Assembly (NCBI GenBank): GCA_037833965.1
Contig: AP031354.1
Span: 1,590,001 to 1,654,000, forward strand
Length of the DNA: 64,000 bases
Source of the DNA: Marchantia polymorpha subsp. ruderalis
Lineage: Eukaryota; Streptophyta; Marchantiopsida; Marchantiales; Marchantiaceae
Reading direction: 5' to 3'
Part shown: piece by piece, positions 1 to 64,000 of the stretch
Numbering within the stretch: the first letter of the stretch is position 1
Layout: every line of letters starts with the position of its first letter
Program-made: the position numbers and the translations under genes
The notes under the pieces: model-generated
Databases searched by the model: none
Seen by the model: the letters and a program-made list of their open reading frames with translations, nothing else
Told to the model about the DNA's origin: nothing

Positions 1-838
1 AATGTGTACAGTAACCAGCCACTATAGTTGAAGTGATGTTATTTGCATACATTCTGGTGGGGATGATAAATATATTTTGGTTAGTATAACATATGTTTCA
101 CTTGGTTATGAAATTGGGTTCATCACTGGTTTCTTGTAGTTATTCATGCGGTCTTACCATTCTTTGAATGTAACCTCCTGTTACATTACGTGAACTACTC
201 ATAGTATAATAAAAAAGTCAGATGCTCAACTTTCTTAAAAGCGGCCTCGTATGCAGTGTCATTAGATGCCAGGACAATATGGCAGTCAATGTCACTCGGT
301 TAAATTTTATTGAGTGCATTTCAAAAATGTGCTAACAATTTGGAATTCGATAAGATAGATTGCTACATCGTTTTCACAGTGGTCCTCCGTCGTGTCACGA
401 TGATTACTCTCAGATTGAACCATTTCAAAATCCTTCAATTTCCGAATAATTTGCCAAAAGCTTACATTGTGATGTATATCCTTATATCACAAATCTACCT
501 TTTCTTAGCTGGTTGAAAAGGCCCCAAAAATGCTTAATTTCAAGGATAAGTTATCAAAATAAACTGATTCTTGATGCATATTTACATGCCTCAGTTGAGA
601 AAGATTTGGAAATACAAATCTTTTATAAAAAAATATATATTTCCTCCCAAAGATTCGATTTCAAGCATGCAACAAACTGGTGATCAAAGACGCTTCTTTG
701 CTAACAAGCCATATTTATTTTGAGATGAATACCTAAAAGTTAAAAACATCTTATATGAATCATTTAGTCGTGAAAGTATAGCTATACAAGGCTCGATGCA
801 GTGGGGGAAATTTTCTGAAAACTCGTTTATGACCCCTA
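1..838. repeat. Segmental duplication, copy A (empty-site copy)
   Basis: This AT-rich non-coding stretch aligns by eye, with many small differences, to 10932-12410. Shared landmarks include the text around 30-200, the TTACATTACGTGAACTACT segment and the end near GCTATACAAGG. Copy B carries a 638 bp transposon that is absent here; the empty site is the TA at 137-138. Since copy B lies just upstream of the secreted-protein gene S2, the window probably opens just beyond another S-gene copy (inference). I see no gene in it. Confidence 0.75.
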
Positions 839-2414
839 GGTCTTAGAACAGACTGTCAAATTTTCATACAAGGTCTTAAGCAGAATATAAGGCTTTTAGA
901 TTAGACTGCAGATTGTTGAAGATGTCTTTGTCTCTAATAAAGAACTGTGAGGATGATTAAAATCTTCGTTGTGTATCCCAGTGGTTCAATGCTGCAGGCA
1001 TTTACATAGCACCATTCAACACGGTTCTTAACGGTGGTTTCTCACAAGTATGGCAGGTGAAAATATACCTACAATCTTTACAACCAACTGCAGGCCTAAG
1101 CTAAAGTGACATGACAAGCTCCAATCGGGATAAGTTTATCAAGGTTTGAAATTCTCTCACCCAAGAGACCTCGCTTTTGTGGCATTATTTCTTGTCAATA
1201 AAGTCGAGGGAACCAGCTGTGAAATGTTGTCTTTTTGTCCTTTAACTTGAGGCGTTTGACAAGGTTTTTCGTGATTTTCTATGGAAAAGTATGGAATTTT
1301 GGAAAGTAAATTCATACCTTGCGAACCACGAGTGTCTTCATCTCAGGGCTATTGAGACACTTGCAATGCACAGAGAGATCATAAGATTCTATATGAGAGA
1401 GAGAAAAATGATTAGAGAGAAAAATGATTTTTTATTCGTTAGGAACCTTTTTAATGTCGACATCAAAGAGTGACCTCTTATAGAAAACGGTATAAGCTTT
1501 GGATGTACATTTAGAACTGCTACAAGCCTTATCAAAATATAGAGGGAGTATGTTATATTGCTCTTGGGTAGTAATTCAGAGTCCCACTTCACAGCATAGA
1601 TGAGAACCTTCAACTTCCAACATTTGAGTAAAAAAAGAGATATCCACTTTCCTCAACATTGTATGACCTTTGCATCAAAATGGGAGGTGATGACCCAAGA
1701 CTAAATAGGACTCAGTGCTAATTTATTGCATGCTGATATATTTCGAAATGCCAATGTCCAACACTAGAAAGGGATGCAAAGGCTAAATGACTTGCATAGC
1801 TTTGCTTTCAAGCAATATGCCATCTGGTCCACCTCCGAATTGTATCAGGAGTTCCAGAATCCAATGTCTATTCCAGATAGATATCTATAAACTTTTGCTT
1901 ATTGTGATTAGTTATAAAGTCTGATCCACAGCGTACATATTTGGAGCGTGCAGCCAAACCATATGTATATTTGACGTTGCACCTTCTTTCGCAGACGACG
2001 TTCAATCCATCTGTTTTCCAGGGTGAGGTATATGGACATGGCACTCATTTCGTTTTATTCCCGATTTCAGGAGACCATGGACCTTGCCCCCGCAAACACC
2101 GTCATGACAACTTTGGAAAAATTTTGCGTAGAAAATTACAAAAGTTCATAATTCCGAGTTGGGTCTACTTGCTGAATGAAATGCATACACAGCAGAGAAC
2201 AATGTAGATTCCAAAAGTTGCAGCCTTTATTCAATTTATTGAGTGACAATGTCAGCCTCGGCTGGCTCAAGGTCGCATCCTATCATACGAGAAGGATAGC
2301 CGGAAATCCGCTATCAAATCCGCTGACAATAAGTAAGATGACATGGATGAGCTCAGCACTGGATATATCCAGCTTTTGATATAATAATCGATCATGTTCT
2401 AACATGAGACTATT
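839..2414. other. Intergenic stretch, no gene recognised
   Basis: AT-rich, with short ORFs in all frames and no recognisable protein similarity. The last 500 bases (about 1940-2414) resemble the 3' flanks of S2 (9830-10096) and S3 (about 57030-57401), for example the CCGCTGACAATAAG string just past the stop codon, so they are the downstream flank of S1. Confidence 0.6.
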
Positions 2415-2974
2415 CTATGCATTTGGATCCATTTTGAACCTCCTGTAGTCGTCTTCCACGAGGCCGCCCTGCTTGCCATTCTCTCCGCCGGTGTTGCATT
2501 CGTCCGTGGGTCGTCGCAGCAGCCTTCCGCAGTCGTTCTCGTCCATTGTGAACGAGCACCCCCTGAACGCCTCGGCCGAGATGTCGATGTGGCCGGTCTC
2601 GGGAGACGGGAAGTCGTAGCGCTGGTCCACCTTTCGGCCGTCGGCAAAAGTCTGACCTTTGTAGCTTGCGCAGAATGAGTTGATCGCGTTGATGATCTGT
2701 GGTGAACACCAAGTGAGATTAGTCAATTTGGATCTGCATCCATCGATTTCAGATCGATGAACACAGTAAAGGTATGCAGTCGAATTTCGTCGAGCGATTC
2801 TAAGAATCTAAAATATGAAGTTTAATTGTGAAGAAGGAAGATTCTCTCCCTTGCTCGGGTGAACTTTCTCCCGGAGTTGTAGCATGTGACCCTCTCGGCA
2901 CATTGGGCGAGCGGGAGCCAGGAGGCCGCCACCACAGTGGCCAGCAAGAACGCGAAGAATACAACACGGGCCAT
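2415..2974 (-). pseudogene. S1: secreted six-cysteine protein gene, splice donor lost
   Basis: Two-exon copy of a small secreted protein gene: exon 1 2849-2974 (42 codons), intron 2697-2848, exon 2 2415-2696 (93 codons plus stop). The start is the ATG at 2974, which opens a typical signal peptide (MARVVFFAFLLAT, cleavage probably after QCA). S2 and S3 read AGG|GTGAGA at the exon 1 border. Here it reads AGG|GAGAGA, so the donor GT has become GA. Without splicing, the frame runs RERIFLLHN and stops. The last of the six mature cysteines is also changed, to Tyr (EDDYRR against EDECRR in S2 and S3). The rest of exon 2 is nearly identical to the other copies. The TATA box seen in S2 and S3 is not obvious here. 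Most likely a recent pseudogene; use of a cryptic donor cannot be excluded. Confidence 0.8.
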
Positions 2975-3040
2975 GGGTGCCGCAGAATCTGAAGATAGGA
3001 AGAGAGAGGAGCTGCGGGTGTTGTTGAGAGGGTCACGCAT

Positions 3041-4170
3041 CCGATAGTAAATAGGGTCTGAAATTTACAGAGAATCGCTATTTTTGATTATATAGCTGTT
3101 ATTGTGTAAGTTCCATACCTGCAAAACTGTAGAAGTCTGAAGCAATTTCAGAAACGAATCTATTCATAAAAGTGATCTTATGGTCACACAAGAAGTGGCG
3201 TTTCTTTTCCATGTCGATCTTTAGAAATAACATGTCCATCTGGACTCTTCCAGATGGACAATAAACAACCACGACGCCTGCTCACACGTTTGAGGTTGGA
3301 TCATAAACTATTCTAAAATTGACTTTCTTTGCTGAGCATGTGAATCGCAGGCCAACATACTGGGCAGTTTGAATCAACAGGAAAAGAGGGTATTATTTCC
3401 GATTAGTGACCAAAACACCGCTAGCAATCTCAGCAAGGTGTTTTGCAAGCTTTAAAATCACGATCCTCATATGTGGTTCCATAATAATTCTACTGCTTTC
3501 ATTTTCATAGCAAAATGGATGGCAAGCCACGTAGCAGTGCGGTACAGTTCATGAAGCAAGGTATCGATTGCCTGAATGACAAAGGTTCCCAACAAGAGTT
3601 CGAACCTTTCCAGCATATATACAGTTGTTGATTTTCAATTGTGCAACAGTCGTATTGAACGTATAAGAGTAAATATAAAGAGAAAAGTTTGCAGATATCT
3701 CAGCTCAAAAAATAAATTGCAAAACATTACTGAGCTAAATTTCATCCCTGGTACATGACCATAATAAGACATCCATTTGGAGAGAGATTGAATTTCATGA
3801 ACTGATCCTATTTGCAATTGAGAAGAGAGAGATGCTTCTGTCTTCTGGTACATTTGTTGGTTGTGGCGATGAAAGATTCAGCTAGTCTAGCCCATGCTCA
3901 AATACGGGCAACCCTATACTGGAACTATATTTTTGTAACGAGTCCGAAACTTTCAAGGCAATTTGAGAATACATCAGATTACCTACGTGCTAGGCAGACA
4001 TTGTACATGTCTTCCAAGCCCATCTCGAATATGTGATATAATTCAAAAGTAATACACGGATTTTCTGACTCATATACAATTGCCAAGAATGTTGAACATA
4101 TCTGGAATTCCGTGGCCAAATCTCCAAGCCTCCTGTGGGTCATGTGCTCTCACATAGTTTGCTTCAAGGC
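3041..4170. other. Intergenic between S1 and PiT1, with one perfect hairpin
   Basis: Holds the S1 upstream region and the PiT1 3' flank. The only structure I see is a perfect 12-bp inverted repeat with a 4-base loop at 3233-3260 (TGTCCATCTGGA, CTCT, TCCAGATGGACA). No gene is supported. Confidence 0.6.
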
Positions 4171-7100
4171 TTACTTAAACTTGGTCCCTGGATCGACAAG
4201 CTTCGGAGCAATACAAGCGACTCGTGTACCATTTGCTATGTCTGCGATGATATTACTATTGCACGTCAGAGACCCATTGTATACGTCGTTCTGCCCGATC
4301 GTAAGAATGCTGTTGTCTTGGTAAAGAGCAAACAGAGTGTTCAGCGAATTGATGTACGCTGCCGGTTTCTCTGCAATCACAGACAGTTCTCGTTAGATAA
4401 TTATATTTTCAAAATCTTACTGCTTCCTGAGGATTGCGTTAAAGGTTTGAGATTGAAGCTCGACTTACTAGCAGCGTATTTCTTGAAGTCACCCAAGTCC
4501 TTGGCAGCCTTGGCATTTTTGGCAAGAGTTGCGTTGAGCTCGACCCATGTAGCGTTGGGTAAACGGTCAAGGACTCCGGCAGCACTGGCTTCCTTGTAAG
4601 ATTGAAGGGTCGTGTTGAATTCCTTGTACCATTGAGTGTTGATGCTGGCTAGTTCTGTCTTGTACGAGATCACAGCTTTCGCGTCGATGGCAGAGGGCGC
4701 GTAAAGTCCCTAGTCCACGACATAACCATCAGGACTGTGGTCCTCAGCATTCTAAACTAGTCCCGACTCTGAATCATAAGCAGATTACTTGGAGCTTCAA
4801 CCCAGAACTCCCGTATACGAATCATTTTGTCCTAAGTAAGAAGTAAAATCTTACTATTTAAAATCTGTCAAATGATATGAAATGAATAAAAAGTCACCTG
4901 TGCGAAGAGTGCAGCGACTGTGAGTCCCACCACGACTGTGCTGACAGCCCATCCTACGACTTGTATGCCAAACTGCTTCCAGTTCACACCCTTGGATCCC
5001 TCGACCAATCCCACACCCACAATGGCACCCACAATGACCAGACTTCCAGATTGAGGAAGACCATACCTTTAAATATAGATGATTAGCACGGTTAGCAATT
5101 TCATGTCCAGATCAAATTGAATTCAATCGAAGACATGTCTACAGCCATTATATTAAAAAAGACATGATTTTGAGTCTGACGTAAGCCACAAAAACATAGA
5201 TAATAAGAATTGACATAAATGATGTTCTTCCATAAGTACATTCTGATGGGTATGATTCACATGGAAAACTACATCTGAGAAGGAAGCAAAAGAAGATTTG
5301 CATCTTCCCATACAGAGCATATGATAAAAAAATTGAATTCCAGTTCAGAAGCATGGTTTAAACCAGTGAATTGAGGAACACTCATGAATTTCCAGTGGGA
5401 AAGACTCACTGAGATGCAACCATGACGACCATTGCGGTGGCAAGCTCGGCGCAGAATCCACGAGTAGGGGTGATCTTCACAAGCTTCACTCCCATTGTGC
5501 GCATGGTGTGGTAACCATAAGTAGCCAGACCGGAGATCAAAGCGAGTCCTCCGAATACAACGACCCACATCTTAGGTTGCACATTCTTCGTCAGCTTCCC
5601 GTCTTCATATACTTGAAGGATGATGGACATAGGTCCAGCTGCGTACCCAACTTCTCCAGCTCCATGTGAGAAGATCACACAGATAGCTGAGAAAACCTGC
5701 CCAGGAATGGAGAAGACATGCAGAGCTCTTAAGTTACATGATCCAGATTCTAAAATCAATATTACAAATATCTGTCGAGAAAAGAAGCCTCTTGACAGAC
5801 TTACTTGAAGATACATGAAGGCATATTCCACTCTTGGCTCGAAAACCTCTGCGTGCTTGTGGATATCTCCGACTGTTTGGTTTGTGTTGACCACGTTGTG
5901 GATATCTTGCGTCCATCCATGAGATATGACTTTCCAAATCTTGGATCCGAAACTTAGAGGTGCTTTGTCTTGTGTCGTCTTCTCCTCAGATTCCACAACT
6001 TTTCTTTGGTTCTCGCCATCCACTCCCGCAGTTAAGTCGAATTCCCCGATCCGGTTACCTTCACTGAAAAACACAATTTGTGAATAATGATGTGATTAAA
6101 ATTGCAAGCATAAAGAGGAAGATCAAATTAAACAATTTCATCCAAATCTAATCTGAATGAAATGTGCTGTATATGTTTAAAGCTGTCCGAATTAAGTGTC
6201 ATCCTCTGATATGTTTGAGATTCAAATCCGAATCAACTTCAATATCAATTGGCACTGGGAAGAATTATTACCTGTCGAACGTGGCATTCATCTTCCTGTA
6301 TAAGAACGGAACGACAGTGATTGCAGACACAACAGCTGAACCTGCTGCTATGATAGCAGAAATCCACGCCGTTTTGGAGTATGACCAATGAACGCCATCC
6401 TTGTCCATCTGCTTCTTGGCTCCCTGCACAATGACAAAGATATCTCCGTCATACCAATGAGCATTCGTGTATCTTGTCTTTATGAATCACAGACATTTTT
6501 CAGATTCTGACAATTTATGAAAGATTTGGGGATGTAAACTTCATTGGCAGGTCTTGACCTTTGTAAAGATGAAGTACATGTTGACGAACACAGTGAAGAA
6601 GATAGTAGGAGGCAAAGTCCAGAATGCAACTTTGTAAGCGTTCTTGCGTCGCAGCACCAGTGTTCGGAGGGCTAAGAAGAGTAGTCCTGAACCCGCAGCA
6701 GCCAAGATTGGAGACATGACCCAAGATGTAGCAATGGAGACCACTCCCTTGTAAGGAAATGCATCGATGGAGTTGTCTCTTTCTGCCCAAATGATGGCGT
6801 CCTTGCCATCCCAAATCAAAGAGAAGGCCACGATGCCACCGACTGGAATGCATTCCAAGACCAGTTCCGCGAAGTCAATATTTTGGCTTGACACATAAAA
6901 AATCCAGATGTAGAGCAAGATCGTACTGCCAATAGGAAAGAATTGTTAAGAAGGTGAAATCGACGGTTACTCACCGATGAAATGAGTCCCAGAGACATTA
7001 ACTCCAATTCGAGATGCCACTGCCAGCCAGAATGAGCCAGCCGTGCAGGCACAGATCATCCCATAAGCATACACCTCAGGATTTCCAAGAAAGCTATTCA

Positions 7101-7803
7101 GATCAGCAACTCCACTTGCGATCGTGGACGTCACCACTCGGCCCAAAAGGATGGCTCCCAGGAAGTCGAAAACTATCGCAATCTGCATGCATGGAAGTTA
7201 AGAGTGAAATTTCAGTGATCTCATTAGATATGTCCCATGTTACATCTCGAGGATATGCTCAAGTCCTTGGAAAATCTAAAGCTCTGAGTGGTAAGCATTT
7301 GTTTAACTACGTCAGATTTAATTCTGAGGTATTGTTGCGTTTATTCAGTACGAAATCTGATATCGTTAAGAAGAGGAAAGTAGAGCATACAACTATCTCT
7401 TAAATGAAAGATGGCACTTACGAGAACAGCCTGACCCATAGTTAAGGTTTTACTTCCCACAGATGTGGCAAAGCCATTTGCCAGATCATTGGCACCTGCA
7501 AGTGATTACAACGCCATCAATGTCCTGCATATTTACTTTTCTCATACAAGGGCTCGTGAATTGACAATGCTAGCTCTTCCAAAGGCGGAGTTGGTAACTA
7601 CGATCTTTAAATTGAACGACTGAGCATAACTGCAATCTGCGGCCCATTCGACAACAACGAAGAGCAGAAGCCGGGGCTAATTCGACTATAACATTGAAAT
7701 ATCGATCGTTAGAGATTCAGAACTTACCATTACCCCACCCGAAGGCGAAAGCTACAAACGCCCCAACGATCACAAACCAAAGATACTCCGGCATAGCAGC
7801 CAT
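4171..7803 (-). CDS. PiT1: PiT/PHO4-type Na+/phosphate symporter, 10 exons
   Basis: Predicted plasma-membrane sodium-coupled phosphate transporter of the inorganic phosphate transporter (PiT, PHO4/PHO89) family. Exons in transcript order: 7728-7803, 7422-7495, 6975-7182, 6559-6842, 6272-6423, 5805-6063, 5410-5696, 4898-5066, 4469-4709, 4171-4370, giving 649 residues. Every intron is GT-AG, and every exon length equals that of PiT2. The N-terminal half has the family signature GANDLANGFATSVGSK (residues about 26-41) and SGTH (114-117). A hydrophilic loop of about 100 residues separates two hydrophobic halves. The second-half copies of these motifs are altered (SHGAGEVGYAAGP, about 361-373; LPQSGSL, about 450-456). 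A C-terminal tail of roughly 145 residues after the last membrane segment has several N-glycosylation-type sites. S1 lies downstream on the same strand, and relic PiT3 lies head-to-head upstream. It is intact as read. Confidence 0.9.
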
Positions 7804-9361
7804 TGCGTCGACAACTCCGAACTCTTAGACCACGAAGTTTGCAACTTTGAGTTAGGGACTTAGAAAATATCAGAGCTGCATTGCTGACCTTCAAGTGGGG
7901 TGATTGGAACGGTTGGTCCTGGAATCTTATATAGCCTCTCTATCACAGCAATAGTCATGATCATGTCTTTCAAATATCATTATCAGGTGCAACTGTTGAC
8001 TTTGGTTTCTTCCATGCCTGACGGTACCCCTGGTACAACAGTTTGTGTACCTCAAAGCTACGGACCTTACGACTGTCCCGGATCATCGGCTCCATCATTG
8101 CATTCCTAATTATCATTAACAGCTGCATGTATCAGCGTGTCTTTAGTACCTTGAGATTTGATTTGAGAAGAAATTGTCTCTTCTTCTGGGACAATATTTT
8201 GCTCGCTTTTTCCGTTAAAAAAATATTCCGTAGGAATTTTTCAATCGACTGAGACTATGCTGGGGGCGGAAGAGGAGCATGATGAACATGCACCATGAGG
8301 ACAATAGTCGGCTCAATCGCTTTGCTGGACAGTGGCAAGCGTGGACTATGTTTAGAGGTCTGAGCGTGGCGGCGTGAGATATCTGTTAGATAACACGCGA
8401 GAGAGTGTGTCTGACACGAACCTTGAAAACAGTCGATACTCGCAGCTGCAATTGTGTTTTGTGCGACTGATCAATCCAGGAATCGACATAGCTTTGAGGG
8501 CTGGTGGGTTTTTGTCCTCTTTGATCTCACCTGAAATTTTGTGTTTTTCCCTTGTAGTCCAGATCATCATTGTCCATGCTACACAGAGTCGGCGAAGTCT
8601 ATATAAAGATCGAGATCATGAACAATCACGTAAAAATGCAGGAAAAAGTCTCTTTTAGGACATAGCAATAATACCATGGCTCTATCTCATGAGAGATGCA
8701 AAATTCCAAGAACTGACTCTTACGTCTTAACAAATACCATCGGCACACAACAGAACCCACTTGACTGTTGCCTGCAGCTGTATAACTCTCTTATCTAATT
8801 TCTCTAAAAATATTTTGACACTGCTCCGCTGTTCTTCCGAGTCGCCCTTTCAAGCTATTTATGTGCCTTATTTCAGTTCACTCTGATGCTATATCAACGA
8901 CAGAGTCCACACTATAGATATAAATTCTGTAAGTTTATATTGCGTACACAATATGAATAGGATGAATGCGCCTGAAGAAGGTTCCTCTGGTGACCAGATG
9001 GAATGTAAACTGTTGACCCAAAGGTCAACTCACCAGTGGACTTGATTACATAATTTCTCGGATCTTAAGTACGGAAGCTAGGCCCTGCCATATAGCGATC
9101 CAAATTCCCTGCTTACTTTCGTTCGATCCGAATTCTGAGGTGACATAAAGATTGGGGTTGACTTCGATTAGCTTGATGTAGTCCAAACAATGCGCGTAAA
9201 ACCTCTGCTCATCCAAAGCTAACAGTTGCTGCTAAGGCTTTCTGTCTTTAGCAGACTAGTTCAAATTCCTATCAATTCTCTTGTTACCTGAAGGCAAACA
9301 AATTGTTGTTCTCAATTGAAATCATCATCCATTCACATCCAGTACTACCGTTGTGTAAAAA
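7804..9361. promoter_or_regulatory. Head-to-head spacer between PiT1 and relic PiT3
   Basis: The part nearest PiT1 (7804 to about 8690) matches, in inverted orientation, the PiT2 upstream region (about 52200-53091). Shared blocks include the stretch around 8400-8560 and the GTTGTCGACGCA just before the ATG. It is therefore the duplicated promoter and 5'UTR of the transporter. The rest (8690-9361) shows no gene. No single TATA box stands out. Confidence 0.6.
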
Positions 9362-9647
9362 ATGGCAGGCAATATGCCATTATATCTGGTTCCTTAGTTA
9401 TAGTCCCTGCCTTTGTGGCTCTTGCGGTGGGTGGGGTCATGGTGAGTTTGTGCTCGTTGATCAAAATGATGACAACTCCTTCCCAGCTTCGGAGTTTATG
9501 TGGAAGTCGATTGTGTCAAAGAATCATTCCAAGGTCTTTTAAACCTCATGCATATGATAATATTTCTGCTTCCGGGGGTTAACGATTTGAAAGATGCGTA
9601 AATCTATAAGAAGTAAGGCCCTCGCTTTAACTCAGGCCGTTCAACTA
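9362..9647 (+). pseudogene. PiT3 relic: exons 1 and 2 of a phosphate symporter
   Basis: At 9362-9440 the sequence aligns to exon 1 of PiT1 and PiT2: ATGGC, then ATGCCATTATATCTGG, ending in a GGTGAGTTT donor, but with in-frame stops. At about 9575-9647 a second block aligns to exon 2. It keeps NDL, then, after a frame change, SKALALTQAV, which matches SKTLTMGQAV of PiT2. Exons 3-10 are missing; the next recognisable homology (about 9850 onward) is the 3' flank of S2, so a deletion removed most of the gene. Its position beside S2 repeats the PiT2-S3 arrangement. Confidence 0.75.
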
Positions 9648-10096
9648 AGTAAGAATTTTGGCCCACGTATCATGGTTAATTCTTTCAATTCATCAGCATG
9701 CATCAGGATATCACATAAAGTGCAGAGGAAGTGCCGAAATGGATTTTTCCTCCTAGCATGTTTTGGTTTCGACAAGATTTACAATCGCTCGAGCCTTTTT
9801 TTACTTCAATATTTAAAGGTCTACTGAACACAGTTCTGACAATTTGCGAGGATGAACATGATGACGTTTCCGCAAATGTTGTGCGCTGAAACGTCCAAAA
9901 CTGAATCATCCTCGAGTTGCCAGAGTTCAAAATGTATATTTACTACCAATCCATTTAGATTCAAAGCATTCACGCTTTTTACATTAATTGTTATTTATTG
10001 ATTCACAATGTCAGTCTTTCCTTGGACAAGACTGCATTCTTATCGAGCGTGAAGGATAACCGGAATTCTAAAGAGAAAATCCGCTGACAATAAGCT

Positions 10097-10686
10097 CTAT
10101 GCATTTGGGTCCATTTTGAACCTCCTGCATTCGTCCTCCACGAAGCCGCCCTGCTTGCCGTTCTCGCCGCCGGTGTTGCATTCGTCCGTGGGTCGTCGCA
10201 GCAGCCTTCCGCAGTCGTTCTCGTCCATTGTGAACGAGCACCCCCTGAACGCCTCGGCCGAGATGTCGATGTGGCCGGTCTCAGGAGACGGGAAGTCGTA
10301 GCGCTGGTCCACCTTTCGGCCGTCGGCGAAAGTCTGACCTTTGTAGCGTGCGCAGAATGAGTTGATCGCGTTGATGATCTGTGGTGAACCCCAAGAAAGA
10401 TTAGACAGTTTGGATCCCCATGCAATCGATGCATGGGAATCCAAACTCCCATGCGTAGATTTCAGATCAATGAGCACATTAAAGCTTGCAATAGAATCTC
10501 ATCCAACTATTGTAAGAATCTAAAATATGAAGTTTAATTGTGAAGAAGAAGGAAGATTCTCACCCTTGCTCGGGTGAACTTTCTCCCGGAGTTGTAGCAA
10601 GTGACCCTCTCGGCACATTGGGCGAGCGGGAGCCAGGAGGCCGCCACCAGAGTGGCCAACAAGAACGCGAAGAGGACACGGGCCAT
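10097..10686 (-). CDS. S2: small secreted six-cysteine protein
   Basis: Two exons: 10564-10686 (41 codons) and 10097-10378 (93 codons plus stop), joined by a GT-AG intron, giving 134 residues. An N-terminal signal peptide (MARVLFAFLLATLVAA, cleavage near QCA) is followed by a mature chain of about 110 residues with six cysteines, suggesting three disulfides. Recognisable blocks are CYNSGRKF, INAINSFC, GHIDISAEAFRGCSF, DCGRLLRR, DECNTGGENGKQGG and KMDPNA. The layout recalls small secreted fungal proteins such as the glycan-binding Y3-like group, but that is a weak resemblance from memory and I do not assign a function. Exon 2 is GC-rich and almost identical to S1 and S3, while introns and flanks have diverged. 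A TATA-like box lies at 10770-10778. Confidence 0.8.
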
Positions 10687-10769
10687 GGGTACCGCAGAAT
10701 CTGAGAATAGGAGGAGAGATGAGCTGCGAGTGTTGCTGAGAGCTGTGAATGATATAATCGAAGTTGTGT

Positions 10770-10778
10770 TCATATAAG
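10770..10778 (-). promoter_or_regulatory. TATA-like box of S2
   Basis: On the minus strand this reads CTTATATGAAC, the counterpart of TTATATAAAC upstream of S3 and S4, about 85 bases before the S2 start codon. Confidence 0.5.
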
Positions 10779-10931
10779 GTTCTGATGGCTCGGACTTCTG
10801 ACCCGATAGACCTCACTTTTGGGGAATAGTCTTGCCTAAAAAGATTGATCGACAGGAGTCACATGTGTGCTATAATTGATGCAGACTTTAATTTACTCAA
10901 TATAATATTCTGGCACGTTGGAGGTCAGCTA

Positions 10932-12410
10932 TGGACGATGCCTACAGTAGCCAGCCACTTTAGTTGATGTCATGTTATTTGCATACATTTTGATTTGGAT
11001 AATAAGTATATTTTGGTTACCATAATAATTGTTTCACATGGTTATGAAATTGGGGTCATCACTGGTTCCTTATACAGTAGAACCTCTATAAATTTATACT
11101 CCATAAATTTATAACCTCCAAAAATTTATCAAATTGTGCGGTCCCGGCATGGGACCAGGCCACAAATTTATAATCTTATAACTTATCAAGTTTTGGCTGC
11201 CCTGAAATTTTTATAAATTTATACTGTATTCAGGTTGATGTGCTTTCCGAGCTACATTTGTACGACTATGATCGACTAAAGAAACTTGTAATGGTTGTCT
11301 GCCTAAGCTTTTGTTCACATTTTGTTAAGTTTTTATATTTCACGCTTAAATATCTGACGTGGGTTAGGGATTTTCCTGGGTTAAGTTTATTACATTTTGA
11401 GAAGTTTTTTTCTACACAGTCCAACTGTATACAGTACGCCAAGATACAGTGCCCTACACACCCCATTACAATACCACAGCCAATACACATGGAACCTGGG
11501 TATCAAACAACTTCTATGTCTTTTCGAGGTACTTCATTCCTTGCTGTAACCTTCCTAACCTTCCATACCTTTCTGCAACCTTCCGGATGGTTTTGAGACC
11601 AATCAAGCAAAATTAAATGAATCAATTTTAATAAACTCTAGAAACTTATCACCTCTATAAACTTATCAAAAACGGCCGGTCCCAGCTTGACAAGATTATA
11701 GAGGTTCTACTGTAGTGTTTCACGCGGTCTTACCACTCTTTGAATGACACCTCCTGTTACATTACGTGAACTACTGACGTTTTATAAAAGTCAGATGCTG
11801 AACTTTCGTAAAAGCGGCCTCGTATCATTAGACGACGGGACATTATGGCAGTCAATGCTACTCGATTATTGAATACATTTCACAAACGTGCTAACACTTT
11901 GGAAATCACAAAACTAGATTGCTCCATAATTTTCACAGCGGTCCTCCGTCTTTTCTCAGTTCTTTTCAAGTAAACACTCTCAAATTTAACAAGTTCGAAA
12001 TCCTTCTCTTTCGAAATTATCTGCCAAAAACTTACCATTGTGACATAGTAAACACAGATGTACCTTCTCTTAACTGGTTGGAAAGGCCCCGCAAATGCTT
12101 GATTTTAAGAATAATTTATCAAAATACCTTGATACTTACTGCATATTTACATGCCTCAGATGAAGAAAATTTGAAAATAAAAATCTTTTACTATTAATTA
12201 TGTTTTCTTCCAAGGATTCGATTTCATGCATGCGATAAGCTGGTGTTGAAAGACGCTTCATTGCTAAAAAGCCATAATTACTTTGAAATGAAAAAACCAT
12301 TCCAAAGTTGATAAACTTCTCGCTTGAATTATTTGGTCATGAAAGTGTAGCTATACAAGGATCCATGGTACAGGGAAGATTTGCTGAAAAGTAGTTCATT
12401 ACCCCTAAAT
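10932..12410. repeat. Segmental duplication, copy B (interrupted by a transposon)
   Basis: Aligns to 1-838 on both sides of the transposon at 11075-11712: 10932-11074 matches the first 138 bases, and 11713-12410 matches about 137-838. AT-rich and non-coding. Beyond it (12410-12653) I see only AT-rich sequence with a telomere-like tract. Confidence 0.75.
11075..11712. mobile_element. Emigrant/pogo-like miniature transposon with TA duplication
   Basis: This 638 bp element has terminal inverted repeats: left CAGTAGAACCTCTATAAATT, and the right end reads as the reverse complement CAGTAGAACCTCTATAAT, identical over the first 17 bases. It is flanked by TA at 11073-11074 and 11713-11714. Copy A of the surrounding duplication has a single TA at 137-138, which is the empty site. 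The terminus closely resembles that of the Arabidopsis Emigrant MITE, mobilised by pogo-like transposases. The internal ORF (11240-11596) resembles no transposase, so the element is non-autonomous. Confidence 0.85.
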
Positions 12411-12440
12411 GTAGGGTTTAGGTTTGAGGTTTAGGGTAGC
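12408..12440 (+). repeat. Short degenerate telomere-like tract
   Basis: Variants of the plant telomere unit TTTAGGG occur in a row (GTAGGGTTTAGGTTTGAGG, then TTTAGGGT). Only about four imperfect units, so chance or an old scar. Confidence 0.4.
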
Positions 12441-14100
12441 CATGATATAATGCGTGTACGCTCAAATTTCAAAAAGTATATTTCAAACTTGAATTTTCCA
12501 GTTTTTCAATATTTTTTAAACGTTTTTTGAAGTAATTTGAAATCTGTTTTTTTATTTACAACTGATATATTTTTACTTGATATCAAAGTGATATAATTGA
12601 TTTCAAATTATGAAAGCACATTTCTAAAGTTTGTCATGAACATATGTAGGTTTGCCAATGTGGTACCCCACTTTTGGCAATTTTGAGGAAATTAAAACAT
12701 TTTTGGAAAACTGTACCCTGGCAGCATTGTAAATAGCCTTCGGTACATCAAAACAGAGTGAATCCGGAAGATCGCGGGGATGCTCGAGGGATCTTGTAGA
12801 ATCTGGGATTTGGGGTGCCGCAGCAAGCACAGGCACCACCCTCCCTGCGAGCTCCGCAGTTAGGATCTCTACGGCGCAAGGCGCAAAACCCGCCTTCGGA
12901 GGTTGCGTCCGCGGCTGTAGGGAAACCCCCGTAATTAGGTCAACCCTCGAGCGCCTTGACCAAGTTAGGGTCCCGTTGGAAAGAGCTCGACGCGCTGATT
13001 CTAACGAGCCCAAGAACGCTTGGAACGGACGAGGACTTAGGGAGTTATCGCTACTGGAAGAAACGGAGGCGGTCGCCTACGGCGGAAGGAGTTCGCCACC
13101 GGCGCGAATTCCGCCTACGCGGAAGGGGGATTCAAGTTTTGTCCTATGCGCAGACGAAGGCGTTCGCCGGTGCACAGGCGAAGTAGGGTTAGGGAAGGCG
13201 CGAAGTGTAATAACCCACCAAAGGCTAAAACTGCAGTATGGTGGTAAAAAGATCGAACCCACAGGGACAGAGGCAACACACAGAGTAAAAGTGTCACGTT
13301 TAACAGACTTTTGGTAGAGTTTGAATTCTAGGCAACTGTCACTCCCAGAATACTGTAGTGCTCGACTCGGAGGCTCGACTCGGAGGAGGAACTCAACTCG
13401 GAGGATGCTCGGAGGATGCACGGTACAGCTTGGTCACTCAACACACACACACACACACCTGAAACTGGCAAAAAGCACAACTCGGAGGTCGGTCAGGACC
13501 TCCGCTTCGGATTTCAGGAGGAAAGTGTCTCGCAAGTTCACTCAGAGGTTCTGCAGGAAGTGCCTCCCACTCCGGCTTTTACTGCCCTTCCGCCAGGAAC
13601 TAGCGGGGGTACCCGGACTGGACTTCTCACTTCGGAACGAAGCCTCTACGTACGCCGTGGACGTCACCCTCGACTATCACACAAAACGCAGGGAGTGCAG
13701 ACCCGACTGAGAACTTACTGAAAACACGATCCAGTAACACACACACAACCTGAATTACAAACCAAGGTTTACACGAAGTAATGAAACTTCACATTGGCAT
13801 TCAGGGGAAACTTCCCGTAGGAGTACAATCAGGATATGTCACTCGAAGGAGTAAGGGGGAACTGTTCAAGTCTCTAACTCGCAGCCGGCTCTGAGTATCA
13901 GAAATCACCCGCAGGTGCAGATCCGCACTACTCAAGTCTCTAACCGGGTGCGAGCTCTGAACATTCAGCCGAAGGCCTTCAACTACAACATACGGTAACT
14001 TCGCTATGCTGCAGCTTCTCTACGTGGTGCCAGGACCAAAATGCACAAACACGCCAAGAAAGTGAGTTCCTGATCTGCACTTCCGAAACTGGAAGAGTCC

Positions 14101-14129
14101 CAAGGCAAAACGCCTTGATCTACTTTATA
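14101..14129 (-). promoter_or_regulatory. E1 3' LTR core promoter: TATA box plus hairpin
   Basis: On the minus strand TATAAA (14129-14124) is followed 12 bases from its start by the hairpin CAAGGCGTTTTGCCTTG (14117-14101). The TATA lies about 35 bases past the stop codon of the LTR ORF, so genomic RNA should start around 14100-14095 and the ORF lies within U3. The E2 and E6 LTRs have the same arrangement. Confidence 0.65.
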
Positions 14130-14162
14130 CCCTCAAAAGATCCTAACTAGCACTACGCTATC

Positions 14163-17003
14163 CTATCTACCACTCGCAGCATCTGCGCGAAACCAAACTA
14201 CTCTACTGCACTCAGCAGATCCGGTGCTGCGCCTCCTGCGCGCCGGACTGCTCCGCGTACTATCTCTACCCTGCCAGTCTTCCGACCGGCTGCGTAACCC
14301 CAGGCGTCGGAGCGCTGCAGTGACTTCCGACTGCAAGTGCGCCATAGTGTCGCGCGCACCCGACAGAAAAGTTTCTAATTTCCTTGCCACTCGCCGCCGA
14401 CTCCGACTGTCACCTTCCGTCAATGCCGCCGCCCGAAGCTCGAACTCCCGGAGTGTAACCCTCTCTTGAGCTGCCACCTCCCAATGGGTGTATCCGTTTA
14501 GACAACGAGTCACCCGTGCCGCCAACTCTTCTCGTGCCCTGCAGCTGCTCTCCACCTCTGCCAGCTGCATTTCTAAATCCGCACGTTGTGCTCTCAAATC
14601 CGAGCACTCGGTTTGCAAGCTGCACAACAACTCCTCATCCTCCTTGCGGGCTCGTTGACTTTCCTCTAAGGCGCGCGTCTGGCGCGCAAGCTCGGCTGCT
14701 AGGACTTCGTTCTGTCTCCGCTCCTCCTGCAGTTCCGACTCGATCCTTGCCCGTATTAGTTCGGCCTCCGCCTGACTCTTCGTCGCCGCATCCTCCTTCT
14801 GCTGCTGCAAGGCTTGGTACAGCTTCTGGGTGACCGCCAGGTGTTGTCGGAGGGCGGTGTTCCTATCCACATATACTCCGCATCTAGAGGCCCACCTTGC
14901 CACCTTGCTCCTCGTCCTTCGCCTGATTGTCTCCACATAAGACTGCGGTTTTAAGGCACTTCCGTATTTGGATGTCTTGCGATCCAGATATCGCAGGAGT
15001 GGAACTATCTGTTCGCACAGCACCCCTGTTGGCGTTTTCTGCACTGACTCCTCTTCTTGCTCTTCCGAGCTCGTATCATCCTCAGTCGCGAGGATTTCAG
15101 TCGCCACCGAATCCCTTGGCGACTCCCTGGAACTGTGGCGCGCAGCAGCTTCTGCTGCGACTGCTGCTCCACTGCCTGCTAAAATATCCAGGGCAGTGGG
15201 AGATCCCACTGCTTGAGCCCCTGTTCCGGCTCGATCTTCGGTTTGTGAAGGGGTCGACGCCGCAGTGACTTTTGTCGCTCTTGCACCGCCCGCTTCTGCT
15301 GCCTGTCCTTCCGGCACAATCTGCGCGGAAGGTGTCCTTGCTGAAGGTGCGTCCGCCGAAGGCGTCCGCACACTGGTCGTTGGCTCCATCCGTCTCGCAG
15401 TCGGCGAATCCGGCTGACTCTCTGTTGTCCGACTCGCAGTCGGCCGGCCAGCAGTTGTCCGACTGGGAGTCGGATACACCCTGCGCGTCTTGACTCCACT
15501 TGGCCTACTTGTTGGTGGCGTTCTTCCAGAAGTGCCTTCCGCCGAAGACGACCCTCTGAGGATTGTTGGCTCGTCAGCCAAACTCTCTTCCGCCTCCGGC
15601 CTGCTGTCCGGTTCAACGCGCCGTTCAGTTGGCCTTCCTTCCGTCTGTCGACCTTCAGTCATCCGACTCGCAGTCGGCCGGCTGTCAGTCCGTCCATCTC
15701 CTCCCGAAGGCCGTGGTGCCTTCTGTGCAGAGGTTTCTGCCGTCTTCCCTAGAACCTGAGTGATTATCTCTTCCTGTGTGAGATTCCGCCGGGTCGGAGT
15801 TCGCCTGGTCTCCTCAGTAACAGTTGGCATTCTGCGTGCCCTCTGTTTTGGTCGACTATGAGGCTCGGGGGTGGGCCGACCACGAGTCGGCGCAGCTGGT
15901 ACTTCCGGCTGCCTGTCCTCAGGTCTCTCATCCCACTTCCGCTTGCGCGGAATGCGCTCACTTCGACGTTCTTCTGCTGCTCTGGCTGGAGCCGGAGCCG
16001 GAGGCGTACTGGCAAGTTCCTCGTCCGGATCCGTGTCTACTTCGGCCTCCCTCGAATATCTACCTGGATAAGACCGGCTCAGCTGCGGAAACCGAGTTTT
16101 CTCAGCATTCGTCAAACATCCCATCGCCCGGTAAAACACGATTAAGTAAGGCGATAGATGATTGAGCGTTCCTCCCCTCTCTTCTTGCGCATGTTGGCGC
16201 GTCACCTTCCACAGAAGTCGTGCCCAATGCACCGGAGCTCCTGACAACACTAGCTCCACGAACTCTACCTGCCAACCATGCATGTAAGCGGTCTTGGTCG
16301 GCTGCAATATCTGCAGCAATGCTGTCGCGACATTTCTCCGCAATCGATCCTTGTAATCCCGAGTCCGGAAACCGTTCTTGGGATGTCTAGCCACCTTGAA
16401 GAGCTCATTGTAAGAGACTTCTTCCTCTTGGGACACTTTCACGCTGTCGGCCTCGAAGAGGAGATCCCCTTCCTCGCCGGCACACCTGCCCAACACCTGC
16501 GCCCAATTGCCAATTTCCCATCTCTCTGGGTGTGGGCGAAATCCGCGAGAAGGCTTGTGTCTCTCTTGCAGATACTCGCGCACCATCTCCGGACACGTCC
16601 AATTCCACCCCCATAGGAGAAAATCGAGCTTCAACCTCAACAGCACATCTTGAAATGCGCGTAGACCGATCTGCGGCACCCTGAGTGGAGACACTCGCAG
16701 CTGGGGAACCTTCGACATTGCGTTGCCTGCACACACACAAACGTTCTCCCTTTCGCTCGCTCTCTCACAATCGCCACTGCGCGTCGGCCACTCAAGCACT
16801 GACTGCTCACTCTCTCTACGCTCGTTCGAGATCGCTACTCCAATTCTTTCAAGGTCCGCCAAGATCCTTGCGCAACTCGTCTCCGCACTCTCTACTCTCA
16901 CTGCAGGTCGCTCCGCCCTTGCGCGTAATCTTGGAACTGGAAATCGCAAAGTCAAGAATGAGAGAATGAGACTGGAGCGCAGTCTTTTCTTCTCCGATTT
17001 CAA
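14163..17003 (-). CDS. LTR-encoded coiled-coil protein (3' LTR copy of E1)
   Basis: Unbroken ORF of 946 codons inside the U3 of the LTR; function unknown. The first ATG is at 17003, but homology to the E2 protein becomes strong only from the ATG at 16718 (MSKVPQL, residue 96), and E6 carries small indels upstream of that point, so I favour a start at 16718 (851 residues). About residues 100-330 form a conserved domain rich in Trp and Leu (LDFLLWGWN, WAQVLGRCAG, FRTRDYKDR, GGTLNHLSP). Residues 330-690 are low-complexity (Arg, Ser, Thr, Pro, Glu). A conserved block RYLDRKTSKY leads into a long coiled coil (about 745-900) and a basic tail. It resembles none of gag, pol or envelope. A distant link to plant mobile-domain or 'putative plant transposon protein' families is possible but untested. 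Confidence 0.8.
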   Translation of the reverse strand: MKSEKKRLRSSLILSFLTLRFPVPRLRARAERPAVRVESAETSCARILADLERIGVAISNERRESEQSVLEWPTRSGDCERASERENVCVCAGNAMSKVPQLRVSPLRVPQIGLRAFQDVLLRLKLDFLLWGWNWTCPEMVREYLQERHKPSRGFRPHPERWEIGNWAQVLGRCAGEEGDLLFEADSVKVSQEEEVSYNELFKVARHPKNGFRTRDYKDRLRRNVATALLQILQPTKTAYMHGWQVEFVELVLSGAPVHWARLLWKVTRQHAQEERGGTLNHLSPYLIVFYRAMGCLTNAEKTRFPQLSRSYPGRYSREAEVDTDPDEELASTPPAPAPARAAEERRSERIPRKRKWDERPEDRQPEVPAAPTRGRPTPEPHSRPKQRARRMPTVTEETRRTPTRRNLTQEEIITQVLGKTAETSAQKAPRPSGGDGRTDSRPTASRMTEGRQTEGRPTERRVEPDSRPEAEESLADEPTILRGSSSAEGTSGRTPPTSRPSGVKTRRVYPTPSRTTAGRPTASRTTESQPDSPTARRMEPTTSVRTPSADAPSARTPSAQIVPEGQAAEAGGARATKVTAASTPSQTEDRAGTGAQAVGSPTALDILAGSGAAVAAEAAARHSSRESPRDSVATEILATEDDTSSEEQEEESVQKTPTGVLCEQIVPLLRYLDRKTSKYGSALKPQSYVETIRRRTRSKVARWASRCGVYVDRNTALRQHLAVTQKLYQALQQQKEDAATKSQAEAELIRARIESELQEERRQNEVLAAELARQTRALEESQRARKEDEELLCSLQTECSDLRAQRADLEMQLAEVESSCRAREELAARVTRCLNGYTHWEVAAQERVTLREFELRAAALTEGDSRSRRRVARKLETFLSGARDTMAHLQSEVTAALRRLGLRSRSEDWQGRDSTRSSPARRRRSTGSAECSRVVWFRADAASGR

Positions 17004-18076
17004 GAACGTCCAACGTTCTTACTGGTTGCAACGTACGCAGCCGGCTATACGGCTTAACGGTTCGCCCTTTGCATGCGCGAATTCACGTCTCCGCATTGCG
17101 CGCATTCGCATGCTTAAACGTTGAATTCTCCCGCCGCCGCCACCTTCCGGACTCGAGTCCGCTGCAGGGTATACGTCGGCCCTGTTGTCTTTTCCTAACC
17201 CGCCCTTCTCCGGAGGCGTGTCGCCGCTGGTGCGTTCGTTATCCGTCGGCGCCTTGCTGGAGGCGCACATCCAGCCGGAGCGAATTACGCCGGCGCGCAG
17301 TCGTACCGCCTATTTTGTTCTTTATGCCTCGTCCGTTGCTGCCAGCGCATATCCGTCAGCGCAACTCATGCCAGCGCATCCGGCCGTCAGCGCCACGTCG
17401 GAGGCGTACATCCGACCGGCGCTTTCCTTCCATGAACAGCCGCCAAGGGCGCTTCCGACTCTGAGTTGGTTTCCTTCTGTGAGCGCGTGATTCCGCCGAA
17501 GGCGCATCGCCGAGGGCGTACGGGAATCCTTTCCGGCTGTGAACCCTAGCGCGAACGGCGCATGTCCGGCTACGAGTTTTCCGACGCTCATAACTTCTCC
17601 ATTCCTGATCCATCTCCGGCGCTCTTGGACTCGTTAGAACGAGCGTCCCGAGCTCTGTCTAATGCAACTTCCACCAACTGGATCTACCGTGTATCCCGAT
17701 TGTTATGAAGGTTTTCCCTTTCCGCGCTAGCGGCGCTTCGCCGAAGGCGCACTCATGGTCGGATGCCTTTAGAGGTCCGGGCCCTTCCCCTGACGTCTTT
17801 AGCACAACCTCCTCCTGAGGTGTCTGCGCCGGAAGCGTAGCTTCCTTATACGCTAGAGGCGCGTGAGTAGAGACACCTCAAAAAGGAGCTTTTGCCGAAG
17901 GCGCCGAAGACGTTGGCGTTGGTACATCCGACCACGTGATTCTTTGTGCCCTCGTGACGATCTCATCAATCCACTCTATTTAGCGTACCCTTCTCTAGCT
18001 ACAAACACTGCTTTGGTACTAGTTTTCTAAAATTGTTTAAATTCTGCAAAAAAAACAAAAAGCGTGTTACCACATG

Positions 18077-18087
18077 CCCCCCTCCTC
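18077..18087 (-). other. E1 polypurine tract
   Basis: On the minus strand TTGAGGAGGGGGGCA lies directly before the TGTGGTAAC start of the 3' LTR, the expected plus-strand primer. Confidence 0.8.
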
Positions 18088-18111
18088 AATTGTGAGCGCC
18101 CACGCGAACAT

Positions 18112-20952
18112 TTACACGTGGTATTTCTTCAGACGCCATCCGTTCACGCGGGTGCCTAACCATTCTCCCGTCAGTTCTGCGAGTTGGATGGATCCATTTG
18201 GAAAAACTTCTATCACCTTGTAAGGTCCCATCCACCTCAAGTGGAGCTTGCCTGGAAATCTAGCATGTCTGCTATCGTATAGCAGAGCCAAATCGCCCTT
18301 CTCCAGCAGTACTGGTTTGAGCCTTCGATCGTACTTCTCTTTCCGCCTGAGTTGTAATTGCTTTGTCCGATCTTCGGCCTCTTGACGTCTTTCCTCCAGT
18401 GCCATTACCTCTTGCAGTCTATATGCCTGACTTTCTTCCGCGTCCAGCCTTCTCTGATCTAAGGTCCTCTTGGTAGGTATCTCGAATTCGATGGGTAAGA
18501 TCGGATGCTGCCCATAAACTAGGAAGTAAGGTGTTTGCCTGGTGGTGACTTTTTCTGCCGTTCTATATGCCCATAAGGCGGCCGGTAGCTTGGTGTCCCA
18601 GTCATGAGCATGGTTTACAGTTACCTTGAGGAGTATCTTACAGAGTAATCCATTGGACTTCTCTGTCAGACCATTAGCCTTTGGGTTGTATGGAGTAGTC
18701 TTCCGATGCTTAATCTGGAAGTGCCGCGTCAAACTCTCTATCACCTGATTCAGAAAGTGCGTCCCTCTGTCACTGACTATTTCTAGGGGGCACCCGTAGC
18801 GGGTGATGATTGATTCGAATATGAACCGTGCCACTGCGGCTGCGTCATCGTGCCTTGTGGCTTCTGCCTCCACCATCTTGGTCGCATAGTCTGTTGCTAC
18901 CAATATGTAGCGCCTGCGCGTGCCTTTAGTGACAGGTTGTATTGGTCCCACGAAGTCGATCCCCCATTTTTCAAATGGTGCTAATGGCATGATTGGTGTA
19001 AGAGGCCATCTCGTGGTCGGAGTCGGCCTTCCCGTCCTCTGGCAGCTGTCGCATTTGCGAACGTAGTCGTGTACATCTTTGAACATCGTCGGCCACCAGT
19101 ATCCTGCATTCACAATTTTGGTCACTGTGTTTCTGGTGGCGTAGTGACCACCAGCGTCTTCTGTGTGCATGGCTTTGACAACTCGCGGTACTTCAGACTC
19201 CTCTAGACATCTGCACAACCTCTCGTCTGCCATTTTCTTGAACAAGACCCCCTGTTGAAGCTGGTAAGGTCCCGCTTTATGAACGAAGACTGTGCGCTGC
19301 TCCGCATCCAATCCTTCCGGACATTGGAGTGTGAGCAGAAACCTGTATAAGTCCGCGTACCTGGACTCATGGCTGGCGGACAACTGAAAAAGTTGTTCGT
19401 CGGGAAAATCATCCACTACTTCCTCCTCTATGGGTTCGGTCCATAGTCGGGAGAGGTAGTCCGCGTTCTCATGGTGAACGCCTTTCCGTGTCTGTACAGT
19501 GTAGGTGAATTCCTGCAGCAGTAGCACCCACCTGGCAATTCGTCCGGACAGATCCGCCTTCTTCACCAGGTGCTGTAAGGCGTAATGATCTACATGAAAC
19601 ACGAACTCATAGCAGATCAAATAATGTCGGAACTTCTTACAGGAGTACACCATTCCCAACGCCTCCCTCTCAGTTGTCGTGTACTTCTTCTCTGCTGCTG
19701 ACAACTGACGACTCGCGAAGTAAATCGGGTAGTCTTTCTTGTTGTCGTCCTTCTGACTGAGAACCACCCCGATTGCAAACGCCGACGTGTCTACATAGAC
19801 ATGGAAAGGTCTGTTCCAATCCGGACTTCTCAGAACCGGAGCAGTCGTCAGTTTGGCCTTGAGCGTTTCAAAGGCCAGCTGTTGCTCCTTGCCCCACACA
19901 TAGGGTTCATCCTTCTTAAGCAGCTTTGTCAGATCGGCTGCCAAGATGGCATACATATTTATGAACCTTCTGTAATAACCTACATGGCCAAGGAAGGCCC
20001 TCAACTCACGCAGATTCGTTGGCGGCTGCAGTTCGAGAATAATCTTCACCTTCTCTACATCCACTGCAATGCCATCGGACGAAACTCGGTGCCCCAGCAG
20101 GATTCCGCTGGTCATGAAAAAGAAACATTTCTCAGGGTGTAAGGACAAGCTGCTCTCCCTACATCTGTCGAACGTTTGCCGAAGATGGTTAAGGTGCTCC
20201 GACCTCTTACCGAAGACACAAAAGTCGTCGATGAAAATTTCTAGGAACTTCCTCAGGTGCTCTTGGAAGATGTTTGTCATCATCCGCTGGAACGTCGCTG
20301 GCGCGTTGCACAGACCGAACGGCATCTTGTGATAAGCATAGGCTCCCCAGTCGGTTGTGAAGGTTGTTTTGTCCTTGTCCTGTTCCCTGATGGACACCTG
20401 GTTGTAGCCGGAAAATCCGTCTAGAAAACTGTAGCATTCATGCCCTGCTACATGGTCCAGAATAGAGTCCGTGAAAGGGAGAGGGTGATGGTCCTTCCTC
20501 GTTGCTGCATTCAGCTTCCTGAAGTCCTGGCACACCCGGATCTTACCCGTCAGTTTCTTGGGTACGATCACGATAGGCGACACCCACTCGCTACTAAGTA
20601 CCGGGTAGATGATTCCTGCGCTCAGGTACTTATCGATTTCGTCCTTCACCAATAATGAATATTTTGGGTTGAGCCTGTATTGGCGTTGGCGAACCGGAAC
20701 TGCCTCGTCCAACAAGTCGATCCTGTGCTCTCCATACCTTGCAGGTATGCCTTTCATGTCTTCAATCCTCCATGCGAAGACATCCTCATACTGGCGAAGA
20801 AACGCCTGTACCCTGTTCAACTCTTCTCCTTGTACCTGGCTTGACACCTTCAAGCCTTTACCTGGACTGAGCTGCAGTTCGCAGCAATCACTCGGGTCAA
20901 CAATCCCCTCTGTGTGACTGATCTCGCTTCTGCCCAGTCCGGCTGCTAGTTG
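18112..20952 (-). CDS. E1 pol: reverse transcriptase, RNase H, integrase
   Basis: Pol of a Ty3/gypsy element. The frame opens directly after the gag-protease UAG (20953-20955) and runs 946 codons to a stop at 18112. There is no ATG near its beginning, so expression by readthrough is expected. Counting from 20853: reverse transcriptase with VCQDFRKLN (about 107) and catalytic FIDD (207-210, in place of the usual YxDD); RNase H with VDTSAFAIG (from about 354); integrase zinc module His563/His570/Cys601/Cys604 and catalytic Asp633, Asp695, Glu731 (KWGIDFVGP, SDRGTHF, NGLTEKSN). The C-terminus has a WMGPYKV module and ends NGWRLKKYHV, without a chromodomain. All catalytic residues are present, so it looks functional. 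Confidence 0.92.
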   Translation of the reverse strand, partial: QLAAGLGRSEISHTEGIVDPSDCCELQLSPGKGLKVSSQVQGEELNRVQAFLRQYEDVFAWRIEDMKGIPARYGEHRIDLLDEAVPVRQRQYRLNPKYSLLVKDEIDKYLSAGIIYPVLSSEWVSPIVIVPKKLTGKIRVCQDFRKLNAATRKDHHPLPFTDSILDHVAGHECYSFLDGFSGYNQVSIREQDKDKTTFTTDWGAYAYHKMPFGLCNAPATFQRMMTNIFQEHLRKFLEIFIDDFCVFGKRSEHLNHLRQTFDRCRESSLSLHPEKCFFFMTSGILLGHRVSSDGIAVDVEKVKIILELQPPTNLRELRAFLGHVGYYRRFINMYAILAADLTKLLKKDEPYVWGKEQQLAFETLKAKLTTAPVLRSPDWNRPFHVYVDTSAFAIGVVLSQKDDNKKDYPIYFASRQLSAAEKKYTTTEREALGMVYSCKKFRHYLICYEFVFHVDHYALQHLVKKADLSGRIARWVLLLQEFTYTVQTRKGVHHENADYLSRLWTEPIEEEVVDDFPDEQLFQLSASHESRYADLYRFLLTLQCPEGLDAEQRTVFVHKAGPYQLQQGVLFKKMADERLCRCLEESEVPRVVKAMHTEDAGGHYATRNTVTKIVNAGYWWPTMFKDVHDYVRKCDSCQRTGRPTPTTRWPLTPIMPLAPFEKWGIDFVGPIQPVTKGTRRRYILVATDYATKMVEAEATRHDDAAAVARFIFESIITRYGCPLEIVSDRGTHFLNQVIESLTRHFQIKHRKTTPYNPKANGLTEKSNGLLCKILLKVTVNHAHDWDTKLPAALWAYRTAEKVTTRQTPYFLVYGQHPILPIEFEIPTKRTLDQRRLDAEESQAYRLQEVMALEERRQEAEDRTKQLQLRRKEKYDRRLKPVLLEKGDLALLYDSRHARFPGKLHLRWMGPYKVIEVFPNGSIQLAELTGEWLGTRVNGWRLKKYHV

Positions 20953-20955
20953 CTA
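20947..20955 (-). promoter_or_regulatory. UAG CAA CUA: probable stop-codon readthrough signal
   Basis: The last gag-protease codons read GAC GAA TAG, followed by CAA CTA in the same frame as pol. The hexanucleotide after the stop fits the CAR-YYA rule of tobacco mosaic virus-type leaky stops. With readthrough the product would be about 1890 residues. Confidence 0.75.
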
Positions 20956-23790
20956 TTCGTCATCCGGATACACCTCGTCTCCTTCCTCCTCAATGGAGCA
21001 GCAAGTGACGTAGCCCACAAAGTCTTCCGACGTTTCGGTCTCTGAAGTGCATGATGAGCTGGTCTCCCCTCCGGTTGTGTAACCGGAGGTGGTGGAAGGT
21101 GTTTCGCCTTCATGAGGTACCTTGGTCCACGGTACGGTAATGACAGTCGGAGGGTCAGCAGGGCTACGGAACTGTAATCTCTTCCTACTCCAGTCACACC
21201 TTGCTTTGGCATCGTATAGCCAAGGTCTGCCAAGCAGCACATCATAACCTTTCTTCATCAGAGGTTGCAGTATTATGTAGGACAGTTGAAAGTCCACTCC
21301 TCCAATGTTGGTTCTCACATTGCTCAACATTCCTAGTGGCATTCTGCGTGTTTGATCGGCCAGTCGCAATACTCGGGATGTAGGCTCGAAGGTCTGGAAC
21401 CCCAAGGAGTTCGCTGTCTCCTCGGTCATGATATTCACGCCCGAGCCGGAGTCCACTGGTACCTTCTGAATGACACAGCCTCCGATCTCTACTTCGATCT
21501 CTGGTGGTCCCAGGTCTCCTCCTTCCACTCTGTACACATCCGGAAGTTTCTCTTTTCGGGGTTTGCGTGGTCTGCGCAACGAAAGCATCAGCATCCTCCT
21601 GTACGTCTTATTGTCTTCCAACAACTGGTGGAAGGAAATATTTGCCCTCTGGCTCCCCATGTCTTTCACTATGTCGTAGGGAGTGTTGGAAGTCACGGCC
21701 GGAAGGTTCCCTGTACTCGCGGTCGGAAGGGGTGTAGGGGGCCTAACCGCCTTCCGGTCGTCGGATGTCATTCCGGCGTTCAGTGCTTCCTTGATGAGGT
21801 GACTCACCTCATCTTTGATGTCCGGAAGGTAATCTCGAGTCCGGAACTCTTCTGAATACCTATCCGCCTTTTCTGAGTTCTGCTCCGGCTGGGTGTTTCT
21901 CATAGCCGGAGGTGTACCCGGCCTTCTCCTCGGGCCTTCTCTAACTTCTTTAGACTTCCTCCTCTCTTCCCTACGCTCGAGGCGGCGAGTGTCCTCGTGG
22001 CCTTCTCCTTTCCTCTTCGAACTTCGGGTTTCTACCCGACCGCACATTACTTCTTCCTCTGGCCATACTTCGTTTTCTTCAGCTGGGTCCAGACTCAGTT
22101 CTACCTGGTTGACCTGCACTTCTTCCTTGCCAGGTGTTGCTACGAAACGCACGGTTGGCCTAGGGATTGGTGGCTGGTCACATTCAGCTGCTGTATGTCC
22201 GGACTTCTTGCAATTGCTGCACAATGGTGCATACCCCATTGGCCTCCTCGGGTGGGGACAACTTGGCGCGTAATGCCCCATGTCTCCGCAGTTGTAGCAA
22301 CCATCGAATTGTGCTCGAGGTCGGTTATTTCCTGTGTGATTTCCTGGAGGTGCCATGCGTCTTGGTGGGAGTGTACCCGCCATTTCCCTTGGAACAAAGC
22401 GCGGTATATGCACCGGTGGGTTCGGAGTTGTAGCTGGAGCTGTCTGTACCGAGTAGGCGGTGTCCTCAACCTGCTCAGCATAATACATAGGCGGCTCAGC
22501 ATAATACATGGGGGTCTCCCACTGTGGTGCCCATTCGACCGCATTCACTGGGTAAGATGGCCTCGCGGACATGCACTCCGTGTTGGCATGTCCCACCTGT
22601 CCGCACGTAGTACACCAGAGATTTGCTCGTTGTCTCGCAGGTGATTTACGTCGGTCTTGGCCTCCCACTACATGAACTTTCAGGTCCGCAAAATTCTTCA
22701 CCAGGTTGTCTACCTTGGCTGCGATGTCCCCTTGAGTCTTCACTGGGATTCCCTTACCTCGATCCTTCTTCTTGATCGCACTGCGTTTCTTCTTCCGTCT
22801 TTCTTCTTCTGAAGATGACGAGTCCTCTTCCTCCTCCGAGGAAGAACTTGATTCGGAGGAGCTTGATTCTTCTGTCGAGGAAGGCGAGTTCCTTCTCTTC
22901 CGACGTCCGCCTTGCGACTTCTTCTTCGTCGACCGTCGGTCGCGTCTTCGAGTGTCAAGGGTTGACGTCTCAAAGGTCTCCGCGGAAGCTATCACATCTT
23001 GGATTGTGTCAGTCTTGCCTCTCCTACAGAAGGTCTCCATTTCTCTTGAGAGCCCCGTCACATACCAATCCACTGCCTGTTGTACCGAATACGGTTCTCC
23101 CGGGCCTGTCTTCGGAATTCGATCTAGGAGGTCTTGGAATCTCTCCGTGTAGTCTCGAAGATTCTCCTTCCGCTCGCGTCGAAGATTTCGAAGCCGGGTC
23201 AGAACTCGACTGTCGTATCCGAGTTCGCGGAACCGCTTCAGAAACTTTTCCTTGAGCTGAGCCCAGGTCCGGATGCCAGTGGGGTCGGTGCTCTCATGGT
23301 TGTACCAGCTACGCGCTCGTCTGCGTAGCAGGCTAGGAAAGATTCGTAATCTGTCTTCATCACTGGTCTCACGATTGGCGATGGAGACAGACTCGAAGAG
23401 CTTTATGTATGAATCTGCATCATCGTCGTCGCCCGTTCCCGTGTATCTTGGATACGAATGTTTGGTGGTAGGTTGGGAAAACACCTGGCGGAGATTGGCT
23501 TGATGTTCTGCCATCGGTGATCCTGTCGACGGACTGATCCTAGGTTGGCCAAACTCAGGAAGAGTTCCCGTCGGAGGGATGTCCAATAGAACTGTTAGCT
23601 CAATGCTCTCGGTAGGTGAACTGGAACGCCTTTGTCTTCCAGTAGTCGGTGATGGCGATCTTTCTGCAGAGTCCTCACTGGGAGTCTTCTTTTTAGTTCG
23701 CCGTTTTGTTTCCACGGCTTTTTCTGAATCTCGACGGAGTTTCCGTGTGGCTCTCGCACTCAGGTTTCCCACACTATCGCTCGTCGACAT
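20953..23790 (-). CDS. E1 gag-protease polyprotein
   Basis: ORF of 945 codons starting at ATG 23790, about 45 bases after the primer site. Residues about 120-280 are the retrotransposon gag (capsid) domain (ARSWYNHE, AQLKEKFLKRF, LRDYTERFQDLL). A Ser/Glu-rich acidic stretch follows (about 300-335). Three CCHC zinc knuckles lie at about 393-406, 498-511 and 524-537, all C-X2-C-X4-H-X4-C. An aspartic protease follows, with active site DSGSGVNIM (from about 780). The frame ends at the UAG shared with pol. It packages element RNA and matures the polyprotein. Intact as read. Confidence 0.93.
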   Translation of the reverse strand: MSTSDSVGNLSARATRKLRRDSEKAVETKRRTKKKTPSEDSAERSPSPTTGRQRRSSSPTESIELTVLLDIPPTGTLPEFGQPRISPSTGSPMAEHQANLRQVFSQPTTKHSYPRYTGTGDDDDADSYIKLFESVSIANRETSDEDRLRIFPSLLRRRARSWYNHESTDPTGIRTWAQLKEKFLKRFRELGYDSRVLTRLRNLRRERKENLRDYTERFQDLLDRIPKTGPGEPYSVQQAVDWYVTGLSREMETFCRRGKTDTIQDVIASAETFETSTLDTRRRDRRSTKKKSQGGRRKRRNSPSSTEESSSSESSSSSEEEEDSSSSEEERRKKKRSAIKKKDRGKGIPVKTQGDIAAKVDNLVKNFADLKVHVVGGQDRRKSPARQRANLWCTTCGQVGHANTECMSARPSYPVNAVEWAPQWETPMYYAEPPMYYAEQVEDTAYSVQTAPATTPNPPVHIPRFVPREMAGTLPPRRMAPPGNHTGNNRPRAQFDGCYNCGDMGHYAPSCPHPRRPMGYAPLCSNCKKSGHTAAECDQPPIPRPTVRFVATPGKEEVQVNQVELSLDPAEENEVWPEEEVMCGRVETRSSKRKGEGHEDTRRLERREERRKSKEVREGPRRRPGTPPAMRNTQPEQNSEKADRYSEEFRTRDYLPDIKDEVSHLIKEALNAGMTSDDRKAVRPPTPLPTASTGNLPAVTSNTPYDIVKDMGSQRANISFHQLLEDNKTYRRMLMLSLRRPRKPRKEKLPDVYRVEGGDLGPPEIEVEIGGCVIQKVPVDSGSGVNIMTEETANSLGFQTFEPTSRVLRLADQTRRMPLGMLSNVRTNIGGVDFQLSYIILQPLMKKGYDVLLGRPWLYDAKARCDWSRKRLQFRSPADPPTVITVPWTKVPHEGETPSTTSGYTTGGETSSSCTSETETSEDFVGYVTCCSIEEEGDEVYPDDE

Positions 23791-23833
23791 TCACCGAGCA
23801 TTGCTGCTCAAGGTTTCTGGTGTTGACGCACTG

Positions 23834-23851
23834 TCCCCGGCAGCGGCGCCA
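23834..23851 (-). other. E1 primer binding site, Asp-tRNA type
   Basis: Minus strand TGGCGCCGCTGCCGGGGA lies 22 bases inside the 5' LTR. It differs at one base from the TGGCGCCGTTGCCGGGGA site used by many plant Athila/Tat elements, complementary to the 3' end of tRNA-Asp. Confidence 0.8.
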
Positions 23852-23873
23852 AAAAGAAGTTGTCGGCTCCTTA

Positions 23874-26800
23874 TGTAATAACCCACCAAAGGCTAAAACT
23901 GCAGTATGGTGGTAAAAAGATCGAACCCACAGGGACAGAGGCAACACACAGAGTAAAAGTGTCACGTTTAACAGACTTTTGGTAGAGTTTGAATTCTAGG
24001 CAACTGTCACTCCCAGAATACTGTAGTGCTCGACTCGGAGGCTCGACTCGGAGGAGGAACTCAACTCGGAGGATGCTCGGAGGATGCACGGTACAGCTTG
24101 GTCACTCAACACACACACACACACACCTGAAACTGGCAAAAAGCACAACTCGGAGGTCGGTCAGGACCTCCGCTTCGGATTTCAGGAGGAAAGTGTCTCG
24201 CAAGTTCACTCAGAGGTTCTGCAGGAAGTGCCTCCCACTCCGGCTTTTACTGCCCTTCCGCCAGGAACTAGCGGGGGTACCCGGACTGGACTTCTCACTT
24301 CGGAACGAAGCCTCTACGTACGCCGTGGACGTCACCCTCGACTATCACACAAAACGCAGGGAGTGCAGACCCGACTGAGAACTTACTGAAAACACGATCC
24401 AGTAACACACACACAACCTGAATTACAAACCAAGGTTTACACGAAGTAATGAAACTTCACATTGGCATTCAGGGGAAACTTCCCGTAGGAGTACAATCAG
24501 GATATGTCACTCGAAGGAGTAAGGGGGAACTGTTCAAGTCTCTAACTCGCAGCCGGCTCTGAGTATCAGAAATCACCCGCAGGTGCAGATCCGCACTACT
24601 CAAGTCTCTAACCGGGTGCGAGCTCTGAACATTCAGCCGAAGGCCTTCAACTACAACATACGGTAACTTCGCTATGCTGCAGCTTCTCTACGTGGTGCCA
24701 GGACCAAAATGCACAAACACGCCAAGAAAGTGAGTTCCTGATCTGCACTTCCGAAACTGGAAGAGTCCCAAGGCAAAACGCCTTGATCTACTTTATACCC
24801 TCAAAAGATCCTAACTAGCACTACGCTATCCTATCTACCACTCGCAGCATCTGCGCGAAACCAAACTACTCTACTGCACTCAGCAGATCCGGTGCTGCGC
24901 CTCCTGCGCGCCGGACTGCTCCGCGTACTATCTCTACCCTGCCAGTCTTCCGACCGGCTGCGTAACCCCAGGCGTCGGAGCGCTGCAGTGACTTCCGACT
25001 GCAAGTGCGCCATAGTGTCGCGCGCACCCGACAGAAAAGTTTCTAATTTCCTTGCCACTCGCCGCCGACTCCGACTGTCACCTTCCGTCAATGCCGCCGC
25101 CCGAAGCTCGAACTCCCGGAGTGTAACCCTCTCTTGAGCTGCCACCTCCCAATGGGTGTATCCGTTTAGACAACGAGTCACCCGTGCCGCCAACTCTTCT
25201 CGTGCCCTGCAGCTGCTCTCCACCTCTGCCAGCTGCATTTCTAAATCCGCACGTTGTGCTCTCAAATCCGAGCACTCGGTTTGCAAGCTGCACAACAACT
25301 CCTCATCCTCCTTGCGGGCTCGTTGACTTTCCTCTAAGGCGCGCGTCTGGCGCGCAAGCTCGGCTGCTAGGACTTCGTTCTGTCTCCGCTCCTCCTGCAG
25401 TTCCGACTCGATCCTTGCCCGTATTAGTTCGGCCTCCGCCTGACTCTTCGTCGCCGCATCCTCCTTCTGCTGCTGCAAGGCTTGGTACAGCTTCTGGGTG
25501 ACCGCCAGGTGTTGTCGGAGGGCGGTGTTCCTATCCACATATACTCCGCATCTAGAGGCCCACCTTGCCACCTTGCTCCTCGTCCTTCGCCTGATTGTCT
25601 CCACATAAGACTGCGGTTTTAAGGCACTTCCGTATTTGGATGTCTTGCGATCCAGATATCGCAGGAGTGGAACTATCTGTTCGCACAGCACCCCTGTTGG
25701 CGTTTTCTGCACTGACTCCTCTTCTTGCTCTTCCGAGCTCGTATCATCCTCAGTCGCGAGGATTTCAGTCGCCACCGAATCCCTTGGCGACTCCCTGGAA
25801 CTGTGGCGCGCAGCAGCTTCTGCTGCGACTGCTGCTCCACTGCCTGCTAAAATATCCAGGGCAGTGGGAGATCCCACTGCTTGAGCCCCTGTTCCGGCTC
25901 GATCTTCGGTTTGTGAAGGGGTCGACGCCGCAGTGACTTTTGTCGCTCTTGCACCGCCCGCTTCTGCTGCCTGTCCTTCCGGCACAATCTGCGCGGAAGG
26001 TGTCCTTGCTGAAGGTGCGTCCGCCGAAGGCGTCCGCACACTGGTCGTTGGCTCCATCCGTCTCGCAGTCGGCGAATCCGGCTGACTCTCTGTTGTCCGA
26101 CTCGCAGTCGGCCGGCCAGCAGTTGTCCGACTGGGAGTCGGATACACCCTGCGCGTCTTGACTCCACTTGGCCTACTTGTTGGTGGCGTTCTTCCAGAAG
26201 TGCCTTCCGCCGAAGACGACCCTCTGAGGATTGTTGGCTCGTCAGCCAAACTCTCTTCCGCCTCCGGCCTGCTGTCCGGTTCAACGCGCCGTTCAGTTGG
26301 CCTTCCTTCCGTCTGTCGACCTTCAGTCATCCGACTCGCAGTCGGCCGGCTGTCAGTCCGTCCATCTCCTCCCGAAGGCCGTGGTGCCTTCTGTGCAGAG
26401 GTTTCTGCCGTCTTCCCTAGAACCTGAGTGATTATCTCTTCCTGTGTGAGATTCCGCCGGGTCGGAGTTCGCCTGGTCTCCTCAGTAACAGTTGGCATTC
26501 TGCGTGCCCTCTGTTTTGGTCGACTATGAGGCTCGGGGGTGGGCCGACCACGAGTCGGCGCAGCTGGTACTTCCGGCTGCCTGTCCTCAGGTCTCTCATC
26601 CCACTTCCGCTTGCGCGGAATGCGCTCACTTCGACGTTCTTCTGCTGCTCTGGCTGGAGCCGGAGCCGGAGGCGTACTGGCAAGTTCCTCGTCCGGATCC
26701 GTGTCTACTTCGGCCTCCCTCGAATATCTACCTGGATAAGACCGGCTCAGCTGCGGAAACCGAGTTTTCTCAGCATTCGTCAAACATCCCATCGCCCGGT

Positions 26801-28743
26801 AAAACACGATTAAGTAAGGCGATAGATGATTGAGCGTTCCTCCCCTCTCTTCTTGCGCATGTTGGCGCGTCACCTTCCACAGAAGTCGTGCCCAATGCAC
26901 CGGAGCTCCTGACAACACTAGCTCCACGAACTCTACCTGCCAACCATGCATGTAAGCGGTCTTGGTCGGCTGCAATATCTGCAGCAATGCTGTCGCGACA
27001 TTTCTCCGCAATCGATCCTTGTAATCCCGAGTCCGGAAACCGTTCTTGGGATGTCTAGCCACCTTGAAGAGCTCATTGTAAGAGACTTCTTCCTCTTGGG
27101 ACACTTTCACGCTGTCGGCCTCGAAGAGGAGATCCCCTTCCTCGCCGGCACACCTGCCCAACACCTGCGCCCAATTGCCAATTTCCCATCTCTCTGGGTG
27201 TGGGCGAAATCCGCGAGAAGGCTTGTGTCTCTCTTGCAGATACTCGCGCACCATCTCCGGACACGTCCAATTCCACCCCCATAGGAGAAAATCGAGCTTC
27301 AACCTCAACAGCACATCTTGAAATGCGCGTAGACCGATCTGCGGCACCCTGAGTGGAGACACTCGCAGCTGGGGAACCTTCGACATTGCGTTGCCTGCAC
27401 ACACACAAACGTTCTCCCTTTCGCTCGCTCTCTCACAATCGCCACTGCGCGTCGGCCACTCAAGCACTGACTGCTCACTCTCTCTACGCTCGTTCGAGAT
27501 CGCTACTCCAATTCTTTCAAGGTCCGCCAAGATCCTTGCGCAACTCGTCTCCGCACTCTCTACTCTCACTGCAGGTCGCTCCGCCCTTGCGCGTAATCTT
27601 GGAACTGGAAATCGCAAAGTCAAGAATGAGAGAATGAGACTGGAGCGCAGTCTTTTCTTCTCCGATTTCAAGAACGTCCAACGTTCTTACTGGTTGCAAC
27701 GTACGCAGCCGGCTATACGGCTTAACGGTTCGCCCTTTGCATGCGCGAATTCACGTCTCCGCATTGCGCGCATTCGCATGCTTAAACGTTGAATTCTCCC
27801 GCCGCCGCCACCTTCCGGACTCGAGTCCGCTGCAGGGTATACGTCGGCCCTGTTGTCTTTTCCTAACCCGCCCTTCTCCGGAGGCGTGTCGCCGCTGGTG
27901 CGTTCGTTATCCGTCGGCGCCTTGCTGGAGGCGCACATCCAGCCGGAGCGAATTACGCCGGCGCGCAGTCGTACCGCCTATTTTGTTCTTTATGCCTCGT
28001 CCGTTGCTGCCAGCGCATATCCGTCAGCGCAACTCATGCCAGCGCATCCGGCCGTCAGCGCCACGTCGGAGGCGTACATCCGACCGGCGCTTTCCTTCCA
28101 TGAACAGCCGCCAAGGGCGCTTCCGACTCTGAGTTGGTTTCCTTCTGTGAGCGCGTGATTCCGCCGAAGGCGCATCGCCGAGGGCGTACGGGAATCCTTT
28201 CCGGCTGTGAACCCTAGCGCGAACGGCGCATGTCCGGCTACGAGTTTTCCGACGCTCATAACTTCTCCATTCCTGATCCATCTCCGGCGCTCTTGGACTC
28301 GTTAGAACGAGCGTCCCGAGCTCTGTCTAATGCAACTTCCACCAACTGGATCTACCGTGTATCCCGATTGTTATGAAGGTTTTCCCTTTCCGCGCTAGCG
28401 GCGCTTCGCCGAAGGCGCACTCATGGTCGGATGCCTTTAGAGGTCCGGGCCCTTCCCCTGACGTCTTTAGCACAACCTCCTCCTGAGGTGTCTGCGCCGG
28501 AAGCGTAGCTTCCTTATACGCTAGAGGCGCGTGAGTAGAGACACCTCAAAAAGGAGCTTTTGCCGAAGGCGCCGAAGACGTTGGCGTTGGTACATCCGAC
28601 CACGTGATTCTTTGTGCCCTCGTGACGATCTCATCAATCCACTCTATTTAGCGTACCCTTCTCTAGCTACAAACACTGCTTTGGTACTAGTTTTCTAAAA
28701 TTGTTTAAATTCTGCAAAAAAAAACAAAAAGCGTGTTACCACA
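23874..28743 (-). repeat. E1 5' LTR (4870 bp)
   Basis: Same structure as the 3' LTR, shifted by 10668 bases; the only difference I found is one extra A in a run near 28720. TATA box at 24792-24797, hairpin at 24769-24785. Confidence 0.95.
24831..27671 (-). CDS. LTR-encoded coiled-coil protein (5' LTR copy of E1)
   Basis: The 946 codons translate identically to the copy at 14163-17003; the favoured start is the ATG at 27386. Being in the U3 of the 5' LTR, it lies upstream of the promoter for the genomic RNA, so it would need its own promoter further up in U3 (roughly 27700-28740) or an upstream host promoter. The same ORF in the 3' LTR would lie in the 3' part of the genomic transcript. Function unknown. 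Confidence 0.8.
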   Translation of the reverse strand: MKSEKKRLRSSLILSFLTLRFPVPRLRARAERPAVRVESAETSCARILADLERIGVAISNERRESEQSVLEWPTRSGDCERASERENVCVCAGNAMSKVPQLRVSPLRVPQIGLRAFQDVLLRLKLDFLLWGWNWTCPEMVREYLQERHKPSRGFRPHPERWEIGNWAQVLGRCAGEEGDLLFEADSVKVSQEEEVSYNELFKVARHPKNGFRTRDYKDRLRRNVATALLQILQPTKTAYMHGWQVEFVELVLSGAPVHWARLLWKVTRQHAQEERGGTLNHLSPYLIVFYRAMGCLTNAEKTRFPQLSRSYPGRYSREAEVDTDPDEELASTPPAPAPARAAEERRSERIPRKRKWDERPEDRQPEVPAAPTRGRPTPEPHSRPKQRARRMPTVTEETRRTPTRRNLTQEEIITQVLGKTAETSAQKAPRPSGGDGRTDSRPTASRMTEGRQTEGRPTERRVEPDSRPEAEESLADEPTILRGSSSAEGTSGRTPPTSRPSGVKTRRVYPTPSRTTAGRPTASRTTESQPDSPTARRMEPTTSVRTPSADAPSARTPSAQIVPEGQAAEAGGARATKVTAASTPSQTEDRAGTGAQAVGSPTALDILAGSGAAVAAEAAARHSSRESPRDSVATEILATEDDTSSEEQEEESVQKTPTGVLCEQIVPLLRYLDRKTSKYGSALKPQSYVETIRRRTRSKVARWASRCGVYVDRNTALRQHLAVTQKLYQALQQQKEDAATKSQAEAELIRARIESELQEERRQNEVLAAELARQTRALEESQRARKEDEELLCSLQTECSDLRAQRADLEMQLAEVESSCRAREELAARVTRCLNGYTHWEVAAQERVTLREFELRAAALTEGDSRSRRRVARKLETFLSGARDTMAHLQSEVTAALRRLGLRSRSEDWQGRDSTRSSPARRRRSTGSAECSRVVWFRADAASGR

Positions 28744-29231
28744 CGAAGTCCGCCTACGCACAGGCGTTTGCCTGTGCACAGGCACTTCGGCGTTGGCGGA
28801 AAATCCGCCTTGGGCCCTAGAAATGCGCCTTGTGAGGTAGAAAGTGTACGGCGCCTTCCGCGCCAGCGCAGCTCAGCGTACGTCGGAGGAGCCGCCAGAG
28901 TAATCCAATAGGTACGGACCGTGCGGACGGCACGGGTGGATGCGCTCTTGGACGGACGGAGTTGCGGCGGCGGAAGCGCCGACGGAGAGACAAGGAACGG
29001 ACAGGCTGGACGGAGACGGCTGACCACGGTCAACGCCTTCCGCGCCAGCGCAGCGCCGCGGACGGAATTCGCCTGCGCACAGGCGAACGCCTGTGCACAG
29101 GAGGATGTTCAAGTTCCGCGCCGGCGGAGAATCCGCCGAGGCCCCTGCCTGCGCACAGGCAGGAGTTGAATTTTTGTCCGACATGCGGACGCACGCGTCA
29201 AGACAGAAGGAGATTGGCCGAAGGGCGGTAC

Positions 29232-30089
29232 TGCAACCTCCGGGCTGACTCTCACTCAGGTTTACCTCTGATGGCTTTGTGGTAGCGCATCATGGTTCTA
29301 GAAGACTAAGATTCATACTCTCACTCATGTCCCAAACACCTTCTCTCACAAACTCTCATGTATCACTCCAACTCACACGCAAACTCTCCTCACATCACCC
29401 TCTTCACATAAACGCAAACACACGTCGATACTCCAAGATACTCAAAAACTTCACTCCTTCATTACTGAAACAAGTACTCAACATGACTCTCCAAACTTGC
29501 TTGAGAGGTGCTACTCTACCTCTCTATTTATACTACTTGAGAAGTTACCATAGTAACATGTGGTAATTTCTCCTAACTTACTTTTACCTAGGTAAGTTTG
29601 ACTAACCTTCTCTACGTGGCAACATGCCATTGGCCTACCTAAACCCTCTAGAAGCTTCCGGAATCCAAGGTTGAGGTGGCGACATGCCATTTGAAGCTTT
29701 TAAACTTCTACAAGCTTCCTAGCCACTAAGTCAACATTAGACTTAGTCTAGCCAATCATCTTTCATACATTTAGTCAAACCAATCAAATCCAAGCTTCTA
29801 GTCAAATATCTAATCCCTTGGAATCTAGAACTTTTGTATAAGACAAAATAGAAGTGCTCACTCCTTGTAAAAGACAAAATAGAAGTGCTCACTCCATTCT
29901 TCTAGAACTCCGCTAATTACTCCGCCAACTATAGACATTGTAGCTAAACTTAGTCATGACTAGATAAACTTAGTTATAACTAACTAGTTTAGTCATAACT
30001 AGCTAGTCTTAGCTATGCCTTGGCTAATCATCCTTATTCCCTTGACCACTTCTAAGACTTAGTACATATGTGCAACACCCGGTCTTACA
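29232..30089 (-). repeat. E3 3' LTR (858 bp)
   Basis: Every stretch compared with the copy at 36225-37082 is the same. The polypurine tract CCGGGGGTAAA (minus strand) adjoins it at 30090-30100. Confidence 0.93.
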
Positions 30090-30112
30090 TTTACCCCCGG
30101 ACCAAGATTTCA

Positions 30113-30480
30113 CTACGCCCTCGGAGTGAAAGAATCTGATCTTCGATGGAATAACTTCAACTTGTCGTGGTTGACTCGATCGAAGTGACGTCCCCCTAAC
30201 TCCTTGATGTCATAAGTGAAATTTCCCCACACCTTACTTACTATGAAAGGTCCAAAATACTTAGGAAGAAACTTTTTCCTAGCTCTCTTGTATCTAATTG
30301 CATCAAAGAGCATCACCCAATCACCTTCCTTGAACGGCTTCAAGTTCTGGTTTCCACTTCGTTTGTCGTGATACTTCTTCTGCAATTGTTGAGCCCGCTC
30401 CACTCGTACCATGGCTAGTGCTCGAGCTTCCTCCAACTCCATCAATTGTTGTTGGCGAGATTTGATGGCTTCTGCTCCAT
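30113..30480 (-). pseudogene. E3 integrase C-terminus, out of frame with pol
   Basis: This frame carries what should be the end of integrase: a Gln/Glu-rich helix, then FKEGDWVMLFD and KYFGPFIVSKVW, matching the end of E1 pol (LEKGDLALLYD, RWMGPYKV). It is shifted relative to the main pol frame near 30477-30482 (CAAATGG on the minus strand). A one-base deletion is most likely; programmed -1 shifting is a less likely alternative. Confidence 0.75.
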
Positions 30481-33400
30481 TTGATTTCTTCAACCTTTGC
30501 TGGATTGTTGTGAATGTTGTCCAAGTCAAACTGTATGGGAAGTTTTGACTCAACTCCATACACCATCCGAAAAGGTGAGTATCCGGTAGATGTCTTCCAT
30601 GTTGTGCGATACTCCCATAAGATAGCATGGAGCCTCTTGTCCCAATTGTGTTTACTCCCGTCCATGTCTGCATCCTTGGCCAACATCATACACAAAGTGT
30701 AGTTGGTCCGCTCCGCCAACCCGTTAGCGTTAGGTTTGTAGGAAGTGGTCACTCGAGCCTTGATGGAAAAGTGCTCCAACATGGCTTGAATCATACTTCC
30801 CACAAATTCTCCTCCTCTATCTGATACTAACTCCAATGGACAACCAAATCGAGTAATGATTCTCTCATACAAAAATCTACCAACCTCCTTCTCATTAGTA
30901 GATTTAAGTGGTCTTGCCTCTACCCACTTCGTAAGATAATCTGTAGCTATCACAATGAACTTATTCCCTCGAGGAGTAAGATTCAAAGGACCTACAAAAT
31001 CTATTCCCCACTTTTCAAAAGGACCTAACACTGGTACAGAAATCATAGGAGGGTTTTTCATGGACTTTTTAGCAAAAGCTTGACACACATCACAACTTTT
31101 GCAATATTCCACACAATCCTTAAAAATACCCTTCCAATGATAACCAGCATCAAGAATTTTGAAGGCAGTTACCTTCCCCGCAAAATGTCCTCCACATACT
31201 GCACCATCATGAAACTCCTTCATGAGTTGTATTGCCTCTCCTCTCCCAACCGCCCTTCGTAGAAGTCCGTCAGCTCCTTGATGAAAAAGTACCTTCTCCA
31301 TGATCATATAAGGTTGACATCTCTTCACTAATGCATTTTTCTCCCTTTGATGCATTCCTTGAGGAAACTCTCCTCTAGAGATGAAATCCCAAATTTCCTT
31401 GTACTCCTCCGGTACTGTTGTCACCGTGTCCATGACTAGCAAGTCCTCATCCGGAAAGGTGTCATCTACTGACTGATCTCCTCCATCATCATATGCTCTC
31501 GACATCAAATCCGCATTAGCATGCTTCTTTCCAGGTCTATCCTCAATGGTATAATCAAACTCTGCTAGTAGTAGCTTCCATCTAGCTATCCTCCCTTCAG
31601 CATTAGGCTTGTTGAAAATGTATTTCAAAGCCTTATGATCAGTCACTATAGTGAATCTCCCACCCAACAAATAATGTCGAAACTTCTTAAGTGAGAAGAT
31701 TACAGCTAAGGCCTCTCTCTCTGTCACTGAGTAATTCTTCTCCGCTTGAACCATTTGTCTACTAGCATAGGCAATTGGATGATCATGCTTTTCATCATCT
31801 AATTGACTCAAGGTGCATCCTACAGCAATATTTGATGCATCTGTGTAGAGAATGAAAGGTTTACCCCAATCCGGTTTCGCCAAAATTGGAGCCGTCACCA
31901 ACGCCTTCTTGAGAGCTTCGAACGCCGTCTTTGCAGCTTCATCCTTGAAAATGAGTTCGTACTCCACTCCCTTCTTCATGTAATTCGTCAAGGCATGAGC
32001 TTTGTTGGAGAAGGACAAGATGAACCGTCGATAGTACCCCACCATACCAAGGAATTGCCTCAACTTGGTTAAAGTCGCCGGAAAAGGTAACTCCATGATC
32101 CGTGTCACCTTCTCTGGATCCACCGCTATACCATTCTTGGAGATGATATGCCCCAACAATAGGCCTTCCTCACATCCAAAAATGCATTTTTCTGGATTGA
32201 GTGAAGCCTTAGCTTCCTCCAGCCGTTGAAGTATTTTGATCAAATGATCAAAATGATCCGCTTTCCTCCCGTAAACACAAAAATCATCTATGAAATCCCT
32301 TACAAACTTTCCAATGAAAGGTTCAAACACTCTATTCATGAACCTTTGAAAAGTGGCAGGAGCATTACATAGACCAAACGGCATCACTCTAAAGGCAAAG
32401 GTTCCCCATGGAGTGGTAAAAGTTGTTTTGAGTTGGTCTTCTAAGGCAATTTGGATTTGGTTATAGCCACTATAACCATCTCCAAAACTATACCACTCAT
32501 GGCCAGCAACCTCCTCTAGAATCTCATCTATGAAAGGCAAGGGATAGTAGTCTTTCTTTGTGACAGCATTCAACTTTTTGTAATCTACGCACACTCGTAG
32601 CTTACCATTCTTCTTCTTCACTATCACAATTGGAGACACCCATTCAGAATTTTCTACCTCGTAGATGAAGCCAGCCTCCTTGAGCTTGTCGATCTCCTCC
32701 TTCACCACAAGAGCCGTAGGTGGATTTATTCGGCGTTGCTTTTGCCGAATAGGACGAGCTTTCTCCTCCAACTCGATGCGATGAGTCTCCAACGTCACAT
32801 GCTTAAGATCCTTGTAACTAAAGGCAAAAACATGAATATATTTGCGAAATATATCCAGAAACTTTGCCTTTTCCTCCTTGGTAACCTTGGGACCAAACCT
32901 GAGAGTGGACAGTCGTCGACACACCTCCTCTTCGCTCATCTCCACTTTGTCAGGATCTTTCTTCACTCCAGGCCTAGGCAACAACTCCATGGCAGCAATG
33001 ACTTGTACTTGAACATTATCATCAGAAGAGTACTCCGATGATGTTTCTTGATCAGAAGTTGAGATGTCTGTGTCAACTTCTGAAAAGCTACCACTCTCTT
33101 CACTTTCAGATTCCCAATACTCGTCAGTTGGTCTATCTGAGTCAGTGGTGGATTCCCCTCCTCTCGTCAAAGGAACCTTAACTCGATGGTTCTTTGGGCC
33201 TATCCTCAAATAGCCCTTGTGCCATCGGTCCGTAGTCCTTACCGCCCTCAACCAAGGACGTCCCAACAGCAAGTCGTAGCTAGCTTCCTTGAGAATTTGG
33301 AAGGAAAGCAAAGTTTGCACTCCCCTCACACTAACCACAACTTTGTCTACCACCCCCAGTGGTCTTACCTTCTGTTTGTTGGCCATACCAACAATTATGC

Positions 33401-34880
33401 TAGAAGGTCTAGAAGGTTGCATACCCAACTTCTGCATCAACCTCTCAGACATGGCATTCACAGCCGATCCACCATCAACCAACACATCTGATACATCATG
33501 TCCATTGATCCTCACTTCGATCTTTGAAGCATGTGTACATACCTCCGAAGCAGCCGCATCCACCACTCCAACTCCCACATTGGTCATGTGAGCCTTCCCC
33601 TTAGATTTCCGCTTCTTGGTCCTTGTGGAGATAAGACCTCCTCTTAACTCCTTCCGAATGGCTGGATTCAAGGCAATCAGCTGACCAACTGTTATATTGG
33701 CCTTCTGATTTCCTACATCCTCCACCACGTCATACTTAGCTTGAGAAGATGAAATGGAAAAGTCATCCATGCCCAACTTCTTCCTTGGTACTCTTGGTTG
33801 ACTCACTCCACTTGACCGTGTACTTCGACTTGGCGTGTCCTCCATGAAAATCGACTCGTCCGCAAATCGGGCCCGCTTCTTCTCATGAGCAAGGATATCC
33901 ACTTTCGATTTTGAGCTCTCCCCTTTCTCAAAAGTGCATTGATGAGGGAATACATCAATGGATGCTACTCCCTTATCCTTGGCTTGTTGCGTGGCCGGTG
34001 CATTGTTGTTGTGCCGAACTCCATCATGTTGTCGAGGGTTAGGACAATTCCTCTGAAAATGAGGACCTCCACAAGAAAAGCAAGAAACCGCAAAGCTTCC
34101 TGAAGGTGGATTTCCTCTTGGAGGATAATTTCCATACCCCCTAGAGCCTCCTCCTACGTTCTGATTCCTCTTCTCCCACAACTGTACTACATTGATCTTG
34201 AGATCTGCTAGAGTCTCCGTGATAGATTTCAACTCATTTTGAAAATCCACACTAGGATTCGCTATCGTGGATGAAGTAGAAGTGTTTGAAACAATAGACC
34301 TTCCTACAACCGGTGGAGCTACTTCTCTAGCCACCAAGCTAGAATCATCATCTTCTATGCTCTCCTCCATTCTAATAGCAATTCGAATGGCTTCAGCCTT
34401 AGAAGAGGGCTTCTCGTATCTCACCTTACTTCGAATCTCAGGTCTCAAACCTCCAACGAAGTTCTTCATGAGCATCGCCCTTATCCCCACCATTGTAGCA
34501 TCCACTTCGTCTCCGCCCTTCCTCAACACCACGTGGAATCTAGATTCCAACTTCTCGGTTCTCTCCACATAGGTCCTCACCTTCTCGTTCTCTCCTTGTT
34601 TCAAGAAGGTGACCTCACACATCAACTTTTCATAACTTTCACTGGGAAGAAAGTTTTCGATCAGGTTCTCCGTTAATGTCTCCCACGTGTCGTCCTCCGA
34701 ATGCTCCCTCTTGTACTCCTTGTACCACTTGAGAGCAGAATCCTCCAAGAAATCCGGCAAAAGCATAGCCCACTCGTCTTTCTTCCTCTCATTGTTTCCT
34801 ATGCAAGCCCTCTTGAAGTCCCTAACAAAAGCTTCTACATCCTCATTCTCCCTCCCATAAAATACCGGAAGCTTCCCCAT
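30321..34880 (-). CDS. E3 gag-protease-pol polyprotein (frameshifted near the end)
   Basis: A single long frame from ATG 34880 (an in-frame TAG lies just upstream), about 1519 residues. Gag capsid-type domain over about 40-170 (SALKWYKEYKRE), zinc knuckle at about 267-280 (CFSCGGPHFQRNC, one residue shorter than usual between Cys2 and His), and protease with VDGGSAVNAM near 470, where Gly replaces the Thr or Ser of the usual DT/SG. Reverse transcriptase has VCVDYKKLN and FIDD (about 863-866), RNase H YTDASNIAVG, and the integrase zinc module and catalytic core (KWGIDFVGP, SDRGGEF, NGLAERTN). From about 30480 the frame continues into unrelated Ser/Thr-rich sequence and stops at 30321, so the integrase C-terminus is lost from this frame. 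Probably recently inactivated. Confidence 0.88.
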   Translation of the reverse strand: MGKLPVFYGRENEDVEAFVRDFKRACIGNNERKKDEWAMLLPDFLEDSALKWYKEYKREHSEDDTWETLTENLIENFLPSESYEKLMCEVTFLKQGENEKVRTYVERTEKLESRFHVVLRKGGDEVDATMVGIRAMLMKNFVGGLRPEIRSKVRYEKPSSKAEAIRIAIRMEESIEDDDSSLVAREVAPPVVGRSIVSNTSTSSTIANPSVDFQNELKSITETLADLKINVVQLWEKRNQNVGGGSRGYGNYPPRGNPPSGSFAVSCFSCGGPHFQRNCPNPRQHDGVRHNNNAPATQQAKDKGVASIDVFPHQCTFEKGESSKSKVDILAHEKKRARFADESIFMEDTPSRSTRSSGVSQPRVPRKKLGMDDFSISSSQAKYDVVEDVGNQKANITVGQLIALNPAIRKELRGGLISTRTKKRKSKGKAHMTNVGVGVVDAAASEVCTHASKIEVRINGHDVSDVLVDGGSAVNAMSERLMQKLGMQPSRPSSIIVGMANKQKVRPLGVVDKVVVSVRGVQTLLSFQILKEASYDLLLGRPWLRAVRTTDRWHKGYLRIGPKNHRVKVPLTRGGESTTDSDRPTDEYWESESEESGSFSEVDTDISTSDQETSSEYSSDDNVQVQVIAAMELLPRPGVKKDPDKVEMSEEEVCRRLSTLRFGPKVTKEEKAKFLDIFRKYIHVFAFSYKDLKHVTLETHRIELEEKARPIRQKQRRINPPTALVVKEEIDKLKEAGFIYEVENSEWVSPIVIVKKKNGKLRVCVDYKKLNAVTKKDYYPLPFIDEILEEVAGHEWYSFGDGYSGYNQIQIALEDQLKTTFTTPWGTFAFRVMPFGLCNAPATFQRFMNRVFEPFIGKFVRDFIDDFCVYGRKADHFDHLIKILQRLEEAKASLNPEKCIFGCEEGLLLGHIISKNGIAVDPEKVTRIMELPFPATLTKLRQFLGMVGYYRRFILSFSNKAHALTNYMKKGVEYELIFKDEAAKTAFEALKKALVTAPILAKPDWGKPFILYTDASNIAVGCTLSQLDDEKHDHPIAYASRQMVQAEKNYSVTEREALAVIFSLKKFRHYLLGGRFTIVTDHKALKYIFNKPNAEGRIARWKLLLAEFDYTIEDRPGKKHANADLMSRAYDDGGDQSVDDTFPDEDLLVMDTVTTVPEEYKEIWDFISRGEFPQGMHQREKNALVKRCQPYMIMEKVLFHQGADGLLRRAVGRGEAIQLMKEFHDGAVCGGHFAGKVTAFKILDAGYHWKGIFKDCVEYCKSCDVCQAFAKKSMKNPPMISVPVLGPFEKWGIDFVGPLNLTPRGNKFIVIATDYLTKWVEARPLKSTNEKEVGRFLYERIITRFGCPLELVSDRGGEFVGSMIQAMLEHFSIKARVTTSYKPNANGLAERTNYTLCMMLAKDADMDGSKHNWDKRLHAILWEYRTTWKTSTGYSPFRMVYGVESKLPIQFDLDNIHNNPAKVEEIKWSRSHQISPTTIDGVGGSSSTSHGTSGAGSTIAEEVSRQTKWKPELEAVQGR

Positions 34881-34888
34881 TTCCAACT

Positions 34889-34910
34889 AATTTTTTTTTT
34901 TTTTTTTTTC
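34889..34910 (-). repeat. Homopolymer A run just upstream of E3 gag
   Basis: About 22 consecutive T on the plus strand (A in the RNA sense) end a few bases before the gag start region. An A-rich leader could help translation of the second ORF, but this is speculation. Confidence 0.6.
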
Positions 34911-35101
34911 TATTGGAAATTTATATGGGGCTTCCTAATACAATATAAACAACACTAACTCCATCCTTGAGTAATTCATCAAAGGAAACACAAAAGGAAT
35001 TGGTTGTTCCAAGATAGCCAAAGCTCTCTCCTCTCCTAGGCATACGATGAGTCTTACCCTCATCATCATCTTCTCCATCATTCGAATGATGATCTCCATC
35101 T

Positions 35102-35545
35102 TCAGTTGGAGCTTGAACCCGCTGAGGTCACTTTCTCTGTTTCAGCACTTAGCTTGCCGTCAAACCCTTCCACAAGTGATTCCAGAAGTGCCTTCACTCC
35201 GCTGCATTCGTGTCCCGCTGGTAGCCCAATCACTCCGCAATTGTCACAGAAGGTCGCGCTTTGGGATTCATGTGGCGATGATGGTCCCAAGTGAAGTTTC
35301 AAATCTCCCCGGTTCCTCTTGCTCCTCAATCTTCTATCTTTGTTCCGCAGGGAACAATTGACAACCTTATGGCCCTCCTCTCCACAATAAAAACAAGTTT
35401 CACGTTTGACTCTTGGAGATTGACTCACTACTCTTTCTTCAAACTCCACCTTGAATTCTCTTGTATTGGAGTCTAAAGACACTATAACATCCAAGCCTTG
35501 AGGTACTTTGGATAACCTAACCTTCCAACCTTCTTGTTCACTCAT
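35102..35545 (-). CDS. E3 extra ORF upstream of gag: zinc-finger protein
   Basis: 147 residues from ATG 35545, lying between the 5' LTR and gag, where standard gypsy elements have only a leader. It contains one canonical CCHC knuckle (CFYCGEEGHKVVNC, residues 51-64), a second Cys/His cluster (C100, C103, H112, C114: CDNCGVIGLPAGHEC) and a basic patch between them (KDRRLRSKRNRG). Nucleic-acid binding is likely. Tat/Ogre-type plant elements also carry an extra ORF before gag; whether this one is related is not known. No frame continuity with gag (34880), so a separate initiation or splice would be needed. Confidence 0.65.
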   Translation of the reverse strand: MSEQEGWKVRLSKVPQGLDVIVSLDSNTREFKVEFEERVVSQSPRVKRETCFYCGEEGHKVVNCSLRNKDRRLRSKRNRGDLKLHLGPSSPHESQSATFCDNCGVIGLPAGHECSGVKALLESLVEGFDGKLSAETEKVTSAGSSSN

Positions 35546-36201
35546 TTTCCCATAAGGTAGAAACCACTCAAAAGACCTCTCCCAGAAACGCTATCTACTT
35601 GACGAAAACTGTGAATGAAGAAATCAAAAACTTTTGCTTTGTTATCTTGCTTTTGTACCCCCTCAACTTCAAATCAACATAACTTTGTCTCTAGACGTGA
35701 TCTCTCAGTGAAATTTTCACTCAAACGTAGCTTATCTTTCAATACACACTCGTACGAAGTTTCAAAGCCTAATTCAAAATACAGAAAAAGTAATCAACTC
35801 TGTACAAACTTTCCAGAGAGCAGACTTTTGATACCCGTGAAAACCCACTCAACTTCTAATTCTCATATCTTTCTGTTAACACATGATCTAGACCTGAAAC
35901 AAAAACGTAAATGTTCTCTATCTTCCACTCTAAAATCAATAAAAACTTTGAAAGAATACCTTCAAAAATACTTTTTCGGTGTCTAAGATCACTTTTCTCT
36001 CAAAAAGACATGTTTACGTGAACAAAACATACAAAATCACTTCTATGCTATCATATGAGACTATGGGATACACAAAAGGAATTTCGCTCTCAAGCACACT
36101 CTCCGCTCTTTCATTCCCCAATGTTAACATCAAGTGATCCCTCATGGATACTTTCTCTCGAGCTAGAAATCGAATCCTAAACATTCCGCCTTCTAGATTG
36201 A

Positions 36202-36220
36202 GGTCCCGGCAACGGAACCA
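36202..36220 (-). other. E3 primer binding site
   Basis: Minus strand TGGTTCCGTTGCCGGGACC begins five bases inside the 5' LTR. It resembles the Asp-tRNA-type site of E1 (GTTGCCGGG core) but differs in the acceptor part, so the primer tRNA is uncertain. Confidence 0.6.
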
Positions 36221-36224
36221 AAAA

Positions 36225-37082
36225 TGCAACCTCCGGGCTGACTCTCACTCAGGTTTACCTCTGATGGCTTTGTGGTAGCGCATCATGGTTCTAGAAGACT
36301 AAGATTCATACTCTCACTCATGTCCCAAACACCTTCTCTCACAAACTCTCATGTATCACTCCAACTCACACGCAAACTCTCCTCACATCACCCTCTTCAC
36401 ATAAACGCAAACACACGTCGATACTCCAAGATACTCAAAAACTTCACTCCTTCATTACTGAAACAAGTACTCAACATGACTCTCCAAACTTGCTTGAGAG
36501 GTGCTACTCTACCTCTCTATTTATACTACTTGAGAAGTTACCATAGTAACATGTGGTAATTTCTCCTAACTTACTTTTACCTAGGTAAGTTTGACTAACC
36601 TTCTCTACGTGGCAACATGCCATTGGCCTACCTAAACCCTCTAGAAGCTTCCGGAATCCAAGGTTGAGGTGGCGACATGCCATTTGAAGCTTTTAAACTT
36701 CTACAAGCTTCCTAGCCACTAAGTCAACATTAGACTTAGTCTAGCCAATCATCTTTCATACATTTAGTCAAACCAATCAAATCCAAGCTTCTAGTCAAAT
36801 ATCTAATCCCTTGGAATCTAGAACTTTTGTATAAGACAAAATAGAAGTGCTCACTCCTTGTAAAAGACAAAATAGAAGTGCTCACTCCATTCTTCTAGAA
36901 CTCCGCTAATTACTCCGCCAACTATAGACATTGTAGCTAAACTTAGTCATGACTAGATAAACTTAGTTATAACTAACTAGTTTAGTCATAACTAGCTAGT
37001 CTTAGCTATGCCTTGGCTAATCATCCTTATTCCCTTGACCACTTCTAAGACTTAGTACATATGTGCAACACCCGGTCTTACA
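36225..37082 (-). repeat. E3 5' LTR (858 bp)
   Basis: The same as 29232-30089 in every stretch compared. Identical LTRs imply recent insertion. Confidence 0.93.
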
Positions 37083-37302
37083 GTACGAACAAGTGTACCG
37101 CGCAAGGCGGAAAACTCGCCTTCGGCGCTACGCCCCCATGTCCGCAGGGTGACACGCTCGCGGAGTTCAAATCCGCCAATTCGAGCGTGAGAGTTTAATC
37201 GACGACGGCGGAGCGTGAAACCGCGCGTGAGAGCGAAGACCGTTCCAGCGTACAGCCGGCGCGGCCATCAAGTGAGACGTTCTTCACGACCAAGAGACGA
37301 CC

Positions 37303-40300
37303 ATGACCTTCGACCGGGCGGCGGAGAGCGTCCCATTCTTGAATTCGCGATTCCAATCTCTTGTGCGCGCTGCGCGCATCCATCTGCTGGCTGCGGACCA
37401 TTCCCGACGTCGTCACACAGGAGATTTCTTGTTGATTGAGGGAGAAGTGAGTGCGCGTGATTTGGAATTGAGAGCGATTAGAGTTTGCCGAGAGAGAAAG
37501 AAACGCGGACAGTGCGGAAGTAGAATGAGCGGGCGAGCGAACCCCAGGAACGCAATGACGAGACCGAGCAGATTGCGGATGGTGCCACTTCGCCTGCCGC
37601 AGAACGGGCTGCGCGCTTTCGAAGAGCGCTTAATAGCAAGAAAGCTCGATTTCTTGCTATGGGGATGGAATTACATCTGCGCGAATATGGTGCGCGAGTG
37701 GCTAGAGCCACAGGGACCACCCTCGCGCGAATTGCGTCCGCATGTTGACCGGTGGACAGTCCAAGATTGGGCGCAGGCGTTGGGAAGATGTGCTGGCATG
37801 CCAGGGCATCTCCTTTTCGACAGCGAGAGCATCAAGGTGACCAAGCAAGAAGAGGCGCAATTTGTGGAGCTGTTCAAGACCGGGAGGTCTACCAAGAATG
37901 GGTACAGGACCCGTGATTACAAAGATCGATTTCGCCGGACTCTGTCCGCGGCGCTGATGCAATTACTGCAGCCGCACCGCGCCTGCTACATCACATTGTG
38001 GCAGGTCTCTTTTGTGGAGTGCGTCATCGAGGGAACTCCAATTCACTGGGCGAGCATCCTGCACAGGGTGATGCGACAGCACGCGTTTGAGGAGAAGGGG
38101 GGAACTCTAAACCATCTTTCTCCTTTCCTCATCAATTTTTATCGACAGCGGAATTGTTTGACAGCGGCAGAGCTTGAACATTTTCCGCCATTGTCCATCG
38201 ACCATCTCGGGAAGTATGTGCGGGAGAACGAGGTCGATACTGACGCAGAGGAGTCACCGACTTCTACCCCATCAAGACGGAGGGACGAAGGGCGACACAC
38301 TCCTGCAGCGCGAGTGCCGCGGAAGCGGCGATGGAGGGAAGAGTCCGAAGAGGAGCAGCATCAAGAACCCTCTGCTCCCATTCGACCGCGGCCGCTGTGC
38401 GAGCCATACAGCCGGCCGAAGCAGAAGGCACGCAGACTGGTGTTACCAGCTGACAGTGCAGACACGGCGACGATTGCGACGGAGATAGGAAGTGCGTCGC
38501 CAGAGAGGCGAGAAGAAGCGCGGACGACCGCAGGAGCGACGGGCCACGCTGCAACCTCGTCGGGAGAGAGGCCGCCTACGGGCCAAGGGCCTCCGGAGTT
38601 ACCACGTGCGATGCGGACAGATGTTCCGTTTGCGCACAGGCGAACCTCCGCGGACGGACGAGCCTCCGCGGACCGGCGAACACAAGTGGACGTGGATCTA
38701 CGCTTACGCGTGGGAAGGAGCAGTCCGCCTGTGCACAGGCGCTCACCTGTGCACAGGTCGCCTGTGCACAGGTCGCCTGTGAACAGGACACCTCCACACG
38801 TGCCGCCTGTGCACAGGCAAGAATCACCCCCGTTCCAACGTAGGAAGGGGAAGGAGCCGGCGGAAGAACCGCCTACGAGACACCGGCCCTCGGGGCCAGA
38901 CCCTCCGGCGCACCACGCGCCGCAATTCGCGCCTTCGGCGCCAGGGCCTTCGAGCCGAGGAGATACGAGCAGAGAGCGTGCGGAGGCCGCACCGTCGGCG
39001 GAAAGTCCGCCGATAGATGCGCCTTCGGCGGTAGGGCCTGTAGGCCAAGGAACATCGGGCGTGCGGCCCCCGGCCATGTCGCCTTCGGCGATAGATGTCC
39101 GCGGCGCTACGCCTGCGGCGGACAAGGCACCGGCAAATGCGCCTGCGCACGGGTGCACAGCCCCCACGGACCGATCAAGGGAGCAGCAGACGGAGGAGCG
39201 GAGTGACTGTCAGCGGGATGAAATCTCGATGCGCGATGCGCAATCCAACCCCGCGCAGCCACCCTCCGCTCAATCACCTCCGGCGACGGACGACGGCGAC
39301 AGAGAGAATGCGGGAGGCAATCAACAAGTAAGCGACGGGGATGCCGCTCGGATACATTCGCCTTCCGCCTTAGACATTTTGGCGACGAGCAGCGAGGCTG
39401 CAGCCGTGCCTTCGCAGGCAGCACACGTCGAGGACGTGCAGCCCCACTCTGGGCAGTCGCCGACGCAATCAATGGCGACTGAAATTCTCCACTCGGATGA
39501 TGACGACGGAGGCTCCACGGAAGAAATGTCAGGAGCAGAAGACACCGAGGAGGAGGAGGAGGAAATTGTTGGAGCGCCGGCGGCGGCGCTCTCTGAGCAG
39601 GTGATTCCGTTGCTGCGGTACTTGGATCGCAAGGTCGATAAATACGCCGACCCACTCCAGCCGGGATCTTACATCGAGTTAGTGCGCAGGCGGACTCGCA
39701 CTAAAGTCCACACCAGCAAGCTATTAGCTAGAGTGGACCAGGAGTTGAGGGACTTGAAGGAGAAGCATGAGTGCTTGTGGGGACAGTACAAGCTTAATCA
39801 GAAATTCTACAAGCACTCCGAGAAGATGAAGGATGAGAAACTGGGCGAGCTCACCAAGGAGCAGGTGAAGGTCAAGGAAGCACTCAACTCTGAGCAGGCC
39901 CAGAATCGGATTTTGTCAGAGGAGCTCGTGCGACAGACGCGGTTGTTGGAACAATGTCAGCTCGCACGGCAGGCGGATGAAGAGTTAATCCGCAGGTTAC
40001 AGTCAGAGTGTGGCGAATTGAGGGCGCAACGTGCTGAAGCCGAATCGCAATTAGTGACCATTGAAGAGGATCGCAGGAAGGAGGCGGATCGCACGAAGGT
40101 GGAGACGGCGAGGCGAGTCGCCCACTGTCTCAAGGGCTACGCCCACTGGGAAGTGAAGGCGCAGGAGAAACTCACACTGCGTGAGTTTGAATTGCGCGCA
40201 GCCGGGTTGTTGTCAGGCGACAGTAGGAGTCGGCGGAAGGTAGCGAAGAAGCTCGAAGCCTTTCTGTCGAAGGCACAGGATACCATGTCCGCCCTCGAGG

Positions 40301-40452
40301 GGGAGGTGTCCGCGGCGTTGCAGCGGTTGGGACTGCGTAGTCGAGCGGAAGAGTGGCAGGGTAGGGAGCTAGTGCGCGGCAGTCGGCCGCGCAGGAGACG
40401 TAGTACAGGTTCCGCGGAGTGTAGTGTAGCGTGGTTCCGTGCAGGCGTGTAG
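37303..40452 (+). CDS. LTR-encoded coiled-coil protein of E2 (1049 codons)
   Basis: Unbroken ORF inside the solo LTR E2, homologous to the E1 LTR protein. The longest frame starts at 37303; the start equivalent to that favoured in E1 is the ATG at 37525 (MSGRANPR, residue 75). The N-terminal domain (residues about 95-310) matches E1 at roughly half its positions (KLDFLLWGWN, WAQALGRCAG, YRTRDYKDRFRR, GGTLNHLSP). The middle (about 310-730) is low-complexity and diverged. The block PLLRYLDRKVDKY and the coiled coil (about 780-1000) are again conserved, ending RRRRSTGSAECS then VAWFRAGV. E1 and E3 inserted upstream of it and left the ORF intact. Both ends conserved around a free-floating middle suggest protein-level constraint. 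Function unknown. Confidence 0.8.
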   Translation: MTFDRAAESVPFLNSRFQSLVRAARIHLLAADHSRRRHTGDFLLIEGEVSARDLELRAIRVCRERKKRGQCGSRMSGRANPRNAMTRPSRLRMVPLRLPQNGLRAFEERLIARKLDFLLWGWNYICANMVREWLEPQGPPSRELRPHVDRWTVQDWAQALGRCAGMPGHLLFDSESIKVTKQEEAQFVELFKTGRSTKNGYRTRDYKDRFRRTLSAALMQLLQPHRACYITLWQVSFVECVIEGTPIHWASILHRVMRQHAFEEKGGTLNHLSPFLINFYRQRNCLTAAELEHFPPLSIDHLGKYVRENEVDTDAEESPTSTPSRRRDEGRHTPAARVPRKRRWREESEEEQHQEPSAPIRPRPLCEPYSRPKQKARRLVLPADSADTATIATEIGSASPERREEARTTAGATGHAATSSGERPPTGQGPPELPRAMRTDVPFAHRRTSADGRASADRRTQVDVDLRLRVGRSSPPVHRRSPVHRSPVHRSPVNRTPPHVPPVHRQESPPFQRRKGKEPAEEPPTRHRPSGPDPPAHHAPQFAPSAPGPSSRGDTSRERAEAAPSAESPPIDAPSAVGPVGQGTSGVRPPAMSPSAIDVRGATPAADKAPANAPAHGCTAPTDRSREQQTEERSDCQRDEISMRDAQSNPAQPPSAQSPPATDDGDRENAGGNQQVSDGDAARIHSPSALDILATSSEAAAVPSQAAHVEDVQPHSGQSPTQSMATEILHSDDDDGGSTEEMSGAEDTEEEEEEIVGAPAAALSEQVIPLLRYLDRKVDKYADPLQPGSYIELVRRRTRTKVHTSKLLARVDQELRDLKEKHECLWGQYKLNQKFYKHSEKMKDEKLGELTKEQVKVKEALNSEQAQNRILSEELVRQTRLLEQCQLARQADEELIRRLQSECGELRAQRAEAESQLVTIEEDRRKEADRTKVETARRVAHCLKGYAHWEVKAQEKLTLREFELRAAGLLSGDSRSRRKVAKKLEAFLSKAQDTMSALEGEVSAALQRLGLRSRAEEWQGRELVRGSRPRRRRSTGSAECSVAWFRAGV

Positions 40453-40488
40453 CGTAGTGCAGTGTAGTGCTAGGTAGGACTTAGAAGG

Positions 40489-40517
40489 TATAAAATAGTT
40501 CCAGGCGTTTTGCCTGG
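40489..40517 (+). promoter_or_regulatory. E2 LTR core promoter: TATA box plus hairpin
   Basis: TATAAAATA at 40489-40497 is followed by the hairpin CCAGGCGTTTTGCCTGG at 40501-40517, 37 bases past the ORF stop. Spacing and loop match E1; one stem pair differs in a compensated way. Confidence 0.65.
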
Positions 40518-41466
40518 GGTTCTTTCCCATCAGAAGTGCAGATCAGGAACCCATTTCCTTTGCGTGTTTGTGTCCTTGAGTTCTGTCACCACGCACGAGG
40601 AGTTACAACTTAGCGTTCCGCATTTTGTAGCTGAAGGCCTTCGGCCGAATGTTCAGAGCTAGTACATTGGTTAGAGACTTGAGTAGTTCGGAACTGCACC
40701 TGCGGGTGACTGCCGATGCTCAGAGCCAGTGACTAGTTAGATACTTGAACAGTTTCGCCCCTACACCTTCGAGTGTTTCTTTCTGATTGTACTCCTTGGG
40801 ATTTTTCCCCTGAATGCCAAAGTGAAGTTTTGCTACTTCGTGTAAGCCTTGGTTGTAAATTCAGGTTACGCTGCAGCAGGTGCCTTGAGGGTAACCCCTG
40901 TAGTATTTCTGGGAATGACAAGTGCCTGAGAATTCAAACTCTTCAATAGACTGTTGTTGTGTTACTGGAATGTTTCTCAATGAGTCCTTTAGTGCGGACC
41001 TGTGTTCTCTGCGCGTTTTGTGAGTTGAGAGTGTTGTTCACCGCGTCTGAGTGACTTCGATCCGAAGTAGGCAGTCCAAACCGGGTTTCCTACACTAGCA
41101 GCAAGCTAGTGGAAGTGTTGTAAAAGCCGGAGTTGGAAGTCACTACCCGCAGCTTCGCAGAGTGTACTCTCGAGAGACTTTCCCCCTGAAATCTTGAAGT
41201 AGAGGTCCTAAAGGATCTCTGGGTTGTGTTTCTGTAGTTTCAGGTGTGTGTGTGTGTGTGTGTTACGCTGCACTGTGCGACCTCCGAGTGCGCTCCGAGT
41301 GGACACTTGCAGTATTTCTGGGAGTGACAGTCGCCTGAGAATTCAAACTCCTCAATAGTCTGTTAAAACGTGACACTTTGTACCCTGTGTGTTCCTCTGT
41401 CCCTGTGGGTTCGACCTTTCTACCACTATATTGCAGTTTTAGCCTTTAGTGGGTTATTACAGCCAA

Positions 41467-42560
41467 GGTGCGATATAGTGTGCGATGGGACTACGTACCT
41501 AGTTGGATGTGGTTCCATGCATATTAGGGTTTGAGGGTGATGTAGTGAATATGACTCGTGGTATGAACCACCCCATGTATGTGAGGGTTACACCATCTGA
41601 TGTGGCTTGAAAAAACGATTAGTTCTTTGAGTTGAGAATTCAGCGTTCAGAGATACTCCGTTCGTGAGTAGCATCCGGATATTGAGATTTCCATTAGCAT
41701 CAACCTACATTCTCCTAGGAGTGGAGTGGGTTTGGCTAGACTGTGTGTGATTTTTTATTTTGTGTTTTATGACAGTATTTCTTTCACGGATTTTCATTCG
41801 AAGAACTTGTGTTCACTGGAATCGGGATGAAATTTGATAGAGTTAAAGAGAAGATTGTGGAAGAGTGTATTGGAGAGTAAAAAATTATCTGAACATTGCA
41901 TTTTCAGCCAGCAAGTTTTGGTTGTACTCGTTTCATATCAGTTTTTTCCGAAATCTTAAGAAGTTTGTGTCGAAATGACGGATGTGGGAGTATGTGCTGT
42001 TATTTAGCATTGTGCTGAAAATCTTGAGACTCTCATTCTTGAGTGTTGTATCAAGGTAACTACAAAGTTTGCGCTTGCTAAAATGTGTTCGTGAATCCAT
42101 TATTTGAACGTTTTGAGGTGTGGAATTATTGATTAGAATTTGTAAACTGTTCTAATTTAGCATGGAGTGGCATTGAAAAGCTTGTTTCTGGCACAATGCA
42201 AAGCCCTCACGGATAAGAGTGTTGAGGCTCTGAAGTGGCTAAAGGTCTCATGCAATGTCAAAGCTTTGAATGTGAAGCACTTCATGGATATGAGTTGGAA
42301 GACTATTGACCATTTTGAGATGACTTTCTAAGTACTCTGATGTGACGCACTTGAAAGTGTTGAACTTACAGGTATCATTCAAGCCAATTTTTTGAAAATT
42401 TGAGCTTGATTATATTCATACTTAGATAAAATAGTTGGTATCATGTTGCATGGTTTGTGATCAAATGAAACATCGTTCAATTCCCGAACACCAAAGTTAC
42501 ACCTCTTGCCTACCATGATGTTGGATTAACGTTAGAGTTTGGACTTTGCTCCACCTTTAG
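41467..42560. other. AT-rich stretch, no gene recognised
   Basis: No coding frame of note. It adjoins the degenerate retroelement at 42578-43500 and may be its more decayed upstream part. Confidence 0.4.
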
Positions 42561-42577
42561 CTTTCATTGTACAACAT

Positions 42578-43500
42578 CATCGGTATGTGTTGGTGAAGGT
42601 GGAACATTTCCCCAAGTGAAATGAGTTGGTAACATTACCTGACAATGCAAGTGAGGAAGCAGCGTATGCTTTTCATGATCCAGTGCTTAGTTATTTTGAT
42701 GCTCGAGCTAAGTTGTTGACCGATTAGGATACAGAGATGGTTTGACTGAACGTGTTGTATAAACGGCGAAGAGCGCGTTGCGCAATATGACCTACAAAAA
42801 AGACATATTAGGGACTGGACTATTCAGTTACCATGGTTGGCCATGGAATATCGTTTCAATATCAATCATTCTTGGCTTCCTTCTCACCATATTTTCTGTT
42901 GCCGAAATCAAGATCTTCCGACAATGATTCGTTTGAGTCTAGTGAGGTGGTGAACCTTGCTGATGTAGACATGTGTATAAGAGTGTGTTCTCAACGTGCA
43001 TATCTTTTTTGAAGAGTCATGACTACAACGTTTGAGAACCTTGCCATTGCTCGGCATAGAGATACGTTGTGGTACGCAAATATCCAAGGAGTAAGTTATT
43101 GGTCATCAATTTGTAGGTTCTATGTGAGTAACTACGTCTATTTACAGCAAAATGCATCAACAACATTGGATGTGACGGCGGTACGTACTATCTTACGAAT
43201 AGGAAGGTTGTTACCTTCTCAAATTTTCATGTTGAAGGATCGTAATGCTGTTGTTTGGAAGCATCATGTGCCCAACTATGCCCCATGACATCTTTCAAAC
43301 GTGGATGATACTATGAACCCAAGCTTGCGAACCGTACGTGTTGGCTTGATGCACATGTTATGTGAACTAGCTAGCAAGACGACTCTTATGTTAGTGTATG
43401 ATAGGTGTTCTAGGGGATGACACATGTCGTGCATGACTTCACCTTTTTATGTTGTTCCGGCTAGACAATGTATTTGTTTACAATGTACTTCAGAGATATA
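42578..43500 (+). pseudogene. Decayed gypsy pol: integrase tail plus PHD finger
   Basis: Translating piecewise across frames gives a recognisable order: an integrase-core-like block (HHRYVLVKVEHFPK, then LPDNASEEAAYAF) at about 42578-42740, a mid block (DWTIQLPWLAMEYRFN) at about 42810-42860, and an open stretch 43019-43288 (FENLAIARHRDTLWYANIQG, VYLQQNASTTLDV, ILRIGRLLPS). Last comes a PHD-finger-like tail at about 43380-43500 (YDRCSRG, stop, HMSCM, then CICLQCTSE). Stops and frameshifts throughout. The family assignment rests on pattern recognition, not a search. Confidence 0.6.
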
Positions 43501-43945
43501 GATGACTTGATCTTCACATGTTATAAATTGCAGATAGACGACTAACAATGGGACAACATAGCATCCGACCTACTAGTTCGCTTATTCATGAAGATGTATA
43601 GCATGTATTTCTAGAAAGGGCTACTTGGAAGTCAGAAGTACCTGATTGCCATTTAGGGATGCGAGTTGTTGTACACTTGTATTAGTTGTCGTGTCTAACT
43701 CCACCTATTGATGATCTCATTGGACTGTAGAATATTCCTCGATGTACTCTGGAGGTTTATATGACTTGATCTTCAGATGTTATGAATTATGGATAGGCGA
43801 CTAACGATGAAGCGACATAACATCCGTACTATTGCTTCACACAACCATGAAGCTCTATAGTATATAGGTTTAGATAGAGCTACTTGGAAGTTATAGTACC
43901 TGATTGCAAGTTAGTGGACGAGTTGTCATACACTTGTATTTATGT
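43430..43945. repeat. Diverged tandem duplication, unit about 258 bp
   Basis: 43505-43683 and 43764-43940 align (both start ACTTGATCTTCA and end ACACTTGTATT, with many differences between). The first unit begins inside the PHD relic, so the second carries a repeated PHD C-terminal half (CLTPPIDDL then CT). Confidence 0.6.
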
Positions 43946-45659
43946 ATGATCTCGTCTATGATTTGTGTGTATGTATGTATGGTATGTCTGAGATGTATGT
44001 TGTATGACGATGTGTAGTCTCATGTCACGACAAGTTTGATTTTTGATTAGTTTCTTCAATAAAATGAAATAAGAAAGTTCAAATAAATGAAATTTCTCAA
44101 CAATAAACGAAGTATCATCTACATATTAGCCTATGATTGATTAATCATAATAGGATTTTGAAAAGAGTAAAACGATCAAAGATCTATTTAAAAACACTAT
44201 AAAATCATTTCAAAATTATTTCCTGATGAATTTATGTTTAATCTTTGAATGAGAAATTTTATTCTCCAATAATATAGACGTTCAAGAAATCAAAATACCA
44301 ATAAATTCCAAGATTTTTACATTACCAACTTGATGTTCAAGTAATTCACACAATCCAAAGAACAAAAAATGGAGCTCACAAAAAAGTCATAGTTATTTCT
44401 ATTATCAAGTATGATTTTATTTTATTTTGTGTGTGTTATTTCTAATTTTTATAGCGAGTGGCTAGTTATCTCTCAGTTGAGGCTAATTCTCCCTCACTCT
44501 ATTACATACTAGAAGCTCCAGCCAATACATTTCAGTTTCGATACATGACTAATTGTGAACCGATCCGAGGCCTGTTCTCCGATGCCACCCCATCGTACTT
44601 CCTTGGTGTCTGTGTTGGGACACTGCCAGACTATTTGCCAACCACGAGAACTTTGCCAAGAACCAAGAGTGGGAGGTGATCTACGCCTGATAGCATGTTG
44701 GGAGCTTTAAGGTCTATAACCCCCGATCTGTTGACTGAACTTGGCAATGAATCCTCATGACCATTGTAAGACAAGCAAGACAAGCGCTCTAAAGGATGAT
44801 GACATTGGGAGTCTGAATCCAATCTAAGTCCATGCACATGGCCCGTCCTCCTCTTACTCACACATAAGAACAGAAGATCAAAGTCACAATTTATGAGAAA
44901 TTGGGTTAGGTAGAGGAAGGGCGGTCTGAAAACAATGTACAAACAGGAGCAGCAGGGCTTCCATGATCAAAACCGGATTTTTTTGATCAGTTTTTCCTCA
45001 GTTTAGGATAAGCCTGAAGTGATTTTGTCCCTTTTGTATCAGGATATAGTACATCGTCTTTTCATTTCAAAAACACGGGTTCAAATTCCGTAAAGTTGCT
45101 CTAAAATGAAGGTGAAAAAAACTTTCTGACGCAAGAGGGAGTAACACTTCCGCTGAACTGAAGCTGAGGATCTATGGGTTGGCACTGGAGAACGGGTCTC
45201 AGGTCGGTCCACGATTAGTCACGTATCAAAACTTAAATGGATTTGCTGGAGCTTCTTGAAAATGTGTAGTAAGGTGAGGGATAATTAGCCACAAGAATTT
45301 ATATCAAATATTTTATATCAAATCAAGCAAAAATTTCAGTTCTTTTTTTTTTTAGATAAATTAGATGAAATGATGAACTCAACATAGATAATGGCTATAT
45401 GGAAAAAGCCAAGACTATATAAATTGCAGATTTCTCTAATACTTATATATACTAAAGTCTATTTATAAAGAACAGAATAAATCTTTTGATAAAATTTTGA
45501 ATACAGAGGGATTGATAATAATAACTTGTTTTTTAATCTCACTATTTAAACTTTTCAAATGAATGACATACTTGTTGCAATTAGAGAAATACTTGTGGAA
45601 AATAAACTCATAGCTTTTTTGAAATTGGATCGAAAACTTTGAATTTTGAAAATATTTGA
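43946..45659. other. AT-rich intergenic stretch, no gene recognised
   Basis: Long A/T runs and no supported coding frame. A 73-codon ORF at 44458-44679 has no recognisable similarity and no ATG-based start. Confidence 0.5.
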
Positions 45660-45925
45660 TTTGAATCAAGTATACAATAAAATTTATTGCAAGATTAAAT
45701 TCTGGTAACAACAATAGAATCTAAATCCTTGAGTCATAGACGGTTTAAATGTTATGCGAAGTCAAATTTTCTCCTTTTCTTATTTGCAGCAATCGTCTAG
45801 TACATTGGCTCACATTTTAACAATCCACAATTTCGAATGCGCTAGTACCAATGCTCATGGCTCAGGGCATATGAATCACATCGTCGTGACAAAAAGTGTC
45901 GTACCAGTTTAGTAAGTTGCAATAC

Positions 45926-48900
45926 TGTAATAACCCACCAAAGGCTAAAACTTGCAGTATGGTGGTAAAAAGATCGAACCCACAGGGACAGAGGCAACAC
46001 ACAGAGTAAAAGTGTCACGTTTAACAGACTTTTGTAGAGTTTGAATTCTAGGCGACTGTCACTCCCAGAAATACTGCAGTGCTCGACTCGGAGGCTCGAC
46101 TCGGAGGAGGATCTCAACTCGGAGGATGCTCGGAGGATGCACGGTACAGCGTGGTCACTCAACACACACACACACACACACCTGAAACTGGCAAAAAGCA
46201 CAACTCGGAGGTCGGTCAGGACCTCCGCTTCGGATTTCAGGAGGAAAGTGTCTCGCAAGTTCACTCAGAGGTTCTGCAGGTAGTGCCTCCCACTCCGGCT
46301 TTTACTGCCCTTCCGCCAGGAACTAGCGGGGGTACCCGGACTGGACTTCCCACTTCGGAACGAAGCCTCTACGTACGCCGTGGACGTCACCCTCGACTAT
46401 CACACAAAACGCAGGGAGTGCAGACCCGACTGAGAACTTACTGAAAACACGATCCAGTAACACACACACAACCTGAATTACAAACCAAGGTTTACACGAA
46501 GTAATGAAACTTCACATTGGCATTCAGGGGAAACTTCCCGTAGGAGTACAATCAGGATATGTCACTCGAAGGAGTAAGGGGGAACTGTTCAAGTCTCTAA
46601 CTCGCAGCCGGCTCTGAGCATCAGAAATCACCCGCAGGTGCAGATCCGCACTACTCAAGTCTCTAACCGGGTGCTAGCTCTGAACATTCAGCCGAAGGCC
46701 TTCAACTACAACATACGGTAACTTCGCTATGCTGCAGCTTCTCTACGTGGTGCCAGGACCAAAATGCACAAACACGCCAAGAAAGTGAGTTCCTGATCTG
46801 CACTTCCGAAACTGGAAGAGTCCCAAGGCGAAACGCCTTGATCTACTTTATACTCTCAAAAAAAAATCCTAACTAGCACTACGCTATCCTATCTACCACT
46901 CGCAGCATCTGCGCGAAACCAAACTACTCTACTGCAATCAGCAGATCCGGTGCTGCGCCTCCTGCGCGCCGGACTGCTCCGCTTACTATCTCTACCTTGC
47001 CAGTCTTCCGACCGGCTGCGTAACCCCAGGCGTCGGAGCGCTGTGGTGACTTCCGACTGCAAGTGCGCCATAGTGTCGCGCGCACCCGACAAGAAGGTTT
47101 CTAATTTTCTCGCCACTCGCCGCCGACTCCGACTGTCACCCTCGGTCAATGCCGCCGCCCGAAGCTCGAACTCCCGGAGTGTAATCCTCTCTTGAGCTGC
47201 CACCTCCCAATGGGCGTATCCTTTTAGACAACGAGTCACCTGTGCCGCCAACTCTCCTCGCGCCCTGCAGCTGCTCTCCACCTCGGCCAGCTGCATTTCT
47301 AATCCCGCACGTTGTGCCCTCAAATCCGAGCACTCGGATTGCAAGTTGCACAACAACTCCTCATCCTCCTTGCGGGCTCTTTGACTTTCTTCTAAGGCGC
47401 GCGTCTGGCGCGCAAGCTCGGCTGCTAGGACTTGGTTCTGTCTCCGTTCCTCCTGCAATTCCGACTCGATCTTTGCCCGTATTAGTTCGGCATCCGCCTG
47501 ACTTTTCGTCGCCGCATCCTCCTTCTGCTGCTGCAAGGCTTGGTATAGCTTCTGGGTGACCGCCAGGTGTTGTCGGAGGGCGGTGTTCCTATCCACATAT
47601 ACTTGGCAACTAAAGGCCCACTTTGCCACCTTGCTCCTCGTCCTTCGCCTGATAGTCTCCACATAAGACTGCGGTTTTAAGGCACTTGCGTATTTGGATG
47701 TCTTGCGATCCAGATATCGCAGGAGTGGAACTATCTGTTCGCACAGCATCCCTGTTGGCGTTTTCTGCACCGAATCCGCTTCCTGCTCTTCCGAGCTCGT
47801 ATCATCCTCAGTCTCGAGGATTTCAGTCGCCACCGAATCCCTTGGCGACTCCCTGGAACTGTGGCGCGCAGCAGCTTCCGCTGCGACTGCTGCTCCACTG
47901 CCTGCTAAAATATCCAGGGCAGTGGGAGATCCCACTGCTTGAGCCCCTGTTCCGGCTCGATTTTCGGTTTGTGAAGGGGTCGACGCCGCAGTGACTTTTG
48001 TCACTCTTGCACCGCCCGCTTCTGCTGCCTGTCCTTCCGGCGCAATCTGCGCGGAAGGTGTCCTTGCTGAAGGTGCGTCCGCCGAAGGCGTCCGCATACT
48101 GGTCGTTGGCCCCATCCGTCTCGCAGTCGGCGGATCCGGCTGACTCTCTGTTGTCCGACTCGCAGTCGGCCGACCAGCAGTTGTCCATCTGGGAGTCGGA
48201 TACACCCTGCGCGTCTTGACTCCACTTGGCCTGCTTGCTGGTGGCGTTCTTCCAGAAGTGCCTTCCGCCGAAGACGACCCTCTGAGGATTGTTGGCTCGT
48301 CAGCCAAACTCTCTTCTGCTTCCGGCCTGCTGTCCGGTTCAACGTGCCGTTCAGTTGGCCTTCCTTCCGCTTGTCGGCCTTCAGTCATCCGACTCGCAGT
48401 CGGCCGACTGTTAGTCCGTCCATCTCCTCCCGAAGGCCGTGGTGCCTTCTGTGCAGAGGTATCTGCCGTCTTCCCTAGAATCTGAGCGATTATCTCTTCC
48501 TGTGTGAGATTCCGCCGGGTCGGAGTTCGCCCGGTCTCCTCAGTACCAGTTGGCATTTTGCGTGCCCTCTGTTTTGGTCGACTGTGAGGCTCGGGGGTGG
48601 GCCGACCATGAGTCGGCGCAGCTGGCACTTCCGGCTGCCTGTCCTCAGGTCTCTCATCCCACTTCCGCTTTCGCGGAATGCGCTCACTTCGACGTTCTTC
48701 TGCTGCTCTTGCTGGAGCCGGAGCCGGAGGCGTACTGGCAGGTTCCTCGTCCGGATCCGTGTCTACTTCGGCCTCCCTCGAATATCTACCTGGATAAGTC
48801 CGGGTCAGCTGCGGAAACCGTGTTTTCTCAGCATATGTCAAACATCCCATCGCCCGGTAAAACACGATTAAGTAAGGCGATAGATGATTGAGGGTTCCTC

Positions 48901-50802
48901 CCTTCTCTTCTTGCGCATGTTGGCGCGTCACCTTCCACAGGAGCCGTGCCCAATGCACCGGAGCTCCTGACAACACTAGCTCCACAAACTCTACCTGCCA
49001 ACCATGCATGTAAGCGGTCTTGGTCGGCTGCAATATCTGCAGCAATGCCGTCGCGACATTTCTCCGCAATCGATCCTTGTAATCCCGTGTCCGGAAACCG
49101 TTCTTGGGATGTCTGGCAACTTTGAAGAGCTCATTGTAAGAGACTTCTTCCTCCTGGGACACCTTCACGCTATCTGCCTCGAAGAGGAGATCCCCTTCCT
49201 CGCCGGCACACCTGCCCAACACCTGCGCCCAATTGCAAATGTCCCATCTCTCTGGGTGTGGGCGAAACCCGCGAGAAGGCTTGTGTCTCTCCTGCAGATA
49301 CTCGCGCACCATCTCCGGACATGTCCAATTCCACCCCCATAGGAGAAAATCGAGCTTCAGCCTCAACAGCACATCTTGAAATGCGCGTAGACCGATCTGC
49401 GGCACCCTGAGTGGAGACACTCACAGCTGGGGAACCTTCGACATTGCGTTGCCTGCACACACAAACGTTCTCCCTTTCGCTCGCTCTCTCACAATCGCCA
49501 CTGCGCGTCGGCCACTCAAGCACTGACTGCTCACTCTCTCTGCGCTCGTTCAAGATCGCTACTCACAATTCTTTCAAGGTCCGCCAAGATCCTTGCGCAA
49601 CTCGTCTCCGCACTCTCTACTCTCACTGCAGGTCGCTCCGCCCTTGCGCGTAATCTTGGAAACTGGAAATCGCAAAGTCAAGAATGAGAGAATGAGACTG
49701 GAGCGCAGTCTTTTCTTCTCCGATTTCAAGAACGTCCAACGTTCTTACTGGTTGCAACGTACGCAGCCGGCTATACGGCTTAACGGTTCGCCCTTTGCAT
49801 GCGCGAATTCACGTCTCCGCACTGCGCGCATTCGCATGCTTAAACGTTGAATTCTCCCGCCGCCGCCACCTTCCGGACTCGAGTCCGCTGCAGGGTATAC
49901 GTCGGCCCTGTTGTCTTTTCCTAACCCGTCCCTCCCCGGAGGCGTGTCGCCGCTGGTGCGTTCATTATTCCGTCGGCGCCTTGCTGGAGGCGCACATCCA
50001 GTCGGAGCGAATTACGCCGGCGCGCAGTGGTACCGCCTATTTTGTCCTTTATGCCTCATCCGTTGCTGCCGGCGCGTATCCGTCAGCGCAACTCATGCCA
50101 GCGCATCCGGCCGTCAGCGCCACGTCGGAGGCGTACATCCGACCGGCGCTTTCCTTCCATGAACAGCCGCCAAAGGCGCTTTCGACTCTGAGTTGGTTTC
50201 CTCCTATGAGCGCGTGATTCCGCCGAAGGCGCATCGCCGAGGGCGTACGGGAATCCTTTCCGGCTGTGAACCCTAGCGCGAACGGCGCATGTCCGGCTAC
50301 GAGTTTTCCGACGCTCATAACTTCTCCATTCCTGATCCATCTCCGACGCTCTTGGACTCGTTAGAACGAACGTCCCGAGCTCTTTCTAATGCAACTTCAA
50401 CCAACTGGATCTACCGTGTATCCCGATTGTTATGAAGGTTTCGCCTTTCCGCGCTAGCGGCGCTTCGCCGAAGGCGCACTCATGGTCGGACGCCTTTAGA
50501 GGTCCGGGCCCTTCTCCTGACGTCTTTAGCAAAACCTCCTCCTGAGGTGTCTGCGCCGGAAGCGTAGCTTCCTTATACGCTGGAGGCGCGTGAGTAGAGA
50601 CACCTCAGAAAAGGAGCTTTTGCCGAAGGCGCCGAAGACATTGGCGTTGGTACATCCGACTACGTGATTCTTTGTGTCCTCGTGACGATCTCATCAATCC
50701 ACTCTATTTAGCGTACCCTTCTCTAGCTACAAACACTGTTTTGGTACTAGTTTTCTAAAATTGTTTAAATTCTGCAAAAAAAACAAAAAGTGTGTTACCA
50801 CA
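45926..50802 (-). mobile_element. E6: solo LTR of the E1 family (4877 bp)
   Basis: On the minus strand it starts TGTGGTAACACAC and ends GGGTTATTACA, flanked by AATAC at 45921-45925 and 50803-50807. It matches the E1 LTR end to end with scattered substitutions and small indels, so it is older than E1. No gag-pol interior. TATA box at 46847-46852, hairpin at 46824-46840 (loop TTTC). Confidence 0.92.
46889..49444 (-). pseudogene. LTR-encoded coiled-coil protein of E6, early stop
   Basis: Homologue of the E1 LTR ORF. From the favoured ATG at 49444 it reads MSKVPQL and meets TGA (49421-49423) where E1 has CGA; the rest is open for 843 codons to 46889. C-to-T at a CpG is typical of methylated transposon decay. 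Upstream of the ATG, E6 has single-base indels relative to E1 (near 49565 and 49660) which break the longer N-terminal frame. Apart from that one stop the body is well preserved (conserved N domain, low-complexity middle, coiled coil), so the lesion is recent. A downstream or non-AUG start remains possible. Confidence 0.75.
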
Positions 50803-51179
50803 AATACTTACACTGTTGTTCATTGTGCCATCAGCATGACAGATTGAATCCTCTTTGTATAAATTTTGAACTAAGGTGATTCCTTTCCGCCATTTGCTCT
50901 TGCTTTGGTTTTGGCACATCTTTGAACATATCATCAAGGCTTATGCTGGCGGATCCCTTACTCTCTGAAGCATTCTCAATACTACCACACTCATGCTTGA
51001 GTGTAACTCCTAGCTAATTTTCATGTTTTTTAAAAAATTTCGTTTATCTCCTATGTATAGTAAGCTGAATATGTTCTCAATAAATCATATTCAAAATTCC
51101 TGTTCATACAGACATCTTATCTACACTTTGGATTCGTGCAAAGTGTAAGCAATGGTTGCTGTTTTATTGATTTAGATCA

Positions 51180-51530
51180 GGGTAAATATACGTGCAAATT
51201 GAGGCTTTTTCTGAGGCTTTATCTAGTGACCAAATTCTGTCTGTTATTGACAGTGTGAAAAGATCATGTAGAGTTCCTCTTACAGAAGAGATTTACTTCC
51301 AAATCCATCCGAGATTCATCAATGCAGAAGTAAAAGGATTCCATTCTTTCTTCACTTTTTTCACTCGCTTCATGATTATCCTTTATCAAGTCTGCTGGAC
51401 TGCTGGTCCTTCAACTTTTTGGACAGGACTCAAGGCCATCGGGTCAGAAGTCAAATCCAACCTCCCCTTATATAAACACAACTACGCTGCTTTGTATCAC
51501 ACTCAGAGCTCTCAGCAACACTCGCACCTC
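51180..51530 (+). promoter_or_regulatory. S4: orphan promoter and 5'UTR of a lost secreted-protein gene
   Basis: Aligns in inverted orientation to the S3 promoter region (about 58010-58340). It includes the TATA box TTATATAAAC at 51468-51477 and the transcribed leader CTCAGAGCTCTCAGCAACACTCGCA. Homology stops near 51530, just before where the S-gene exon 1 would begin; no S coding sequence follows. The body was deleted or never copied. Confidence 0.7.
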
Positions 51531-51540
51531 ATCCTTAAAT

Positions 51541-53091
51541 ATAGTTATGATCTAAGTTGATCATTTACATGAAAATCTACATCGTCAGGTCTCTGACACA
51601 ATCTATTTACACAAACCTCCGAAGCTACGGAAAAAGTTATCATCATTTTCATCAACCAATCACAAGGTCTTTAGTATAAAATGCATGAGATTGATGCTCA
51701 GAGTTTCACCACCCGACCGCAAAAGCCACAAAAACACCGACCATAACGAATTAACCGAGATGTTCCGCGCATTGATAGGAGTATATCAAGCTCTTCCAAG
51801 TCAAACCCATCTTCTGTACCAGCTGGAAATTCAGATCAGACGGAGACAATTTGGATTCGTACATTCCTCCCGCAACTTCCGTACTTGTGGTCTGAGCATT
51901 CATCTAAGGAAGTGTACCGCTGAGTTGACATTCCAGTCAACACTCTCCTGTTCATATGGTTAAGAGAACAGCCTCTTTCATCTGCATTCTTCCACTCCAG
52001 ATTCTTAACATAATTTTGATGGAGGGAGTTGGAAAGCACATTATTTAGACTGCGGACTCTGTCGTTTTTCAGATTAGACGGGCAGTAGGGAGCTAAAGAA
52101 GCTTAATTGGCGACTCGGGGAGGACATCGGACCTCTGATCTGATAAGGACGAATAAGAAAGTAATACAGCTGCAGGCACGACTCAACTGCGTTGTCTTGT
52201 GCTCATAGGGTGCTTGGTATCACGTAAGACTCCGTTGTTGACAGTGTATTTGTTGTTGAGATTCTGCATCCTTGTACTCGGATCTAAAAATAGACTTGTC
52301 GTCAATGGAGGATGAAACCTGGACAAATGGGCTAACAGTAAGAAAGAGACACAAACTTCCAGGCGATATCAAAGAACACACTAGCCCACCAGGCCTCACA
52401 GCTACGTGGATTCCTGGATTTGTCAGTCGCTCAACACACGAACACAGCTGCGAGTCTCGCCTGTTGTCAAGGATCGTCTCAGACACACTTTCTCGTGTGT
52501 TCTTTAAATCGCCGCAACGCTCAAACCTCTAAACGGAGCTCACGCTTGCCCATGGGCAGCGGGAACGACTGAGCCCACCACCGTACTCATCGTGCCTGTT
52601 CATAAATCGTGCTCCTCTTCTGCCCCGACCTCTGTATAAGGGATTGTTCACAAATATTGCTGCAACATTACGAGGGCGAAAATACCAAGACGGTATGCAA
52701 GGAAGGAAACATATCTTCAAGGAGAAGAGGCAATTTTTTCTTAATGCTATCTGTCGCTTCTAAAGAGACACTTCTACAGGCAGCTGTTGATGACACTGAG
52801 GAGTGCATAGACTTCGCTGAGAGTTCCAGTACAGTGGTGAGGTCCGTGCTTACGAGGTACACATTCTGTTGTACCACGCGTACCATCCGGCAATGAAGGA
52901 ACCAAAAAGTCCACAGTAGTACCTGTGCATGACCATTGCTTTCATAGAGAGGCTATATAACATCCCAGGACCAGCCGTTGCAATCACTTCACTCAGGATT
53001 TGAAGGTCAAGAATGCAGCTCTAATAGTACTAGCTCGCTAAGTCGGAGTTGCAAACTTTCGAGGTCCTCAGAATCCTGAGTTGTCGACGCA
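51541..53091. promoter_or_regulatory. PiT2 upstream region
   Basis: No gene. From about 52200 to the PiT2 start it matches the PiT1 upstream region (7804 to about 8600, inverted), with shared blocks at 52330-52510 and the GTTGTCGACGCA before the ATG. This is the duplicated transporter promoter and 5'UTR. 51541-52200 shows nothing recognisable. Confidence 0.6.
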
Positions 53092-56000
53092 ATGGCTGCT
53101 ATGCCAGAGTACCTTTGGTTTGTGATCGTCGGGGCGTTTGTAGCTTTCGCCTTCGGGTGGGGTAATGGTGAGTTTCAATCTCTTATGGTCGACATCGTGA
53201 CTGTATATTCTAATTAACTCCAACTCTTGCTCTTCACTATCATCGATAAAACCAGCAGATTGCAATTACCATGTACCTTTCACCTAAACTAGTAATGGTC
53301 GAATATACCAGATGCAATCCGAGTTTAGCAATCAAATCACAGCCCTTGGCTACGAGAAGTATACATGCATGAAACTGATGTTGTTCTGGACATGTGCAGG
53401 TGCCAATGATCTGGCTAATGGATTTGCCACATCTGTAGGGAGCAAAACCCTTACTATGGGTCAGGCGGTTCTGGTGGGTTTAAACTTCAATTCAGGAATT
53501 GAGCATGTTATCTTAACATATATGTGAAAGGTCGTATGAATTTTCTAAAAGAATCCAATTAGATTGCGCTGATATGTAATCTGCAATACCTGCAGATTGC
53601 TATAGTTTTTGACTTCCTGGGAGCCATCCTTTTGGGCCGAGTAGTGACATCCACAATTGCTAGTGGAGTTGCTGATCTGAACAGCTTCCTCGGAAATCCT
53701 GAGGTGTATGCTTATGGGATGATCTGTGCCTGCACGGCTGGCTCATTCTGGCTGGCGGTGGCTTCTCGAATTGGAGTAAATGTCTCTGGGACTCATTTCA
53801 TCGGTGAGTAATCGTCGGTTTCACCTTCTCAACAATTGTTTCCTATTGACTATACGATCTTGGTCCATATCTGGACTTTTTATGTGTCAAGCAAAAAAAA
53901 TAACTTCGAGGAACTGGTCTTGGAATGCTGTCCAGTCGGTGGCATTGTGGCCTTCTCTTTGATTTGGGATGGCAAGGACGCCATCATTTGGGCAGAAAGA
54001 GACAACTCCATCGATGCATTTCCTTACAAGGGAGTGGTATCCATTGCTACATCTTGGGTCATGTCTCCAATCTTGGCTGCAGCGGGTTCAGGGCTACTCT
54101 TCTTAGCCCTCCGAACACTGGTGCTGCGACGCAAGAACGCTTACAAAGTTGCATTCTGGACTTTGCCTCCTACTATCTTCTTCACTGTGTTCGTCAACAT
54201 GTACTTCATCTTCACAAAGGTCAAGATCTGCCGATGAAAATTACATCATCAAATCTTTCATAAATTGTCAAACTCTGGAAGATGTCCGTGATACATGAAG
54301 ATAAGATCCACGAATGTTCATTGGTATGACGGAGATATCTTTGTATTGTGCAGGGAGCCAAGAAGCAGATGGACAAGGATGGCGTTCATTGGTCATACTC
54401 CAAGACGGCGTGGATTTCTGCTATCATAGCAGCTGGTTCAGCTATTTTGTCTGCATTCACTGTCGTTCCGTTCTTATACAGGAAGATGAATGCCACGTTC
54501 GACAGGTAAGAATTCTTTCCAGTGCAATTGACATTGCATCTGATTCGGATTTGAATGTCAAACATATCATAGGACCACACATATTTCAGACAGCTCTGAA
54601 CATATGGAGCACATTTCATTCAGATTAGAATTGGATGAAATTGTTCAATTTGATATTTCTCTTTATGCTTGGATTTCTGGTTGCAATTTTAATCACATCA
54701 TTGCTTACAAATAGTGATTTTCAGTGAAGGTAACCGGATCGGGGAGTTCAACTTAACGGCTGGAGTCGATAGCGAGAACCAAAGAAAAGTTGTGGAATCT
54801 GAGGAGAAGACGACACAAGACAAAGCACCTCTAAGTTTCGGATCCAAGATTTGGAAAATCATATCTCATGGATGGACGCAAGATATCCACAACGTGGTCA
54901 ACACAAACCAAACAGTCGGAGACATCCACAAGCACGCAGAGGTTTTCGAGCCAAGAGTGGAATATGCCTTCATGTATCTTCAAGTAAGTCTGTCAAGAGG
55001 CTTCTTTGCTCGACAGATATTTGTAATATTCATTTCAGAATCTGGATCATGTAACTTAAGAGCTCTGGATGTCTTCTCCATTCCTGCAGGTTTTCTCGGC
55101 AATCTGTGTGATCTTCTCACATGGAGCTGGAGAAGTTGGTTATGCAGCTGGACCTATGTCCATCATCCTTCAAGTGTACGAAGACGGGAAGCTGACGAAA
55201 AATGTGCAACCTAAGATGTGGGTCGTTGTATTCGGGGGTCTCGCTTTGATCTCCGGTCTGGCTACTTATGGATACCACACCATGCGCACGATGGGAGTCA
55301 AGCTCGTGAAGATTACCCCTACTCGTGGATTCTGTGCAGAGCTCGCCACAGCTATGGTCGTCATGGTTGCATCTCAGTGAGTTTTTATCCAAGGGTGTTC
55401 CTCATCTCAATGGTTGAAACCATGCTTCAATGGTTGATTTCAATTTTGAACATATCCTTCGGATGTGAAGATTCAAATCTCATTTGTTTCGTTTTTGAAG
55501 TGCAGTTCTCCATCCGAATCACACCTTTCAGTATTCACTGATGGGAAACACATGAGACAAGTCGGTCCATATTATCTATGCTTTGTCTGCGAATGTCCGA
55601 TTCCAAACCATGTCTAGGTCAAAAGAATAGCAGCAGCCATGTTGTTGGTTAAATTGTTTTGATCTGGCCATGAACTTGCTAACCATGTTAGCCATGTTCT
55701 TTTGACAGGTACGGCCTTCCTCAATCTGGAAGTCTGGTCATTGTTGGTGCCATCGTGGGTGTTGGACTGGTCGAGGGATCCAAGGGTGTGAACTGGAAGC
55801 AGTTTGGCATACAAGTGGTAGGATGGGCTGTCAGCACAGTCGTGGTGGGACTGACAGTCGCTACACTCTTCGCACAGGTGCCTTCTTATAGTTTTCACGT
55901 CACTTGACACGCTTTAGACAGTAAGATTTTTAACTTCTAATTAGATGTATCATAGGCGGAAACTCTGGGTTGATGATTCAAGTCAACTGCTTCTGAATCA

Positions 56001-56601
56001 GAGACAGCACTATTTCAGAAACCTGATGAACACAGCTTGATTGTAATGTCGTGGACCAGGGACTTTACGCACCCTCTGCCATCGACGCGAAAGCTGTTAT
56101 CTCGTACAAGACGGAACTAGCCAGCATCAACACTCAATGGTACAAGGAATTCAATACCACCCTTCAATCTTACAAGGAAGCCAGTGCTGCCGGAGTCCTT
56201 GACCGTTTACCCAACGCTACATGGGTCGAGCTCAACGCAACTCTTGCCAAAAATGCCAAGGCTGCCAAGGACTTGGGCGACTTCAAGAAATACGCTGCTA
56301 GTAAGTCAAGCTTCAATATCAAATCTATGCTGCAATCCTGAATAGATTTATGTAGGATTAGAAAAGATCTTGGTTTAACTTGAACTGTTTGTGACTTGCA
56401 GAGAAACCCGCAGCGTACATCAATTCGCTGAACACTCTGTTTGCCTTGTACCAAGACAACAGCATTCTTACTATTGGACAGAACAACATTTACAATGGGT
56501 CTTTGACATGCAACAGTAATATCGTCGCAGACATAGCAAATGGTACACGAGTCGCATGTATTGCTCCAAAGCTAATCGATCCAGGGACCAAATTTCAGTA
56601 A
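53092..56601 (+). CDS. PiT2: PiT/PHO4-type Na+/phosphate symporter, 10 exons
   Basis: Exons 53092-53167, 53400-53473, 53596-53803, 53936-54219, 54354-54505, 54725-54983, 55090-55376, 55709-55877, 56060-56300, 56402-56601; 1950 coding bases, 649 residues, no internal stop. All introns GT-AG. Predicted sodium-coupled phosphate uptake at the plasma membrane. N-half signature GANDLANGFATSVGSK (26-41) and SGTH (114-117); charged central loop about 255-350; second-half motifs altered (SHGAGEVGYAAGP at 361-373, LPQSGSL at 450-456). The C-terminal tail of about 145 residues has N-glycosylation-type sites (NTT, NAT, NGS) and looks non-cytosolic. Nearly identical to PiT1 in protein, while introns have diverged. 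S3 lies convergent downstream. Confidence 0.92.
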
Positions 56602-57401
56602 GCCATGATGCAAACTATGTAGGAACGTAGTCATTAATATCAGGCCTGGAAGATCTGGCGACTGAAATCCAGGTATTTACAACCTTCTTGGTTGTTGTAG
56701 CTACATCAGAAATTTTTATTTAAATGTCTCACACGGCATATCTTTCGTGCATTGAGTCCGAAATTTGGCTACAACAACTCAATCCAAGCAACTATTCGGC
56801 CACAGAATATCAATCAAGCGAGACCGAGTACTCGCCCTCCACAGCTCGAAATTTCGAAGTTCAAAAGATATTGGGCATTGCTGATAAATCTTTAGCGACG
56901 GGTTTTAGTTCCAGTATCGAATATATATTTCATACTGGTTAGAATTTGTAATGTGGCGTATCAAAGATTCTGATCGGAGCATACATTTTCTGTACAGACG
57001 GCTAAACCATATGAATTTTTGAGGTTGCACCTTGTTTCCTTGGCGAAGGTTCAATCTGCCTCGGTCACAGATGAAGGTACATGGAAACAGCGCTCACTAC
57101 ATGTTCTTCCAGTTAGGAGGGAGCCATCGACTTTAACCCAGCAGATAATCCACGATAATGATCATGATGACGTTTCTGCAAAAGTTTTGCGCAGAAGCGT
57201 CCAAAACTGAATTATCCTCGAGTTTCCCATTTGCCAGAGTTTAAAATGTATATTTACCACGGACCAATTTAGATTTCAAGAAATTCACGTTTTATTCATA
57301 TTATTGATTCACAATGTCCGCCATTCCTTGTACAAGACTGCATTTCTATCGAGCGTGAAGCAGAAGCGGATTCTTCATATCAAATCCGCTGACAATAAGT
57401 T
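56602..57401. other. Convergent 3' flanks of PiT2 and S3
   Basis: Non-coding. 57140-57401 matches the S2 3' flank at about 9850-10096 (shared GATGACGTTTC, CGTCCAAAACTGAAT, CCGCTGACAATAAG), confirming the S2-S3 duplication. A stretch near 57030 also matches the S1 flank near 1990. Confidence 0.6.
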
Positions 57402-57958
57402 CTATGCATTTGGGTCCATTTTGAACCTCCTGCATTCGTCCTCCACAAAGCCGCCCTGCTTGCCGTTCTCGCCGCCGGTGTTGCATTCGTCCGTGGGTCG
57501 TCGCAGCAGCCTTCCGCAGTCGTTCTCGTCCATTGTGAACGAGCAGCCCCTGAACGCCTCCGCCGAGATGTCGATGTGGCCGGTCTCGGGAGACGGGAAG
57601 TCGTAGCGCTGGTCCACCTTTCGGCCGTCGGCAAAAGTCTGACCTTTGTATCGTGCGCAGAATGAGTTGAGCGCGTTGATGATCTGTGGTGAGCCCCACG
57701 TTAGATTTGTAAACTTAGATTTCCAATTTCAGATTAATGGACACAGTAAGAGTACGCTATAGAGTCTGATCCAATGATTTTAAGATTCGAAGTGTGGAGA
57801 CGAATATGGCGAAGGAGGAGGAGGATTCTCACCCTTGCTCGGGTGAACTTTCTCCCGGAGTTGTAGCAAGTGACCCTCTCGGCACATTGGGCGAGCGGTA
57901 GCCAGGAGGCCGCCACCAGAGTGGCCAGCAAGAACGCAAAGAGGATAACACGGGCCAT
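57402..57958 (-). CDS. S3: small secreted six-cysteine protein
   Basis: Exons 57833-57958 (42 codons) and 57402-57683 (93 codons plus stop), GT-AG intron 57684-57832, 135 residues. Signal peptide MARVILFAFLLATLVAA, then the same mature domain as S2 with all six cysteines (CYNSG, SFC, GCSF, DCGR, DECNT, EDECRR). It has an intact donor (AGG|GTGAGA) and a TATA box, so with S2 it is one of two apparently functional copies. Exon 2 differs from S2 by only a few bases. Extracellular role unknown. Confidence 0.82.
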
Positions 57959-58011
57959 GGGTACCGCAGAATCTGAAAATAGGAAGAGAGATGAGCTGCT
58001 AGTGTTGCTGA

Positions 58012-58970
58012 GAGCTGTGAGTGTGATTCATAGCAGCTGAATCGTGTTTATATAAGACTCCGATGGTTCGGACTTCTGACCCGATAGCCTTGAGTCTCGC
58101 CAAAAAAGTTGGAGGACCAGCAGTCCAGCGGACTTGATAAAGGATAATCATGAAGCTAGTGAAAAAAGTGAAGAAAGAAAGGATTCCTTTCTGCTTCTGC
58201 ATTGATGAATCTTGGATGGGTTTGGAAGTAAATCTCTTCTGTAAGAGGAACTCTACATGATCTTTTCACACTGTCAATAACAAACAGAATCTGGTCATCA
58301 GATAAAGCCTAAGAAAAAGCCTCGATTTGCACGTATATTTACTCTAATATAAATCAATAATTTAGAAACCATTGCTTACACTTTGCACGAATCCAAAGTG
58401 TAGATAAGATTTCTGTATGAACAGGTATTTTGTATATGATTTATTGAGGACATATTCAGCTTACTTTACATAGCAAATAAAAGAATTTTTTTAGAAAACA
58501 TTATAATTAGCTAGGAGTTGCACTCAAGCATGAGTGTGCTGGTATTGAGAATTCTTCAGAGAGTAAGGGATCCGCCAGCATAAGCCTTGATGATATGTTC
58601 AAAGGTGTGCCAAAACCAAAGCAAGAGCAAAGTGCTCAATAGAGTGCGAAAGAAATGTCTTGACGCAAAGAAATCACGTTAGTTCAAAATTTATACAAAG
58701 AGTATTCAATCTGTCATGCTGATGGCACACTGAAGAACAGTGTTAGTGTTGCAACTTACTAAATTGGTACGAGACTTTTTGTCACTGCGATGTGATTCAT
58801 GTGCCCTGAGCTTAATCGAAATTATGGGTTATGAAAATGTGAGCAAATGTACTAGACGATTGTTGCAAATTAGAAAAGTAGAGAAAATGACTTCGCATAA
58901 CATTTGAAGTATCTAGTACTCAAGAATTAGAATTCTCTTGTAGTTATCAAGATTTTGTAATAATTTGATT
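58012..58970. repeat. Inverted-repeat right arm (uninterrupted)
   Basis: Diverged reverse complement of 45660-45925 plus 50808-51530. It holds the S3 promoter and upstream sequence and shows the pre-insertion state of the E6 target near 58748-58765. Confidence 0.75.
58047..58056 (-). promoter_or_regulatory. TATA box of S3
   Basis: Minus strand TTATATAAAC about 90 bases upstream of the ATG, followed by a leader resembling those of S2 and S4. Confidence 0.6.
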
Positions 58971-60991
58971 AATTTATATTATATTATTTATATGATATCA
59001 TATCTTATATTACAATTTTTTTAGTGTATACTTGTCTAAGGTAAATATTTTCATAGTTAAAAGTTTTTTATCAAAATTTAAGAATTATTTTAATTTTAAA
59101 TTGTCATGTGTATACGTGTTTTCTGTAATTAGCATTGGGTTGGATTTAACTCTATTTAAGTTAAGCCAAAATAGACTTTAGGTTAGTTTATTCCTGTCGG
59201 AGATTATAATTGTGTTTACTCAAAGAATTTTCAATTCTTTGAGTTGAGAATTATGGAAAGATGATAGCGTGGTAATTATTGTGGAGCAAATCTCAACACC
59301 TAAACTTGTAACGAGACAACTTGGCAGGCGGCAGCCGCAAAGATGGATTCATTACCTACACGACTAGCCATTGATTATTGTTCCTTGTGTGTGTATGGTA
59401 GAGAATCAGAGAAATTTGTTTCGCTTGGTGAAATCTACAAGACAAGTGTATGTCTAGCCAAAGTTTTGCTTGATTTGATGCACAGCCCTTGATTTTAGAG
59501 ATCAAAGTTGGAGCCTTGTCCATTCGAGATTTAGACATCACTTGGTGCTGCCATTGATAGATCTTACTTCATGATCAGGGAAAACGTATAAGTGCAATTG
59601 AAGAATAGTGATGCATATGATAGCTCACGGCTTACAGTTCCTGTTGTGGTTACATCAGAAGAATTGAATGATGTGTTTGTTGGTGGAGCAGTTTATATCT
59701 AATGGGTTTTTAGATAGACTACTAGATGGAGACATCTGCATATCGCTCTAGTTGACAATCAAGGAATGGACGTATGAGCAAACTACGTGTAAGATTTAGT
59801 TTTGGAGCTAGCTTCTTTTTCTATAATATTGGCATCCGTTGCGGATTTTAGCAAAATGCTTACGTGACCCAATGATTTGTTGAAGATCAACATGTCGGCT
59901 GATGAAACTCTAGTCTATGAGTATGTGGAGGAGGTAGTGAGCTTAACAGCGGCAATAACCTCTTTCTTAGACATTCCACTTTGGCGTTTTTGCCCTGAGT
60001 TACAACAAGAGTCTGATAGCTTGATGAACAAGTCTTAGAGTAAAGCCTCTTTACCGTAGGAGATAGAGAAATCTCATGATGATCAACCTATTTGTGGTCC
60101 TACCGCGATATCGCCATTGGTTACTACATTTGCATGGGAATATTGCCCACAAGATGTATGTGTGTTTAATCTTTTTGGTGAGATCAGCAGAGGTTTGGTT
60201 ACAGTGTTGTAGTCATATATTTGCGTACACATATACTTGTATATGGAGAAAAATGAGATTCCACGTTGAGTCTCCTCACAACATATTGCACAGTTGATGT
60301 TGTAGTATACTTCATTGTTGCCACGATCAGCTGATTGAGGATACCATAAAGCGTTGACTTCAGATATTTTATTGTTGGGACACCAGACCTTGATCGGATT
60401 GGCCTTATTGATTTAGTGATTGCGAGATGTTCATGCTAGAATCACATACGCGCTATTAATGAAGCAGAATTGCAAGACCCTATATCTTGGATGTTTTTGG
60501 GAATGTTATATGTGTATCAGGTTCATTCCCCAACATATATTTTAGAGAATGTGTCATTGTTGGGTGACACTTGAACCCAATTGATTACGAGTGTTTATGA
60601 TATCATTTCATGAATTGGATCAGCCGTATAGTTAGATGGTGCAAGGATTGTATCACGTGCTCATCATTCACGATTATGATAGACAAACCTCTTGCCATGA
60701 AAGATATTACGCCAGTCTATGATTTTGTGCAGCGTGATCATACACTCACAATCTAAGATATTTTGGATTTTCCGTCACGTTCTAAGGTGATGAAAGTTGC
60801 AGATAGATTACCTATGACATTGGTGAATTGCATAAGTCAACCTTGGATGGCTTTACCCACGATGTTTAGTTTTCCCGCATCACATGCCTATTTAAATGAT
60901 GGACCTGAACTTGTATGTGATTCTAAAGTGCATAAGTTGGTGGAGCCAAACGATGATGAGAGAGAGCGTGTGATGGAGTTAATGATAGGTC
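58971..60991. other. AT-rich intergenic stretch, no gene recognised
   Basis: No supported gene. A 78-codon ORF at 60763-60999 and nearby fragments have the look of decayed coding sequence but I recognise nothing. E5 begins at its right edge. Confidence 0.45.
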
Positions 60992-61267
60992 TCTGGTAAC
61001 ACACTTTTTGTTTTTTTTGCAGAATTTAAACAATTTTAGAAAAGAAGTACCGAAGCAGTGTCTGTAGTTAGGAAATGGTACGTTAAATAGAGTGGATTGA
61101 GGAGATCGTCACGAGATCACGAAGAATCGCGGAGTTGGACGTACCAGCGCCAAACGCCTTCGGCGCCTTCGGCAAGATCTCCTTTGCTGAGGTGTCTCTA
61201 CTCACGCGCCTCCAGCGCTTAGGGAAGGTACGCTTCCGGCACAGACACCTCCGGAGGAGATGTCGCT
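60992..61267 (+). mobile_element. E5: start of an E1-family LTR, interrupted by E4
   Basis: 276 bases match the first part of the E1 LTR read in sense (TGGTAACACACTTTTTG, the TAAATAGAGTGGATTGA block, GAGGTGTCTCTACTCACGCGCC), then stop abruptly at E4. The first dinucleotide is TC rather than TG. The rest of E5 would lie beyond the window. Confidence 0.8.
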
Positions 61268-64000
61268 TGTGGTACCCCACTTTTGGCAATTTTGAGGAAA
61301 TTAAAACATTTTTGGAAAACTGTACCCTGGCAGCATTGTAAATAGCCTTCGGTACATCAAAACAGAGTGAATCCGGAAGATCGCGGGGATTCTCGAGGGA
61401 TCTTGTAGAATCTGGGATTTGGGGTGCCGCAGTAAGGACAGGCACCACCCTCCCTGCGAGCTCCGCAGTTAGGATCTCTACAGCGCAAGGCGCAAAATCC
61501 GCCTTCGGAGGTTGCGTCCGCGGCTGTAGGGAAACCCCCCGTAATTAGGTAAACCCTCGGGCGCCTTGACCAAGTTAGGATCCCGTTGGAAAGAGCTCGA
61601 CGCGCTGATTCTAACGAGCCCAAGAACGCTTGGAACGGACGAGGACTTAGGGAGTTATCACTACTGGGAGAAACGGAGGCGGTCGCCTACGGCGGAAGGA
61701 GTTCGCCACCGGCGCGAATTCCGCCTACGCGGAAGGCGGAATCAAGTTTTGTCCTATGCGCGGACGAAGGCGTTCGCCTGTGCAAAGGCGAAGTAGGGTT
61801 AGGGAAGGCGCGAAGTCCGCCTACGCACAGGCGTTCGCCTGCGCACAGGCACTTCGGCGTCGGCGGAAAATCCGCCTTGGGCCCTAGAAATGCGCCTTGT
61901 GAGGTAGAAAGTGTACGGCGCCTTCCGCGCCAGCGCAGCGCCGCGTACGTCGGAAGAGCCGCCAGAGTAATCCAACAGGTACGGACCGTGCGGACGGCAC
62001 GGGTGGATGCGCTCTTGGACGGACGGAGTTGCGGCGGCGGAAGCGCCAACGGAGAGACAAGGAACGGACGGACTGGACGGAGACGGCTGACCACGGTCAA
62101 CGCCTTCCGCGCCAGCGCAGCGCCGCGGACGAAATTCGCCTGCGCACAGGCGAACGCCTGTGCACAGGAGGATGGAGTTCCGCACCGGCGGAGGATCCAC
62201 CGAGGCTTCCGCCTGTGCACAGGCAGGAGTTGAATTTTTGTCCGACATGCGGACACACGCGTCAAGGCAGAAGGAGATTGGCCGAGGGGCGGTACGAACA
62301 AGTGTACCGCGCAAGGCGGAAAACTCGCCTTCGGCGCTACGCCCCCATGTCCGGAGGGTGACACGCTCGCGGAGTTCAAATCCGCCAATTCGAGCGTGAG
62401 AGTTTAATCGACGACGGCGGAGCGTGAAGCCGCGCGTGAGAGCGAAGACCGTTCCAGCGTACAGCCGGCGCGGCCATCAAGTGAGACGTTCTTCACGACC
62501 AAGAGCCGACCATGACCTTCGACCGGGCGGCGGAGAGCGTCCCATTCTTGAATTCGCGATTCCAATCTCTTGTGCGCGCTGCGCGCATCCATCTGCTGGC
62601 TGCGGACCATTCTCGTCGTCGTCGCACAGGAGATTTCTTGTTGATTGAGGGAGAAGTGAGTGCGCGTGATTTGGAATTGAGAGCGATTAGAGTTTGCCGA
62701 GAGAGAAAGAAACGCGGACAGTGCGGAAGTAGAATGAGCGGGCGAGCGAACCCCAGGAACGCAATGACGAGACCGGGCAGATTGCGGATGGTGCCACTTC
62801 GCCTGCCGCAGAACGGGCTGCGCGCTTTCGAGGAGCGCTTAATAGCAAGAAAGCTCGATTTCTTGCTATGGGGATGGAATTACATCTGCGCGAATATGGT
62901 GCGCGAGTGGCTAGAGCCACAGGGACCACCCTCGCGCGGATTGCGTCCGCATGTTGACCGGTGGACAGTCCAAGATTGGGCGCAGGCGTTGGGAAGATGT
63001 GCTGGCATGCCAGGGCATCTCCTTTTCGACAGTGAGAGCATCAAGGTGACCAAGCAAGAAGAGGCGCAATTTGTGGAGCTGTTCAAGACCGGGAGGTCAA
63101 CCAAGAATGGGTACAGGACCCGTGATTACAAGGATCGATTTCGCCGGACTTTGTCCGCGGCGCTGATGCAATTACTGCAGCAGCACCGCGCCTGCTACAT
63201 CACATTGTGGCAGGTCTCTTTTGTGGAGTGCGTCATCGAGGGAACTCCAATTCACTGGGCGAGCATCCTGCACAGGGTGATGCGACAGCACGCGTTTGAG
63301 GAGAAGGGGGGAACTCTAAACCATCTTTCTCCTTTCCTCATCAATTTTTATCGACAGCGGAATTGTTTGACAGCGACGAAGCTTGAACATTTTCCGCCAT
63401 TGTCCATTGACCATCCCGGGAAGTATGTGCGGGAGAACGAGGTCGATACTGACGCAGAGGAGTCCCCGACTTCTACCCCATCAAGACGGAGAGACGAAGG
63501 GAGACACACCCCTGCAGCGCGAGTGCCGCGGAAGCGGCGATGGAGGGAAGAGTCCGAAGAGGAGCAGCATCAAGAACTCTCTGCTCCCATTCGACCGCGG
63601 CCGCTGTGCGAACCATACAACCGGCCGAAGCAGAAGGCACGCAGACTGGTGTTGCCAGCTGACAGTGCAGACACGGCGACGATTGCGACGGAGATAGGAA
63701 GTGCGTCGCCAGAGAGGCGAGAGGAAGCGCGGACGACCGCAGGAGCGACGGGCCACGCTGCAACCTCGTCGGGAGAGAGGCCGCCTACGGGCCAAGGGCC
63801 TCCGGAGTTACCACGTGCGATGCGGACAGAGGTTCCGTTTGCGCACAGGCGAACCTCCGCGGACGGACGAGCCTCCGCGGACCGGCGAACACAAGTGGAC
63901 GTGGATCTACGCTTACGCGTGGGAAGGAGCAGTCCGCCTGTGCACAGGCGCTCACCTGTGCACAGGTCGCCTGTGCACAGGTCACCTGTGCACAGAACAC
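61268..64000 (+). mobile_element. E4: E2-family LTR, truncated by the window end
   Basis: Starts TGTGGTACCCCAC and matches E2 continuously (12659-13205, 28749-29231, 37087 onward) with few differences. It shows the uninterrupted sequence at both the E1 site (about 61811) and the E3 site (about 62293). Bases 61263-61267 (TCGCT) are the candidate target duplication; the partner is out of the window. Confidence 0.85.
62512..64000 (+). CDS. LTR-encoded coiled-coil protein of E4 (partial)
   Basis: Starts at the ATG equivalent to 37303 in E2 (favoured start about 62734, MSGRANPR) and stays homologous to the E2 protein to the window end. It covers the conserved N-terminal domain and the beginning of the low-complexity middle with its GTGCAC palindromes. 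I saw no disrupting change, but did not check every codon. Same unknown function as the E2 copy. Confidence 0.65.
   Translation, partial: MTFDRAAESVPFLNSRFQSLVRAARIHLLAADHSRRRRTGDFLLIEGEVSARDLELRAIRVCRERKKRGQCGSRMSGRANPRNAMTRPGRLRMVPLRLPQNGLRAFEERLIARKLDFLLWGWNYICANMVREWLEPQGPPSRGLRPHVDRWTVQDWAQALGRCAGMPGHLLFDSESIKVTKQEEAQFVELFKTGRSTKNGYRTRDYKDRFRRTLSAALMQLLQQHRACYITLWQVSFVECVIEGTPIHWASILHRVMRQHAFEEKGGTLNHLSPFLINFYRQRNCLTATKLEHFPPLSIDHPGKYVRENEVDTDAEESPTSTPSRRRDEGRHTPAARVPRKRRWREESEEEQHQELSAPIRPRPLCEPYNRPKQKARRLVLPADSADTATIATEIGSASPERREEARTTAGATGHAATSSGERPPTGQGPPELPRAMRTEVPFAHRRTSADGRASADRRTQVDVDLRLRVGRSSPPVHRRSPVHRSPVHRSPVHRT

What the first reader, a model, noticed from the sequence alone, without database searches (positions are those of the whole stretch)
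14163..17003. A gypsy LTR family carries a large protein gene inside U3
Both E1 LTRs (14163-17003 and 24831-27671) contain an unbroken 946-codon ORF. It lies entirely inside the LTR and upstream of the TATA box that should start genomic RNA, so it is U3-encoded. A homologous ORF sits at the same place in the diverged E2 LTR (37303-40452), in E4 (62512 on) and, broken, in E6. The N-terminal domain and C-terminal coiled coil are conserved between families while the middle is free. It is not gag, pol or a recognisable envelope. The closest concept I know is the U3-encoded accessory gene of mouse mammary tumour virus; I know of no plant equivalent. Each insertion delivers two gene copies, and a solo LTR keeps one.
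Basis: partly seen in the sequence, partly recalled or inferred. Interest (0 to 1): 0.9.

Follow-up and report, generated by a model that had tools for sequence, protein, structure and literature searches.

The report
Liverwort retrotransposon gene inside its LTR
In the liverwort Marchantia a family of retrotransposons carries a conserved protein gene wholly inside its repeated ends, just upstream of what looks like the element's own promoter, so every insertion brings two gene copies and even a leftover single end keeps one.

Summary
Confirmed, with corrections. E1 is a Ty3/gypsy element (13206-28743, minus strand, TSD CGAAG); its LTRs of 4869 and 4870 bp differ by one base. Each holds an open frame of 946 codons (851 from the likely ATG). 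The LTR's only TATAWA lies 34 nt after the ORF stop and recurs 37 nt after it in the diverged E2 LTR, so the ORF is inferred to lie in U3. The host is Marchantia polymorpha. All 48 E1-type copies scored are open; 42 form 21 same-strand pairs about 10.6 kb apart. The TATA motif has 3952 exact genome matches (control 0). The N-domain is under purifying selection: 20 of 21 copy pairs with dS<1 have dN/dS 0.12-0.33. The LTR start lies upstream of the ORF in 19 of 30 loci of an older group, so the arrangement predates E1/E2; in 30 loci of the most distant group that start was not found. No transmembrane segment, no Pfam family; NLS-like motif, probable coiled coil. I read it as a nuclear accessory factor; transcript and function are untested. 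Ten searches of an open-access library found no plant precedent.

The parts
13206..28743 (-). E1, a Ty3/gypsy element with TSD CGAAG on both sides
23874..28743 (-). E1 5' LTR, 4870 bp
13206..18074 (-). E1 3' LTR, 4869 bp, one base shorter than the 5' LTR and otherwise identical
24831..27671 (-). U3 ORF in the 5' LTR, 946 codons open from TTG; likely ATG at 27386 (851 codons)
14163..17003 (-). U3 ORF in the 3' LTR, 946 codons open from TTG; likely ATG at 16718 (851 codons)
14122..14129 (-). TATAAAGT of the E1 3' LTR (LTR position 3946), the only TATAWA of the LTR; starts the 31-base motif with a palindrome
20953..23790 (-). gag with zinc knuckles and an aspartic-protease-like part
18112..20853 (-). 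pol: reverse transcriptase, RNase H, integrase; same frame as gag after one TAG
12659..41461 (+). E2 solo LTR (pieces 12659-13205, 28749-29231, 37087-41461; about 5.4 kb), TSD GCCAA, split by E1 and by the element at 29232-37082
   Evidence: TSD and limits read from the printed flanks
37303..40452 (+). U3 ORF of E2, 1049 codons from the first ATG, 965 from the ATG at 37555 that matches the E1 start
45926..50802 (-). E3 solo LTR of the E1 type (TSD AATAC); ORF 49444-46889 has one stop at codon 8
61268..64000 (+). E4 LTR of the E2 type, cut by the window end; ORF from 62512 open for 496 codons

Best explanation
The ORF is a real accessory gene of a large Marchantia Ty3/gypsy clade, encoded wholly in U3. 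Shown: position in both LTRs, homology between families, purifying selection. Inferred: U3, from the conserved TATA box just after the ORF. Because reverse transcription copies U3 into both LTRs, each insertion carries two copies and a solo LTR keeps one; on the genomic RNA the ORF is a third cistron (R-U5-gag-pol-ORF-R). I infer that it is expressed either from a TATA-less promoter in the first 1.0-1.4 kb of the LTR or from a subgenomic form of the genomic RNA, and that its message ends in the LTR. From its NLS-like PRKRKW/PRKRRW motif, basic N- and C-terminal parts, a probable long coiled coil and the lack of a membrane segment, I infer a nuclear, oligomeric factor acting on the element's own LTR or pre-integration complex (anti-silencing, transactivation or nuclear entry). 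This last step is a guess at about 0.35; the anatomy and the selection I hold at about 0.9; the confidence below is for a selected U3 accessory gene as a whole.
For: Identical position in two LTRs bounded by a TSD. 48 of 48 scored E1-type copies open, 42 of them in 21 same-strand pairs 10,561-10,684 bp apart. 42 of 44 scored E2-type copies without a stop. E1-E3 nonsynonymous:synonymous 50.5:52.5 against 69% nonsynonymous expected from the non-coding mutation spectrum, P 1.4e-5; N-domain 7:19, P 1e-5; E2-E4 10:16, P 0.0014. dN/dS 0.12-0.33 in 20 of the 21 pairs with dS<1 among 13 N-domains. TATA motif conserved between E1 and E2, 3952 exact genome matches, control 0. LTR start upstream of the ORF, right orientation, in 19 of 30 loci of an older group. 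No transmembrane stretch (19-residue Kyte-Doolittle maximum 1.22 and 1.14), RKRK/RKRR clusters, proline-free C-terminal stretches of 233 and 241 residues.
Against: No transcript or protein evidence was available. The middle third does not differ from neutral (P 0.19) and the C-part only weakly (P 0.04). Stronger conservation of the leader just before the ATG than of the rest of distal U3 is marginal (P 0.045 and 0.097). The LTR start was not found in 0 of 30 loci of the most distant group, i.e. in none of them, and its one longer stretch lacks the TATA motif at up to 8 mismatches. Nuclear role, oligomerisation and targets are inferred from sequence alone; the E2 middle is not basic (pI 6.6).
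Confidence: 0.75

Rival explanations
1. It is an ordinary sense 3' accessory ORF of the Athila/Tat kind that came to lie in U3 because the polypurine tract moved upstream to the end of pol; its role is whatever those ORFs do (particle, chaperone or cell-to-cell). It overlaps the best explanation and differs in origin and role.
For: Sense orientation and place after pol: pol ends 37 bp before the 3' LTR. Sense aORFs between pol and the 3' LTR are the common plant kind (PMC7264820), and an Athila 3' aORF of sunflower has a Transposase_32 domain and a predicted nuclear signal (PMC11728184, passages).
Against: No match to PF20167, PF03078 or PF04195 in 49 relatives scanned. Search of the genome with PF20167 found nothing, but its controls were silent too. 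No membrane segment.
Confidence: 0.35
2. The genomic RNA starts 5' of the ORF, so the ORF lies in R/leader and not in U3, and is the first cistron of the genomic RNA.
For: About 1.0-1.4 kb of LTR lies upstream of the ORF, with marginally higher conservation next to the ATG; no transcript has been mapped here.
Against: The only TATAWA of the E1 LTR is downstream of the ORF, recurs in E2, and its 31-base motif is exact at 3952 places. A leader of over 3 kb with a long upstream ORF would hinder gag translation (general knowledge).
Confidence: 0.12
3. A captured or accidental open frame, carried along without function.
For: No known domain; E1 is very young, so its own open frame proves little; one duplicated stop-bearing pair (L025-L026) shows dN/dS 0.90.
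Against: Purifying selection within and between families; open in E1 and E2 at 42% identity. L025-L026 rests on very few changes and is what neutral decay after insertion would give.
Confidence: 0.04

Closest known systems
MMTV Sag, the LTR-encoded superantigen of mouse mammary tumour virus
   Same: A gene inside the LTR that makes the LTR exceptionally long (PMC3026287, passages) and stays with LTR copies.
   Different: Animal retrovirus; Sag is a type II transmembrane protein (PMC11998498, passages), here there is no membrane segment; MMTV LTR about 1.3 kb, here 4.9-5.4 kb. No homology is claimed; no sequence comparison with Sag was made.
Sense 3' accessory ORFs of plant Ty3/gypsy elements (Athila/Tat type)
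   Same: Sense strand, downstream of pol, in most copies of a family, unknown function.
   Different: Those are described as internal, between pol and the 3' LTR (PMC7264820, parts 1-2 of 3 read); here the ORF is inside both LTRs. No Pfam match.
Antisense accessory ORFs (Grande gene23, RIRE2, Retand ORF4)
   Same: Accessory ORFs conserved across copies; the Grande product is nuclear and has its own promoter (PMC7264820). A similar layout of N-domain, linker and coiled coil in Transposase_28 proteins is my recollection, not a test.
   Different: Opposite strand, internal position, and no PF04195 match here.

Membership tests
Ty3/gypsy LTR retrotransposon | LTR pair, TSD, gag, protease-like part, RT, RNase H, integrase in that order | tested here: met
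Sense 3' accessory-ORF elements of plants | ORF in sense after pol | tested here: met
Sense 3' accessory-ORF elements of plants | ORF in the internal region, between pol and the 3' LTR | tested here: not met
   The ORF is inside both LTRs
Athila-type Transposase_32 / ATHILA ORF1 | Profile match to PF20167 or PF03078 | tested here: not met
   No match among 49 relatives at E up to 10, though the filters drop most weak matches; genome search with PF20167 uninformative, controls silent
Env-like plant retrotransposon | Transmembrane segment in the third ORF | tested here: not met
   Kyte-Doolittle 19-residue maximum 1.22 (E1), 1.14 (E2); no dedicated predictor run
U3-encoded accessory gene (as in MMTV) | Whole ORF inside the LTR, 5' of the genomic transcription start | tested here: inconclusive
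   Inside the LTR: met. 5' of the start: met by the TATA box only, no mapped start
MMTV Sag | Type II transmembrane superantigen | tested here: not met
   No membrane segment
Retroviral gag / second capsid gene | Profile similarity to gag | tested here: not met
   hhalign against E1 and E5 gag: probability 0.1 percent (only two gag rows)

The most novel reading that the evidence does not exclude
A land-plant retrotransposon clade has made its LTR a self-contained gene cassette: distal promoter, regulator gene and genomic promoter in one unit. The U3 protein acts in trans on thousands of LTRs, solo ones included, as a transactivator or anti-silencer, so solo LTRs are dispersed regulator genes and not dead remnants.
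Probability: 0.2. Interest if true: 0.88.

Novelty: new variant of a known kind. Interest (0 to 1): 0.7.

Why it matters
Accessory ORFs of plant LTR elements are known but are described as internal; a conserved 2.6-kb gene wholly in the LTR changes what an LTR, and above all a solo LTR, can do, since it keeps a gene next to a promoter. It occurs in a tractable model plant, in a clade whose promoter motif is found 3952 times, so expression in silencing mutants, protein location and dependence of transposition on the ORF can be tested. It also means that such ORFs can be filed as host genes: a 499-residue protein 95% identical to E1 over 59% of it is listed as Mp_8g15400.

Tried and rejected
Rejected: chance ORF; overlapping antisense gene (longest antisense frame 135 codons); gag duplicate (two gag rows only); envelope; a known Pfam domain (only weak coiled-coil and low-complexity scores, best PF11802 at E 0.0018 and Extensin_1 at 0.00019, each below any use for naming); a solved-structure relative (one hit up to E 1: an S-layer protein, E 0.097); a splice acceptor right before the ATG as a general feature (visible in E1, not convincing in E2 or the loci). 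Led nowhere: two AlphaFold runs of residues 1-240 with 31 and 35 rows (mean pLDDT 48 and 43, mainly helical), too poor for a fold search, so none was made; PF20167 over the genome (controls silent). A likeness to Athila Transposase_32 is an impression from memory and nothing rests on it.

Limits of the counts: genome protein searches score only the best candidates (48 of 14,948; 81 of 10,917; 84 of 11,444; 44 of 14,144). The second protein-database search scored 7992 candidates that shared most words. In one search only the + strand of the loci was scanned, so reverse-lying loci were missed there, and the rows of the models (A3, A5, A6) lack them; one search scanned the other strand too. One search used 13 sequences chosen for an open N-domain (E1, E2 and 11 of the 60 loci L009-L068); loci broken there were dropped; 57 of the 78 pairs have dS of 1 or more or saturated. 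Of the 30 loci L039-L068, L039 and L056 are the same place.

Full report
Host. The window is G000:C5:1590001-1654000 of a genome of 241,466,482 bases in 9 contigs. Proteins named as Marchantia polymorpha match it at 98-100% (P0011, three stretches) and 99% (P0005, two stretches). The published Tak-2 assembly v7.1 has 9 sequences, 241,484,302 bp and a 5.6-Mb U chromosome with a triplicated repeat (PMC13078153, passages); contig C1 here has hits up to 5.45 Mb and a hit pattern that repeats three times. The host is M. polymorpha, probably Tak-2.

Anatomy. E1 spans 13206-28743 on the minus strand with TSD CGAAG and LTRs of 4869 and 4870 bp that differ by one base in an A run. gag and pol carry the expected domains and lie in one frame, split by a single TAG. 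The pol stop lies 37 bp before the 3' LTR. In LTR coordinates the ATG is at 1357, the stop ends at 3912 and the only TATAWA is at 3946. E2 is a solo LTR of about 5.4 kb, 12659 to 41461, TSD GCCAA (my reading), into which E1 and another gypsy element (29232-37082, identical 858-bp LTRs) have jumped. That element has no further ORF of 200 codons besides gag-pol, though its pol is 48% identical to E1's. E3 (45926-50802) is a solo LTR of E1 type. E4 starts at 61268; the 274 bases before it resemble an E1-type LTR start (88%).

More than chance. At its base composition a 946-codon open frame has probability about 2e-17, and 1000 base shuffles gave at most 276. The E1 and E2 proteins align along their length at 42% identity, with the N-domain and the C-terminal part conserved and a low-complexity middle. 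The start codon context AACGCAATG is shared by E1 and E2, which is why I take the inner ATG as the start; whether the open stretch before it is translated is unknown.

Selection. Between E1 and E3 there are 50.5 nonsynonymous and 52.5 synonymous changes; the mutation spectrum of the flanking non-coding LTR predicts 69% nonsynonymous (P 1.4e-5). The N-domain has 7 and 19 (P 1e-5), the C-part 23.5 and 20.5 (P 0.04), the middle 20 and 13 (P 0.19, not different from neutral). E2-E4 gives 10 and 16 over 412 codons (P 0.0014). Over 13 N-domains from the window and older loci, 21 of 78 pairs have dS below 1; 20 of these have dN/dS 0.12-0.33 and one, a duplicated stop-bearing pair with very few changes, 0.90. 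These are counting estimates on sequences chosen for being open, not a tree-based model.

Spread and age. The 48 E1-type copies scored are open, and 42 form 21 same-strand pairs 10,561-10,684 bp apart, as two LTRs should; 6 have no partner among those listed. Of 44 E2-type copies scored 42 lack a stop; 14 of them lie in same-strand series with steps of 11,091-11,204 bp. Older relatives, mostly with stops, fill. In 19 of the 30 loci L039-L068 the LTR start of E1/E4 is found upstream of the ORF in the right orientation; in the 30 loci L009-L038 of the most distant group it is not. One stretch of that distant group ends, 3' of the ORF relic, in sequence 77-81% similar to the E1 LTR end, but lacks the TATA motif at up to 8 mismatches. 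The TATA-palindrome motif occurs 3952 times without mismatch, reversed control 0; junctions of LTR end and PBS occur 1174 times, so many of these LTRs seem to be solo or truncated.

Relatives elsewhere. Two searches of 5.8 billion proteins gave 13 and 41 hits. Of the 41, 37 are named M. polymorpha and 4 come from unnamed contigs; how many other liverworts the database covers I do not know, so restriction to Marchantia is not shown. Scans of 7, 15 and 49 proteins against Pfam gave no domain for the ORF beyond weak coiled-coil and low-complexity scores.

Mechanism. Shown: position, conservation, selection. Inferred: U3, from the TATA box; expression from a distal-U3 promoter or a subgenomic RNA; nuclear location from PRKRKW/PRKRRW and basic N- and C-terminal parts; oligomerisation from heptad-like, proline-free C-termini (a crude score, no coiled-coil program). 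Transactivation, anti-silencing or nuclear import is the part I commit to at about 0.35; the main rival is the role of a structural or env-like 3' aORF.

Comparison. MMTV is the known case of a gene in the LTR; a review says its LTRs are exceptionally long because the 3' LTR encodes Sag (PMC3026287, passages). Plant accessory ORFs are described as internal (PMC7264820, parts 1 and 2 of 3 read); an Athila 3' aORF with a Transposase_32 domain is described in sunflower (PMC11728184, passages). Ten searches of the held open-access library listed no plant LTR-encoded gene that I could recognise; matching passages were checked in PMC1560396, PMC11302176, PMC8282616 and PMC11117352, and TE passages in the Marchantiopsida genome paper PMC9985172. 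Other listings were judged by title and abstract start. Subscription papers are mostly not held, so a precedent in print is possible. Verdict: a new variant of a known kind.

Noticed in passing
23847-23873 (E1) and genome-wide: The presumed tRNA primer site (TGGCGCCGCTGCCGGGG) starts after a 22-nt spacer past the LTR end, not 2-5 nt. 1174 junctions match a pattern allowing 5-34 nt, and those listed with letters have 22-23 nt. How the spacer is removed before integration is unexplained.
   Followed up: partly
20950-20961 (minus strand): gag and pol are in one frame split by a single stop in the context GAA TAG CAA CTA, which fits the leaky UAG CAR YYA type (motif recalled), suggesting programmed readthrough.
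   Followed up: partly
14099-14129 and the same place in E2: The TATA box is followed by a palindrome, CAAGGC-GTTTT-GCCTTG in E1 and CCAGGC-GTTTT-GCCTGG in E2. Of 3952 exact matches 25 have the A..G mismatched form; the C..T form was not counted.
   Followed up: partly
29232-37082: A second gypsy element with identical 858-bp LTRs and a 1519-codon gag-pol, probably very young, nested in the E2 LTR; flanked by GTAC on both sides.
   Followed up: partly
4062-7187 and 53591-56712: Inverted copies of about 3.1 kb, 88% alike, of some other repeat.
   Followed up: no
G000 C3:22623864-22649408 and C5:11025176-11050731: Three E2-type ORF copies in a row at 11.2-kb steps, as expected of LTR-internal-LTR-internal-LTR arrays made by recombination between LTRs.
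   Followed up: no
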